Origin: Nitrospirota bacterium
GTDB lineage: Bacteria > Nitrospirota > Thermodesulfovibrionia > Thermodesulfovibrionales > JdFR-88
Assembly: GCA_021789735.1 (NCBI GenBank)
Contig: JAJYJB010000009.1
Coordinates: 1 to 45,854 of the forward strand
Length of the DNA: 45,854 nucleotides
Direction: 5' to 3'
This document shows, in pieces, positions 1 through 45,854 of this stretch. The position numbers and the translations under genes are program-made. How positions within the stretch are numbered: position 1 is the first letter of the stretch; each line of letters opens with the position of its first letter. Under the pieces are notes generated by a model. It was not told the DNA's origin, did no database searches, and saw only the letters and a list, made by a program, of their open reading frames with translations.

Positions 1-153
1 AGATAAAATTAGCACAAGCTTTTTTTGTTGGCAAACGCAGGGCGGAAAAGAACGGGCAGAAAAAAGAGATGCCAAAAAGACAAAAGATAAAAAACTAAGA
101 AATAAAAACACAAAAAATAAAAAAAAACCGGTCGTGGACAAAAGATTTGCAGG

Positions 154-786
154 CTAATGCGGAACAGGCTCTTCCGTCCGGGCCAGACCAGCACAACTTT
201 TTTCTTTAACCGCCTCAAGCTGCCCCAGCGCCGCCAGTATCCTGCCGGCGTAGCCGGGGTCCCCTCCATAACAGAGGAGCGCGTCCCTGAGGTTGTTCCT
301 TTTCCATTCCAGATATTTATCCAGTATGAAAGAGCTCGCGTCCATGCATTTTGATATCTTGAACAGGTCGTCCTCGCTGTGGATGATCCCCTGGTCCTTA
401 AGCTCGTTCATCCAGGTATTGCCCATCACCTGCATAAGGCCGACAGCGCCGGCATCGGAGACCGCCTCCGGGTTGAAATTCGATTCGACCTTGGCAATGG
501 CGATGAGCAGGTCCGGGAAACGGTGCTTGTGCGCCTCATGGTATATCCTGGCTATCATATTGAACGGCATGTCGCTGTATCTGCTCATCCACCTGAGGAC
601 GGCTTTTTTCTCGTCTTCCCTTCTCACTTTCGCGATGACGGTGTTTGCAGCAACCTCGCCATGGGCGGCCAGGAGGGGCAGCGGGGCCGTTTTTTTCCCT
701 GGTGTCATAACCACCACGATGAGCAGCGACGCCGAAAGCAGGGCAAATGCGGCCCCAAAAATAAATATGTTTTTGGTCCTTCTCAT
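154..786 (-). CDS. SLT-family lytic transglycosylase
   Basis: Predicted periplasmic murein lyase that cleaves the MurNAc-GlcNAc bond of peptidoglycan. The 210-residue protein starts with a basic end and a hydrophobic stretch (residues about 7-27), a signal peptide or anchor. The SLT domain covers roughly residues 75-185: the catalytic glutamate is E101 in KVESNF, followed by GAVGLMQVM (113-121) and a CYGGDPGYAGRI segment (172-183), matching the three family signatures. It lies downstream of the flagellar hook operon on the same strand but is separated from it by a terminator and has its own sigma-70 promoter. A role in opening peptidoglycan for the flagellar rod (as FlgJ or other SLTs do) is inference; general wall turnover is the alternative. 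The ~150 bp downstream is very A-rich on the plus strand and contains no gene. Confidence 0.88.
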   Translation of the reverse strand: MRRTKNIFIFGAAFALLSASLLIVVVMTPGKKTAPLPLLAAHGEVAANTVIAKVRREDEKKAVLRWMSRYSDMPFNMIARIYHEAHKHRFPDLLIAIAKVESNFNPEAVSDAGAVGLMQVMGNTWMNELKDQGIIHSEDDLFKISKCMDASSFILDKYLEWKRNNLRDALLCYGGDPGYAGRILAALGQLEAVKEKSCAGLARTEEPVPH

Positions 787-842
787 TTTCTTATTATTAC
801 CAGACCCAAAGGATCAGCCGGTGATATCCGTGCGGTAAAAAA

Positions 843-871
843 ATATTAAACGGAACCGGCGCCGCTGTCAA
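843..871 (-). promoter_or_regulatory. Sigma-70-type promoter of the lytic transglycosylase gene
   Basis: On the minus strand a perfect -35 TTGACA (866-871) is followed after exactly 17 bases by TAATAT (843-848), a 4/6 match to TATAAT. The predicted start is near 836, about 50 bases before the ATG at 786. Confidence 0.65.
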
Positions 872-1045
872 GACAAAAATAGAACAAGCCAATAAAAATT
901 TTTTATTTTTTTGAATTCGGTTTACCGAATCACAAAAATCAACGGCCGGGAACGCACATGAAAAAAGGGGAAAATAATTGGTTGGACCTGTATCAAAAAA
1001 AAATATTTCGCGGAGACCATCAGGCCTTCGAGCTATTCCGCGTAA

Positions 1046-1074
1046 AAAGGGGTGGCCTTGACGGCCACCCCTTT
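1046..1074 (-). terminator. Rho-independent terminator after flgE
   Basis: A perfect 12-bp stem (1046-1057 with 1063-1074, AAAGGGGTGGCC and its complement) with a 5-base loop sits 34 bases past the flgE stop. On the minus strand the stem runs into a short T-run (TTTTTA). It closes the fliK-flgD-flgE transcript. Confidence 0.85.
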
Positions 1075-1107
1075 GCCCAGGCCTTTTTTCTTTTTTTCTT
1101 TCCCGGA

Positions 1108-2385
1108 CTACTGCTTCATGTTCACCAGGGTTTGCATAAGCTGGTCCATAGTGGTGATCATCTTGGAGTTGGCCTCGTAGCCGCTTTGCGCCGCGATCAT
1201 CTTGACGAACTGGTCCGACAGGTCCACGTTGCTTTCCTCGAGACTGCCGGAGTTCACGCTGCCCAGGCCCGCCGTCTGTGGCTTTCCTATCAGCGCCTGT
1301 CCCGAGTCCACGGTCTGGGAGTACAGGTTGCCGTCAAGCTGCTGGAGCTTTGTGGGGGCATCGAAATTGGCAAGGACCATCTGTCCGAGATTCTTCTGCA
1401 TCCCGTTCGTGAACGTGCCGGTTATTACACCGTTTTTGTCTATGGAATAATTTTCAAGCGTGCCAGCGGGGCTGCCGTCCTGGGTTATGTTCTCAACCGA
1501 AAAGTCAGAGGCGAACTGGGTCGTACCGTTAAGCCCTGTGCCGCCCTCGTCAATTGCAGTGCCGTAGTCAAACGCGATGTTCTGGGAAGTCGCGAAATTG
1601 AACGTAACAGGCGCGTCGAGGCTGTCGCTGGCCAGGGCCCCGCTTGAATTGAAATACAGGTTCTGGGTCCCGGCAACCGTGGGGGTGCCGGACGTATTGT
1701 TGTACACATAGCTGGCCTGCCACTGATTGTCTCCCGCGTAAGTGCCGGAGGCCACCGGCCCCAGGTTCGTGAAATAGGCGGTGACCTGGTGGGCCACACC
1801 CTGGATGTCGTAAGCGGTAAGGGAGGTGGAATAGTCGTAGTTTGTTGGCGTTCCGCCGGGGCCACCTGTAAGGCTGAATGCGGAAGTCACAGGCGAGGTC
1901 GACTCCATGTTCAGCATCATTCCGACCTTGCCGGTTGCCTGAGGAGGCAACTGGGAGACGGTTAGCGTCAGGTTGCCGATGTTGCCGGTGATGTTCCCGT
2001 TTGCGTCGGCCTGATAACCCTGGAGGACGTCCCCTTGGGAATCAACAATGTTGCCGCTTTTGTCCATCTGAAACTGGCCCGCCCTGGTATAGCGCTGCCC
2101 GCTTGAGCCGTTCACGACGAAGAAGCCGTTGCCCTCTATTGCCATGTCCAGCGCGTTAGATGTGGTCTCCAGAGCGCCCTGCGTGAACTGCGGTGTGATG
2201 TCATCCACCCTTACACCGCTGCCCACCTGCATGCCGGCCATCTCCGAGGAAAGGACGTCTCCGAAGACGGTGTCGGAGTTCTTGAACCCCACCGTGTTCT
2301 GGTTGGCTATGTTATTGCCGACGACCGAAAGCGCGGTGTCCTCCGCATTAAGTCCGCTTACCGCTGTGTACATTGACGAGATCAT
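1108..2385 (-). CDS. flgE: Flagellar hook protein FlgE
   Basis: Structural subunit of the flagellar hook, exported by the flagellar type III apparatus. The 425-residue protein has the N-terminal rod/hook signature (SSMYTAVSGLNAEDTALSV, then GNNIANQNTVGFK), the FlgE/F/G core (about 80-180, including DMAIEGNGFFVV), a variable middle domain (about 190-340) and the C-terminal FlgE signature (VDLSDQFVKMIAAQSGYEANSKM...). Length is in the usual range for FlgE. The ATG at 2385 is preceded by a strong AGGAGGG ribosome site. It is the last gene of fliK-flgD-flgE, 15 bases after flgD, and is followed by a strong terminator. The N-terminal Met-Ile-Ser and the large middle insertion separate it from the smaller rod proteins FlgF/FlgG. 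Confidence 0.95.
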   Translation of the reverse strand: MISSMYTAVSGLNAEDTALSVVGNNIANQNTVGFKNSDTVFGDVLSSEMAGMQVGSGVRVDDITPQFTQGALETTSNALDMAIEGNGFFVVNGSSGQRYTRAGQFQMDKSGNIVDSQGDVLQGYQADANGNITGNIGNLTLTVSQLPPQATGKVGMMLNMESTSPVTSAFSLTGGPGGTPTNYDYSTSLTAYDIQGVAHQVTAYFTNLGPVASGTYAGDNQWQASYVYNNTSGTPTVAGTQNLYFNSSGALASDSLDAPVTFNFATSQNIAFDYGTAIDEGGTGLNGTTQFASDFSVENITQDGSPAGTLENYSIDKNGVITGTFTNGMQKNLGQMVLANFDAPTKLQQLDGNLYSQTVDSGQALIGKPQTAGLGSVNSGSLEESNVDLSDQFVKMIAAQSGYEANSKMITTMDQLMQTLVNMKQ

Positions 2386-2400
2386 CTCTATTGCCCTCCT

Positions 2401-2805
2401 CTATTGGGTATTTTTAATTTGCGTGATATCGCTCATTGAAACGGTTGTGTTATCTGAAAGCTCAAGACTGGTCTGGTTGTTCAGGAAGGACACGCCCGTG
2501 ACCTGGGCGGTATCGCCGCTTGAAGTGGTGACATACTTGCCTATCATGTTGCTGGCCATTACATTATTTGAAAGGCTGCCCATGGAGGTGTTCAGATTGC
2601 TCAGCTGCTCAAGCTGGCTGAACTGGGCCAACTGGGAGGTAAACTGTGTGCCGTCGACCGGCTGAAGAGGGTCCTGGTACTGGAGCTGAGTGGTCAGCAG
2701 CTGCAGGAACTCGTTCTGCAGGGCGCTTGCGCTGGGCATTGTGCTGCTGGAAGAATTCGTCTGGCTGGCCGGGACTATGCCCGTAGGTTGGATTGTTGTG
2801 CTCAT
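2401..2805 (-). CDS. flgD: Short FlgD, hook-capping/scaffolding protein
   Basis: Scaffold that caps the growing hook and allows FlgE assembly. The 134-residue protein carries the conserved FlgD N-terminal block (LQNEFLQLLTTQLQYQDPLQP, about 29-49, then TQFTSQLAQFSQLEQL) and a short beta-rich tail (GKYVTTSSGDTAQVTGVSF). It lacks the Ig/FnIII-like C-terminal region found in the ~230-residue enterobacterial protein; short FlgDs are known in several phyla. Its ATG at 2805 has an AAAGGAGG site about 12 bases upstream. It lies between fliK and flgE, the usual hook-assembly order. Confidence 0.93.
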   Translation of the reverse strand: MSTTIQPTGIVPASQTNSSSSTMPSASALQNEFLQLLTTQLQYQDPLQPVDGTQFTSQLAQFSQLEQLSNLNTSMGSLSNNVMASNMIGKYVTTSSGDTAQVTGVSFLNNQTSLELSDNTTVSMSDITQIKNTQ

Positions 2806-2846
2806 TTTTTTTAAAAACCTCCTTTTGTGCTCTTTGAGGCGTCGAA

Positions 2847-2862
2847 TGCAAGGATTTTCCCG
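2847..2862 (-). promoter_or_regulatory. Weak sigma-54-like element upstream of flgD
   Basis: The minus strand reads CGGGAAA-ATCC-TTGCA, keeping the GG-N10-GC spacing and a perfect -12 box but a poor -24 box. The predicted start is near 2836, 31 bases before the flgD ATG. It could be an internal promoter for flgD-flgE; chance occurrence is possible. Confidence 0.35.
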
Positions 2863-2909
2863 ATCTTTATTTTTAAATTAAAAATCTTCATCATCTCCGC
2901 CAATATTCC

Positions 2910-4760
2910 TTAAGCGAACAGGCTCAGCAGGCTGCCGCCCGCCACGGCCGGCTCTTTTATTTTTTGGCCAGCCTGCTCAACCTTGATGCCCTCTGTTTCA
3001 GAATCGGACCTGCCTCTGCCGTCCGAAAAAGAATTCTGCTGGCCGCCATTTCTCCGGTTCCTTAACGAAACGGAAAAACTGCCGACATTAATGCCTTCGC
3101 TGGACAGCTTGCTTGCGATGTCCCCCAGATGCCCCTCGATGACCTCCTTCGCGGCCGGCTCTGAAGCGTTGATATGCGCGTTCAGGTGCCCCTTGTCCAT
3201 ATAGAGTTTTATATCCATCTTGCCCAGACCTTCGGGCTCGATCCTTACTTCAATTGAATTGTCCGCCTGTTTTGTGACAACAAATGGCTCGGCGTGCGCC
3301 GGGGCGGCCTCTTTTGCCGTTCCGGTTTGCAAACGGCCGGAAACCGGGTCTGCATTTGTTGTGGAATTGCCGCTCGCGGGAACAGGGGAAACGCCTCTGT
3401 CCGGGGCTTGCGAACCCTGAAGGGCTGCCGATGGTCCGCTGCCCTTCCCCGCATCTTTAAGGGCATTTTGAACATCCTTTGCGTCTTCGGCCCCATGCGA
3501 TACCGCAAACTTACCCTGCCCGGCCGTTTCTCCTGGACCTTCCTGGCCCGGCATTGACCCGCCTGTCTGAATGGACGGCTTTGAATTTTCCTGACCGCCT
3601 GGACCGCCCTCTGCGCCCTGCTTTCCGGTCTCTTTGGCCGTGGATGCCGCAAAACCGTTTTTTTGTCCCTTGTCGTTGTCTTCCTGTGGTTTAATGTCGC
3701 CCTTTTTGCCCGCCCCATCCAGGTCTTTGGTACGGAGAGCATCTCCAAGCCCGGCGTCCTTGTTTTTTTCCGCATCGGCTGCCGGGCCAGGAAATTTAGC
3801 GGCCACCAGGGCCACTTTATTTGTCCTTCCTTCAGCCCGCAGGTCCGCAATCCCCATTTTTGCCTGGCCGACGGAGGGACCTTCCGCCCCGGCAAGTTCT
3901 TTCGTATTTATTTTTCCGCTTGGAACAGCGGGACCTGGCGCGGAAAGGGTCTCTTTCTCTTTCCCGTTCCCGGACGGCACGCTGCCGGTGGCGGAAGGCG
4001 CCCCGAAGCCCAATACGCTTCCAGCCATCAAAGACGCATCTTTTCGCGGCGCGGCAGTATCCTCCGCCGGCTGAAAAGGGCCTTCCATTTTTTTGTCCCG
4101 CCCAGAAGAAGCGGCGCCCGCCCCCGAAAGTATGGCGCTGCCGGAGGGGTCCTTGCTGTCACTGGCTGCTCTTTCTTTTTCTGTTTTTTTCTTCCCCTGC
4201 GAGACGTTCAAATGCAAGAAGCCTTGCGCAGCCAGGTTTTTCCCGATAGTCCCGGCGAGGCCAGCGTCCTTTTGGCCTTTGGAGGAGGCACTTTTATTCT
4301 TAAAAGAGGCCTGACCCTTGCCGCCGTCCGACCCCATCGGGCCGGATAGGCCGGCCGTTCTTTCTTTACCGGAAGAAGCGGGGTCTGACATGCCAGAGCC
4401 TGAATGCCCTTTGTTTTCAGCGGATCCGGACGGACTGGACTTCCCCGCCCCGCCTGCCTGAGAAAGACCCGGACGGGAAGACTGATGGGTTGCACCCGCT
4501 TTTGATGTGCCGCCATTTTTGATCGTCCCGGACTGACCTGCTTCGGCTGCCCCCTGCCCGGAGCCATGCTCCGGCACGCGTGAGCTCTCCCGAGCGCCCG
4601 CGCCCTGCTGGGCATGCCCGCCAGCTTCCCTGAGCATATCGGGAAAGGAAACACCGGCCCCCGGGGACTGGCTGCCTCCGGTCTGCCAGGAGGCGCTCTG
4701 AAAGGCTTTTGCTCTGTCCATGTCCAGCATTATGCCTGTTGGTTTCATGCAGGCATTCAT
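2910..4760 (-). CDS. fliK: Flagellar hook-length control protein FliK
   Basis: Molecular ruler that is secreted during hook growth and switches export from hook to filament substrates. The 616-residue protein has a long, low-complexity Gly/Ala/Ser/Lys-rich N-terminal and central part (about 1-480) and a conserved C-terminal Flg_hook domain (about 490-585) with the typical VRIEPEGLGKMDIKLYMDKG segment and a following LSSEGINVGSFSVSL strand. It is first in fliK-flgD-flgE. The start is uncertain: ATGs occur at 4760, 4748 and 4730. A sigma-54-like promoter overlaps the first one and predicts an mRNA start near 4749, which would favour the ATG at 4730, preceded by CAGG. Only the C-terminal domain is diagnostic; the rest is unconserved as usual in FliK. 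Confidence 0.9.
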   Translation of the reverse strand: MNACMKPTGIMLDMDRAKAFQSASWQTGGSQSPGAGVSFPDMLREAGGHAQQGAGARESSRVPEHGSGQGAAEAGQSGTIKNGGTSKAGATHQSSRPGLSQAGGAGKSSPSGSAENKGHSGSGMSDPASSGKERTAGLSGPMGSDGGKGQASFKNKSASSKGQKDAGLAGTIGKNLAAQGFLHLNVSQGKKKTEKERAASDSKDPSGSAILSGAGAASSGRDKKMEGPFQPAEDTAAPRKDASLMAGSVLGFGAPSATGSVPSGNGKEKETLSAPGPAVPSGKINTKELAGAEGPSVGQAKMGIADLRAEGRTNKVALVAAKFPGPAADAEKNKDAGLGDALRTKDLDGAGKKGDIKPQEDNDKGQKNGFAASTAKETGKQGAEGGPGGQENSKPSIQTGGSMPGQEGPGETAGQGKFAVSHGAEDAKDVQNALKDAGKGSGPSAALQGSQAPDRGVSPVPASGNSTTNADPVSGRLQTGTAKEAAPAHAEPFVVTKQADNSIEVRIEPEGLGKMDIKLYMDKGHLNAHINASEPAAKEVIEGHLGDIASKLSSEGINVGSFSVSLRNRRNGGQQNSFSDGRGRSDSETEGIKVEQAGQKIKEPAVAGGSLLSLFA

Positions 4761-4775
4761 TCAACAAGCGTGCCA
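4760..4775 (-). promoter_or_regulatory. Sigma-54-like promoter of fliK-flgD-flgE
   Basis: The minus strand reads TGGCACG-CTTG-TTGAA: a perfect -24 box and a -12 box with GA in place of the usual GC. It directly follows the terminator of the preceding operon and overlaps the most upstream fliK start codon. The same GC-to-GA change occurs at the flgB promoter. Confidence 0.55.
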
Positions 4776-4827
4776 GGCATTGTACAATCTTTTAAAAGAG
4801 CTTTTATCGCCGGAATTTAAAAGAAAA

Positions 4828-4852
4828 AAGCCGGATATTTAAAATCCGGCTT
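4828..4852 (-). terminator. Terminator after motE-like gene
   Basis: A 9-bp stem AAGCCGGAT/ATCCGGCTT with a 7-base loop lies 43 bases past the motE stop. On the minus strand it is followed directly by a run of six Ts. It separates the basal-body operon from fliK. Confidence 0.8.
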
Positions 4853-4894
4853 CAAATGCACGGGGCTTTTTATGCCGCGTGGGGGCTGAAAGAT

Positions 4895-5386
4895 TTACCT
4901 GCTGGGAATTTTTTTCCCCAATGAAAGTATCCTGCTTGAGATGGCAGCAGACTCCTTGGGGGACATGGCGGCCATAACGGCGGCGGCCTTTCTCGGGTTC
5001 ATCATGAGTATCATCCTCACGGCCTCCTTCTTGTCCAGGCCGGACAGGGTCTGGGCCGTGTTTTCGGCCGGCATCGTATCATAGACCTTCACAAGCTTTG
5101 CCGTGGCCAGGCCTGAAAGCGAATTGAGCTCCTTGAGCGCCGCCCGGACCTGCACAAGAAGAGACTGGTATTTGGCTATCCGCGCAGCGACATCCTTCTT
5201 AAGAGCTTCGAGCCTGCTGCTTTGGACCTCAATCGTCTCCCGTCTGTCCTCAAGGGTCTTCTGACCGGAGGAAGGGATCCTGATCACGTATTTTTGCTTT
5301 TGCCCGGAGGCGCCGCAAAAAAGGACATATGGGGATGAAAAAGAAAAAAGCATGAAGCAGGCAATGAAAGCGAATAACCTTTTCAT
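4895..5386 (-). CDS. MotE-like flagellar protein with MgtE N-domain fold
   Basis: The 163-residue protein has an N-terminal signal/anchor segment (about 5-25), a coiled-coil middle (about 45-95) and a C-terminal MgtE_N-like helical repeat domain (VKVYDTMPAENTAQTL, then VRMILMMNPRKAAAVMAAM). This is the architecture of MotE, a periplasmic flagellar protein described as a chaperone for MotC in Sinorhizobium and needed for motility in other bacteria. The fold resembles the FliG middle domain and the MgtE magnesium-transporter N-domain, but there is no transporter part. Its ATG overlaps the fliJ stop (ATGA), so it is translationally coupled and is the last gene of the flgB-to-motE operon. Role in motility is inferred from position and architecture. 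Confidence 0.75.
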   Translation of the reverse strand: MKRLFAFIACFMLFSFSSPYVLFCGASGQKQKYVIRIPSSGQKTLEDRRETIEVQSSRLEALKKDVAARIAKYQSLLVQVRAALKELNSLSGLATAKLVKVYDTMPAENTAQTLSGLDKKEAVRMILMMNPRKAAAVMAAMSPKESAAISSRILSLGKKIPSR

Positions 5387-5823
5387 GATCTCGTTTTCCT
5401 TGCCGTGATGGCGCTGAAATCGGTTTCCTTCTGCTCGGCGGCCTGCCTTTCCTTCAACTCCTCCCCGGCGATCCTGGAGCGCAGGATCTCGAACACGCGC
5501 TCTTCCCTGTAGGCCTTCCTCAGCTCGCTTTGTTTTAGGTCGACTTCCTTTTGTATCTCCTCTATCTTTTTTTCCTGCTCTTTCATGCGCTTGTCCAGGT
5601 AGATCATGTAATTGCTAAGCAGCTCAAGCTTGCCGGCATCCACGCTTTCGAGGGACTGGATATGGTCCATTGTTTCCATGTTCTCGGCCAGTTTCAGTCT
5701 CATTTCCTCAAGCCTGGAAGTCTCCTGGACCAGCTTTTCCCTGGTCTTCAGCATCTCCGCGGATGCCTGCTCCTTGACCAGGACCTTCAACTCGATTATC
5801 CTTGAAAGATTTTTGCTTGTCAT
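5383..5823 (-). CDS. fliJ: Flagellar export protein FliJ
   Basis: Small coiled-coil component of the flagellar type III export apparatus that connects the FliI ATPase ring with the export gate. The 146 residues are almost entirely charged helix with heptad-like spacing of Leu/Ile/Met, as in FliJ (~145 residues). It shows little sequence signature, so the call relies on size, coiled-coil character and its invariant position directly after fliI (9-base gap). Its stop overlaps the next gene's start. Confidence 0.85.
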   Translation of the reverse strand: MTSKNLSRIIELKVLVKEQASAEMLKTREKLVQETSRLEEMRLKLAENMETMDHIQSLESVDAGKLELLSNYMIYLDKRMKEQEKKIEEIQKEVDLKQSELRKAYREERVFEILRSRIAGEELKERQAAEQKETDFSAITARKTRS

Positions 5824-5832
5824 ATCCTTTTT

Positions 5833-7164
5833 TTATGCTTTTTCGTTTTCCGTCAGTGCGTTTTCGCCAAAGATGTAGTAAAGCCCCTGTATGCTGTCCG
5901 CCAGGTCCCGCCTCTCAAGCATGTCCTGCTTAAGATATTCCCTCAGCTTGTCTATCAGGCCCACGGCGTAATCCACTTTTGGGTTGGAGCCCGCCTTGTA
6001 GGCGCCAAGGTTTATCATGTCCTCCATTTTCTTGTATGTGGCCATGGTCTCCATGAACCTGGATGCGTACTGCCTGTGTCTTTCATCCACGATATCGTTC
6101 ATCAGCCTGCTTATGCTCTGCATCACGTCAATGGATGGATAATGGTTTTCCATGGCAAGACTTCTGGAGAGGACTATGTGGCCATCGAGGATGGACCTTG
6201 CCGCATCGGTGACCGGGTCCTGCATATCGTCGCCTTCCGCAAGCACCGTGTATATACCCGTAATGCTGCCCTGTCCCTCGGTGGTGCCGGCGCGCTCAAG
6301 TATCTTGGGGAGGAGCGCAAAGACGGACGGGGTGTAGCCTTTCGTCGTGGGCGGCTCTCCGATGGCCAGGCCTATCTCCCTCTGGGCCTGGGCAACCCGC
6401 GTGAGTGAGTCCATCAACAGAAGGACGTTTTCGCCCTGGGCCCTGAAATATTCCGCTATGGCGGTGGCGGCCAGCGCCGCCCTGACCTTCGCAAGCGGCG
6501 GGTTTTCCGCCGTGGAGACGACCACGACAGATTTTTTTATGCCCTCTTCTCCAAGGTCCTTCTCGATGAACTCACGGACCTCCCTCCCGCGCTCCCCGAT
6601 CAGCGCGATCACGTTTACAGTGGCCTCAGTGTACCTGGCTATCATGCCCAGCAGCACGCTCTTGCCCACTCCGGAGCCCGCCATGATGCCGATGCGCTGG
6701 CCTTTTCCCACTGTCAGAAGACCGTTTATGGCCCTCACGCCCAGGTCCATGGGCTCCTGTATCCGCCTCCTTCCGAGCGGGTTTGGCGTGGGCGATATGA
6801 GTGGAAAATCAACTCCGCTGACCGGCCCCTTCCCGTCCATTGGCAGGCACCTGTCGTTTATGACCCGGCCTTTAAGCAGCGGACCGGCCTTCACGGAGAC
6901 GTTCTTGCCCATGAGCTGCACGCGGCTGCCCGGCTTTATGCCGGACAACTCGCCCGTGGCCATCAGCAATACCTGTCCGTCCCTGAAGCCAACCACTTCG
7001 GCGTCCACCTCGCTGCCACCCGTATGGATCAGGCAGGATTCGCCGATGCTCGTCTCCATGCCGGTTGCCTTGATTATGATCCCTGTGATCTCTGAGACCT
7101 TCCCATAGACCTGCAGAGGGTCCGTATCTTTTACCGCCTCTATGTAGGCCGCAAGACTTATCAT
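5833..7164 (-). CDS. fliI: Flagellum-specific ATPase FliI
   Basis: ATPase energising flagellar protein export, homologous to the F1 beta subunit. In the 443 residues the N-terminal beta-barrel occupies about 1-95. Walker A is GSGVGKS (163-169), followed by the GERGREV segment, Walker B at VLLLMDSLTRVAQAQREIG and the GEPPTTKGYTPSVF stretch characteristic of FliI/type III ATPases. Length equals the family norm. The ATG at 7164 has an AGAGGG site. It is separated from fliH by a 91-base gap, unusually long for this operon; I see no gene there. Confidence 0.96.
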   Translation of the reverse strand: MISLAAYIEAVKDTDPLQVYGKVSEITGIIIKATGMETSIGESCLIHTGGSEVDAEVVGFRDGQVLLMATGELSGIKPGSRVQLMGKNVSVKAGPLLKGRVINDRCLPMDGKGPVSGVDFPLISPTPNPLGRRRIQEPMDLGVRAINGLLTVGKGQRIGIMAGSGVGKSVLLGMIARYTEATVNVIALIGERGREVREFIEKDLGEEGIKKSVVVVSTAENPPLAKVRAALAATAIAEYFRAQGENVLLLMDSLTRVAQAQREIGLAIGEPPTTKGYTPSVFALLPKILERAGTTEGQGSITGIYTVLAEGDDMQDPVTDAARSILDGHIVLSRSLAMENHYPSIDVMQSISRLMNDIVDERHRQYASRFMETMATYKKMEDMINLGAYKAGSNPKVDYAVGLIDKLREYLKQDMLERRDLADSIQGLYYIFGENALTENEKA

Positions 7165-7255
7165 TTACCCTCTGCCGCCTGGCCGCCCCTGTTTTCGATC
7201 ATACTTCCGGTCATGGCTTGCGCGCCGCGGAAACGTTTTTCCCTTTTGCCCGGCA

Positions 7256-7954
7256 TCATTTTTTCCCGGCCTGGCCGAGCCTTTCAGACATCTGCTTGAT
7301 CATGTTCTTAAGCTGCTCATCAATGCCCGTCTCTATCTCCTGCACCGGCCCGGTGATGACCGAGCCAAAGCGTGGCGCCTTCGGGTCCGCCTCGAACACT
7401 ATTTCCCCTGTCCCGGGGTGCAGCATCTCCGGCTTGTACTTGGAAATGACATCGCAGACAAACGGGCTTATCCTGATGGTCACCCTCTGCATTGGCTGCA
7501 TCTTTGAGAGTGCCTCCCTGGTGATCCTCGTGATGGCTTCCGGGTTTATCGTGAGCTCCTCAACGACCATCTGCCTTGCCGCGCTCATCGCCAGTTCCAC
7601 GAACTGTGGCTCTATCTCCCTTATGATCCCTTCTTTCAGGCTGGCAAGCTCCTCGATCGTCGTCTCAAGTCTTTCCACGAGGACCTGGGCCTTCCGCTCG
7701 CCCATGGCATATCCGGCCTCTTCGCCCGTCTTGTACCCCTTTTCAAACGCCTCCCTCTCCAGGGCCTCGACCCGTCCGGATATCTCCGCCAAGGGGTTCT
7801 TTTCCGGCTCACGGGCATCGGACGCTTCAGCCTGGACAGACCTGCCCGACGGAACAAAAGCAAGCCCGCCTTCGAACACGGGCATCTCGAATTGCCTTAT
7901 GCCGACAGCCGGCGCAGCGGCCCCATCCGCATTCGAAAAGCCATCAGACCACAA
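7256..7954 (-). CDS. fliH: Flagellar assembly protein FliH
   Basis: Regulator of the FliI ATPase that links it to the C-ring. The 232 residues comprise a variable N-terminus (1-70), a long charged helical stalk (about 70-120, with EALEREAFEKGYKTGEEAGYAMGE typical of FliH/YscL/V-ATPase E subunits) and a C-terminal domain with KMQPMQRVTIRISPFVCDVI. The apparent start is TTG at 7954, 11 bases inside the fliG end, with GGGAG about nine bases upstream; no in-frame ATG exists nearby. Order fliG-fliH-fliI supports the call. Confidence 0.9.
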   Translation of the reverse strand: MWSDGFSNADGAAAPAVGIRQFEMPVFEGGLAFVPSGRSVQAEASDAREPEKNPLAEISGRVEALEREAFEKGYKTGEEAGYAMGERKAQVLVERLETTIEELASLKEGIIREIEPQFVELAMSAARQMVVEELTINPEAITRITREALSKMQPMQRVTIRISPFVCDVISKYKPEMLHPGTGEIVFEADPKAPRFGSVITGPVQEIETGIDEQLKNMIKQMSERLGQAGKK

Positions 7955-8927
7955 GCTCTTCGTCTCCCTTCCCGGCGAGTATTATCTTCCCCTCGGACTC
8001 CAGCTTCCTTGCGGCCTTCACGATGGACAGCTGCGCCTTTTCCACGTCGGAAACCCTTGCAGGCCCCCTGGTCTGCATGTCTTCTTTCAGCAGTTCGGAC
8101 GCCCTCTGGGACATGTTTTTGAACAGCTTGTCCTTCAATGCCTGCGAGGCGGTCTTCAGGGCCAGCGTCAGGTCTTCTGACGAGACCTCCTTCAGAAGCA
8201 TCTGGATACTCCTGTCGTCCAGCCCGGCAAGGTCGTCGAACACGAACATGAGCTGCCGTACAGAGTCCGCTATTGAAGAGCTCTTCTCTTCCACCGTATC
8301 AAGCACCTTTGATTCCGTGGCCCGGTCGCAGTGGTTCAGTATCTCCGCCAGCGTTTTGGCGCCCTCTATCTTTTTGCCGGCGCCTCCGCCTATATCGATG
8401 TGCCCCTTCAGAAGCACGTTAAGCTCATCTATCACGCTCTCCGGGATGCGCTCTGTCGTGGCTATCCTGTAAGACACCTCGTTCCTTAGCCCCTCTGGCA
8501 GAAGCACGAACACCTCGGCGGCCTTTTGGGGCTCCAGCAAACTTATGATGAGCGCGATGGTCTGCGGATGCTCGGTCAAAAGAAAATTCGATATCGTCTT
8601 GGCATCGACCCACTTAAGGGAGTCCAGGGCGCTTTTTTTCGTGGCAAGTTCCATGACTTTTTGCGCGCTGTCCTCCCCGAAACTCTTCACCAGGACACGT
8701 TTTATGAATGCGTCTCCGCTCACTATAATGTCGCCGTTGGTTATCAGGTCGGTTATCTCATCAATCACGCTGTCGATGGTGGAGCGCCTTATGGAATTGA
8801 GCTTCGCCATCTTTTTTGTTATGTTCTCGACGTATTTCATGTCGAGAGCCTGGAGCACCTTCGAGGCGGCCTCCTCTCCAATGGAAGCCAGGAACACCGC
8901 AGCTTTTTCATATCCGGTAAGCGCCAT
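7944..8927 (-). CDS. fliG: Flagellar motor switch protein FliG
   Basis: C-ring protein that couples stator ion flow to rotation and binds the MS ring. The 327 residues contain the N-terminal domain (LTGYEKAAVFLASIGEEAASKVLQALD), the middle domain with the EHPQTIALIISLL (EHPQ) motif near 118-130, and a C-terminal domain with the charged helix DLAGLDDRSIQMLLKEVSSEDLTLALK that contacts the stator. Length is typical. The ATG at 8927 has AGGAGAA just upstream, nine bases after fliF. Confidence 0.96.
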   Translation of the reverse strand: MALTGYEKAAVFLASIGEEAASKVLQALDMKYVENITKKMAKLNSIRRSTIDSVIDEITDLITNGDIIVSGDAFIKRVLVKSFGEDSAQKVMELATKKSALDSLKWVDAKTISNFLLTEHPQTIALIISLLEPQKAAEVFVLLPEGLRNEVSYRIATTERIPESVIDELNVLLKGHIDIGGGAGKKIEGAKTLAEILNHCDRATESKVLDTVEEKSSSIADSVRQLMFVFDDLAGLDDRSIQMLLKEVSSEDLTLALKTASQALKDKLFKNMSQRASELLKEDMQTRGPARVSDVEKAQLSIVKAARKLESEGKIILAGKGDEELVV

Positions 8928-8936
8928 GGTTCTCCT

Positions 8937-10490
8937 CTATTTCTCCTCCAGCCAGCTTCTGATCAGAAACGCCGCATCATCTGGGTTTTCCCTGGCCCAC
9001 GTTATGACCTTGGTCTCCGAGCTCCCGGTCAGCTCCAATTGCTTTTGCGTCTCTGGTTGCTCAAGCATGTCAGCGATCTCCTGCGGTATCTGCGGTTGAG
9101 GTTTTTCCCCGCCCTTCGCCATGATCATCTTCATGAGCGGCCTGACGACAAAGAAAAAGACCAGCAGGATAAGCACGAGCGGCGCCAGATGGCTTGAGGC
9201 GGAGTAGACCTGCGGCAATATGGCAGGTTTTTTGGGCACGGCGGGCCCTCCCTCGTACGAGGCCTCAAAGGGCATATTGACCACCTCAACCTGGTCGCCC
9301 CTGCCCGATTCGTATCCGATGGCCTTTTTGACCATGCTTTCAAACTGCTTTATGTCTGCCCCGGAGCGCGGTATGTACTGCTTCTTTCCATTCACGGTCT
9401 TGTACGTGCCGTCGACCAGGGCCACAACGGAAAGTCTTTTTATGATGCCCGTCGCGTTTTCTATGTGGCTTGTGACCTCGTTTATCTCATAGTTCACGGT
9501 ATCGTCCGTCTTCTGGGTGCTGCCCCGGGAGGCAAAGACGGCCACGGCGGGCTTGCCCGGCAGGTTGGAGCTTGCTCCGGGAATGCCGCCGGGCGCTCCG
9601 GAGGTGGACATTTCCGTCACCTTGCGCTCGCTCCTGGCTACCTGGCTGTCCGGATCGTAGATCTTCTCCACCTTGTCTATTTTGTCGAAATCCAGGTCCG
9701 CGGTCACTTTCACCTTTACGTTTTCACGTCCGACCACGGGCGCGAGTATCCCGGCCACACGGTCTTCAAGCTGCCTCTCGACCGTGCGCTCGTAATCCAG
9801 CTGGCTGCCCGAAAGGGCCACGCTGTCATCCTGCGGAGAGTTGAGTATGTATCCCTGGCTGTCAACTACCGAGATGTCCTTGGGGTCCAGGCCCTCCACG
9901 CTGCTCGCCACCAAATGGACTATGCCCATGACCTGGCCCTGCGAAAGGTTCGTGCCGGGGGAGAGCTTAAGCAGGACCGAGGCCCTTGGCTTGTCCTGCT
10001 TTGACAGAAGGAAATCGCTGTTGTCCGGTATGGTGAGCTGGACCCTGCACATTTCTATGCCGGAAATGGCCCTTATGGTGCGTGCCAGCTCTCCTTGAAG
10101 CGCCCTCTTATAGTCCACTTTCTGGACGAAGTCCGTGGTGGAAAAATTGTTTTTGTCAAATATCTCAAAGCCGACCCCGCCGTTCTGGGGCAGCCCCTCG
10201 GCCGCGAGCTTCAGGCGCAGCAGCGCGACCTTGTCCGAAGGCACCATCAACCCCTGCGCAGTGGCCTTGTACGGTATCTTCATCGCGTCAAGCTTCTGCA
10301 TGATGAGCCCCGCGTCCTCATCCGTCAGGTTGGAATAAAGCAGGCTGTAATTTGTCCTCTCCATCCATGAAACCGAAAATATGAGGGAGGCTATCACGAG
10401 GACCACCGCCGCAGCCAGCGCGGCCTGCTTTTTCCTGGGCAGGGCCTTTACCTGCTCCAGCAGTGGCTGAAGAGAAGACAGGGAGGGCAT
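8937..10490 (-). CDS. fliF: Flagellar MS-ring protein FliF
   Basis: Inner-membrane ring on which the rotor and export gate assemble. The 517 residues show an N-terminal membrane segment (about 22-44), the YscJ/FliF secretin-like domain (NYSLLYSNLTDEDAGLI, AEGLPQNGGVGFEIFD), a large periplasmic part, a second membrane segment near 425-447 and a C-terminal FliG-binding tail (VITWARENPDDAAFLIRSWL). Its ATG overlaps the fliE stop (TGATG). Length is typical. Confidence 0.96.
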   Translation of the reverse strand: MPSLSSLQPLLEQVKALPRKKQAALAAAVVLVIASLIFSVSWMERTNYSLLYSNLTDEDAGLIMQKLDAMKIPYKATAQGLMVPSDKVALLRLKLAAEGLPQNGGVGFEIFDKNNFSTTDFVQKVDYKRALQGELARTIRAISGIEMCRVQLTIPDNSDFLLSKQDKPRASVLLKLSPGTNLSQGQVMGIVHLVASSVEGLDPKDISVVDSQGYILNSPQDDSVALSGSQLDYERTVERQLEDRVAGILAPVVGRENVKVKVTADLDFDKIDKVEKIYDPDSQVARSERKVTEMSTSGAPGGIPGASSNLPGKPAVAVFASRGSTQKTDDTVNYEINEVTSHIENATGIIKRLSVVALVDGTYKTVNGKKQYIPRSGADIKQFESMVKKAIGYESGRGDQVEVVNMPFEASYEGGPAVPKKPAILPQVYSASSHLAPLVLILLVFFFVVRPLMKMIMAKGGEKPQPQIPQEIADMLEQPETQKQLELTGSSETKVITWARENPDDAAFLIRSWLEEK

Positions 10491-10783
10491 CAGAGCTGCA
10501 TCCCCATTATCTGCTCATAGGCGTTCAGTATCTTGTTCCTGACCTCTACCATGAGCTGAAAGTTCAGATTGGCCTTTTCCATCTCTATGATGGCCTGGGT
10601 CATGTCCCCGCCGTTTGCCAGGTCGTTTGCGGCCTTGTCCGCGCTCTGCTGTACCTGGCCGACCTCGTTTATGGCCTGGTTCATCATCTCGTCAAAACCC
10701 TGACCGTCATTTTTTTGACCCGCGCCCTTAAGCCCGCCCAGACCGCCCAGATGGCCGCTTCCGTTTATTTCCATGCCGGACAC
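10490..10783 (-). CDS. fliE: Flagellar hook-basal body protein FliE
   Basis: Adaptor between MS ring and rod. The 97 residues carry the conserved C-terminal block (MTQAIIEMEKANLNFQLMVE, then VRNKILNAYEQIMGMQL). The GTG start at 10783 abuts the flgC stop and is preceded by GGAGGG at a nine-base distance; an ATG three codons later would be much farther from it. It lies between flgC and fliF as in most flagellar operons. Confidence 0.94.
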   Translation of the reverse strand: MSGMEINGSGHLGGLGGLKGAGQKNDGQGFDEMMNQAINEVGQVQQSADKAANDLANGGDMTQAIIEMEKANLNFQLMVEVRNKILNAYEQIMGMQL

Positions 10784-11197
10784 TTAGAACTGCCCTCCAA
10801 GTTGCAGGGCCTTGCTGAACATGGCCTTGGAAGTATTGAATGTCGACACCTGGGCCTCGTAGGACCTGTACGCGGTCATCATATTGACCATCTCCTCCAG
10901 CACATTTATGTCCGGCATCTTGACAAAGCCGTCCTTGTCCGCATCCGGGTTGGAGGGGTCATAGACCTTCTGAAAGTCGTTCTCCTTGACCACGGATGAG
11001 ACCTGGACCCCGTCCAGATCCTGGTCGCCGGACTCGATGGGCATTGTGGAGAAGATGACCTCCCTTTTCTTGTACGGCCCCCCGCCCGCCGACTTGGTGG
11101 ACTGGGCATTTGCCATGTTGGAAGCTATAGCGTCCATCCGCTCCTTCTGGGCCTTCATGGCCGAGGCGCTGACTTCAAGCATGCCGAAAGAATCCAT
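10784..11197 (-). CDS. flgC: Flagellar proximal rod protein FlgC
   Basis: Rod subunit exported through the type III gate. The 137 residues have the N-terminal rod signature (LEVSASAMKAQKERMDAIASNMANAQ), the GGPYKKREVIF segment and the C-terminal NVLEEMVNMMTAYRSYEAQVSTFNTSKAM helix that packs in the rod. The ATG at 11197 has an AGGAGG site. It lies 12 bases after flgB. Confidence 0.96.
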   Translation of the reverse strand: MDSFGMLEVSASAMKAQKERMDAIASNMANAQSTKSAGGGPYKKREVIFSTMPIESGDQDLDGVQVSSVVKENDFQKVYDPSNPDADKDGFVKMPDINVLEEMVNMMTAYRSYEAQVSTFNTSKAMFSKALQLGGQF

Positions 11198-11209
11198 TTT
11201 TTAATCCTC

Positions 11210-11587
11210 CTATACTGTCCTTATGTCGGCCTGGTACATGCTCATCTCCGTGCCGAGCAACTTTATACCGGCCTCATAAAGCATCGCGTTTTCATCCATT
11301 TTTGCCACCTGCATGTCTATCTGCACGTTGTTTCCGTCCTTCCAGGGCGCGGACTTGTCCAGATGGACGGACTCATCGTCGGAATCGGACATGGGCGGGT
11401 CGATGTCCCTTTCGTTCGTCAACATCAGCGGCAGACCGCCGCCCTGCAGAAAATCCTCGAACCTGATGTCCTTTGCCTTGTAGTCAGGCGTATCGGAGTT
11501 TGCAATATTGGAAGCCAGGACACCCTGCCTTTTTTGCGTGAAGCCGATGAGCCGCTCAAGTGTATTGCCGCCTACGGGCTGTGTCAT
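11210..11587 (-). CDS. flgB: Flagellar proximal rod protein FlgB
   Basis: First gene of the basal-body operon, encoding a rod subunit. The 125 residues show GFTQKRQGVLASNIANSDTPDYKAKDI near the N-terminus and a C-terminal helix DENAMLYEAGIKLLGTEMSMYQADI. AGGAGAAG lies upstream of the ATG. A sigma-54-like promoter 38-53 bases upstream of the start codon, directly after the gene for an FlrC-like activator, suggests class III flagellar control. Confidence 0.95.
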   Translation of the reverse strand: MTQPVGGNTLERLIGFTQKRQGVLASNIANSDTPDYKAKDIRFEDFLQGGGLPLMLTNERDIDPPMSDSDDESVHLDKSAPWKDGNNVQIDMQVAKMDENAMLYEAGIKLLGTEMSMYQADIRTV

Positions 11588-11624
11588 TTTTTTAACTCTT
11601 CTCCTGTCATATTGACCTTATGTA

Positions 11625-11640
11625 TCAATAATCGTGCCAG
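11625..11640 (-). promoter_or_regulatory. Sigma-54-like promoter of the flgB-motE operon
   Basis: The minus strand reads TGGCACG-ATTA-TTGAT, with a perfect -24 box and correct spacing; the -12 box has GA instead of GC. The predicted start is near 11613, 26 bases before flgB. It sits between the end of an FlrC-like sigma-54 activator gene and the first basal-body gene. Confidence 0.6.
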
Positions 11641-11672
11641 CTTAAAAACACGCGGAGAAAAACAAAAAAACA

Positions 11673-11692
11673 AAAAAGAAGGTCCATCCTTG
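11673..11692 (-). terminator. Weak terminator-like site after the FlrC-like gene
   Basis: A small AAGG/CCTT stem with a five-base loop (11680-11692) is followed on the minus strand by a C and then a T-run (11673-11678). The stem is too short for confidence; it may permit read-through into flgB. Confidence 0.25.
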
Positions 11693-11707
11693 AGCAAAAA
11701 ATTCCCC

Positions 11708-13060
11708 TCAGGAAAAATTTTCCCCATATTCCTTGAGCTTGTTCCTTATCGTCCTGACGCTGACGCCGAGTATCTTTGCCGCCATGGTCCTGTTTCCGTC
11801 AACGCCTTTAAGGGTGTCCATTATAAGTTGCCTCTCCATGTCCCTGATTTTCCCGGCGGGGGCGTCCTCCGCGCGGCATTTTACCTGCTCGAACATGAAA
11901 TCGGACTCATCTATCAGCGGGCCTTTCGCCAGGAAAACGGCCCTGTGCATTACGTTCTGGAGCTCCCTTATGTTGCCGCGCCATTTTTTTGCCATCAGGA
12001 CGGCCATGGCCGCCGGGCCAATGCCCTCTGTGTGCTTGCCTGCAAGAAGTGAAAAGGTCTTTATGAAGTGGTTTGAAAGCGCCTCGATGTCCTCCGGCCG
12101 CTCCCGCAGCGGAGGAACATTTATCGGGAAGACGTTGAGCCTGTAATAGAGGTCTTCCCTGAACCTGCCCTCCCCGCATTCCTTCCACAGGTCCCGGTTG
12201 GTGGTGGCGATTACCCTTACGTCCACAGGCACCGGGGATTTCCCGCCGACCCTGTCTATCTCCTTCTCCTGCAACGCCCTCAACAGCTTTGCCTGGAGCA
12301 GCAGAGGCATTTCCCCTATCTCATCAAGCAGTATGGTCCCTCCGTGCGCAAGCTCGAACTTCCCTTTTTTTCTGTCCACCGCGCCGGTAAAGGAGCCCTT
12401 TTCATGCCCGAAGAGCTCCGACTCAAGCAGGTTGTCCGGTATGGCCGCGCAGTTGACCGCGATGAAGGGCTTGTCCGCCCTCCTGCTTGACCTGTGTATG
12501 TGCCTTGCCAGCAGTTCCTTGCCCGTGCCGGACTCTCCCTCTATGAGCACCGTTATATCGGAGGCCGCCAGCTTTCCGGCCAACTCGATGATCTTTTTCA
12601 TGCCGGCGTTGACCGTTATAAGCTCCTGCGTCCCGCCGTCTCCACTCCGGACCTCCGCGGCCGAGGCGATGATCGACTCAACGGCCTTCTGGAGCCTGTC
12701 GAAGGGGAACGGCTTCACCAGGAAGTCCGTCGCTCCCTCCTTCATCATCTCCACTGCGGTCTCCACCGTGCCAAAACCGGTTATGACGAGCACCGGCAGG
12801 GGGCTGCTGCCGCGCCTTACCTCTTTCAGCAGGGCCATGCCGTCCATGCGCGGCATCCTCATGTCCGTAACCATCATGGAGAATTCGGCGCCGGGCTGGC
12901 GCAGCTTGTCGAGCGCCTCCTGGCCGTTTCCGGAAAGGACGACATCATAGCCCATCCTGCCGATGGACTCCTTCATGGCGAGCCTCATCTGCGGGTCGTC
13001 GTCCACAACCAGGACGGTTTTTGTTTTCTTGCCGTCTTTAGACGTCTGGGCGCAGTCCAA
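11708..13060 (-). CDS. FlrC/FleR-like sigma-54 response regulator
   Basis: NtrC-family activator of 450 residues: receiver domain (about 14-130, acidic pocket DDD at 20-22, phosphoacceptor D66 in VTDMRMP), AAA+ domain (about 150-390, Walker A GESGTGKE, loop 1 written GSFTGA rather than GAFTGA, Walker B ILLDEIGEM) and a Fis-type helix-turn-helix (AKILGVSVRTIRNKLKEYG). The TTG start at 13060 is supported by GGGAGG about eight bases upstream. It follows the PAS kinase by 63 bases and precedes the flgB sigma-54 promoter, matching the FlrB-FlrC/FleS-FleR arrangement that activates class III flagellar promoters. The assignment is from context and the Fis domain; the exact targets are inferred. Confidence 0.85.
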   Translation of the reverse strand: MDCAQTSKDGKKTKTVLVVDDDPQMRLAMKESIGRMGYDVVLSGNGQEALDKLRQPGAEFSMMVTDMRMPRMDGMALLKEVRRGSSPLPVLVITGFGTVETAVEMMKEGATDFLVKPFPFDRLQKAVESIIASAAEVRSGDGGTQELITVNAGMKKIIELAGKLAASDITVLIEGESGTGKELLARHIHRSSRRADKPFIAVNCAAIPDNLLESELFGHEKGSFTGAVDRKKGKFELAHGGTILLDEIGEMPLLLQAKLLRALQEKEIDRVGGKSPVPVDVRVIATTNRDLWKECGEGRFREDLYYRLNVFPINVPPLRERPEDIEALSNHFIKTFSLLAGKHTEGIGPAAMAVLMAKKWRGNIRELQNVMHRAVFLAKGPLIDESDFMFEQVKCRAEDAPAGKIRDMERQLIMDTLKGVDGNRTMAAKILGVSVRTIRNKLKEYGENFS

Positions 13061-13123
13061 AAAATTTTCCTCCCGTATTTTTTGTAGCGTCCCCTGAAAC
13101 GGAAAAGCAGTTTTTTATTTTTG

Positions 13124-14293
13124 TCAGGACGCCGTTTTGTCCGCCAGATCAAAATACATGCTGAAAGTGCTGCCCTTGCCAAGCTCGCTTGAAACCCGTA
13201 TGTACCCTCCGTGGGCCTGCATTATCTTGGACGCGATGGCCAGGCCCAGGCCGGACCCTTTTTCCTTCGTGCTGAAAAAAGGGTCGAATATCTTCTCGAT
13301 GTTTTCGGGCTCTATGCCAGGCCCCTCGTCCTTTATATCGAGGACGGCGCACTCGCCTTCCGAGCGCAGGCAGACCTCGATCGAACCCCCTCCGCCCATG
13401 GCCTGGGCCGCGTTTATGGCCAGGTTCATTATCGTCTGCTTAAGGAGCTCCCCGTCCCCCCGGACGTCCCAGTCTCCGGCGTACCTCTTCTGCGTCCTGA
13501 CGCCGCGGGACTCCATGAAAGGAGAAAGAAGCCAAAACACCTCTTCCGATATCTGCCTCAAACTGACCCTGGCCATGACTGGCTTTTGCGGCCTTGCGAA
13601 AAAAAGCATGTTAGTAAGTATGTTGTTCAGGCTGTGTATGCCGGCCGATATCCCTCCGGCCAGTTCCTTTTGTTCCTTTCCCTGCACGTCGCGCTCCAGC
13701 ATTGAAGCAAACAGCTCTATGCTGCACAGGGGGTTTCTGATCTCGTGGACTATCTTTGCCGCCATCTCGCCAAGGGATATCAGCCTTTTGTTGCGTTCGT
13801 GCAAGGCCTCCATCCGCCTCATCGCGGTAACGTCCTTAATCTGTATGACCCTGCCCCTCGGTGCGCCATTTGAATCCACGACGGGAGAATCGGAAACGAT
13901 GACGTTGTATTTCCTGCCGCCTGCCTCCAGCACAAGCCCCGCCCCGTTCTCGGAGATGGACATGGGCAGCCCTGAATAATCACCTCCGGCCATGGCCTTT
14001 GCCATTTCCCCGGAGAGCCCCAGGAGACGGGCCGCAGATTTGTTCATCATGGTCACCTTTTCCCTTTGGTCAAGGACGATTATTGCCTCCTCCATGCTGC
14101 ACAGGACGGCATCCAGGTAGTCCTTGTTCTTTTCCGCCTCCCTGAGCGCATCGATGAGCCTCACGTTCTTGTCCTGGAGCTCCTCCGTGAGGGTCTCGAT
14201 CCTCTTTTGCAGCGCAGTATAGCAGGCTTCCAGGCTCCTCGATGCCTTGGTAAAGCTGTCAAAAGCGGTATTAAGGAGAGTTACATCAGCCAA
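13124..14293 (-). CDS. FlrB/FleS-like PAS histidine kinase
   Basis: Soluble sensor kinase of 389 residues with no membrane segment: N-terminal coiled coil (about 25-60), PAS domain (about 60-160), HisKA dimerisation domain with phosphorylated H183 in AKIVHEIRNPL, and HATPase_c domain (about 285-385; N box NLAINAAQAM, G boxes DEGPGIE and GSGLGLAI). The start is TTG at 14293 with AAGGAGG upstream. It sits between the TPR gene (18-base gap) and the FlrC-like activator gene, so it very probably phosphorylates that activator. The cytoplasmic architecture resembles FlrB/FleS, which sense flagellar assembly state. Confidence 0.85.
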   Translation of the reverse strand: MADVTLLNTAFDSFTKASRSLEACYTALQKRIETLTEELQDKNVRLIDALREAEKNKDYLDAVLCSMEEAIIVLDQREKVTMMNKSAARLLGLSGEMAKAMAGGDYSGLPMSISENGAGLVLEAGGRKYNVIVSDSPVVDSNGAPRGRVIQIKDVTAMRRMEALHERNKRLISLGEMAAKIVHEIRNPLCSIELFASMLERDVQGKEQKELAGGISAGIHSLNNILTNMLFFARPQKPVMARVSLRQISEEVFWLLSPFMESRGVRTQKRYAGDWDVRGDGELLKQTIMNLAINAAQAMGGGGSIEVCLRSEGECAVLDIKDEGPGIEPENIEKIFDPFFSTKEKGSGLGLAIASKIMQAHGGYIRVSSELGKGSTFSMYFDLADKTAS

Positions 14294-14311
14294 AAAAGAG
14301 GTCCTCCTTTC

Positions 14312-16162
14312 TCATCTTTCCTTCATGACCTTTGTCTCAAGGAGCCTGGCGGCCGCATATCGCGCCATAAGACCACCGTCATTTTTCAGGCTGTCAAGGG
14401 CCGTTTGCGGGTCCTTCTGCAGAGACTGCATCCTGTAAAGGGTCCATTTCAGGTCCTCGGCCGTCAGCCCCGTATGCCCACTGGCGGACACCCGGCCGGC
14501 ATAAGCCTGCTTATAGAGTTGCAGCGCCTGTGTCTTCAAGCCCCTGGTGTACGTGGCATCGGCCAGTGACAGGTAAAGCGGGGCCGGCACATCCGTGTTC
14601 CCGTCCCTGATGCGTTTTTCGATAAACCCGATTGCCCTTGCGTCTCCGGCATGTCCGATCGTCCTTGCAAGCAGCAGTAAGTCCTGCTGCGAAAGCGTCT
14701 TTACGGAAAGGAGCGCCCTTTGCGAAGCCGCATAGTTGCCAAGGAGGAAATAGACGCCCGCCTTCAGGCGCAGCGTAGCGTCATCATGACCGGTCAGTCT
14801 TGCCATGCGCAGCAGGCCTTTTGCTTCCTTCGCCTTCCCCCTGGCCACGCAATAGCCTAAAAGCCTTCGGGCGGCCTCTGTCTTCAGCATGGGTGAGCCG
14901 TTCCTGACAATCCAGGAATACAGACTCGCGGCCTGTTCCATGTCCGACGCCTCCAGCAGGCCGGCCGCCTTGAAAATAAAGCCTGCCCTTGCCGGCTGCG
15001 TCAGGCTCATACCGGCAGTTTTCCAGAGGGCGGGAAAAAGCGCGGGGGAATTGTCCATCGCATCTTCAATGATCTTCTGCAGCCCATCGGCGGCCCGGAG
15101 CGCGTAATCCTTTTTCACAAGCAGGCCCTTCAGGATGTCCGCCGCCTTCAGAGCATTCCCCTTCCGGGCCTCCGCCCTGGCCAGAAGCAAAAAGGCATCG
15201 TTTCTGAGCTTGCCGCCAAACAGGTCCTGCGTCACCCGCTTTAAAAGCCCGATGGCCTCACCTGTTTTGCCCAGCTCAATGTAGCATTGCGCCAGGTCAA
15301 TGAGCGCCTTGTGCCTGAGTGCGCCGCGCGAAGAGCCCGAGGCGGCCTGGAACAGAGATGCCGCATCGCCTAAACTGCCCTCTTCCGCCGCAATGAGCCC
15401 AAGCGAAAAAGAGGCCCTGTGGGAATACTCCCCTGCCCTGACGGACCCCAGGAACGCCTTAGCCTCATCGGTTTTTCCCAGAAGCTTGCACGCCTCCCCC
15501 ATGCTGTACATGGCAAGATTAGAGGCCGCCGCGTCCCGGTTTCTGTTTTTCTCCGCCAGGACCTTTTCACCGGTAGGCTCGCCCATGCCCAGGGACTTAA
15601 ACAGCTCGTACGCATCCTTGGTCCGGCCTGTAGCAAAAAGCGCCTCCGCCTTGCCGTACATCGCCTCCGGGTTGTCCCCGGCCTTTTCATAGTTGGCCAG
15701 GGCCTGCTTGTAATGGACGGTCTTGAAGAGCGCGTTTGCAAGGCCCAGGTGGGCCCTTTCGGAAAATTCCGATTTCTTGAAGGTCTTTAAAAATATCCTG
15801 AAAACGGAGGCGGCCTCCTGATAAAAACCGATGTCCTCGTAGACCTCAGCCCTTTCAAGAAGCGAGAGCTCTTTTTTCCTGCCTTCAGGGAAATAGAGAT
15901 AGGCAAGCCTGTAGGCCTCCAGTGAATCATAAAGCCTGTTTGCCCCCCTGAGCGCCTTTGCGTAAACATAATTGTATTCGGCAAACTCGCTCATGGGGGG
16001 CTTATACGCCTTGAGCATCGCGACGGCGGCCTGCGGCCTGCCGTTATTGATTTCCACAAGGGCCCTGTCCAGTACGGACTGGGCAGGGGGAGCGGCCCCC
16101 GATGACTCGGGGGCCATAATGAAAGCGCCAAGAAAAATGAATATCAGGAACAATTTCTGCAC
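14312..16162 (-). CDS. Exported TPR-repeat protein of unknown function, in flagellar regulatory operon
   Basis: I do not recognise a named family. The 616 residues begin with a hydrophobic signal-like segment (about 3-18, then ESSGAAPPAQ) and consist of repeated helical pairs with TPR spacing (for example YNYVYAKALRGANRLYDSLEAYRLAYLYFP, then AVFRIFLKTFKKSEFSERAHLGLANALF, and AAEEGSLGDAASLFQAASG), so it is probably a periplasmic scaffold. It is the first gene of an operon with an FlrB-like kinase and an FlrC-like activator and is preceded by a consensus sigma-54 promoter. The start is a GTG at 16162 without a ribosome site; a TTG lies three codons on. Possible roles are a flagellar/stator scaffold comparable to the TPR proteins PflA/PflB/FlgX-type disks of other polar flagella, or an assembly checkpoint; both are inference. 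Confidence 0.7.
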   Translation of the reverse strand: MQKLFLIFIFLGAFIMAPESSGAAPPAQSVLDRALVEINNGRPQAAVAMLKAYKPPMSEFAEYNYVYAKALRGANRLYDSLEAYRLAYLYFPEGRKKELSLLERAEVYEDIGFYQEAASVFRIFLKTFKKSEFSERAHLGLANALFKTVHYKQALANYEKAGDNPEAMYGKAEALFATGRTKDAYELFKSLGMGEPTGEKVLAEKNRNRDAAASNLAMYSMGEACKLLGKTDEAKAFLGSVRAGEYSHRASFSLGLIAAEEGSLGDAASLFQAASGSSRGALRHKALIDLAQCYIELGKTGEAIGLLKRVTQDLFGGKLRNDAFLLLARAEARKGNALKAADILKGLLVKKDYALRAADGLQKIIEDAMDNSPALFPALWKTAGMSLTQPARAGFIFKAAGLLEASDMEQAASLYSWIVRNGSPMLKTEAARRLLGYCVARGKAKEAKGLLRMARLTGHDDATLRLKAGVYFLLGNYAASQRALLSVKTLSQQDLLLLARTIGHAGDARAIGFIEKRIRDGNTDVPAPLYLSLADATYTRGLKTQALQLYKQAYAGRVSASGHTGLTAEDLKWTLYRMQSLQKDPQTALDSLKNDGGLMARYAAARLLETKVMKER

Positions 16163-16173
16163 GAAAAGGAAAA

Positions 16174-16189
16174 AGCAATTAACGTGCCA
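16174..16189 (-). promoter_or_regulatory. Consensus sigma-54 promoter of TPR-kinase-activator operon
   Basis: The minus strand reads TGGCACG-TTAA-TTGCT, an essentially perfect -24/-12 element. Counting 12 bases from the GC puts the mRNA start at about 16163, directly next to the GTG start codon of the TPR gene. A dyad upstream (16239-16256) lies at about -85, a usual place for activator binding. Confidence 0.8.
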
Positions 16190-16238
16190 AAAATAAAATG
16201 CTTGTTTTAAAAGGATTTTATCTGGACCGTGAAGGGAA

Positions 16239-16256
16239 ACGTCACGAAATTGACGT
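16239..16256. promoter_or_regulatory. ACGTCA-N6-TGACGT dyad, possible sigma-54 activator site
   Basis: A perfect 6-6-6 inverted repeat lies in the short gap between the stop of the FleQ/FlrA-like gene and the sigma-54 promoter, centred about 85 bases upstream of the predicted start. Enhancer sites of NtrC-family activators are dyads in this position. Binding by the adjacent activator is inference. Confidence 0.45.
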
Positions 16257-16290
16257 CAGGAAACGGGCCCATCCGGGAAGAAAGGCAGCT

Positions 16291-17745
16291 TCAGGAGATG
16301 TGGGCCTCTATATTCATCTTTTTCATTTTTTCCACGAGCGTGGTCCTGTTCAGGCCCAGGAGTTTTGCGGCCTTGCTCTTTACGCCGCCCGTTTTCCCGA
16401 GCGCCTGAAGGATGAGGTCCCTTTCCATCTGCTCAACGGCCTTTGTAAGGTCCATCCCGGAATCGGAAAGGCCGGCAGCGGCCAAAGGCCTTTCTTCTTT
16501 TTCAGGCGTGCCAGGCCCCGCAGGGGCCGCTTCCTCCACGGGCGTGCAGACAGGCCTGGTGGTGGATGCCTTCATTGCCGTGTAGAACTTGGCAGGCAGG
16601 TCGGAAACCTCTATTGTGTCCTTGGAGACAAGGATGGTAAGCCTTTCGAGCAGGTTCTCAAGCTCTCTGACATTTCCAGGCCAGTGATATCCGAGCAGGC
16701 ATTCCATCGCCCCCGGCGAGATCTCAACGGACTCTCTCTTCCTCTTTTTCACAAGCTCCTTTTTGAAGAAGTCCACGAGCAGCGGTATGTCCTCCACTCT
16801 TTCCCTGAGCGGGGGCAGGTGGATGGGAATCACATTCAGCCTGTAATACAGGTCTTCCCTGAACTTGCCCTCCTCTATCGCCTTTTCGAGGTCCTTGTTG
16901 GTGGCGGTGACTATTCTTACGTCCACCTTGATGGTCTTGCTGCCTCCCACCCGCTCGAACTCCTTCTCCTGGATGACCCGGAGGACCTTCCCCTGAAGGG
17001 ACATGTCCAACTCGCCTATCTCGTCCAGGAAAAGGGTGCCGCCAGCGGCAAGCTCAAAGCGGCCTATACGCGTGTTCAGCGCCCCTGTAAAGGCGCCTTT
17101 CTCGTGCCCGAAGAGCTCCGATTCCAGCAAGTCCTTGGGTATGGCTGCACAGTTGAGCGGCACAAAAGGCTGCTGCGCACGCGAGCTGTTGAAATGTATG
17201 GTCTTGGCGATGAGCTCCTTTCCCGTGCCGGACTCTCCGGTGATGAGGATGGTGCTGTCTATGTCGAATATCTTCTCAATCATTTCATAGACCTGTTGCA
17301 TCCTCGGAGAATCGCCAATGAGGCCCTCAAACCTGTATTTTTTTCTCAGATGCCTCTTGAGCATCCTGTTCTCGTTCTGAAGCTCGGAAACCCCGATGCC
17401 CCTTTCAACGACCATCATGAGCTCATCCAGCACGAACGGCTTGGTGATGTAATCGAAAGCGCCGAGCTTCATGGCCTCCACCGCCGTCTGGACGGTCGCA
17501 AAAGCCGTCATAACGATGCACGGGGAGGATATTTTCAGTTCGGCCATTTTCTTAAGAAGGTCGATGCCCCCCATATCGGGCATCATCAGGTCCATCAGGA
17601 CAAGGTCGAATTTTCCGCCCTTAAGGACGTCAAGCGCCTGGAAGCCGTCCGAGGCCGTGGCCACCTTGAACCCTTTGCCACGGAAAAAGATGTCGAGGGA
17701 ATCCCTTATAAAATCGTCATCGTCAACGATAAGAAGGTGTTTCAT
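16291..17745 (-). CDS. FlrA/FleQ-like sigma-54 response regulator
   Basis: NtrC-family activator of 484 residues: receiver (1-120, acidic DDDD at 8-11, phosphoacceptor D52 in [10 protein letters not shown]), AAA+ domain (about 140-380, [23 protein letters not shown]), a linker rich in Pro/Glu/Ala (about 400-440) and a Fis-type helix-turn-helix ending [20 protein letters not shown]. The RTTLVEKM ending is the pattern seen in FleQ/FlrA. Unlike many FleQ proteins the receiver keeps its phosphoacceptor, and a hybrid kinase gene sits 93 bases upstream. It precedes a consensus sigma-54 promoter, suggesting it is the master activator of the following operon. No ribosome site is visible before the ATG. 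Confidence 0.82.
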
Positions 17746-17756
17746 CTACGCAACAT

Positions 17757-17785
17757 ACTAAAACACCGAAAAGCTAAATGTCAAT
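17757..17785 (-). promoter_or_regulatory. Possible sigma-70 promoter of the FlrA-like gene
   Basis: A perfect -35 TTGACA (17780-17785) forms half of a TGTCAA-TATT-TTGACA palindrome (17780-17795). The -10 is ambiguous: TTTAGT with 17-base spacing (17757-17762) or TAGTAT with 19. Transcription would start only a few bases before the ATG at 17745. The palindrome over the -35 is a candidate operator. Confidence 0.45.
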
Positions 17786-17838
17786 ATTTTGACAAAAAAG
17801 AAAAAACCTTGTTTTGAAATGAAGAATTTTTTATTTTT

Positions 17839-20481
17839 TTATTTTCCAATGGCCCGCTGAAGGACCTCCGCCAGGTCCTCGACCCTGTAAGGCTTGCAGA
17901 TGGCGCCCTTGAACCTGAACTCCCCGTAATTTGAAAGTATCGGGTCTTCAGAATAGCCGCTGGAGGCGATGGCCACCGCGCCGGGGTTTATCTCAAGGAG
18001 TTTTCCGACGCATTCCTTTCCGCCCATGCCACCCGGTATGGTGAGATCCATGATGACCGCCGCATACGGTGCTCCGGCAAAGAGGGCCCTTGAATAGGTC
18101 TCGATGGCATGGGCGCCATCCGGCGAGAGGTCCACCTGGTAACCAAGGTCCCCGAGCATCCTGGCCGCCACATCCCTTACCATCTCGTCATCGTCCACAA
18201 CGAGTATCCTGCCCTTCCCGCCTATTCCCCCGGCGCGGCCGTCCGGTCCGCCCCCGCCGGCTTTTTCTGTGGAGATGGGCAGGTAGAAATAAAAAGTGGC
18301 CCCCTCGCCGTACACGGACTCCGCGCTTATATATCCTTCATGCTTTTTTATTATGGAGTAGGCCGTGGCCAGCCCAAGCCCGTTGCCGCACTCCTTCGTT
18401 GTGAAATAGGGGTCGAAGATGCGCGGGAGTATGTCGCCATGTATGCCTGTGCCGGTATCGGAAACGGAAACCTTGACGTATTTCCCCGGTTTTAAAGGCA
18501 GGTTGCCGGAAGGCCCGACATCCATCTTTTCCACCCTTACCGATATGACGCCCCCCACGGGCATGGCCTGGTTCGCGTTTATGAGCAGGTTCTGCATCAC
18601 CTGGCTTATCTGGCCCTCGTCTATGCTCGTTTCAGGTATGTCCTCCGGGACCATATAGACGCACCTGACCCCGGGCCCCTTGACCGCAAAATCCACGTTC
18701 TCCCGGACAAGGTCTGCGATCGAGGCCATTTTTTTTACCGGTCCGCCGCCTTTTGAGAACGTAAGGAGCTGGCGTGTAAGGTCCTTTGCTCTAACAGAGG
18801 CCTTCTCAGCCTTATCCAGCCTCTCTCGCACCTTTTCGCCGGTTGCCATTTTGGCAATGGATATATTGCCTATTATTGCGGTAAGGATATTGTTGAAGTC
18901 GTGGGCTATGCCTCCGGCCAACACCCCGACGGACTCCAGCTTCTGGATCTTGAGGCGCTCTTCCTCCAGCCTCTTTTTTTCGGTTATGTCATTGAACACG
19001 AGCACCTTCCCGATGATCCTGCCGCTTTTTTCGCGTATTGGAGCGCGCCTGTATTCGATCACGCTCTGCCCGCCGCTGCGCGCCTTCAAAAAAGCGGTCT
19101 TTACGGCAACGGGGCCGGCTTTTTCGTCCGTATCGGCCGCCTGTCCGGGCCATGCCGCCTGTCTTGCCCCCTCTATATCGAAGACCTCAGTGATGCTCCG
19201 GCCAATTGCCTCCTCATGGTTCCACCCGGTGAGGTCTCCGGCCACCTTGTTCATCAGGAATATCCTGCCCTCGTTGTCGGTGGTTATGACGCCGTCCCCG
19301 ATGCTCCTCAAGGTCACGGAAAGCCGTTCCTTTTCAGCGGCAAGCGCCTCCTTTGACCTCTCATTGTCCGTGATGTCCCTGCCAACCCCGGCTATCCCGG
19401 CTATCTGCTTGCGGGCGTCAAGGATGGCCTTGAAGGTCCAGGCGAACCAGCGCTGCCCGTTTTTCGTCATGACCCGGTTCTCGACATATCCGGTGTGGGG
19501 CGGCCTCAAGGTTTCCGCAAGGGAGTCAAGTGTGCATTCGCGGTCCTCCTCCATGACGAAAAAGTGCAGATGGGTCCTGAGCAGCTCTCTTTCTTTTTTC
19601 CCAAAGACATCGCAAAAAGAGGGGCTTGCGAAAAGGAACCCGCCGTCAGTGTCCAGTTTCACTATTACATCGCTCTGGTTTTCCACCAGGAGCTGATATT
19701 TTTCCGTCTTCTCCTGCAAAGCAGCATAAAGGCCCGCTATGTTTATGGCCGCCGCCGCATGGCTTGCGAAAAGCCTGACTATGGCCTTGACCTGCCCGCC
19801 CATCGCCTCCTTTTCCCTTTTGAACACGGTAAGACAGCCTATGATCGCCTCCTTGCTTTTAAGCGGAATGGCAGCCGCGTAATGAAAGCCTTTGTCCATG
19901 GCCAACCTTTCAAGGGACTCAAACCCGCACGTTTCAAGGCACTCCAGTATCTCGTCCCTTATTACGGATTCGATCACAAAGTTGTCCTCGGGCTTCAGGC
20001 TGGACGGCACGCTCTGCAGGGATTCCTCTTCCAGGCCGGCACAGTCCTTGAAACACATTACACCGCGTTCGTTGACAAGCCAAAGTACGGCCGCATCCGC
20101 CCAGCCCAGGGACAGGGCTGACCCGGTTATGGAGGCGGCCAGTCTGTCTATATCCAGGGACTGAAGGTTCTTGGCGTTCTCATCGTGCAGCCTTATCAGC
20201 CATTTTATGTCCTCGTTCTGTTTTCTGATTATCTCGTCCGCATCGAGGCCATGGGAGGGGACGGCATGGGCCCCGGAGCGGCCCGGGTCTTTTTCCGGCC
20301 TTTTGCCGCCTTCTGAAATGTTTTTTTGTTTTTGCTCCGCATGATTTCGGGACGTCCCGGAGCGCCCGGTCAAAGGGGCCGCGAGATAAATAAAAAACCT
20401 CTTCAGGGACCCAAGTGAACGTGAAAACGGAAAAACCTTTTTCTCTTCCTTGCCGTCCATCATCGCGCTTTGAAGCAACAT
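17839..20481 (-). CDS. GAF-PAS-PAS hybrid histidine kinase with C-terminal receiver
   Basis: Cytosolic sensor of 880 residues. Order: charged N-terminus (1-80); GAF domain (about 105-250); two PAS domains (about 262-375, ending in VGRDITDNE, and 385-500, ending in VFNDITEKK); HisKA with H527 in GGIAHDFNNIL; HATPase_c (about 615-740, NLLINANQAM, GTGIHGD, GNGLGLA); receiver (about 755-880) with DDD at 763-765 and acceptor D812 in AAVIMDLTIPGG. The receiver could act in phosphotransfer or feedback. It lies just upstream of the FlrA-like activator gene, its likely partner (inference). The start may be the ATG at 20463 or 20460, because a TATAAT box abuts the ATG at 20481. Confidence 0.85.
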   Translation of the reverse strand: MLLQSAMMDGKEEKKVFPFSRSLGSLKRFFIYLAAPLTGRSGTSRNHAEQKQKNISEGGKRPEKDPGRSGAHAVPSHGLDADEIIRKQNEDIKWLIRLHDENAKNLQSLDIDRLAASITGSALSLGWADAAVLWLVNERGVMCFKDCAGLEEESLQSVPSSLKPEDNFVIESVIRDEILECLETCGFESLERLAMDKGFHYAAAIPLKSKEAIIGCLTVFKREKEAMGGQVKAIVRLFASHAAAAINIAGLYAALQEKTEKYQLLVENQSDVIVKLDTDGGFLFASPSFCDVFGKKERELLRTHLHFFVMEEDRECTLDSLAETLRPPHTGYVENRVMTKNGQRWFAWTFKAILDARKQIAGIAGVGRDITDNERSKEALAAEKERLSVTLRSIGDGVITTDNEGRIFLMNKVAGDLTGWNHEEAIGRSITEVFDIEGARQAAWPGQAADTDEKAGPVAVKTAFLKARSGGQSVIEYRRAPIREKSGRIIGKVLVFNDITEKKRLEEERLKIQKLESVGVLAGGIAHDFNNILTAIIGNISIAKMATGEKVRERLDKAEKASVRAKDLTRQLLTFSKGGGPVKKMASIADLVRENVDFAVKGPGVRCVYMVPEDIPETSIDEGQISQVMQNLLINANQAMPVGGVISVRVEKMDVGPSGNLPLKPGKYVKVSVSDTGTGIHGDILPRIFDPYFTTKECGNGLGLATAYSIIKKHEGYISAESVYGEGATFYFYLPISTEKAGGGGPDGRAGGIGGKGRILVVDDDEMVRDVAARMLGDLGYQVDLSPDGAHAIETYSRALFAGAPYAAVIMDLTIPGGMGGKECVGKLLEINPGAVAIASSGYSEDPILSNYGEFRFKGAICKPYRVEDLAEVLQRAIGK

Positions 20482-20510
20482 ATTATAAATAATAAATTTT
20501 TACTTTTAAA
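20482..20510 (-). promoter_or_regulatory. Sigma-70 promoter abutting the hybrid kinase start
   Basis: The minus strand has TTTAAA (20505-20510), 17 bases, then a perfect TATAAT (20482-20487) touching the ATG at 20481. Transcription would start near 20475, after that ATG, so translation probably begins at one of the tandem ATGs at 20463/20460. Confidence 0.55.
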
Positions 20511-20626
20511 GCGGAAAAGAAAAAGAGGGTTAAAACCCGAACAAAGAACCGCCGTGGATACCTTGATATCATTTTCCCATGGGCTTTGGCCGGCACTGTC
20601 CGCGCGCCGGCACATAGGGACGGGGG

Positions 20627-21262
20627 CTAGACCCCCTTTTTGTCCGGACCGAATATGTACTTGTGCGTCTGGAGATTGAATATCGTGTCCAGCCTGTCCT
20701 GGATCATCCAGTTGGCCAGCTCGGAAGGCTCCAGGAGGCCAAAGGCCGGCGAGAAAAGGACCTTGCTTCTTTCGCGCAGCCTGTACTCCCTAATGAAATC
20801 CTTGACCCACGCGTAATCCTTCCTGTCCACGATAACAAATTTCACTTCGTCCGAGGGCTTCAGGAAGTCAAGGTTCGATATGTCAAAATCTTCGGACATG
20901 TCGCTTGCCGGCGTCTTTACGTCCATTATGATGACCGCCCTGGGGTCCACATCCTTGATGCTGAGGCTCCCGTTGGTCTCTATCAACACCCTGTGCCCCT
21001 CGTTAAGGAACTTTTCCACAAGGTGGAACACCCCCTCCTGCAAAAGCGGCTCGCCCCCCGTTATGGAGATTAGGTTAACTCCCACTATGGAAACCTCGTT
21101 CATTATCTCCTGCTCGGTCAACTCGGTCCCTCCCGTATAGGCGTACCTTGTATCGCAATAGGAGCACCTGAGATTGCAGCCAGAGAGCCTTATGAAAGTG
21201 GATAGCTGCCCGGCAAAAGTGGACTCGCCCTGGATGCTGGTGAAAATCTCGCAAACTTTCAT
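20627..21262 (-). CDS. queE: 7-carboxy-7-deazaguanine synthase QueE (radical SAM)
   Basis: Radical SAM enzyme converting 6-carboxy-tetrahydropterin to 7-carboxy-7-deazaguanine in queuosine/preQ0 synthesis. From the ATG at 21262 it has 211 residues. It opens with the QueE hallmark CEIFTSIQGEST and carries the CX3CX2C cluster motif in GCNLRCSYCDTRY (C29, C33, C36), then ITGGEPLLQ and the C-terminal VIVDRKDYAWVKDF region. The reading frame extends 15 codons upstream to a TTG, but that part is not conserved. No other queuosine gene is in the window. It stands alone, divergent from the H+-ATPase gene. Confidence 0.92.
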   Translation of the reverse strand: MKVCEIFTSIQGESTFAGQLSTFIRLSGCNLRCSYCDTRYAYTGGTELTEQEIMNEVSIVGVNLISITGGEPLLQEGVFHLVEKFLNEGHRVLIETNGSLSIKDVDPRAVIIMDVKTPASDMSEDFDISNLDFLKPSDEVKFVIVDRKDYAWVKDFIREYRLRERSKVLFSPAFGLLEPSELANWMIQDRLDTIFNLQTHKYIFGPDKKGV

Positions 21263-21324
21263 CGTACTTAAGATTAAATGAATCGCGCAAAAAAGCTCAA
21301 CTGGCAAAATAAGGCTCAGAAACC

Positions 21325-21366
21325 GCCTTCTTTGGCGGCGCGGCTCTCCGGCCCGTCAAAGAAGGC
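21325..21366. repeat. Large inverted repeat between queE and the H+-ATPase gene
   Basis: A 14-bp arm at 21325-21338 is complementary to 21353-21366 with a single G-T wobble, around a 14-base loop; an internal CCGCC/GGCGG hairpin competes with it. No T-run follows on either strand. It lies between two divergent genes upstream of both promoters. A binding site or structured RNA is possible; I cannot assign it. Confidence 0.5.
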
Positions 21367-21416
21367 CCCACCGGCCTGAATCCTATAAAAACTTCAAAAC
21401 CTATTAAAAATTTAAA

Positions 21417-21447
21417 TTGTACATTCCGCCGGAAAATCGAATAGAAT
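21417..21447 (+). promoter_or_regulatory. Possible promoter and leader of the H+-ATPase gene
   Basis: TTGTAC (21417-21422) and TAGAAT (21442-21447) are spaced 19 bases (18 if TGTACA is used). Transcription near 21454 would give a leader of about 75 bases containing a small GCCAC/GTGGC hairpin (21477-21495) before the ribosome site. Confidence 0.4.
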
Positions 21448-21529
21448 ATGCAATTCAGGTAGTTCCGGGCTTGGGTGCCACACAGGGGGAGTGGCGGCTT
21501 AATCCGATTTCTCTAACAGGGGGTTTTAA

Positions 21530-23974
21530 ATGGCAGAAATGGCAGCAAAGAAGGAAGTGGCGCAGGAGCATGTTGGTCTGACCACGGAACAGGCAAACAA
21601 AAAGCTCCAGGAGTTTGGACCTAACGCAGTCGAAGAGGAAAAAAAGAACCCAGTAGTGGAGTTTCTCAAGAGGTTCTGGGGCCCGATTCCGTGGATGCTC
21701 GAAGCGGCGGCCGCTCTCGAGGTCGTGGCCGGCATAGCAAGCCATGAATGGGTAAAGTACATAGAAGCCGCCGTTATTATGGCGCTGTTGATATTCAACA
21801 GCATAATGTCGTTCCTTCACGAAGGGCAGGCGCAAAAGGCCCTTGAACTTCTGAAACAGAGGCTCGCCGTAAAAGCGAGGGTCTTGAGGGACGGCAACTG
21901 GACGATGGTCGACGCGAAATATCTTGTGCCCGACGACCTTGTCCACCTGAGAATGGGCGATTTTGTTCCCGCCGATGTGAAAATTCTGGACGCCAATATT
22001 CAGCTTGACCAGTCGGCCCTTACCGGGGAATCGCTCCCCGTCGAGGCCGAGATGGGCAGTGTCGCCTACTCCGGCTCGGTAGTGAAGAGGGGCGAGGCCA
22101 CTGGTGTCGTCGTCGGCACCGGAAAAAACAGTTTCTTCGGCAAGACCGCGGAGCTCGTGAAGATAGCAAAGACCAAGAGCAACCTGCAGAAGCTGATTTT
22201 CACGATAGTAAAATACCTCATGATCGGCGATGCCGCGCTCCTGCTGTTCTTCCTGGGTTACTCATTGTTTTACGCTCATTTCGCTCCTATCGACACGATC
22301 GTCTTCGTGCTCGTCATCCTGATAGCGGCGATCCCGATAGCGCTTCCCGCAACATACACGCTCTCGACCGCGCTGGGCGCCGTTGAGCTGTCCAAGAAGG
22401 GTGTTTTGACGACCAAGCTCTCGGCAATAGAGGAAGCCGCCGCCATGACCCTGCTTTGCTCCGACAAAACCGGCACGCTGACCGAGAACAAGGTCATACT
22501 GGAGGACGTTACTCCGGTGGGCGAGCATACAAAAGAGGAACTCCTGAAATATGCGATGATGGCCAGCGACGCCAGGAGCCAAGACGCCCTTGACGACGCC
22601 ATCTTCAAGGTTGCGGCCCCGCTGAACGTAAAAGAGGAGGGCAAAAGGGTCTCCTTCACGCCTTTCGACCCGGCCATAAAGAGGACCGAGGGCGTTTACG
22701 CCGTGGACGGCAAAGAGGTCATGGTCTGCAAGGGGCAGCCCAAGACGATATGGGGCCTTACACAGGGTGGAAAAGACTCCGACTACAAGCACCTGGACAT
22801 TGAAAGAAGCCTCGCGACCAAGGGGGAAAGGGTCCTCGCGGTCGGCGTTAAAAAGGACGACAAGTGGGACTTTCTGGGCTTCCTTGGCTACATGGACCCG
22901 GAGAGGCCGGATTCCAAGCCGCTGGTCCACGAGCTGCGCAACATGGGCGTGAGGACCATCATGCTTACCGGCGACACCGCCATAACGGCAAGGACCATAG
23001 CCGGCAGGCTCGATATCGGCGACAGGGTATGCGAGAGGGCGGAGTTGCTGGAGCTGAGCAAGAGCAAGGAAGGCGAGAAAAAGCTCGCGGACTTTGACGT
23101 CTTCGGTGGCATCTACCCCGACGACAAATACAACATAGTGAAGGCGCTTCAGGACGACGGCTATATCGTCGGCATGACGGGCGACGGCGTGAACGACTCT
23201 CCCGCGCTTAAGTCGGCCGAGGTGGGCATCGCTGTCTCGGGCGCAACCGACGTCGCAAAGGCCGCGGCCAGCGTGGTCCTTACCGACCCTGGCCTTGCCG
23301 ACATCGTCTCCGCCGTCAAGACAAGCAGGGAGATATTCCAGAGGATGGCGACCTGGGTTTTGAACAAGATCGCCAAAACCATCGAGATATCGCTCTTTAC
23401 GATCCTGGGCGTGATCATCCTGAATTTCTTCTACCACACCCCGCCCGGCGAGTCTTTCGTGATAACGCCTCTGCTGGTTATCCTTCTGCTCTTCACGAAC
23501 GACTTCGTGACGATGTCCATTTCGACGGACAACGTGAAGTTCTCGCAGAAACCCAATCACTGGAAGATAAAGAACATGGTCATGGGCTCGGTCCCGATGG
23601 GTATAATGCAGCTCATCTTCTCGTTCGGCGGGCTCCTTCTGTTTAAACACTTCGACTTCCCGATCGGACAGATACAGACGCTCGTGTTTCTTATAATGGT
23701 GTTTACCGGCCAGGGCGTTCTGTACCTTGTCAGGACCGGCGGTTCTTTCCTCAAAAAACCCTTCCCGTCAAAGTATATGCTGACGGCCACCATAGCGGAC
23801 TTCATAGTGGTGACGCTGCTTTGCGCGCACGGGATCAAGGCTGGTGGATCGTATCTGATAACGCCGGTGCCCTTAAAGGACATCGTGACGCTCTTCGGGT
23901 TCGGCGTTGTCTACCTGCTCTTTATGGACTTCGTAAAGATAGGTATATTCAAGATGTTCGACGTCAGGCCATAA
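21530..23974 (+). CDS. P-type plasma-membrane H+-ATPase (P3A type)
   Basis: ATP-driven cation pump of the plasma-membrane proton-exporting subfamily. The 814 residues have an N-terminal cation-ATPase domain with GLTTEQANKKLQEFGPNAV, actuator TGES (165-168), the membrane motif PIALPAT (269-275), phosphorylated D312 in CSDKTGTLTEN, and hinge motifs MLTGDTAITA and TGDGVNDSPAL, with about ten membrane helices in the usual 4+6 pattern. The long C-terminal autoinhibitory domain of plant/fungal pumps is absent, as in archaeal and bacterial homologues. GGGGG lies just before the ATG. The gene stands alone with its own promoter and a strong terminator. Codon use is strongly biased towards C/G-ending codons, suggesting high expression. 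Proton export is the family function; Na+ or Mg2+ transport is less likely. Confidence 0.9.
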   Translation: MAEMAAKKEVAQEHVGLTTEQANKKLQEFGPNAVEEEKKNPVVEFLKRFWGPIPWMLEAAAALEVVAGIASHEWVKYIEAAVIMALLIFNSIMSFLHEGQAQKALELLKQRLAVKARVLRDGNWTMVDAKYLVPDDLVHLRMGDFVPADVKILDANIQLDQSALTGESLPVEAEMGSVAYSGSVVKRGEATGVVVGTGKNSFFGKTAELVKIAKTKSNLQKLIFTIVKYLMIGDAALLLFFLGYSLFYAHFAPIDTIVFVLVILIAAIPIALPATYTLSTALGAVELSKKGVLTTKLSAIEEAAAMTLLCSDKTGTLTENKVILEDVTPVGEHTKEELLKYAMMASDARSQDALDDAIFKVAAPLNVKEEGKRVSFTPFDPAIKRTEGVYAVDGKEVMVCKGQPKTIWGLTQGGKDSDYKHLDIERSLATKGERVLAVGVKKDDKWDFLGFLGYMDPERPDSKPLVHELRNMGVRTIMLTGDTAITARTIAGRLDIGDRVCERAELLELSKSKEGEKKLADFDVFGGIYPDDKYNIVKALQDDGYIVGMTGDGVNDSPALKSAEVGIAVSGATDVAKAAASVVLTDPGLADIVSAVKTSREIFQRMATWVLNKIAKTIEISLFTILGVIILNFFYHTPPGESFVITPLLVILLLFTNDFVTMSISTDNVKFSQKPNHWKIKNMVMGSVPMGIMQLIFSFGGLLLFKHFDFPIGQIQTLVFLIMVFTGQGVLYLVRTGGSFLKKPFPSKYMLTATIADFIVVTLLCAHGIKAGGSYLITPVPLKDIVTLFGFGVVYLLFMDFVKIGIFKMFDVRP

Positions 23975-24013
23975 GCAGAGTATCCCGCCGGCTTTCAAGG
24001 CGGGAACAGAAGC

Positions 24014-24058
24014 AAAAAAGAAAGCGCCGGTCACAAAAAAACCGGCGCTTTCTTTTTT
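24014..24058. terminator. Bidirectional terminator between H+-ATPase gene and coaD
   Basis: An 18-bp perfect stem (24014-24031 with 24041-24058) around a nine-base loop has a GC core (GCGCCGGT) flanked by A-runs on one side and T-runs on the other, so it works on both strands for these convergent genes. A second small hairpin TCCCGCC/GGCGGGA (23983-24005) precedes it. Confidence 0.92.
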
Positions 24059-24070
24059 TATGAAATTGAC

Positions 24071-24640
24071 TTATTTACAGCTTTTGATCGCCTTGTATTT
24101 CCTCTTCAGGGCCGCCTCCACGTTCCTGGGCACAAGCCCTTTCACGCATCCCCCGAAAAGGGCCACTTCCTTTACCATCGAGGAGGTCAGAAAAGTGTAT
24201 TCGGCCGAGGGCATCAAGAAGACGGTCTCCACCCTGGCATCGAGGCTCCTGTTCATCAGGGCCATCTGGAACTCGTATTCAAAATCAGAAACTGCGCGCA
24301 GCCCCCTGATAATGGCCTGCGCTCCGGCCCGCCGCACGTAATCCACAAGAAGGCCCTCGAACGCCTCTACCCTGGCCCTCTTTGTCCCCCTTATAGCTTC
24401 ATTTATAAGCGCCAGGCGCTCCTCGAGCGTGAAGGCGGGCTTCTTTTTGTGACTTGGAGCCACCGCAATTATGACCTCATCGAATATTCCAAGCCCCCTC
24501 GAAAGTAAGTCCAGGTGGCCGTTTGTCAGAGGGTCGAATGTGCCAGGCAAAACTGCCCGTTTTATATTTTTTGTTTTCCCGCTGGCTTTTGCCTTTTCGA
24601 TCGCGCGGGCTTTCACCGCTGACCGGGGTTTTTTATTCAA
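24071..24640 (-). CDS. coaD: Phosphopantetheine adenylyltransferase CoaD
   Basis: Transfers AMP from ATP to 4'-phosphopantetheine, the penultimate step of coenzyme A synthesis. In 189 residues the nucleotidyltransferase motif is PGTFDPLTNGHLDL (32-45), with the substrate-binding IIRGLRAVSDFEYEFQMALMN and the closing PSAEYTFLTSSMVKEVA. A 25-residue Lys/Arg/Ala-rich N-terminal extension precedes the usual ~160-residue enzyme. The TTG start at 24640 overlaps the rsmD stop and has AAGGAGG just upstream, supporting this start over a GTG eight codons later. rsmD-coaD adjacency is common in bacteria. Last gene of a long minus-strand operon. Confidence 0.94.
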   Translation of the reverse strand: MNKKPRSAVKARAIEKAKASGKTKNIKRAVLPGTFDPLTNGHLDLLSRGLGIFDEVIIAVAPSHKKKPAFTLEERLALINEAIRGTKRARVEAFEGLLVDYVRRAGAQAIIRGLRAVSDFEYEFQMALMNRSLDARVETVFLMPSAEYTFLTSSMVKEVALFGGCVKGLVPRNVEAALKRKYKAIKSCK

Positions 24641-25191
24641 TTACCCTCCTTCACATACAGGCTTAAAGAGGTGTCTCCATACCTGTATGTCTTTTTCTTC
24701 TTGAGAATGCCCGTCTCCTCCGGCACACCGGTCCTCTTTGAATGCTCGGCTACCACGACCGCGCCGCTTGCAAGAAAACCAGGGGTAGAAAGCAGGGGCA
24801 GGATTTTTTCCAGCTCGTCCGAGGCGTAAGGAGGATCAAGAAAGACGATATCCGCAGGCCTCCAGCCGTCTTTTTCTTTCCTGGCATGTTTCCTTATGAA
24901 CTCATCGGCCCTCACGGGAACGATGTGCGCTTTAGGCCTGCATCCGCAGCCCTCCAAAAGGTTTTTAAGCTCCATTGCCAGCCGCCTGTCGGCCTCGACG
25001 AAAAAAACGGCATCGGCCCCCCTGCTCATGGCGTCCATCCCTATGGCACCGGTGCCCGCGTAGAGGTCCACAAAAACGGAGCCTTCGATGCGTGGGGCCA
25101 GTATATTGAAAAGGGCCTGCCTGACCTTTGAAAGCGTGGGCCTCACACCGGGGTTGTCCGTTTTCCTTGCTGAGCGCTTCAGTTTCAGCAC
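24637..25191 (-). CDS. rsmD: 16S rRNA (guanine966-N2)-methyltransferase RsmD
   Basis: SAM-dependent methyltransferase acting on 16S rRNA in the small subunit. The 184 residues include VRPTLSKVRQALFNIL, SAM motif VFVDLYAGTGAIGMDAMSRGA and the catalytic DPPY in IVFLDPPYA. The start is a GTG at 25191 inside the last codons of purN; a stop codon lies a short way upstream in frame. As a result the usual N-terminal RIIxGxxKGRxL strand is missing or heavily altered. The overlap with purN and with coaD shows translational coupling. Confidence 0.9.
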   Translation of the reverse strand: MLKLKRSARKTDNPGVRPTLSKVRQALFNILAPRIEGSVFVDLYAGTGAIGMDAMSRGADAVFFVEADRRLAMELKNLLEGCGCRPKAHIVPVRADEFIRKHARKEKDGWRPADIVFLDPPYASDELEKILPLLSTPGFLASGAVVVAEHSKRTGVPEETGILKKKKTYRYGDTSLSLYVKEGN

Positions 25192-25862
25192 CAGTCTTCT
25201 ATAGGCGGGCTTATAAGGGCCCCGCCGCCCCCGGCCGGACAGTTGCCCTTTATTGCCACCTTTTTACCCTTTACCTCCAGCCTGCCTTCCGCAAACAGCC
25301 TTACTGCCTCCGGATATATCTTATGCTCGCACTCAAGTATCCTTTCAGAAAGGCTCTCCTCCGTGTCGTCATGCCACACCGGCACCGCGGCCTGGATTAT
25401 TACCGGGCCGGTGTCCATCCCCTCGTCCACGAAGTGCACGGTGCACCCCGATATTTTCACCCCGTAGCCAGCGGCCTGTCCCTGCCCGTGAAGGCCGGGA
25501 AAAGACGGAAGCAGGGCCGGATGTATGTTCATCACCTTCCATGGGAAGGCCTCCAGCAGGGGTTTTCTCACTATCCTCATGAAGCCGGCAAGCAGCACAA
25601 GCCCCACCCCTTTTGCCATGAACTCCTCCGCTATCCGCTGAAAATAGGCGTCTTTCGAGCTGAACCCCCGGGGGTCCAGATAAAGGGCCTCGGTCCCGGC
25701 CTGCCTCGCACGCTCCAGAGCGTAGGCCTCGGGCTTATCGCTTATCAGGAGAGATATCTGCGCCTTTATGCGCCCGCTCTTTACGGCATCCGCCACGGCC
25801 TGAAAGTTTGACCCCCTCCCGGAGGCAAGCACACCTATTTTAAGCACCGTGGCACCGCCCAT
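25185..25862 (-). CDS. purN: Phosphoribosylglycinamide formyltransferase PurN
   Basis: 10-formyl-THF-dependent transfer of a formyl group to GAR, third step of purine synthesis. Starting at the ATG at 25862 it has 225 residues: IGVLASGRGSNFQAV near the N-terminus, catalytic region MNIHPALLPSFPGLHG and DEGMDTGPVIIQAAVPV. A TTG eight codons upstream is less likely because AAAGGGA sits before the ATG. The C-terminal tail is slightly longer than usual (AIKGNCPAGGGGALISPPIED) and overlaps rsmD by 7 bases. Confidence 0.93.
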   Translation of the reverse strand: MGGATVLKIGVLASGRGSNFQAVADAVKSGRIKAQISLLISDKPEAYALERARQAGTEALYLDPRGFSSKDAYFQRIAEEFMAKGVGLVLLAGFMRIVRKPLLEAFPWKVMNIHPALLPSFPGLHGQGQAAGYGVKISGCTVHFVDEGMDTGPVIIQAAVPVWHDDTEESLSERILECEHKIYPEAVRLFAEGRLEVKGKKVAIKGNCPAGGGGALISPPIEDWC

Positions 25863-25928
25863 AAAAAGTCCCTTTCCCAAATTCAAAAAAAGAAAGACAG
25901 CCCTTCCTGGTAAAAAGTAAAAAGATCA

Positions 25929-26501
25929 CTAGAGCTCCTTGATAACGGCAAACTCGTTGCAGTCCGGAAATTTGGGGCACCTGATGCAGTCTCCCCATAT
26001 CTTATGGGGAAGCTCCGCTTTATCCACCTCTTTGAAGCCGAAAAGCCTGAAGAAATCCGGGATATAGGTAAGCGCGAACACCCTGGACACGCCCAGCCCC
26101 GCGGCCTCTTCGAGGCAGGTTTCAACAAGGCTTCTCCCTATGCCCCTTCCCCTAGCCGCGCGCGCCACGGCCAGGGAGCGGACCTCAGCCAGGTCCTCCC
26201 ATACCACATGGAGTGAGCAAACGCCCTTAAGCCTGCCATCCTCCTCATATACGAACATGTCCCTTAAATGCTCGTACAGCTCGTTCAGAGAGCGCGGCAG
26301 CATCTCCTGCTCCGCCGCAAATTCGTTTATCAGCGTGTGGACCTCTTTTATGTCCCCGACAAGGGCCTTCCTGATATTTCCGGTTTTTACCTTATTACCG
26401 TTTTCAGCCCCGCCCTTTTCGTCAGCCCTCACCTTTTTTGGGAATGTCCGGCCGCCTGTTCCGGCCTTTCCCTTTTCTGTACCTTTCTTTCTATTTATCA
26501 A
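25929..26501 (-). CDS. GNAT acetyltransferase, probable short N-acetylglutamate synthase
   Basis: The GNAT domain covers about residues 42-190, with NIRKALVGDIKEVHTLINEFA at its start, the acetyl-CoA loop VARAARGRGIGRSLVETC and a C-terminal KIWGDCIRCPKFPDCNEFAVI. The last segment, with its Cys cluster, is what I associate with the short, kinase-less N-acetylglutamate synthases of the arginine pathway; that substrate assignment is less certain than the fold. The first 40 residues are Lys/Gly/Glu-rich and probably disordered. The start is uncertain: TTG at 26501 overlaps the upstream gene, while a GTG at 26432 is also possible. Confidence 0.75.
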   Translation of the reverse strand: MINRKKGTEKGKAGTGGRTFPKKVRADEKGGAENGNKVKTGNIRKALVGDIKEVHTLINEFAAEQEMLPRSLNELYEHLRDMFVYEEDGRLKGVCSLHVVWEDLAEVRSLAVARAARGRGIGRSLVETCLEEAAGLGVSRVFALTYIPDFFRLFGFKEVDKAELPHKIWGDCIRCPKFPDCNEFAVIKEL

Positions 26502-27030
26502 CGTGCTTCCAACCCTGCTCCAGCGCCTTTAAGTTCACTTCAAGTATCCCTGACTTCCCCCGGACGGCAAGCATCTCCAGGGCATGTTTCAAAACGGAAA
26601 GCCCGCATACGGAAGCCGCACACGCAAGCGCCCCGCAGATGACCATATTGGCCGACAGGGGCGCCCCTATCGAAAGAGCCATCTCTCCGGCCGGCACTTC
26701 GAGTATCCTCAAGTCGCTTCTTTCGGGCCTGCCTGAGACCATCGAGGAATTCAAGATCAGGAGCCCGCTTTTCCGTATCTTGCCCGAGAAGCGCTCAAGC
26801 GAGGCCTCGTTCATGACCGCAAGCACGTCCGGACTGCTTACGATAGGCGAGCCTATGAGACCATCAGATATCACGACCGTGCAGTTGGCGGTGCCCCCGC
26901 GCACCTCTGCCCCGTAAGAGGGAAACCAGGTCACATTGCTTCCCCCCTCCATCGCCGCCTGGGCCACAAGCTTGCCCGCAAAAAGTATTCCCTGCCCTCC
27001 GGAACCGGCCACAAGAATGCTGGTGGTCAT
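26491..27030 (-). CDS. 2-oxoacid:ferredoxin oxidoreductase, gamma subunit
   Basis: Gamma subunit of a pyruvate/2-oxoglutarate/2-oxoisovalerate:ferredoxin oxidoreductase. The 179 residues begin with ILVAGSGGQGILFAGKLVAQAA and contain the SYGAEVRGGTANCTVVIS signature. The ATG overlaps the stop of the beta subunit gene (ATGA), so the two are coupled. The enzyme oxidises 2-oxoacids with CoA and reduces ferredoxin, or works in reverse in reductive carbon fixation. No alpha subunit gene is present here. Confidence 0.9.
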   Translation of the reverse strand: MTTSILVAGSGGQGILFAGKLVAQAAMEGGSNVTWFPSYGAEVRGGTANCTVVISDGLIGSPIVSSPDVLAVMNEASLERFSGKIRKSGLLILNSSMVSGRPERSDLRILEVPAGEMALSIGAPLSANMVICGALACAASVCGLSVLKHALEMLAVRGKSGILEVNLKALEQGWKHVDK

Positions 27031-27833
27031 CTGTCTTCCCCCGCGGCAAGTTTTTTGTTTTTGTTTCCTTCAGCTGCAGCTGGCGGCGCGCCAGCCCCGG
27101 TATTGTCCTTGAACACTCCGAGAGGGAAATATTCACGCATCCGGGTCGCCATCCACTTGAGGGACTCTTCCGGGGAGAGCTTCCAGTCCGTCGGGCATTG
27201 CGAAAGCACCTCAACAAAATTGAAACCCCTGCCTTCCATCTGGCAGCGGAGCGCCTTCTCAAACAGCCTTTCCGTAGCCAGAACATTCCTTGGGCTGTCC
27301 AGGGAGCCCCTCGCGATGAAAACAGAGCCCTCGAGCCCGGCCAGAAGCTCCGCCATCCTGAACGGGTTTCCAGCCCTTGCGGTGTCCCTGCCCCTGGGCG
27401 TGGTCGTCGTCCACTGCCCCGTCAGCGTGGTCGGGGCCATCTGCCCTCCGGTCATTCCGTATATCCCGTTGTTGACAAAAAAAACGGTTATGTTCTCTCC
27501 CCTGTTAGCTGCGTGGATTATCTCTCCCATGCCTATTGCCGCAAGGTCGCCGTCTCCCTGGTAGGATATGACTATACTGTCCGGCAACGACCTTTTTATC
27601 CCGGTCGCTGCGGCCGGGGGCCTGCCGTGCGGGATCTCCAGGACGTCAAAATCAAAATAATCGTAGGCGTACACGGCGCAGCCTACCGGCGCTATGGCTA
27701 TGGTCCGCTCCCTTATGCCCAGCCTGTCCACGCACTCCGCAACTATCCGGTGCAGGATGCTGTGGCCGCAGCCCGGACAATAGTGAAAACGGGCGTCCTT
27801 AAGGCTGCGGGGCCTTTCAAATACTTTTTTCAT
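27027..27833 (-). CDS. 2-oxoacid:ferredoxin oxidoreductase, beta (TPP) subunit
   Basis: Thiamine-diphosphate subunit. From the ATG at 27833 it has 268 residues: FHYCPGCGH near the N-terminus, the TPP motif beginning at SYQGDGDLAAIGMGE and closing at FFVNNGIYGMTGGQMAPTT, and the C-terminal CPTDWKLSPEESLKWM typical of KorB/VorB-type subunits. An ATG 12 bases earlier (27845) is possible; GAGAGGAA lies before the chosen one. The reading frame stays open far into the diguanylate cyclase gene, but that part is not conserved. It overlaps that gene by 17 bases. A 2-oxoglutarate or branched-chain substrate is more likely than pyruvate, but this cannot be settled from sequence. Confidence 0.88.
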   Translation of the reverse strand: MKKVFERPRSLKDARFHYCPGCGHSILHRIVAECVDRLGIRERTIAIAPVGCAVYAYDYFDFDVLEIPHGRPPAAATGIKRSLPDSIVISYQGDGDLAAIGMGEIIHAANRGENITVFFVNNGIYGMTGGQMAPTTLTGQWTTTTPRGRDTARAGNPFRMAELLAGLEGSVFIARGSLDSPRNVLATERLFEKALRCQMEGRGFNFVEVLSQCPTDWKLSPEESLKWMATRMREYFPLGVFKDNTGAGAPPAAAEGNKNKKLAAGEDR

Positions 27834-29217
27834 TTCCTCTCTCATCCGTCCCTCCCGCAAGACGAATCTGTCTCTTGCCCATGGATTTTGCCTCGTACAG
27901 GGCCATGTCGGCCGAATACAGAAGGCTTTTCTCATCGGAGCCGTCTTCTGGGAATGTGGCGACACCTCCGCTGATCGATATCCGAATCTTTTGGTCTATA
28001 TAATACTCGCTTTCGATGGCGTTTTTCACCCTCATGGCCTGACGGAGGGCCTCGGCCTTTGCGGTGTTCGCCTGTATTATCACAAATTCCTCGCCGCCGT
28101 ATCTTGCCGCTATGTCCGATCCCCTGGAGGTCGCCCTGATCGCATGCGCGATCTTCCGCAGCACCTCGTCTCCGGCCTGGTGGCCGAAAGTGTCGTTTAT
28201 GGCCTTGAAATCGTCCACATCAAATATGGTCATGGAAAATGTGGTGCCATAGCGCTTTGCCCTTGCGACCTCAAGGGCAAGGGAGTCGTAAAAATGCCTT
28301 ATGTTGAACAGGCCCGTCAGGGCATCGGTCACGGCCAGGTATCTGGCGTTCTCGTAAAGCCGCACCTTTTCCATTATGAGGGACACATGATTTCCTATGA
28401 GGTGAATGAGCGAGGCAAGGTCGAACCCCATTGAAACAGGGCTCCTGCTTCCAAGCGCCAGCACCCCTACCTTGTCGGGCCCCGCGTAGAGCGGCTGGGC
28501 CACCAGGAAGGCTATTCCTTCATCCTGAAAAAAAGAATATTTTTTTTCCTCGCGTCTTATTTCCCCGTGCTCAAGGACAAAAAAAGGCTCTTTAAGCGCC
28601 GTGACCATTTCGTGAAAATCATCCAGATTCCCGCTTTCCAGCTTTTGCCTGAAAGCCCTCGAAAGGCCGGCCGCCCCCTTGAGCGAAAAAAAATCCTTCC
28701 CTTCTTCTCTCTGCGCGACCCAGCAGACTCCCAAGTCGGTCACAAGCTGTATCTTTTCGATCAGCTTGCCAAACACCTGGCTTATATCTTCGGAATAGAT
28801 GAAGGCGGTGGATATGGTGTTTATCACCATAAGCAGCCTGTTGCGCTTGACCAGCTCGTTTTCCAGCTCTACGAACCTGGTGACGTCCTCAAAAACCAAG
28901 CCGTACAGGCGGCCCGCCCCGTCCTGCCGCAGCGGGTACGTCATCACATTGAAGATGCGGCCGTCCAGTTTTATCCGGAGGGTCTGCTCAGTGTGGGTCC
29001 CAAGGCTTTTTTCCAGCTCTCCTGCGGACCCGGAGAGCTTCCCGATGCCTTCAAGCGGCAGGCCCAGTATCTCCTTGCGCCCCGCGCCAACGAGCGCGCA
29101 CAACGCCTCGTTCAGCTCGACAACGCGCGCATTTTCATCGACAACCGCGACCGGCAAGTGTATATAGTCCAGGCACTGAAAAACGACTTTTTTTTTAAAC
29201 AGGCTGGTCAGGTCCAC
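27817..29217 (-). CDS. PAS-GAF-GGDEF diguanylate cyclase
   Basis: Makes cyclic di-GMP from GTP. The 466 residues hold a PAS domain (about 15-118), a GAF domain (about 128-290) and a GGDEF domain (about 295-455). The active site is GGEEF (374-378), and an intact inhibitory RxxD site (RGSD, 365-368) lies exactly five residues before it, so feedback inhibition by the product is expected. No membrane segment, no EAL domain. The start is GTG at 29217, overlapping the ppx end by 23 bases; the stop overlaps the 2-oxoacid oxidoreductase gene. c-di-GMP output could control the flagella encoded nearby (inference). Confidence 0.9.
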   Translation of the reverse strand: MDLTSLFKKKVVFQCLDYIHLPVAVVDENARVVELNEALCALVGAGRKEILGLPLEGIGKLSGSAGELEKSLGTHTEQTLRIKLDGRIFNVMTYPLRQDGAGRLYGLVFEDVTRFVELENELVKRNRLLMVINTISTAFIYSEDISQVFGKLIEKIQLVTDLGVCWVAQREEGKDFFSLKGAAGLSRAFRQKLESGNLDDFHEMVTALKEPFFVLEHGEIRREEKKYSFFQDEGIAFLVAQPLYAGPDKVGVLALGSRSPVSMGFDLASLIHLIGNHVSLIMEKVRLYENARYLAVTDALTGLFNIRHFYDSLALEVARAKRYGTTFSMTIFDVDDFKAINDTFGHQAGDEVLRKIAHAIRATSRGSDIAARYGGEEFVIIQANTAKAEALRQAMRVKNAIESEYYIDQKIRISISGGVATFPEDGSDEKSLLYSADMALYEAKSMGKRQIRLAGGTDERGNEKSI

Positions 29218-30166
29218 TTTTTTTTCTTTCCATGCTGTTTAGCCGGTCGAGGTCCAGGACGATCCCCTCAGGAAGGCCGGTATCGCTTGAAATGACACGG
29301 TTCAGGCCAAAATACTCCATTATTTTTATTGTAAGTCTCAGTCCGGGTATAATCAAGTCAGCCCTGTCGGGCTCCAGCCCCGGGACCGACCTTCTTTGCT
29401 CAAGTGAAAGAGAGCTTAACGTCCGGCGCATGGCGGCAATCCTGCCAAGTCCCATCTCGTGTCCATGGACCTTTTCGTGATCATACTGCTTGAGGCCGAT
29501 ATCGATGGACGCCAGCGTGGACGCTGTCCCGCCCGTAAGGATGAAAACCGTTCCGGCTGGCAGAGTGGAAACCGCCGATTTAAGGGCCCCGGCGAAGGCG
29601 GATATCTCATTCTCCAGGGCGGCCTCGCCCTTTTTGGCCGCAAGGCCCGCAAGCTTGACGACCCCGACAGGGAAACTGCCTGATCTCCTGAGGGAGAAGT
29701 CCCCGCCGCCAAGGCCGCGGGTAAGCATCCATTCCGTGCTGCCGCCCCCCATGTCCAGGATCAGCGCGTCATTATCATTTTTCTTTTTTAAAAGCGAGAC
29801 CACCCCAAGGGCGGAAAGCCTTGCCTCCTCCTCATGCGTGATGGCCTCCAGGTTTATTCCCGTCTGCTGCCTGACGGACCTGATGAACTCTCCGGCGTTT
29901 TCCGCCTCCCTGAGAGCGCTGGTCCCAACTGCCCTCATTCCCGAAAGCCCTTCACAGGAGGAAATTATTCCGGAATACTTTTTCATGGCCTCCATGGTCA
30001 GCTCCATGTTTCCGGGCTTTAGGCGCCCCGAAGCCGACAGGCCTTCGGCCAGGCGCGTGGCAGTCCGCTCGTATCTCAGCCTTACGAGCGGCACTCCGCC
30101 GCCGGTGCGGGCCACGAGAAGGCGCACCGCGTTAGAGCCCACATCTATTGAGGCAAGGACAGCCAT
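29195..30166 (-). CDS. Ppx/GppA exopolyphosphatase
   Basis: Hydrolyses polyphosphate ends and/or the pentaphosphate alarmone pppGpp. The 323 residues are the short two-domain actin-like form: phosphate-1 motif SIDVGSNAVRLLVAR, then ALILDMGGGSTEWML and the ILTGGTASTLASID adenosine-type motif. The C-terminal HD-type domain of the long E. coli PPX is absent. It is first in the long minus-strand operon. A perfect TATAAT ends five bases before the ATG with no ribosome site between, suggesting a leaderless mRNA. Confidence 0.9.
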   Translation of the reverse strand: MAVLASIDVGSNAVRLLVARTGGGVPLVRLRYERTATRLAEGLSASGRLKPGNMELTMEAMKKYSGIISSCEGLSGMRAVGTSALREAENAGEFIRSVRQQTGINLEAITHEEEARLSALGVVSLLKKKNDNDALILDMGGGSTEWMLTRGLGGGDFSLRRSGSFPVGVVKLAGLAAKKGEAALENEISAFAGALKSAVSTLPAGTVFILTGGTASTLASIDIGLKQYDHEKVHGHEMGLGRIAAMRRTLSSLSLEQRRSVPGLEPDRADLIIPGLRLTIKIMEYFGLNRVISSDTGLPEGIVLDLDRLNSMERKKSGPDQPV

Positions 30167-30171
30167 GTGAG

Positions 30172-30177
30172 ATTATA
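30172..30177 (-). promoter_or_regulatory. TATAAT box of ppx, leaderless-type
   Basis: The minus strand reads TATAAT-CTCAC-ATG, so transcription should begin at or within a base or two of the start codon. No clear -35 box at 16-18 bases. Confidence 0.55.
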
Positions 30178-30221
30178 GCCCAAAAAACCGCGCAAAAGCC
30201 GGAGTTTGCCGGCAGATGGCA

Positions 30222-30230
30222 TGTTATAAT
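30222..30230 (+). promoter_or_regulatory. Extended -10 promoter of sigma-54 regulator gene, leaderless-type
   Basis: TGTTATAAT is a perfect extended -10 (TGnTATAAT). The ATG follows after eight bases, so the mRNA would start one to three bases before it. No ribosome site is present. Confidence 0.65.
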
Positions 30231-30238
30231 CATTTGCT

Positions 30239-31600
30239 ATGCAGTGCATCCTCATAGTCGAGGACAAGGAATCCATGGCTGACATGCTCAAAGCCACCCT
30301 GGAAGGGGAAGGCTTCAGGGCGGTCACTGCGGGGGACGCGCCCGGCGCGCTTAAAAAGCTCAGGGAAGAAAGAATAGACCTTGTCCTTACAGACCTGAAG
30401 CTGCCCGGAAAAAGCGGGTTTGAAGTGCTCAGCGCTTCAAGAGAGGACGATGCCCTGAGGCCGGTCATCGTCATGACCGCCTACGGCTCCATCGAGGGGG
30501 CAGTGCAGGCCATGCGGCTGGGAGCCTACGATTTCATAACGAAGCCGTTTGACACAGAGCACCTGGCGCTGCTTATAAAAAGGGCGCTTGAGAACCAGCG
30601 CATGGTGACCGAAAACATCCTTTTGAAAGAAGAGCTGGGCCAGAAGATCATGCCGGTCATAATCGGCAAAAGCCCCTTGATCGAGGAGGTGGCCCAGAGG
30701 CTCCGAAGGGTCGCCCCCGTTAAAAGCACCGTTTTACTGCTGGGGGAATCGGGCACGGGCAAGGAGCTTTTCGCGCGCGCCATCCACAGCCTCTCCCCCA
30801 GGAGGGACTATCCGTTTGTCGCGATAAACTGCGCGGCCATCCCGGAAAAGCTCCTGGAGTCCGAGCTGTTCGGATATGAAAAGGGGGCCTTCACCGGAGC
30901 GGAAAAGACGAAGCCGGGCAAACTCGAACTGGCCCATATGGGGACTGTCTTCCTGGACGAAGTGGGGGAGCTTGACCTTGCGCTTCAGGCAAAGCTTTTA
31001 AGGGTGCTGCAGGAGGGTGAGATAGAGCGGGTGGGAGCGCCTGGGCCGCTTAAAATTGATGTCCGGGTGGTTGCGGCAAGCAACAAGGACATAGAAAAGG
31101 AAGTCCAGGAGAAAAGGTTCAGGGAGGACCTCTACTACCGGCTCAATGTATTCCCGATCGAGATCCCGCCGCTCAGGAAAAGGGCGGAGGACATACCGCT
31201 GCTGGCCAGGTATTTCGTAAAGAAATATGCCGCGGAGATAAAATCCGGAGAAAAAGCCATCTCGCCTGAGGCCCTTGATGCCCTTTCCTCATGCTACTGG
31301 AAAGGCAACGTCAGAGAGCTTGAGAACGCCATCGAACGCGCCGTCATCCTGTGCGACGGCGAAACCATAGGACCGGAGCACCTCTGCCTGGTCAAGAACC
31401 CATGCCCTGCCGCTGACGGCCCTTTTAAAATGGATGGGCCTCTTGAGGAGATATCCAGACAGGCGCAGAAAGCGGCCGAGACCGAGCGCATCAGGCATGC
31501 CCTTGCCTCATCGAAGGGGAACAAGACCAGGGCGGCTGAGGCGCTCAAGGTCAGCTACAAGACCCTCCTTACGAAAATAAAGGAATACGGGCTCGAATAG
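30239..31600 (+). CDS. NtrC-family sigma-54 response regulator
   Basis: The 453 residues are receiver (1-120; D52 acceptor in [10 protein letters not shown]), AAA+ domain (about 140-375; [23 protein letters not shown]) and Fis-type helix-turn-helix ([20 protein letters not shown]). The last segment is of the type seen in AtoC/ZraR-like regulators. No kinase gene is adjacent: ppx is divergent and yebC follows. Its kinase and targets are unknown. A ribosome site is absent and a TATAAT lies eight bases before the ATG. Confidence 0.87.
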
Positions 31601-31630
31601 AGGCCCGGCCCGCCCGGAAAGGGACCGGAG

Positions 31631-31651
31631 ACGGGGGCGGAAATGCCCCGT
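31631..31651 (+). terminator. Terminator-like hairpin after the response regulator
   Basis: ACGGGGGC pairs with GCCCCGT (one bulged G) around a six-base loop and is followed by TTT then ATGTTATT. The T-run is weak, so termination may be partial. Confidence 0.45.
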
Positions 31652-31661
31652 TTCATGTTAT

Positions 31662-31667
31662 TATAAT
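31662..31667 (+). promoter_or_regulatory. TATAAT box upstream of yebC
   Basis: A perfect TATAAT lies 102 bases before the yebC ATG, without an obvious -35. Between it and yebC the motif GTTTGATACG occurs twice (31693-31702 and 31723-31732), within a 30-base imperfect direct repeat. Confidence 0.4.
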
Positions 31668-31769
31668 TAGTGTTCGCGTGCCCGCACGGCCTGTTTGATA
31701 CGCGGCCGGACGGCATGGGCCCGTTTGATACGGGACAAGAAAACATCGAGGAAGGACCGGGGAAGACCC

Positions 31770-32522
31770 ATGTCAGGACATTCAAAATGGGCGCAGATCA
31801 AACATAAGAAGGCGGCCACCGACGTCAAAAAAGGCAAGGTGTTCTCCAAGCTGGCGAAGGAGATATCCGTTGCCGCCAGGCTTGGGGGTGGCGATCCGGG
31901 CGGCAACCCGAGGCTGAAGACCGTGATGGAGAAGGCAAAGGAAGTCAATATGCCTTCCGAGAACATAAAGCGCGCCATACAAAAAGGCACAGGGGAGCTT
32001 CCCGGCACAAGCTACGAAGAGATGGTTTATGAAGGCTACGGCCCTGGCGGCGCGGCAGTCCTCATAAACACGCTCAGCGACAACAAAAACCGCACCGTTT
32101 CGGAGTTGAGGCATCTGATGTCCAAAAACGGAGGGGCGCTTGGCGAGACCGGCTGCGTGTCCTGGATATTCGACAAAAAAGGATATGTCCTGGTGGACAA
32201 AAAAACGGCCGACGAGGACGCTGTCATGAGCGTGGCGCTCGAAGCGGGGGCGCTCGACATGAAGAACGAACCCAAAGAGGAAAACTACGAGATAATCACC
32301 GCCCCGGAGGACCTGAACACCGTCGTCAAGGCGCTCAGGGACGCAGCGATCGAAACGGCGCTGGCGGAGGTGACGATGCTGCCAAAGAACTACGTGATAC
32401 TGGACCCCCGCCAGGGCGAGCAGATGACCCGCCTCATGGAGTCCCTTGAGGACCATGACGACGTGCAGAACGTATATTCCAATTTCGACATACCCGAAGA
32501 AGTGCTGGAAAAGTCCTCATGA
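31770..32522 (+). CDS. yebC: YebC/PmpR/TACO1-family protein
   Basis: The 250 residues start with the family hallmark [22 protein letters not shown] and continue with the conserved [20 protein letters not shown] and [13 protein letters not shown]. The family was annotated as transcriptional regulators; members also aid translation of proline-rich stretches. The ATG at 31770 is chosen because the protein family begins there, with GGAAG-rich sequence upstream; the reading frame runs 25 codons further up but is not conserved. It heads a plus-strand group with DUF502, glmU and glmS; ruvC, a common neighbour, is absent. Confidence 0.95.
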
Positions 32523-32587
32523 CCGCACTAAAAAAACCAGTAAAGATATTTTTTATAAAAAACAGCGTGCATGATTAGAATGCGTGC

Positions 32588-33226
32588 ATGATCTCTGTCC
32601 GGGCAACATTTAAAAGGAAGTTCATTGCCGGGCTTATAGTATCCATACCGGCGCTTGTCTCGGTCCTTGTTATAGCATGGGTCTTCAGGACCATCGACAA
32701 TTTCCTGAGCCCCGTCTATGAAGGGGTCTTCCATGAGCACATATACGGGCTCGGCTTTCTTTCCGCGATATGCATCATATTCATGCTGGGAATGGTCTCC
32801 ACAAACGTCATCGGCAAAAAGGTCATAAGGGCGATCGAACGCTCCCTGATGAACATCCCGGTGCTAAGAAGCGTCTATTCGCCCATAAAATCCGTGATGG
32901 ATGCCTTTTCCAATTCGTCGTCCTTCAAGAAGTTCGTCATTGTCGAATATCCGCGCCAGGGGGCCTACGCCTTCGGCTTCCTCACGAAAGAGAGTGCGGT
33001 CAAAATACACGATGACGGCACCAGGCAGGAGCTTGTGGCCGTTTACATACCTACGAACAACCTGTACCTGGGCGAGGTCGCCCTTTTCAAACAGGAAGAG
33101 ATTTTCTATACGGGCATCCCGGTGGAAGATGGCGTAAAGATCGTCCTTTCAGGCGGGATAGCCACACCGCACACAATGAAGGAAGCCATCCATGACCGCC
33201 GGACGGAAAAAACGAATATCTCCTAG
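32588..33226 (+). CDS. DUF502-family membrane protein
   Basis: The 212 residues have two N-terminal membrane helices (about 13-36 and 55-78) with the DUF502 pattern FIAGLIVSIPALVSVLVI and then IPVLRSVYSPIKSVMDAFS and a soluble C-terminal part with YIPTNNLYLGEVALF. Function is unknown. The start region is odd: GCGTGCATGAT is duplicated (32565-32575 and 32582-32592) and no ribosome site is seen. A TAGAAT ends six bases before the ATG, so a leaderless start is possible here too. It overlaps glmU by 35 bases. Confidence 0.85.
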   Translation: MISVRATFKRKFIAGLIVSIPALVSVLVIAWVFRTIDNFLSPVYEGVFHEHIYGLGFLSAICIIFMLGMVSTNVIGKKVIRAIERSLMNIPVLRSVYSPIKSVMDAFSNSSSFKKFVIVEYPRQGAYAFGFLTKESAVKIHDDGTRQELVAVYIPTNNLYLGEVALFKQEEIFYTGIPVEDGVKIVLSGGIATPHTMKEAIHDRRTEKTNIS

Positions 33227-34718
33227 CAGACGGGGGGCCTCCGCCGGCCCTCGTCCACTGGCCTGCGTGATACTTGCCGGGGGCCTTGGCACCAGGATGA
33301 GGTCCTCCCTGCCCAAGGTGCTGCACGCCGTCTGCGGAAAGCCGATGATATCCTATCCGCTTTCAGCCGCCGCCGCGCTCAGGCCCCAAAAGATCGTTGT
33401 CGTCACGGGCGTATCGTCCCATGAGGACATAACCCGCGCGCTTTCGGCCTCCCGTGAGGACGAGAAAATGAAGACGGAAATAGCCTTCGCGCTCCAGAGA
33501 AAGCCGCTTGGGACGGGCCATGCCCTGCTTACCGCGATAGGAGCACTGAAGGGCTTTAGAGGAAGCGTTGCAGTGCTGAACGGGGATTTTCCTCTCATCA
33601 CTCCTGTCACGGTCAAAAAACTGCTTGGTCTTCACAGAAGGCACGGGAATTCCGTTACCCTTGGCTCCTTTATGGCCCAGGATCCCGGCCCTTACGGGCG
33701 CATTGTAAGGGACAGCTCCGGGGCCCCGGAGCGGATCGTTGAGAAGACCGACCTCACTGCCGCCCATGAGGACATACGGGAGGTAAACAGCGGCCTTTAC
33801 GTGCTGGAGCCCGAAGCGGTGGCCCTACTCGGGAAAATAGAAAAGAACCGGTCAAAAAAAGAGTACTACCTGACCGACATACTGGAGCTGGCCAGGACCT
33901 GTGGGCTCAGGACGGGGGCCTATCCCATCGCGCCCGAGCAGGAGTTTGCCGGAGTGAACAACTACCGGGAGCTTTACATGGCGGAGAGCATAATGAGGCG
34001 CAGGATTGTAGAGGGCTTCATGGAAAACGGGGTCCGTTTTATCGACCCCGGCACGGCGCTGCTGGATGCGGACGTTTACTGCGCCCCAGGCTCGGTAATT
34101 TATCCGAGTGTCCATCTTCAGGGCAGGACCTCCGTCGGAAAGGGATGCATTATCTACCCCAATGTGCGTATAATAGATAGCGTCATCAGGGAGGGGGCCC
34201 TTGTGCTTGATTCTTCCGTAATCGAAAGCTCCGATGTCGGCAGCGGCTCACAGATAGGCCCTTTTGCGCATCTGCGCCCCGGTTCCTCAATAAAGCGCTC
34301 CGCGAAGATTGGCAACTTTGTCGAGATAAAGAACTCAACCATCGGAGAAGGCACCAAGGCCATGCACCTTTCATATATCGGCGATTCCTCGGTGGGCGGC
34401 TCCGTGAACATAGGGGCCGGCACGATAACCTGCAACTATGACGGGGTGAACAAGCACAGGACGGTGATAGAGGACGGCGTCTTCATAGGCAGCGATTCAC
34501 AGCTTGTGGCCCCGGTGACGGTAAAGAAAGGCTCGTTTGTGGCCGCGGGATCCACCGTTACGAGGGACGTCCCGGAGGACTCGCTTGCCATAAGCAGAAT
34601 CGAGCAGAAAAACGTGGAGGGCTGGGCAAGGAAAAAGAGGGAGGCCAAAAGCAAAAAAGCCCCTGAGAAAAAAATGGCCCTCCTCAAAAAGCGCGGCGCC
34701 TCCGGGGCGGGGCGCTGA
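33192..34718 (+). CDS. glmU: Bifunctional GlmU (uridyltransferase / GlcN-1-P acetyltransferase)
   Basis: Makes UDP-N-acetylglucosamine for peptidoglycan and lipopolysaccharide: acetylates GlcN-1-P, then joins it to UTP. The 508 residues contain the N-terminal pyrophosphorylase domain (about 24-255; CVILAGGLGTRMRSSLPKVLHAV, EVNSGLY) and a C-terminal left-handed beta-helix (about 280-480) with the acetyltransferase residues in KIGNFVEIKNSTIGEG and GAGTITCNYDG. About 25 extra residues at each end are Arg/Lys-rich. The ATG at 33192 has AAGGA eight bases upstream and lies within the DUF502 gene; glmS follows after two bases. Confidence 0.95.
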   Translation: MTAGRKKRISPSRRGASAGPRPLACVILAGGLGTRMRSSLPKVLHAVCGKPMISYPLSAAAALRPQKIVVVTGVSSHEDITRALSASREDEKMKTEIAFALQRKPLGTGHALLTAIGALKGFRGSVAVLNGDFPLITPVTVKKLLGLHRRHGNSVTLGSFMAQDPGPYGRIVRDSSGAPERIVEKTDLTAAHEDIREVNSGLYVLEPEAVALLGKIEKNRSKKEYYLTDILELARTCGLRTGAYPIAPEQEFAGVNNYRELYMAESIMRRRIVEGFMENGVRFIDPGTALLDADVYCAPGSVIYPSVHLQGRTSVGKGCIIYPNVRIIDSVIREGALVLDSSVIESSDVGSGSQIGPFAHLRPGSSIKRSAKIGNFVEIKNSTIGEGTKAMHLSYIGDSSVGGSVNIGAGTITCNYDGVNKHRTVIEDGVFIGSDSQLVAPVTVKKGSFVAAGSTVTRDVPEDSLAISRIEQKNVEGWARKKREAKSKKAPEKKMALLKKRGASGAGR

Positions 34719-34720
34719 GC

Positions 34721-36565
34721 ATGTGCGGGATAATAGGCTATATCGGACCCGGAAACGCCCTGTCCATAGTGATAGACGGCCTTAAGCGTCTTGAGTACAG
34801 GGGGTATGATTCCGCCGGAGTGGCCTTCGTTGAGGACGGCTCCGTTAAAACCGTGCGTTCGGCCGGGAAGATCAGCCGGCTGGAAGGCCTGCTTGGGGAA
34901 GAAGGCCGGAGAGGGAAGAAGTTTTCGAGCGCGGTCATAGGCCACACCAGATGGGCGACCCACGGCGGACCGTCCGAAAAAAACGCCCACCCCCATAAAT
35001 CTGGCAGCATCGTCCTTGTGCACAACGGGATAATAGAGAACTACCGGCAGCTAAAGAAGATGCTTAAGGCGGAGGGTTTTGAGTTCGCCTCCGACACCGA
35101 TACGGAGGTCATCAGCCACCTGATAAACCTGCACTCGCGGCAAAAACCTTTTGAAGAGGCGGTCATGGCCGCGGTTGCAGAGCTGAAGGGCGCGTACGCC
35201 CTGGCCATAATGCATGAATCGGAGCCGGAGAAGATAATCGGCGTAAAGAAAGACAGCCCGCTGGTGCTTGGCGCAGGCGAGGGGGAATTTTTCATCTCAT
35301 CTGACGCCTCGGCGTTCGTGGCCCACACCAACAAGGCCATTTTCCTTGATGACGGCGAGATGGCCGTGATCACCCCGGAGAGCTTCAAAGTCTTCCAGAT
35401 AGCAAACGGCCATACGTCCTCCAAAAAACCCAGTGTGCTTCCCTACGGCCAGGGCATGGCTGAAAAAGGCGGGCACAGGCATTTCATGCTCAAGGAGATA
35501 CACGAGCAGCCGCGCGCCGTGGCGGACACCATCAGGGGCAGGCTGGACCCGGACGGGCAGGACGTCAACCTCGAAGAGTTCGGCCTGACCGCGGAGCAGC
35601 TTAAGGAAGTGCAAAAGGTCATCATAATCGCTTGCGGCACCTCCTGGCATGCGGGGCTGGCCGGGAAGTACATGGTGGAGCAGATGGCCCGCGTGCCCGT
35701 GGAAGTGGACATAGCATCGGAGTTCAGGTACAGGGAGCCTGTGCTTAAAGGCGATGAGCTTTTCATCGCGATAACGCAGTCCGGCGAAACGGCCGACACG
35801 CTTGCCGCCCTGAAGCTTGCAAGGAAATCCGGGGCCAGGACGCTTGCCATAACCAATGTGATAGGCAGCGCGGCCGCAAGGGAAGCCTCTTCCGTTTTTT
35901 TCACCAGGGGCGGGCCCGAGATAGGGGTGGCCTCCACGAAGACCTTCATGACCCAGATGACGGGGCTCTACCTTCTGGCCATGGCCTTTGCGCGCGCAAA
36001 GGGCAGCATGTCCGGAGAGCGTTTCGGGGTCCTGGCCCAGGACCTGTTGGAGCTGCCATCCAAGATCGAGGCCATACTCTCCAGAAAGCAGGAGATCGAA
36101 AAGATGGCCAGGGCATATTTCAAGAAAGAGCATTTCCTCTTTCTCGGACGGGGAATAGATTACCCGGTGGCTCTCGAGGGCGCCCTTAAACTGAAGGAAA
36201 TATCATACATACACGCGGAAGGCTACGCAGCCGGAGAGATGAAGCACGGCCCCATAGCGCTCATAGACGAAGAGATGCCGGCGCTCTTCCTGCTGCCTTC
36301 AAAAAGCGGGCTTAAAGAGAAGATCCTCTCCAACATGGAGGAGGTCAGGAGCAGGAACGCACAAGTCCTGCTGGTCACAGACGGAGAAGATAGGGAACTG
36401 GAGGCTGTTTCAAACGGCTTTTTTGTCGTGCCTGCCTCAAACCGGTTCCTGGGCGCTGCCCTGATGGCGGTGCCGCTTCAGCTCCTTGCTTACTATATAG
36501 GGGTGCTCAGGGGGTGTGACGTAGACCAGCCAAGAAACCTGGCAAAAAGCGTCACAGTGGAATAG
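34721..36565 (+). CDS. glmS: Glucosamine-6-phosphate synthase GlmS
   Basis: Converts fructose-6-phosphate and glutamine to glucosamine-6-phosphate. The 614 residues start MCGIIGYIG, so Cys2 is the N-terminal nucleophile once Met is removed; glutaminase features include RLEYRGYDSAG and HTRWATHG. Two SIS domains follow (about 290-430 and 460-600; ACGTSWHAGL, TQSGETADTL) and the end is the invariant DVDQPRNLAKSVTVE. It starts two bases after glmU, so both enzymes of the UDP-GlcNAc branch are co-made. GlmM is not in the window. No glmS ribozyme fits in the two-base gap. Confidence 0.97.
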   Translation: MCGIIGYIGPGNALSIVIDGLKRLEYRGYDSAGVAFVEDGSVKTVRSAGKISRLEGLLGEEGRRGKKFSSAVIGHTRWATHGGPSEKNAHPHKSGSIVLVHNGIIENYRQLKKMLKAEGFEFASDTDTEVISHLINLHSRQKPFEEAVMAAVAELKGAYALAIMHESEPEKIIGVKKDSPLVLGAGEGEFFISSDASAFVAHTNKAIFLDDGEMAVITPESFKVFQIANGHTSSKKPSVLPYGQGMAEKGGHRHFMLKEIHEQPRAVADTIRGRLDPDGQDVNLEEFGLTAEQLKEVQKVIIIACGTSWHAGLAGKYMVEQMARVPVEVDIASEFRYREPVLKGDELFIAITQSGETADTLAALKLARKSGARTLAITNVIGSAAAREASSVFFTRGGPEIGVASTKTFMTQMTGLYLLAMAFARAKGSMSGERFGVLAQDLLELPSKIEAILSRKQEIEKMARAYFKKEHFLFLGRGIDYPVALEGALKLKEISYIHAEGYAAGEMKHGPIALIDEEMPALFLLPSKSGLKEKILSNMEEVRSRNAQVLLVTDGEDRELEAVSNGFFVVPASNRFLGAALMAVPLQLLAYYIGVLRGCDVDQPRNLAKSVTVE

Positions 36566-36588
36566 GCAAGCAGGGTTTTTTAAAAAAA

Positions 36589-36602
36589 TTGATTAAAATC
36601 AA
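36589..36602. promoter_or_regulatory. FNR-like palindrome upstream of the helicase gene
   Basis: TTGATTAAAATCAA exactly fits TTGAT-N4-ATCAA. It is centred 39 bases before the helicase ATG. The left half could also be a -35 (TTGATT) with TAACAT 18 bases on (36613-36618), in which case a bound protein would block the promoter. Whether an FNR/CRP-family regulator binds here is inference. Confidence 0.45.
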
Positions 36603-36634
36603 GAAATTATGTTAACATCGAAGGCAGGCGAACT

Positions 36635-38728
36635 ATGTCTAAGAACAATCTTTCGGATTTGAACCCGCAGCAGAAAGAGGCGATCGCCCATGCGGAAGGC
36701 CCTCTTCTGATACTGGCCGGGGCGGGAAGCGGAAAGACGAGGACGATAACCCACCGGTTTGTCCATCTGTCAAAGAAGGCCTCTCCGGCCCAGATACTTA
36801 CCGTCACGTTCACCAACAAGGCCGCGGGCGAGATGAAAGAGCGCATATGCGCTCTCCTTGGCAAGGACCTGAGGCAGTGCTGGATAGGCACCTTCCACTC
36901 CCAGTGCGTAAAGATACTAAGAAAAGAGATCGGCCTGATCGGCTACAGCAATGATTTTTCCATTTACGACGATGCGGACCAACTGAGCCTCATACGCCAC
37001 ATCCTGAAGGAGCTCAACCTTTATGAGGCCTTGTACAGGGGCGTCCTCTCCAAGATAAGCTGCCTTAAATCCTCCCTGACCAGGCCGGAGGAATTCCTGT
37101 CCCGTTCGGACGGCTTCGGGTTCGAGGAGCGGCTTGCAAAGGTGTACATGAGGTATCAGGACGAGCTCAAGAAAAGCAACGCCCTTGATTTCGACGACCT
37201 CATAATGCTGGTAATAAGGCTCTTCGAGGAGCATCCGGATGTCCTTAAGAAATACCAGAACCTGTTTGACCATATCCTGGTGGACGAGTTCCAGGACACG
37301 AACGTTGCGCAGTACAGGCTCATTAAGGACCTGGCCGCTTCCCACAGAAACATCTGCGTGGTGGGCGATGACGACCAGAGCATCTATCGTTTCAGGGGCG
37401 CTGACGTAAGCAATATCATGAATTTCCAGAAGGACTTTTCCGATGCCAGGGTCATAAAGCTCGAAAGGAGCTACCGCTGCACCCAGAACATCCTGGACGT
37501 ATCGGGCAGCGTGATAAGCAAGAACAACATGCGCCACCAGAAAAAGCTCTGGACGGACAAGGGGACCGGAGAAGCCGTATGCTTCTGCTGGCTCGATTCG
37601 GAGGAGGAAGAGGCGCGCCATATCGCACGGACCATAAGGGAGGTTTACCTGAAAAACAGCTACGACTATGGCGATTTCGCCGTGCTCTACAGGGTAAACA
37701 CCCAGTCCAGGGCGCTTGAGGACCACCTGCAGTCAGAGGGCATCCCTTACAAGGTGCTTGGCGGCATAAGTTTTTACCAGAGGAGAGAGATAAAGGACAT
37801 CACCGCCTACATGAAGCTTGTCCTCAACAGGGACGACAACGTATCTTTAAGGCGGATCATCAACTGCCCCCAGAGGGGCATAGGCGCCTCCACGCTCACC
37901 AAAGTGGAGCAGCACGCAAAGAAAAAGGCCCTCAGTCTCTACGCCGCGATAAAGAGCCTGCTTCGCTCCGCCACGCTTGCCTCCTCTATGAAGGAAAAAC
38001 TGGAGGGCTTTGCAAACATCATTGAAAAACTGTCCGACGGCAGCCACAAGGACGCCTCGGCCCTCATAAAGGACATCCTGGAGTCGGTCGGGTATATGGA
38101 GGGGCTTGAGGACGACAGGATCGAGAACATAAACGAGTTCATCGCCTCCGCGTCCGGGAAGGACACAAAAGAGTTTGCGGACAGGCTTTCTCTTGCCAGC
38201 GGCACCGACGACTCAGGCCAGGAGGGCCATGTCTCCCTGCTGACGCTGCACGGCGCCAAAGGGCTTGAATTCCCGGTAGTGTTCATAGCCGGGCTTGAAG
38301 AGGGCCTACTGCCCTACCTGAAGGCGCAAACTCCGGAGGAGACCGCCGAGGAAAGGCGGCTGCTCTATGTCGGCATGACAAGGGCCAAGGACATCCTTGT
38401 GCTCACGGGCGCCAGGAGCAGGCGGATGTTCGAGAGGGTTAAGGAGCAAAAACCCTCGAGGTTCCTCCAGGACATCCCAAGGGAACTTTTCAAAATGGTG
38501 GAAAAGACCCCCCGGCACACTGTCCGCAAGGCGGAGCCCCAAATGCCCTCCCCCATTCCGGCCCCGTATGTTGCCGGCACCCGCGTGAAGCATCCCAAGT
38601 GGGGAGTGGGCATAGTAAGGGACTGCTACGGAGAGGGGGAAGAGTCCAAGGTCACGGTGAACTTCCCGGCGGTAGGAATAAAAAAGCTGTGCGTAAAATT
38701 CGCCAACCTTGAGACCCTGCGCGGATGA
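36635..38728 (+). CDS. PcrA/UvrD-type ATP-dependent DNA helicase
   Basis: Superfamily 1A 3'-5' helicase for repair and replication-conflict removal. The 697 residues show Q motif LNPQQKEAI, Walker A AGAGSGKT (28-35), motif II VDEFQDTN (216-223), motif III GDDDQSIYRFRGA, motif IV LERSYRCTQNI, motif V LLTLHGAKGLEFPVVFIAGLEEG (Gly where Ser is usual) and motif VI RRLLYVGMTRAKD. The C-terminal Tudor-like domain (GTRVKHPKWGVGIVRDCYGEG, about 645-695) is typical of PcrA/UvrD and contacts RNA polymerase. A GAAGG site precedes the ATG. Confidence 0.95.
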   Translation: MSKNNLSDLNPQQKEAIAHAEGPLLILAGAGSGKTRTITHRFVHLSKKASPAQILTVTFTNKAAGEMKERICALLGKDLRQCWIGTFHSQCVKILRKEIGLIGYSNDFSIYDDADQLSLIRHILKELNLYEALYRGVLSKISCLKSSLTRPEEFLSRSDGFGFEERLAKVYMRYQDELKKSNALDFDDLIMLVIRLFEEHPDVLKKYQNLFDHILVDEFQDTNVAQYRLIKDLAASHRNICVVGDDDQSIYRFRGADVSNIMNFQKDFSDARVIKLERSYRCTQNILDVSGSVISKNNMRHQKKLWTDKGTGEAVCFCWLDSEEEEARHIARTIREVYLKNSYDYGDFAVLYRVNTQSRALEDHLQSEGIPYKVLGGISFYQRREIKDITAYMKLVLNRDDNVSLRRIINCPQRGIGASTLTKVEQHAKKKALSLYAAIKSLLRSATLASSMKEKLEGFANIIEKLSDGSHKDASALIKDILESVGYMEGLEDDRIENINEFIASASGKDTKEFADRLSLASGTDDSGQEGHVSLLTLHGAKGLEFPVVFIAGLEEGLLPYLKAQTPEETAEERRLLYVGMTRAKDILVLTGARSRRMFERVKEQKPSRFLQDIPRELFKMVEKTPRHTVRKAEPQMPSPIPAPYVAGTRVKHPKWGVGIVRDCYGEGEESKVTVNFPAVGIKKLCVKFANLETLRG

Positions 38729-38734
38729 TATAAT
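38726..38734 (+). promoter_or_regulatory. Extended -10 promoter for gatC-panD
   Basis: TGATATAAT is a perfect extended -10 whose TGA is also the stop codon of the helicase gene. Transcription near 38741 gives a short leader with GGAGA ahead of the gatC ATG at 38758. Confidence 0.6.
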
Positions 38735-38757
38735 ATTCCACGGAGACAGATATCCCG

Positions 38758-39042
38758 ATGATAGAGAGCAAGGACGTAATGAAAATAGCAGAACTTTCAA
38801 GGCTCGCGCTTTCCGACCAGGAAGTGGGCCTTTACGCAGGCCAGCTAAACGGCATACTCCAGTATGTCGAAAAGCTCAAGGAGCTTTCGACTGCGGGGAT
38901 AGAGCCTACATCCCACGTGCTTGACCTTCAAAACGTAATGCGGGAAGACAAGACCACCACCTGCCTTCCGGTCGAAGACGCGCTCATGAACGCTCCTGAC
39001 CCGAAAGACGGCTTCTACAGAGTCCCCAGGATAATAGAATAG
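38758..39042 (+). CDS. gatC: Asp-tRNA(Asn)/Glu-tRNA(Gln) amidotransferase subunit C
   Basis: Small stabilising subunit of the GatCAB transamidosome that makes Gln-tRNA and/or Asn-tRNA. The 94 residues show the family pattern: KIAELSRLALSDQEV, then LNGILQYVEKLKELSTAGIEPTSHVLDLQNVMREDK and a C-terminal GFYRVPRII. gatA and gatB, usual neighbours, do not follow; panD does after ten bases. Confidence 0.93.
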   Translation: MIESKDVMKIAELSRLALSDQEVGLYAGQLNGILQYVEKLKELSTAGIEPTSHVLDLQNVMREDKTTTCLPVEDALMNAPDPKDGFYRVPRIIE

Positions 39043-39052
39043 GGCAAAAGAG

Positions 39053-39409
39053 ATGTTAAGGTCTTTTCTCAGGGCAAAGCTCCACAGGGCGACCGTCACC
39101 CAGGCGGACATCGATTACGAAGGCAGCATCACCATAGACTCGGACCTTCTGAAGAGGGCAGGCATCCTTCCCTTTGAAAAGGTCTCGGTCAGCAACGTCA
39201 ACAATGGCGAGCGTTTCGACACATACGTGATACCCGGCAAAAAGGGCCAGATATGCCTTAACGGCCCCACGGCAAGAAAAGGCCTGGTGGGCGACAGGGT
39301 GGTCATCTTCAGTTACTGCTACATGAGCGAAAGCGAGGCGTCCGGCTTCAAGCCGGTCATCCTCAAGCTGGATGAAAAAAACCGGGTAAAAGGCGAGCTA
39401 AAGAAGTAG
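39053..39409 (+). CDS. panD: Aspartate 1-decarboxylase PanD
   Basis: Pyruvoyl enzyme making beta-alanine from aspartate for pantothenate and CoA. The 118 residues contain the self-cleavage site Gly24-Ser25 in DYEGSITID, where Ser25 becomes the pyruvoyl group, plus R12 in KLHRATVT, and NNGERFDTYVIPG and GPTARKGLVGDRVVIFSY. CoaD, encoded elsewhere in the window, acts in the same pathway. The gene converges on rnhB, with an inverted repeat between them. Confidence 0.96.
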   Translation: MLRSFLRAKLHRATVTQADIDYEGSITIDSDLLKRAGILPFEKVSVSNVNNGERFDTYVIPGKKGQICLNGPTARKGLVGDRVVIFSYCYMSESEASGFKPVILKLDEKNRVKGELKK

Positions 39410-39439
39410 CCTGCGGCCAAAAAAATCTAAAAACTTAGG

Positions 39440-39505
39440 ACCTGTCTTAAAATTGGTTTTGCGCGATTTTAGCCTCTTACGGCCAAAAGCGGTTTTGAGA
39501 CAGGT
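39440..39505. repeat. MITE-like inverted repeat / possible bidirectional terminator
   Basis: A 26-base arm (39440-39465, beginning ACCTGTCT) is complementary to 39480-39505 (ending AGACAGGT) at 20 of 26 positions, three of the mismatches being G-T wobbles, around a 14-base loop. The outer 8 bp are perfect. It fills the gap between convergent panD and rnhB. Its length and terminal perfection resemble a miniature transposable element or REP-like repeat; as RNA it would also be a strong hairpin able to end both transcripts. Confidence 0.6.
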
Positions 39506-39513
39506 TCCGGTCT

Positions 39514-40203
39514 TTAAAACAGCCCGGTGGATTCATCCTGAGATTCGATCAGAATCTCCACGGGGCGGTAGGTCTTCCGGTGAATGGGGCAGGGGCCAAG
39601 CCTGCTCAAGGCCTGCAGATGCTCCTTCGTCAGGTATCCCTTGTGCACATCAAACCCATATCCCGGATACAGAAGGTGATAGCCCGCCATTGCCTCGTCC
39701 CTTGCGACCTTGGCAAGTATGGACGCCGCGCTTATCGCCGGCACAATCCGGTCCCCCTTGATTATGGACTGCACCTGCATGCCCGGCATCTTTGGCGATT
39801 TGTTGCCGTCTATCAGCACCCTGCCCGGCCTTATCTTCAACCCCCGGACGGCGCGCTCGAACGCAAGCAGGGTGGCATGAAGCACGTTCAGCTTTTCTAT
39901 CTCCTCAAGGCTTGCCTTGTCTATGCGCCAGCAGAGGGCCTTTAGCTTTATTTCCCTGGCCAGTTCCTCCCGCCTGGCCGCTGTGAGGAGCTTTGAATCC
40001 GCAAGCCCCTCGATAGGCCGCGCGGGGTCCAGGATGACGGCGCAAACATAGACCTCCGCGGCGGCCGAACCGCGCCCCGCCTCGTCGCAGCCGCATTCGA
40101 TGCCCTCACCTGGGGCTCCCGCATAGGGCGGGCCAAAGTCAAAAAACCCATCAGGCCCGCTTTCAGCCTTTTTCCCGCGCCCTCTGCCCTTCTTCTCAGC
40201 CAT
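39514..40203 (-). CDS. rnhB: Ribonuclease HII
   Basis: Removes RNA from RNA/DNA hybrids and single ribonucleotides in DNA. The 229 residues have a 30-residue basic/Gly-rich N-terminal extension, the catalytic pair D40-E41 in CDEAGRG, the third acid in VLIDGNKSP, and SAASILAKVARDEAM with the last acidic residue; the C-terminal HKGYLTKEHLQALSRLGPCPIHRKTY is typical. The segment after DEAGRG reads SAAAEVYVCAVIL where most RnhB have PLAGPVVAAAVIL, and ADSKLL replaces DSKKL; both touch the substrate-binding GRG region. It is probably active since all acids are kept. Confidence 0.92.
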   Translation of the reverse strand: MAEKKGRGRGKKAESGPDGFFDFGPPYAGAPGEGIECGCDEAGRGSAAAEVYVCAVILDPARPIEGLADSKLLTAARREELAREIKLKALCWRIDKASLEEIEKLNVLHATLLAFERAVRGLKIRPGRVLIDGNKSPKMPGMQVQSIIKGDRIVPAISAASILAKVARDEAMAGYHLLYPGYGFDVHKGYLTKEHLQALSRLGPCPIHRKTYRPVEILIESQDESTGLF

Positions 40204-40345
40204 ATATAAACCTTACAGCAAACCGCAAGGTCAAATCCAACACCTAAGTCCAGATGCAAAAAAAAACGTGCAGAGATGTCGTGAAAAAAATAAAAATAAA
40301 AACCGGAGGATTGACTTCAAAAGCTCGCCGGAGGTAGTCTATCAC

Positions 40346-40702
40346 ATGCTTTCGTACAGCCGGAAAGTCGCCGCGGTTTTTGTCCTGTTTTCCATCATCT
40401 TCTTCACTGGCTATTGCTTCGCGGAGTCGGCCGGGGCCGTTTACGACGCCCACGAGCACTCAACCAGGAGCTGCGAGCATGCGGTTTCCTCCCTGGGACG
40501 GGCTGTCAATATGGAAGACAGGGCCTCGGACGGCATGGCCCTTTCCCATCACATAAAAAATAGAAACATAAAAGACAGTTTGTTTGTTGCTTTTGCCACC
40601 CGGCTGCCGGGCTTCAAGACCGGACCGTCAGGCCCCGGCATGACCGGTTTTCGCATTCCTTTATCCCGGCCCACTTGCGTCCTTAGAAGCCTCAGATTGT
40701 GA
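40346..40702 (+). CDS. Small secreted His-containing protein, CzcI-like
   Basis: The 118 residues begin with a clear signal peptide (basic start, hydrophobic 8-22, likely cleavage after YCFA-ES at 26/27). The mature part has five histidines (H36, H38, H45, H68, H69), including DAHEHSTRSCEH, and one Cys beside them. I do not recognise it with certainty. Size, signal peptide, His content and its place just ahead of an OMF-adaptor-RND metal pump resemble CzcI-type small proteins upstream of czcCBA. The ATG at 40346 has GGAGGT ten bases upstream; the reading frame opens earlier (40268) but without such a site. It may bind or report a periplasmic metal ion (inference). Confidence 0.6.
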   Translation: MLSYSRKVAAVFVLFSIIFFTGYCFAESAGAVYDAHEHSTRSCEHAVSSLGRAVNMEDRASDGMALSHHIKNRNIKDSLFVAFATRLPGFKTGPSGPGMTGFRIPLSRPTCVLRSLRL

Positions 40703-40780
40703 TCCCCCCGGCTCAAATAAATTTTAAAAGCCCGTATTACTGGTTTTTTTTGCGGGCCAAAGAAATTTTTTTGTGGTTCG

Positions 40781-40816
40781 CTTATCCCTAATCTGATAAA
40801 TTGATTAAGGTATAAG
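40781..40816. promoter_or_regulatory. Large dyad operator candidate upstream of the efflux operon
   Basis: Arm CTTATCCCTAATC (40781-40793) is matched by the inverted arm GATTAAGGTATAAG (40803-40816): with one gap, 12 of 14 positions pair, around a nine-base AT-rich spacer. The right arm contains TATAAG, a 5/6 match to a -10 box (40811-40816). It lies 40 bases before the CzcC-like ATG. A dimeric or tetrameric metal sensor binding here is likely in concept, but no regulator gene is in the window. Confidence 0.55.
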
Positions 40817-40855
40817 ACCTGATCGGAAAAAGCTTATTTTGAGGTTCCTGACCTG

Positions 40856-42322
40856 ATGAAACTGACCGGCCGCCTTGTTTTAATGGCCATTTCGGTCTTG
40901 CTTGTTGCCGGGTGTGCGAGCTTCCATGCGAAGCCCATTTCCCCGGCGGTAACTGCCCGCGCCCTTGAGGCCCGCACTCTGACCGCCAGGGGGCTCAGGG
41001 AGTTCATGGAGAAAAATACTCGCCAACCGATAAAGCGCTGGCCGCTGCGCTCCTGGGACCTCAGGTCGCTTGCGCTGGCCACTGCGTATTACAGCCCCGC
41101 GCTCGATGTCATGAGGGCGAAATGGGGGGTGGCCAAGGCGGCGGTCATAACCGCCGGAGCGCTCCCCAACCCCTCCGCGTCTTTTTTTGGCGAACACCAT
41201 TCAAGCACTCCCGGAGGGATTTCGCCGTGGACCTGGGGCATCTCGCTGAGCATCCCCGTTCAAACGGCGGGCAAACGTGGATACCGCATCCGGCAGGCCA
41301 TGCACCTGTCCGCGGCCGCCCAGCTAAACATCGCCGAGACGGCCTGGCATGTGTGGAGCGGGCTCAGAAGAAGCCTCCTGGGCCTCTATGCGGCAACCGG
41401 GGGGCAGCGGTACCTGCGAAAACAGCTTTTGGCCCAGGAAAAAATAGCAAAGCTGTTTGAAAAAAGGCTTTCTGTGGGCCAGTCCTCCCAGTTCGAGGTG
41501 ACACAGTCCCGGCTTGCTCTGGACAAGACGCGCCTTGTGATCGCGGCCAACCGCAAAAGGACCGCCATCGCCAGGAGCTCTCTTGCCAGGGCCCTCGGGC
41601 TTCAGGCAAAGGCCCTTAACGGCATCCGGATCTCTTTCGGCGTACTAAAGCGCGCACCAGTGCCCGTCCATCTGAAGGATGTCCGCAGAGAGGCCCTCCT
41701 TGGCAGGGCGGACATTCTGTCGGCCCTGCAGGAGTATGACGCCTCCCAGTCCGCCCTCCAGCTTGAAATAGCCAAGCAGTATCCGGATATCCATATAGGG
41801 CCTGGCTACGAATGGGACCAGGGGGACAACAGGTGGGCCCTTGGGATTTCCCTGGTCTTGCCTGTTTTCAATCAGAACCAGGGGCCGATAGCCCAGGCAA
41901 AAGCCCGCCGCAAGGAGCTGGCGGCAAAATTTGCGGCCCTCCAGGCTGAAATCATCGGGCAGATAGACAGCGCGGAGGCGGCATATTCAGAGTCGCTCAA
42001 GGACCTCCGGGTTGCCGATTCCATAGTCTCGGCTGAGGGCGCCAATTTGCAGGCGGTCAGGGCCAGGTTCCGTCTGGGGCAGGCCAACCTCCTGGACCTG
42101 GAACAGGCAAAAATGGAATTTTTCACGGCGCAGCTTTCCCGCTTCGACGCGCTTATTCTGGCGCAGTCGGACCTGATGGGGCTGGAGGACGCCGTACAGA
42201 GGCCCCTAGTCAAACAGGAGTGGCCCAAAAAAGGGATATTTTACGGCGCAGACATATTCAGAGCGCCCCGTAAAGAGGTGAAAAAAGTGGGAGCGAAAGA
42301 AAAGAATGAAACCCGAAGGTAA
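40856..42322 (+). CDS. CzcC/TolC-family outer-membrane efflux lipoprotein
   Basis: Outer-membrane channel of a tripartite efflux system. The 488 residues start with a lipoprotein signal peptide (LLVAGC, acylated C20) and hold two outer-membrane-efflux repeats (about 65-260 and 275-455), with long helices and the segment IGPGYEWDQGDNRWALGISLVLPVFNQNQGPI, the usual beta-strand/turn of the second repeat. The tail (about 460-488) is basic. The 3' end overlaps the adaptor gene by 17 bases. The substrate is probably a heavy metal, inferred from the CzcA/CusA-like pump downstream. Confidence 0.88.
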   Translation: MKLTGRLVLMAISVLLVAGCASFHAKPISPAVTARALEARTLTARGLREFMEKNTRQPIKRWPLRSWDLRSLALATAYYSPALDVMRAKWGVAKAAVITAGALPNPSASFFGEHHSSTPGGISPWTWGISLSIPVQTAGKRGYRIRQAMHLSAAAQLNIAETAWHVWSGLRRSLLGLYAATGGQRYLRKQLLAQEKIAKLFEKRLSVGQSSQFEVTQSRLALDKTRLVIAANRKRTAIARSSLARALGLQAKALNGIRISFGVLKRAPVPVHLKDVRREALLGRADILSALQEYDASQSALQLEIAKQYPDIHIGPGYEWDQGDNRWALGISLVLPVFNQNQGPIAQAKARRKELAAKFAALQAEIIGQIDSAEAAYSESLKDLRVADSIVSAEGANLQAVRARFRLGQANLLDLEQAKMEFFTAQLSRFDALILAQSDLMGLEDAVQRPLVKQEWPKKGIFYGADIFRAPRKEVKKVGAKEKNETRR

Positions 42323-43379
42323 AGGCAAAAAACAAAAACTCTTTGCCGCAGTGTTTATCTTTATAGCCGTCCTTGCGGCATTGCTCCTGTTAAGCGGCGA
42401 AAGATGCAAAATCAACGCCGGTGAAAATGCGGCCTTCCCGCAAAAAAAATCGGACCCGGGAGCGCGGGAAGCCATGACGCAGCCAGTATACACGGTGACC
42501 GTATCCGAAGTTTCACAGAAAACTGACGGAATAACGACAGAGAGCCTTAAGCCTGTCCTCTATCAAAACAAGGTTACCGCTTACGGGCAGGTGCTTTCGG
42601 CCGAAGGTTTGGGCTCCTCCTACAGGAATTACGTTGCCGCAAGGTCGGCCCTTGCAAGGGCGCGGGCGCAACTGAAGGCATCCGGGCAGGAGTATGCACG
42701 GCTGAAGGTTCTAAACGCAAGCGCCAAGAACATCTCAGACCGCGAGCTCCAGGCTGCAGCAGCCACGCTCGCTTCAGATGAAGCGGAAGCGGACAGTGCG
42801 CTTGGGGCCTTCCGGTCGGCAAAAAACATGATAAGCATGGACTGGGGCCCCGTTATCTCAAAATGGGTGTTTGGCTACGCGCTCCCGCTCAGGAGGGTCA
42901 TTGAAACAAGAGACGTTCTCGTCCAGCTGACCCTGCCCGCGGCAGCCTCGCTCAAAAGCATCCCCGGCAGGGTCATGATAGCCTCGCCCGCAGGCGGAAT
43001 GGTCCCGGCAGGGTTTGTCTCCCGCGCAACCAGCACGTCGCCAAGCATACAGGGGATGAGCTTCATTTACGTTGCCCCCGCGCTTTCAGGAAGGCTTGTA
43101 CCCGGAATGAACGTCACGGCGCTCATGCCTTCGGCCGGGGCGCAAACGGGATTTTTTATTCCCAACTCCGCCGTTGTGTGGCTTCAGGACAAGGCCTGGG
43201 TCTACATAAAAAAGGGCCCGACCGGTTTTTCCAGGGAGGAAACGCCAACATCAACGCCTGTCAGCGGAGGATATTTTGTGGCTGATGTCTTTTCCGCCGG
43301 AGACCGGATCGTGGTCAGGGGGGCACAGGCCCTTCTGTCTGAAGAGAGCCTGCCTGCGGCCGCTGGCGGCGGGGATTAA
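42306..43379 (+). CDS. CzcB-like RND periplasmic adaptor
   Basis: Membrane-fusion protein joining the pump and the outer-membrane channel. The 357 residues have an N-terminal anchor (about 11-30), a short barrel strand (KVTAYGQVLSAEGL), a helical hairpin (about 105-180, SSYRNYVAARSALARARAQL... to LASDEAEADSALGAFRSA) and a C-terminal barrel (AALSGRLVPGMNVTALMPSAG, VVWLQDKAWVYIKKG). The biotinyl-lipoyl half-motifs found on either side of the hairpin in most adaptors are not visible. It overlaps the preceding gene by 17 bases. Confidence 0.82.
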   Translation: MKPEGKGKKQKLFAAVFIFIAVLAALLLLSGERCKINAGENAAFPQKKSDPGAREAMTQPVYTVTVSEVSQKTDGITTESLKPVLYQNKVTAYGQVLSAEGLGSSYRNYVAARSALARARAQLKASGQEYARLKVLNASAKNISDRELQAAAATLASDEAEADSALGAFRSAKNMISMDWGPVISKWVFGYALPLRRVIETRDVLVQLTLPAAASLKSIPGRVMIASPAGGMVPAGFVSRATSTSPSIQGMSFIYVAPALSGRLVPGMNVTALMPSAGAQTGFFIPNSAVVWLQDKAWVYIKKGPTGFSREETPTSTPVSGGYFVADVFSAGDRIVVRGAQALLSEESLPAAAGGGD

Positions 43380-43407
43380 GGATGCGGATTAAGGAGATTG
43401 TGGCCTT

Positions 43408-45854
43408 TTGAGCGCTGATAAGGAACGCCATGGTATTTTAGGGACGATAGTACGGTTTTCCCTTCGCCGCCGGGGAGTGATCATCGCGCTTGCGGTGCTG
43501 TTTCTTGGATACAGCATATTTTCCCTCAAGCAGGCCAGATATGACGTCTTCCCGGAGTTTGCCCCGCCCGAAGTCAAGATACACACGGAGGCTCCGGGGT
43601 TTTCTTCCACGCAGGCCGAGCAGCTGGTTACCCGCCCTATCGAAACCGCCGTCAGCGGAGTTGGCGGGGTGGACACCGTCATGTCCAAGTCCATAGAGGG
43701 GCTTTCGGTTGTAAAGATCATGTTCAAAAGCGGCACAAATGTCTATCTTGCCAGGCAGAAGATAGCAGAGCGCCTTGCCACCCTCACGGGCCAGCTTCCA
43801 AAGGGGATAAACCCTGTGATGACCCCGCTTATCTCCTCCACGGGAAACCTTTTGTCAATCGGGCTTACCTCCAAAAAACTCTCCACAATGCAGCTGAGGA
43901 CCGTGGCAGACTGGACGGTAAGGCCGCGTCTGCTTGCGGTGCCCGGCGTGGCAAAGGTGGTCATATTCGGCAGCCAGGACAAAGAGCTGCAGGTTCAGGT
44001 GGTCCCCAAGAGGCTGATAAGATACGGCCTGTCCCTGGAAGACGTGATCTCCGCGGCCAGAAAAGCGACAGGTCTGCAAGGGGCCGGCTTTATTGACGGG
44101 GCAAACCAGCGCATAACCATAAGGAGCCAGGGCCAGTCGCTGACGGCCGGTGAGCTTGCCCAGGCGGTCGTCGCCTATAAAAACGGCGCAAACGTGACGC
44201 TTGGCGATGTCGCCCATGTGACAGAGGCGCCCGCCCCCCAGATAGGAGGGACGCTGATAGACGGCAAACCGGGCATACTCCTGGTGGTGGACTCGCAGTA
44301 CGGCGCTAACACCCTGGAGGTAACGCATGGTCTGGACAAGGCCGTTGCTGAGCTTGGCCCAACCCTGAAGGCGCAGGGCATAAGACTGTATCCCAGACTC
44401 TTCAAGGCCGCCGATTTCATCCGGCTGGCGCTTCACAATGTGAATTCCGCCCTCCTGATGGGGGCGCTGCTTGTCATCATCGTTCTTTTCCTGTACCTGT
44501 TCAATCTTAGGACAGCCGCCATATCCTGCGCGGCTATACCGCTTTCGCTGTTGGGTTCCGTCACCATGCTGGAGCACCTCGGCATGAGCTTAAATACCAT
44601 AACTATAGGCGGCCTGGCCATCGCCATAGGCGAGGTCGTGGACGACGCCGTCATAGACGTGGAAAACATCTTCAGGCGCCTGAGGGAAAACAGGCTGGCC
44701 GAAAAACCTCGTCCCGTTCTTAAAGTGGTATATGAGGCCTCGGTTGAAGTAAGGAGCGCGGTGGTCTACGCCACCTTCGCCGTGGTCCTGGTTTTCATAC
44801 CGGTGCTCACCTTGGGCGGGATATCCGGCAGGTTCTTTGCGCCCCTGGGGCTCTCCTACATATTTGCCATCATGTCCTCCCTGCTTGTTGCGCTTACGGT
44901 GACCCCGGCGCTGTCTTTCCTTATGCTGGCCGGGGAAAAAGGGGAAAAGCTCAAAGGAGAAGAACCGCCCGTTGTCCGCTGGACGAAAAAACATTACTCA
45001 GGGGTCATTCATGCTGTGGAGAGGCGTCCGAAAGCGGTCCTTGCGGGGGCAGCCCTGCTCATAGCGGCAACGATCGCGATAATCCCTTTTTTGAAGGGAA
45101 AGCTCCTTCCAGAGCTTATAGGAGGCAATTTCATAGTGCATGTGTCCGAGGCGCCGGGCACATCCCTCAGGGAAACCCTGAGGACCGGCAAGCTTCTGTC
45201 GGACAGGCTTTTGGCCGTTCCCTACGTTGAGTCGGTGGCCCAGCGCGCGGGCAGGTCGGAACTGGGAGAGGAGGCCAGGGGCACGAACGCAAGCGAATTC
45301 GACCTGACGCTTAAGCCCCTTAGCAAGGCGGAGTTCGATAAGACAAAAAAGCAGATAGAGGGCATTGTAAAAAAATTCCCCGGCGTGACCTCCTCGGTGG
45401 ACACCTTCCTTTCTGAAAGGATCGCTGAGACCATCTCCGGCTATAGGGCGCCGGTTGTAGTAAACATATACGGAAACAACCTGGACATACTGGACCAGAA
45501 AGCCGTACAGGCTGCCAGCCTGCTAAGCGGCATGCGGGGCGCGGCCGACGTGAGGCTCCAGGCCCCGCCCAGTGCGCCTGAGATGCTGGTGTCTCTTGAC
45601 AAGCCTAGCCTCGCGCGCTGGGGTTTTGAGCCGGTCCAGGTGCTTGATGACATACATACTGCCTTTGCCGGAAAGACGGTCGGACAGGTGTTTGACAGGG
45701 ACCGGGTCTTTAATGTCTCAGTGATTTTGGCACCCAAAAGCAGGAGGAGCATCTCCGGCGTGGGAGATCTTCCCCTCAAGAGCCCGGCAGGCGCTTACGT
45801 GGGCCTCTCGCAACTGGCCAGCCTGCACGAAATGCCCTCCAGGTTAGATCGGAA
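43408..45854 (+). CDS. CzcA/CusA-family heavy-metal RND efflux pump (3' end missing)
   Basis: Inner-membrane proton-driven transporter. The frame is open from a TTG at 43408, with AAGGAG 11 bases upstream and an in-frame stop just before, to the window end (815 codons). The N-terminus has the first membrane helix (about 24-44, GVIIALAVLFLGYSIFSLKQ) and the HME-RND segment YDVFPEFAPPEVKIHTEAPGFSSTQAEQLVTRPIE. The proton-relay helix reads GGLAIAIGEVVDDAVIDVENIFRRL, with the paired acidic residues and VEN of metal RND pumps. A full protein would be about 1,030 residues. Metal specificity cannot be read. The final nine bases may be adapter, so the last three codons are doubtful. Confidence 0.92.
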   Translation, partial: MSADKERHGILGTIVRFSLRRRGVIIALAVLFLGYSIFSLKQARYDVFPEFAPPEVKIHTEAPGFSSTQAEQLVTRPIETAVSGVGGVDTVMSKSIEGLSVVKIMFKSGTNVYLARQKIAERLATLTGQLPKGINPVMTPLISSTGNLLSIGLTSKKLSTMQLRTVADWTVRPRLLAVPGVAKVVIFGSQDKELQVQVVPKRLIRYGLSLEDVISAARKATGLQGAGFIDGANQRITIRSQGQSLTAGELAQAVVAYKNGANVTLGDVAHVTEAPAPQIGGTLIDGKPGILLVVDSQYGANTLEVTHGLDKAVAELGPTLKAQGIRLYPRLFKAADFIRLALHNVNSALLMGALLVIIVLFLYLFNLRTAAISCAAIPLSLLGSVTMLEHLGMSLNTITIGGLAIAIGEVVDDAVIDVENIFRRLRENRLAEKPRPVLKVVYEASVEVRSAVVYATFAVVLVFIPVLTLGGISGRFFAPLGLSYIFAIMSSLLVALTVTPALSFLMLAGEKGEKLKGEEPPVVRWTKKHYSGVIHAVERRPKAVLAGAALLIAATIAIIPFLKGKLLPELIGGNFIVHVSEAPGTSLRETLRTGKLLSDRLLAVPYVESVAQRAGRSELGEEARGTNASEFDLTLKPLSKAEFDKTKKQIEGIVKKFPGVTSSVDTFLSERIAETISGYRAPVVVNIYGNNLDILDQKAVQAASLLSGMRGAADVRLQAPPSAPEMLVSLDKPSLARWGFEPVQVLDDIHTAFAGKTVGQVFDRDRVFNVSVILAPKSRRSISGVGDLPLKSPAGAYVGLSQLASLHEMPSRLDR
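45846..45854 (+). other. Probable sequencing-adapter remnant at window end
   Basis: The window ends AGATCGGAA, identical to the first nine bases of the common Illumina TruSeq adapter (AGATCGGAAGAGC). It falls exactly at the end, inside an otherwise normal coding frame. If the contig ends here, the bases are artefactual. Confidence 0.6.

Follow-up and report, generated by a model that had tools for sequence, protein, structure and literature searches.

The flagellar genes of this uncultured Nitrospirota bacterium appear to be run by a three-tier programme, in which an activator of the FleQ/FlrA type (RR1) would drive a TPR-HK2-RR2 operon, and the second activator, RR2, would drive flgB..motE and fliK-flgD-flgE; we hold this scheme with considerable confidence. 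A broader reading, to which we give an even chance, is that the FleQ/FlrA-type master of the Nitrospirota kept or regained a working receiver, without the c-di-GMP control of FleQ, so that the top of the hierarchy would be switched by phosphorylation through exchangeable kinases (here the hybrid kinase HyHK), and that sigma-54 transcripts are often leaderless in the phylum, with RR1, TPR and fliK in their respective tiers translated without a Shine-Dalgarno sequence. The window, that is, the whole stretch analysed, is 45,854 nt of DNA from assembly GCA_021789735.1 (contig JAJYJB010000009.1). Every element that a sequence-only reading of this DNA had named on the minus strand is present in the order it gave (Table 1), and its remark that both activator genes end shortly ahead of their expected target promoters is correct, in an order that is conserved. 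The motE label comes from position, since the Pfam match, to MgtE_N, is below threshold (24.6 bits against a cut-off of 25.9).

Table 1. Regulatory and flagellar features of the window, in minus-strand order.
Feature	Position	Strand	Basis
HyHK, hybrid histidine kinase, GAF-PAS-PAS-HisKA-HATPase-receiver	17839..20481	-	Pfam
RR1 box GTCAAAATATTGAC upstream of RR1	17780..17793	-	
Sigma-70-type promoter of RR1, spacer 18	-35 TTGACA 17784-17779; -10 TAGTAT 17760-17755	-	
RR1, receiver-AAA+-HTH activator; D52, GAFTGA, FleQ-type recognition helix NRTTLVEKM	16291..17745	-	Pfam, alignment
RR1 box GTCAATTTCGTGAC upstream of tier-2 promoter, gap 51 bp	16241..16254	-	
Sigma-54 promoter of TPR TGGCACGTTAATTGCT, 0 mismatches, predicted +1 ~16163	16174..16189	-	
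TPR, tetratricopeptide-repeat protein, GTG start	14312..16162	-	
HK2, FlrB/FleS-like PAS-HisKA-HATPase kinase	13124..14293	-	Pfam
RR2, FlrC-like receiver-AAA+-HTH activator	11708..13060	-	Pfam, AAA+ comparison
Sigma-54-like promoter of flgB operon TGGCACGATTATTGAT, 1 mismatch, predicted +1 ~11613	11624..11639	-	
flgB-flgC-fliE-fliF-fliG-fliH-fliI-fliJ-motE, presumed operon	4895..11587	-	Pfam; motE by position
Terminator-like hairpin, then T-run, 3' of motE	4827..4853	-	
Sigma-54-like promoter of fliK-flgD-flgE TGGCACGCTTGTTGAA, 1 mismatch, predicted +1 ~4749	4760..4775	-	
fliK with start proposed here (4748), Flg_hook	2910..4748	-	Pfam
flgD	2401-2805	-	Pfam
flgE	1108-2385	-	Pfam

Comparison of gene order with relatives, which the same reading had proposed as a check, bears the arrangement out. 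The order RR1-TPR-HK2-RR2-flgB-flgC-fliE is the same in all five sequences of the window's own clade that span the region (the window, L001, L002, L004 and L005) and in 17/20 further Nitrospirota loci, counts that give no estimate of frequency in the phylum because all 295 genomes had some match and the 30 orthologues retrieved were those with the highest scores. It is broken in 3/20 of the further loci; at L061 and L062 RR1 has no flagellar neighbours in the stretch read. An rpoN gene was found in 4/4 close relatives.

Only three sites in the window have at most two mismatches to TGGCACGN4TTGCW and also keep GG at -25/-24 and TG at -14/-13, the TPR, flgB and fliK promoters. A looser scan without the GG/TG filter finds 12 sites against 24.2 in shuffles, and terminator-like hairpins are frequent in the region (36 versus 20.7 in shuffles), so consensus matches alone prove nothing; the support for these promoters is their position and their conservation, all three being found at matching places in L001, L002, L004 and L005. 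The -24/-12 elements claimed earlier are perfect at TPR, but the -12 elements of flgB and fliK read TTGA[AT] and not TTGC[AT]. Across loci the -12 dinucleotide is GC in 23/23 TPR promoters and GA or GT in 19/21 flgB promoters, a tally that omits L053 (no credible promoter) and in which the promoters were chosen by a consensus that itself contains GC. We considered a -12 "code" dividing RR1 from RR2 promoters and found no clean one, as GT stands in the fliL promoter that an RR1 box precedes.

The palindrome GTCA-N6-TGAC occurs six times in the window where 0.37 are expected. Of 23 TPR loci, 17 have an exact copy ahead of the sigma-54 promoter (shuffles 0.02), at a distance of 41–52 bp or, in one case, 74 bp, and 21 have a box with at most one mismatch (shuffles 0.8); two of the six promoters that lack an exact box are two mismatches off. 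Upstream of RR1 the box is exact in 32 of 34 rows and not exact in two, and in 25 rows it overlaps a -35 element, with TTGAC lying within TTGACn-N16..19-TAnnnT (mononucleotide shuffles 0.04). In the window the right half of this box, which the sequence-only reading had not recorded, forms part of the -35 TTGACA. Two relatives (L041 and L044) also carry a box and a sigma-54 promoter before fliL...flhA. Additional boxes lie within flgC/fliE coding sequence of the window (10691, 10706, 10875); the flgC-internal box recurs in L001, L002, L004 and L005, and the fliE-internal box in L001 and L002. The motif matches the proposed FleQ consensus GTCaNTAAAtTGAC, which is itself disputed as unreliable across the ChIP-seq peaks of the paper that we saw in excerpt (PMC6120874), and FleQ inverted repeats are given as GTCAAT/ATTGAC in the portion of PMC10723142 at hand.

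The FlrA to FlrBC-like two-tier order that had been proposed is supported, and a FleQ/FlrA-type box precedes the tier-2 promoter. HK2 and RR2 form a pair like FlrBC/FleSR, a PAS-HisKA-HATPase kinase beside a receiver-AAA+-HTH activator (domain make-up of FlrB/FleS as described in PMC7064773, section 6), and the AAA+ domain of RR2 scores 265 bits with FlrC and 239 with FleQ.

The label "FlrA-like" given earlier to RR1 suits its DNA-binding end and sites but not its receiver or the residue at the R144 position; the AAA+ domain leaves the matter undecided. The RR1 HTH aligns with that of FleQ (8p53, 5exx) at RTTLVEKM and has the FleQ-type recognition helix, NRTTL[IVL]EK being present in 31/31 orthologues, and RR1 loci carry the box at class II promoters and at RR1's own gene, as expected of FleQ/FlrA. 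Helix-1 residues of RR1 differ between the clade and the others; no clear case for a specificity switch could be argued from them. The AAA+ scores (NtrC 312 bits, FleQ 310, FlrA 295, FlrC 233), best NCBIfam models that are AtoC and NtrC, both below cut-offs, and the dispute over the FleQ consensus (PMC6120874, in part) would suit an ordinary NtrC-type regulator beside a flagellar locus, with "FlrA" over-read and the boxes belonging to another regulator. That is highly improbable in our view, given the recognition helix and a box type that the RR1 promoter shares with the TPR and fliL sigma-54 promoters, where it sits at enhancer distance. FleQ is the textbook two-component-type regulator whose receiver is no longer phosphorylated and whose inputs are c-di-GMP and FleN instead. 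PF06490, which we take to be the FleQ N-terminal domain, is not among the seven Pfam matches of RR1, which include PF00072, in a search run with no FleQ positive control. The claim that RR1 keeps its phosphoacceptor D52 proved right: D9, D52, T80 and K102 are intact in 31/31 orthologues, in place of the degenerate, phosphorylation-incompetent receiver shown for FleQ (PMC10723142, in the part available). The c-di-GMP arginine R144 of FleQ, placed by alignment, is R in 1/31, and the R185 position has K in 25 and R in 6, a conservative change. RR1 might nevertheless work without phosphorylation as FleQ/FlrA do, through concentration, FlhG/FleN or a ligand, D52 being structural only; the FleQ-type DNA binding and apparent autoregulatory site would fit, as would the flhG-like ParA-family gene after flhF in relative G003, but we think this unlikely, since the whole catalytic set of the receiver, and not D52 alone, is invariant and R144 is rare. 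The intact receiver and rare R144 together make a phosphorylation-responsive top tier likely.

That the top of the cascade may respond to a signal, as had been suggested, is thus favoured by the receiver; the claim that RR1 has its own hybrid kinase is weaker. It holds within the window's clade, where HyHK lies upstream of RR1 with orientation kept in 5/5 loci that span it (L001, L002, L004, L005, L006), down to 64% HyHK identity. Elsewhere it does not: a close HyHK orthologue occurs in 4 of 24 genomes, and the other 20, which have RR1, offer at best distant matches to the HyHK sensor half, so D52 is conserved without HyHK, which is local and cannot be the general input to RR1. RR1 also appears to have its own promoter, not shared with HyHK, and adjacency is the one link between the two genes seen in the sequence. 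The cognate kinase could instead be HK2, which might then act on RR1 as well as RR2 and close a positive loop, or an unlinked kinase, leaving HyHK a neighbour with another target. We regard this as a serious possibility, although the less probable one: the receiver is complete in 20 genomes where HyHK has no close orthologue, HK2 is next door to RR1 in 17/20 loci, and HyHK is a hybrid while Hpt matches in four relatives fall only in open frames of at least 554 aa (12/12 rows), so that a relay from HyHK receiver to Hpt to RR1 lacks an evident intermediate; against it stand the adjacency and orientation kept throughout the clade, and the fact that HK2 would be produced only after RR1 had acted.

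In the three-tier scheme, RR1 would be made from a sigma-70-type promoter and would probably limit its own synthesis, because the -35 lies inside its own box. How active it is probably depends on D52 phosphorylation, for which HyHK, with its GAF and PAS sensor domains, has about an even chance of being the source in the window's clade, and another kinase would be the phosphodonor outside it. RR1 would then bind GTCA-N6-TGAC about 85 bp before the TPR-HK2-RR2 +1 and open sigma-54 promoters, acting in two relatives also on fliL...flhA through the box there. By analogy with FlrBC/FleSR, whose activity depends on the export apparatus, the MS ring and the rotor, HK2 would phosphorylate RR2 once it has sensed that the export apparatus is assembled, and RR2 would open the promoters of flgB..motE and fliK-flgD-flgE.

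The predicted +1 lies 0–5 nt from the start codon in 23/23 TPR loci and 5/5 fliK loci. From this promoter geometry the TPR and fliK mRNAs are apparently leaderless, beginning at or within a few nucleotides of the start codon, and the RR1 mRNA probably is too. The TPR GTG (16162) falls at about +2 of the predicted transcript; the first fliK ATG (4760) precedes the predicted +1, which makes 4748 the likelier start; and HyHK probably starts at 20463, since a TATAAT-like -10 (20487-20482) abuts the ATG at 20481. For leaderless genes with sigma-70 promoters, a rough set of 133 ORFs with uncurated starts has only a mild excess of TAnnnT 5–8 nt before ATG, and a Shine-Dalgarno-like word in 33. Among the literature matches listed for leaderless sigma-54 transcripts we recognised no paper, which does not prove absence.

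The TPR protein has an N-terminal hydrophobic signal and is probably exported. When it was considered as a known motor part, a profile search, a PDB sequence search and a fold comparison returned TPR solenoids of a generic kind. A periplasmic motor scaffold of C. jejuni, 9hmf_K, came at rank 28 in Foldseek (E 7.1e-7, TMq 0.31) in the company of unrelated TPR proteins and was absent from the 50 matches listed in a second fold comparison, which speaks neither for nor against such a role.

The plan of the cascade is ordinary, and what is new is the variation in input and mRNA architecture. As in FleQ/FlrA with FleSR/FlrBC, an activator precedes a sigma-54 promoter, a kinase/activator pair and then rod, hook and basal-body sigma-54 promoters, and the HTH, the boxes and the fliL...flhA arrangement of two relatives are shared; unlike those systems, the kinase operon here begins with a TPR gene whose product carries an export signal, and the TPR and fliK messages are apparently leaderless. 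Geobacter FgrM is reportedly coupled to a multicomponent His-Asp phosphorelay, going by the title of Ueki 2012. FgrM, likened to RR1 by description, is an RpoN-dependent enhancer-binding protein essential for flagella (PMC8844916, partial text). FsnR of Stenotrophomonas is a response regulator in which a conserved residue, Asp53, is important for turning on flagellar genes and which, unlike RR1, is described as upstream of FlrA and not itself a sigma-54 activator (PMC9600515, partial text); both are precedents for phosphorylation feeding a flagellar hierarchy. Excerpts of PMC4641369 give two likenesses from Desulfovibrio vulgaris: FlrA/FleQ-like DVU2894, with predicted autoregulation through yGTCA-N6-TGACr, although listed as single-component with GAFTHA where RR1 has a receiver and GAFTGA, and DVU1063, a two-component activator that has flagellar targets and binds in part at sites 40–70 bp downstream of promoters. 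A literature search for FleQ in Nitrospirota flagella returned nothing.

The leaderless sigma-54 geometry, if right, corrects gene starts, and the conserved boxes define a regulon. The Nitrospirota RR1 comes from another phylum than FleQ, shares its DNA target and has its receiver intact; it thus offers an outgroup that may retain an older input, and it predicts kinase control of flagellation in these uncultured Nitrospirota.

The sequence-only reading had proposed a flagellar sigma-54 cascade laid out in linear order, and its elements are all present. Along the minus strand they stand in the order: a radical SAM gene (not part of that reading), the GAF-PAS hybrid histidine kinase gene (HyHK), the FleQ/FlrA-like receiver-AAA+-HTH activator gene (RR1), a tetratricopeptide-repeat protein gene (TPR), an FlrB/FleS-like kinase gene (HK2), an FlrC-like activator gene (RR2), flgB-flgC-fliE-fliF-fliG-fliH-fliI-fliJ-motE, a terminator-like hairpin and fliK-flgD-flgE. 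The order from the radical SAM gene through motE is the same in four loci of the window's own clade (L001, L002, L004, L005), and two short contigs (L003, L006) agree over their extent; the six genome contigs with TPR relatives are all 'Nitrospirae bacterium' MAGs, which points to an uncultured Nitrospirota bacterium as the source of the window. RR1 had a match in 295 of 295 Nitrospirota genomes searched, as expected for an NtrC-type protein; we fetched the 30 best matches and read neighbourhood order for 20. Comparison with these relatives bears the arrangement out, since 17 of the 20 loci keep RR1-TPR-HK2-RR2-flgB-flgC-fliE (the second gene of L068 being TPR by Pfam only, and RR2 of L066 being split). 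L050 has RR1-TPR and then genes that seem motility-related from their first residues, and L061 and L062 have RR1 with no flagellar neighbours within the stretch read; in L062 a box (below), a sigma-54 promoter and a PAS kinase-like gene follow RR1. TPR orthologues of L066 and L067 carry an additional N-terminal region before the repeats, which matched no Pfam family. The flagellar cascade is ordinary in plan.

Coordinates of features in the window and in relatives
Feature	Location	Position
Box before RR1	window	17780-17793
Box before TPR	window	16241-16254
Predicted +1, TPR	window	~16163
Predicted +1, flgB	window	~11613
Predicted +1, fliK	window	~4749
TGACA/TGTCA cluster downstream of flgB promoter	window	11538-11623
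Three palindromes inside fliE and flgC	window	10691-10719, 10875-10888
Lone palindrome	window	30464-30477
Box and sigma-54 promoter before pilM-like cluster	L047	5392-5483
RR1 orthologue followed by PAS kinase-like gene	L062	9603-12313
TPR orthologue, extended N-terminus	L066	7462-9738
TPR orthologue, extended N-terminus	L067	11231-13675

RR1 matches FleQ in its HTH, and its receiver residues D9, D52, T80 and K102 are invariant across 31 sequences, so that the phosphoacceptor D52 is retained as originally noted; the FleQ receiver, in contrast, is described as phosphorylation-incompetent (PMC10723142). GAFTGA is likewise invariant and NRTTL[IVL]EK is found throughout. Among the FleQ residues reported to contact c-di-GMP (R144, R185 and R334; PMC10723142), the R144 position is arginine in 1 of the 31 and the R185 position is lysine in 25 and arginine in 6. 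Since RR1 resembles FleQ/FlrA at its DNA end but departs from them in defining features of the protein, we call it a variant of FleQ/FlrA, judged by sequence, and not a member.

Of 24 genomes, only four, each from the window's clade, have near-full-length matches to the HyHK sensor half (451 aa; 65-90% identity). Seventeen of the other 20 give distant matches, mostly to the PAS region (at most 53% identity over ~130 residues), and three give none at E 1e-10; one match, in G161, spans sensor residues 37-451 at 23%, such as a generic PAS kinase might give. Hpt matches in four relatives are confined to open frames of at least 554 aa (12 rows), for example a CheA. Given these two distributions, the odds that HyHK is the kinase of RR1 are roughly even, with direct transfer from HyHK to RR1 likelier than a relay. 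The receiver is invariant also where HyHK is absent, which argues that RR1 phosphorylation would not depend on HyHK.

The proposed RR1 site is the palindrome GTCA-N6-TGAC (box); the window has six copies, where 0.37 would be expected. It lies within 120 bp upstream of RR1 in 32 of 34 rows (31 of 33 distinct rows, L004 and L013 being one gene), where mononucleotide shuffles average 0.04. Its right half-site forms the -35 of TTGACn-N16..19-TAnnnT in 25 of the 32 box-bearing rows, and in 24 of these 25 the -10 and the start codon are 5-9 nt apart; the exception, L031 (12 nt), has a wrongly set start. A box overlapping the -35 would hinder RNA polymerase, and the natural reading is thus that RR1 represses its own gene through this predicted site. 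Of 23 TPR loci, 17 have an exact box upstream of the gene and 21 have one with at most one mismatch (0.02 and 0.8 in shuffles), the exact boxes standing 41-52 bp, in one case 74 bp, from the sigma-54 promoter.

Box and sigma-54 promoter pairs also precede fliL-fliM...flhB-flhA in G003 and G004 (in G003, fliL, fliM, flhA, flhF, an flhG-like gene and a fliA-like sigma factor have Pfam support, the other names being our reading of N-terminal sequence) and, again with names from N-terminal reading, a pilM-like cluster in G003 (L047) and a 1895-aa gene adjoining a fliW-like gene in G004 (L048). Since the box and promoter core at the pilM-like cluster are identical to those of the G003 fliL promoter, one master regulator may serve both flagella and type IV pili. 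Genome-wide, palindromes exceed the reversed control in all four relatives, clearly in three only (24/10, 22/18, 43/13 and 35/16), and one ChIP-seq study judged a FleQ consensus resembling the box unreliable (PMC6120874). Of the three palindromes inside genes, one in flgC recurs in L001, L002, L004 and L005 and one in fliE in L001 and L002; a lone GTCATCGTCATGAC palindrome has no sigma-54 promoter nearby.

Candidate RR2 sites are found at flgB, where TGACA/TGTCA words number 16 downstream of the predicted +1 vs 2.5 in mononucleotide shuffles (0 of 500 reach 16) and 5 vs 3.4 upstream; the count covers 15 loci, of which five are closely related, and flgB start codons in ATGACA add to it. The cluster is present in relatives as well as in the window and is no more than suggestive of a downstream RR2 enhancer, a placement resembling the downstream enhancers reported for DVU1063 (PMC4641369).

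If +1 is taken to lie 12 nt beyond the -12 position, all 23 of 23 TPR loci have an in-frame start codon (ATG, GTG or TTG) 0-5 nt from the predicted +1 (promoters being the best match near the gene with at most three mismatches; L002 was read by hand). In the 17 loci inspected, the N-terminus of TPR is a hydrophobic stretch resembling a signal sequence. The fliK start codon lies 1-2 nt from +1 in 5 of 5 clade loci; flgB offsets are mixed, with a longer leader in most. Genomes G001-G004 hold 80 sigma-54 sites vs 8 for the reversed control, and 19 of 70 sites read have an ATG-initiated frame of at least 70 aa at offset 0-5 (3.2 frames per offset vs 0.82 at 6-60 and 0.55 at 61-120). Eight further genomes hold 152 sites vs 27, with 7 of 30 read qualifying (1.17 per offset vs 0.47 and 0.23); homologous genes, TPR included, recur in this census, so its sites are not independent. 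Start codons 1-5 nt after the predicted +1 of sigma-54 promoters occur in several unrelated gene families (L081, L082, L089, L095, L096, L102, L105, L107 and others). The census supports a predicted trait wider than TPR and fliK, possibly one of the lineage. The sigma-54 boxes of C. jejuni are reported 8-13 nt ahead of +1, and the leaderless mRNAs of that species are described as sigma-70-linked and poorly conserved (PMC3847290). This predicted leaderless geometry is a new aspect of the cascade. Also new here is an intact receiver on a FleQ-type master across many Nitrospirota, and the conserved boxes render the targets of RR1 testable.
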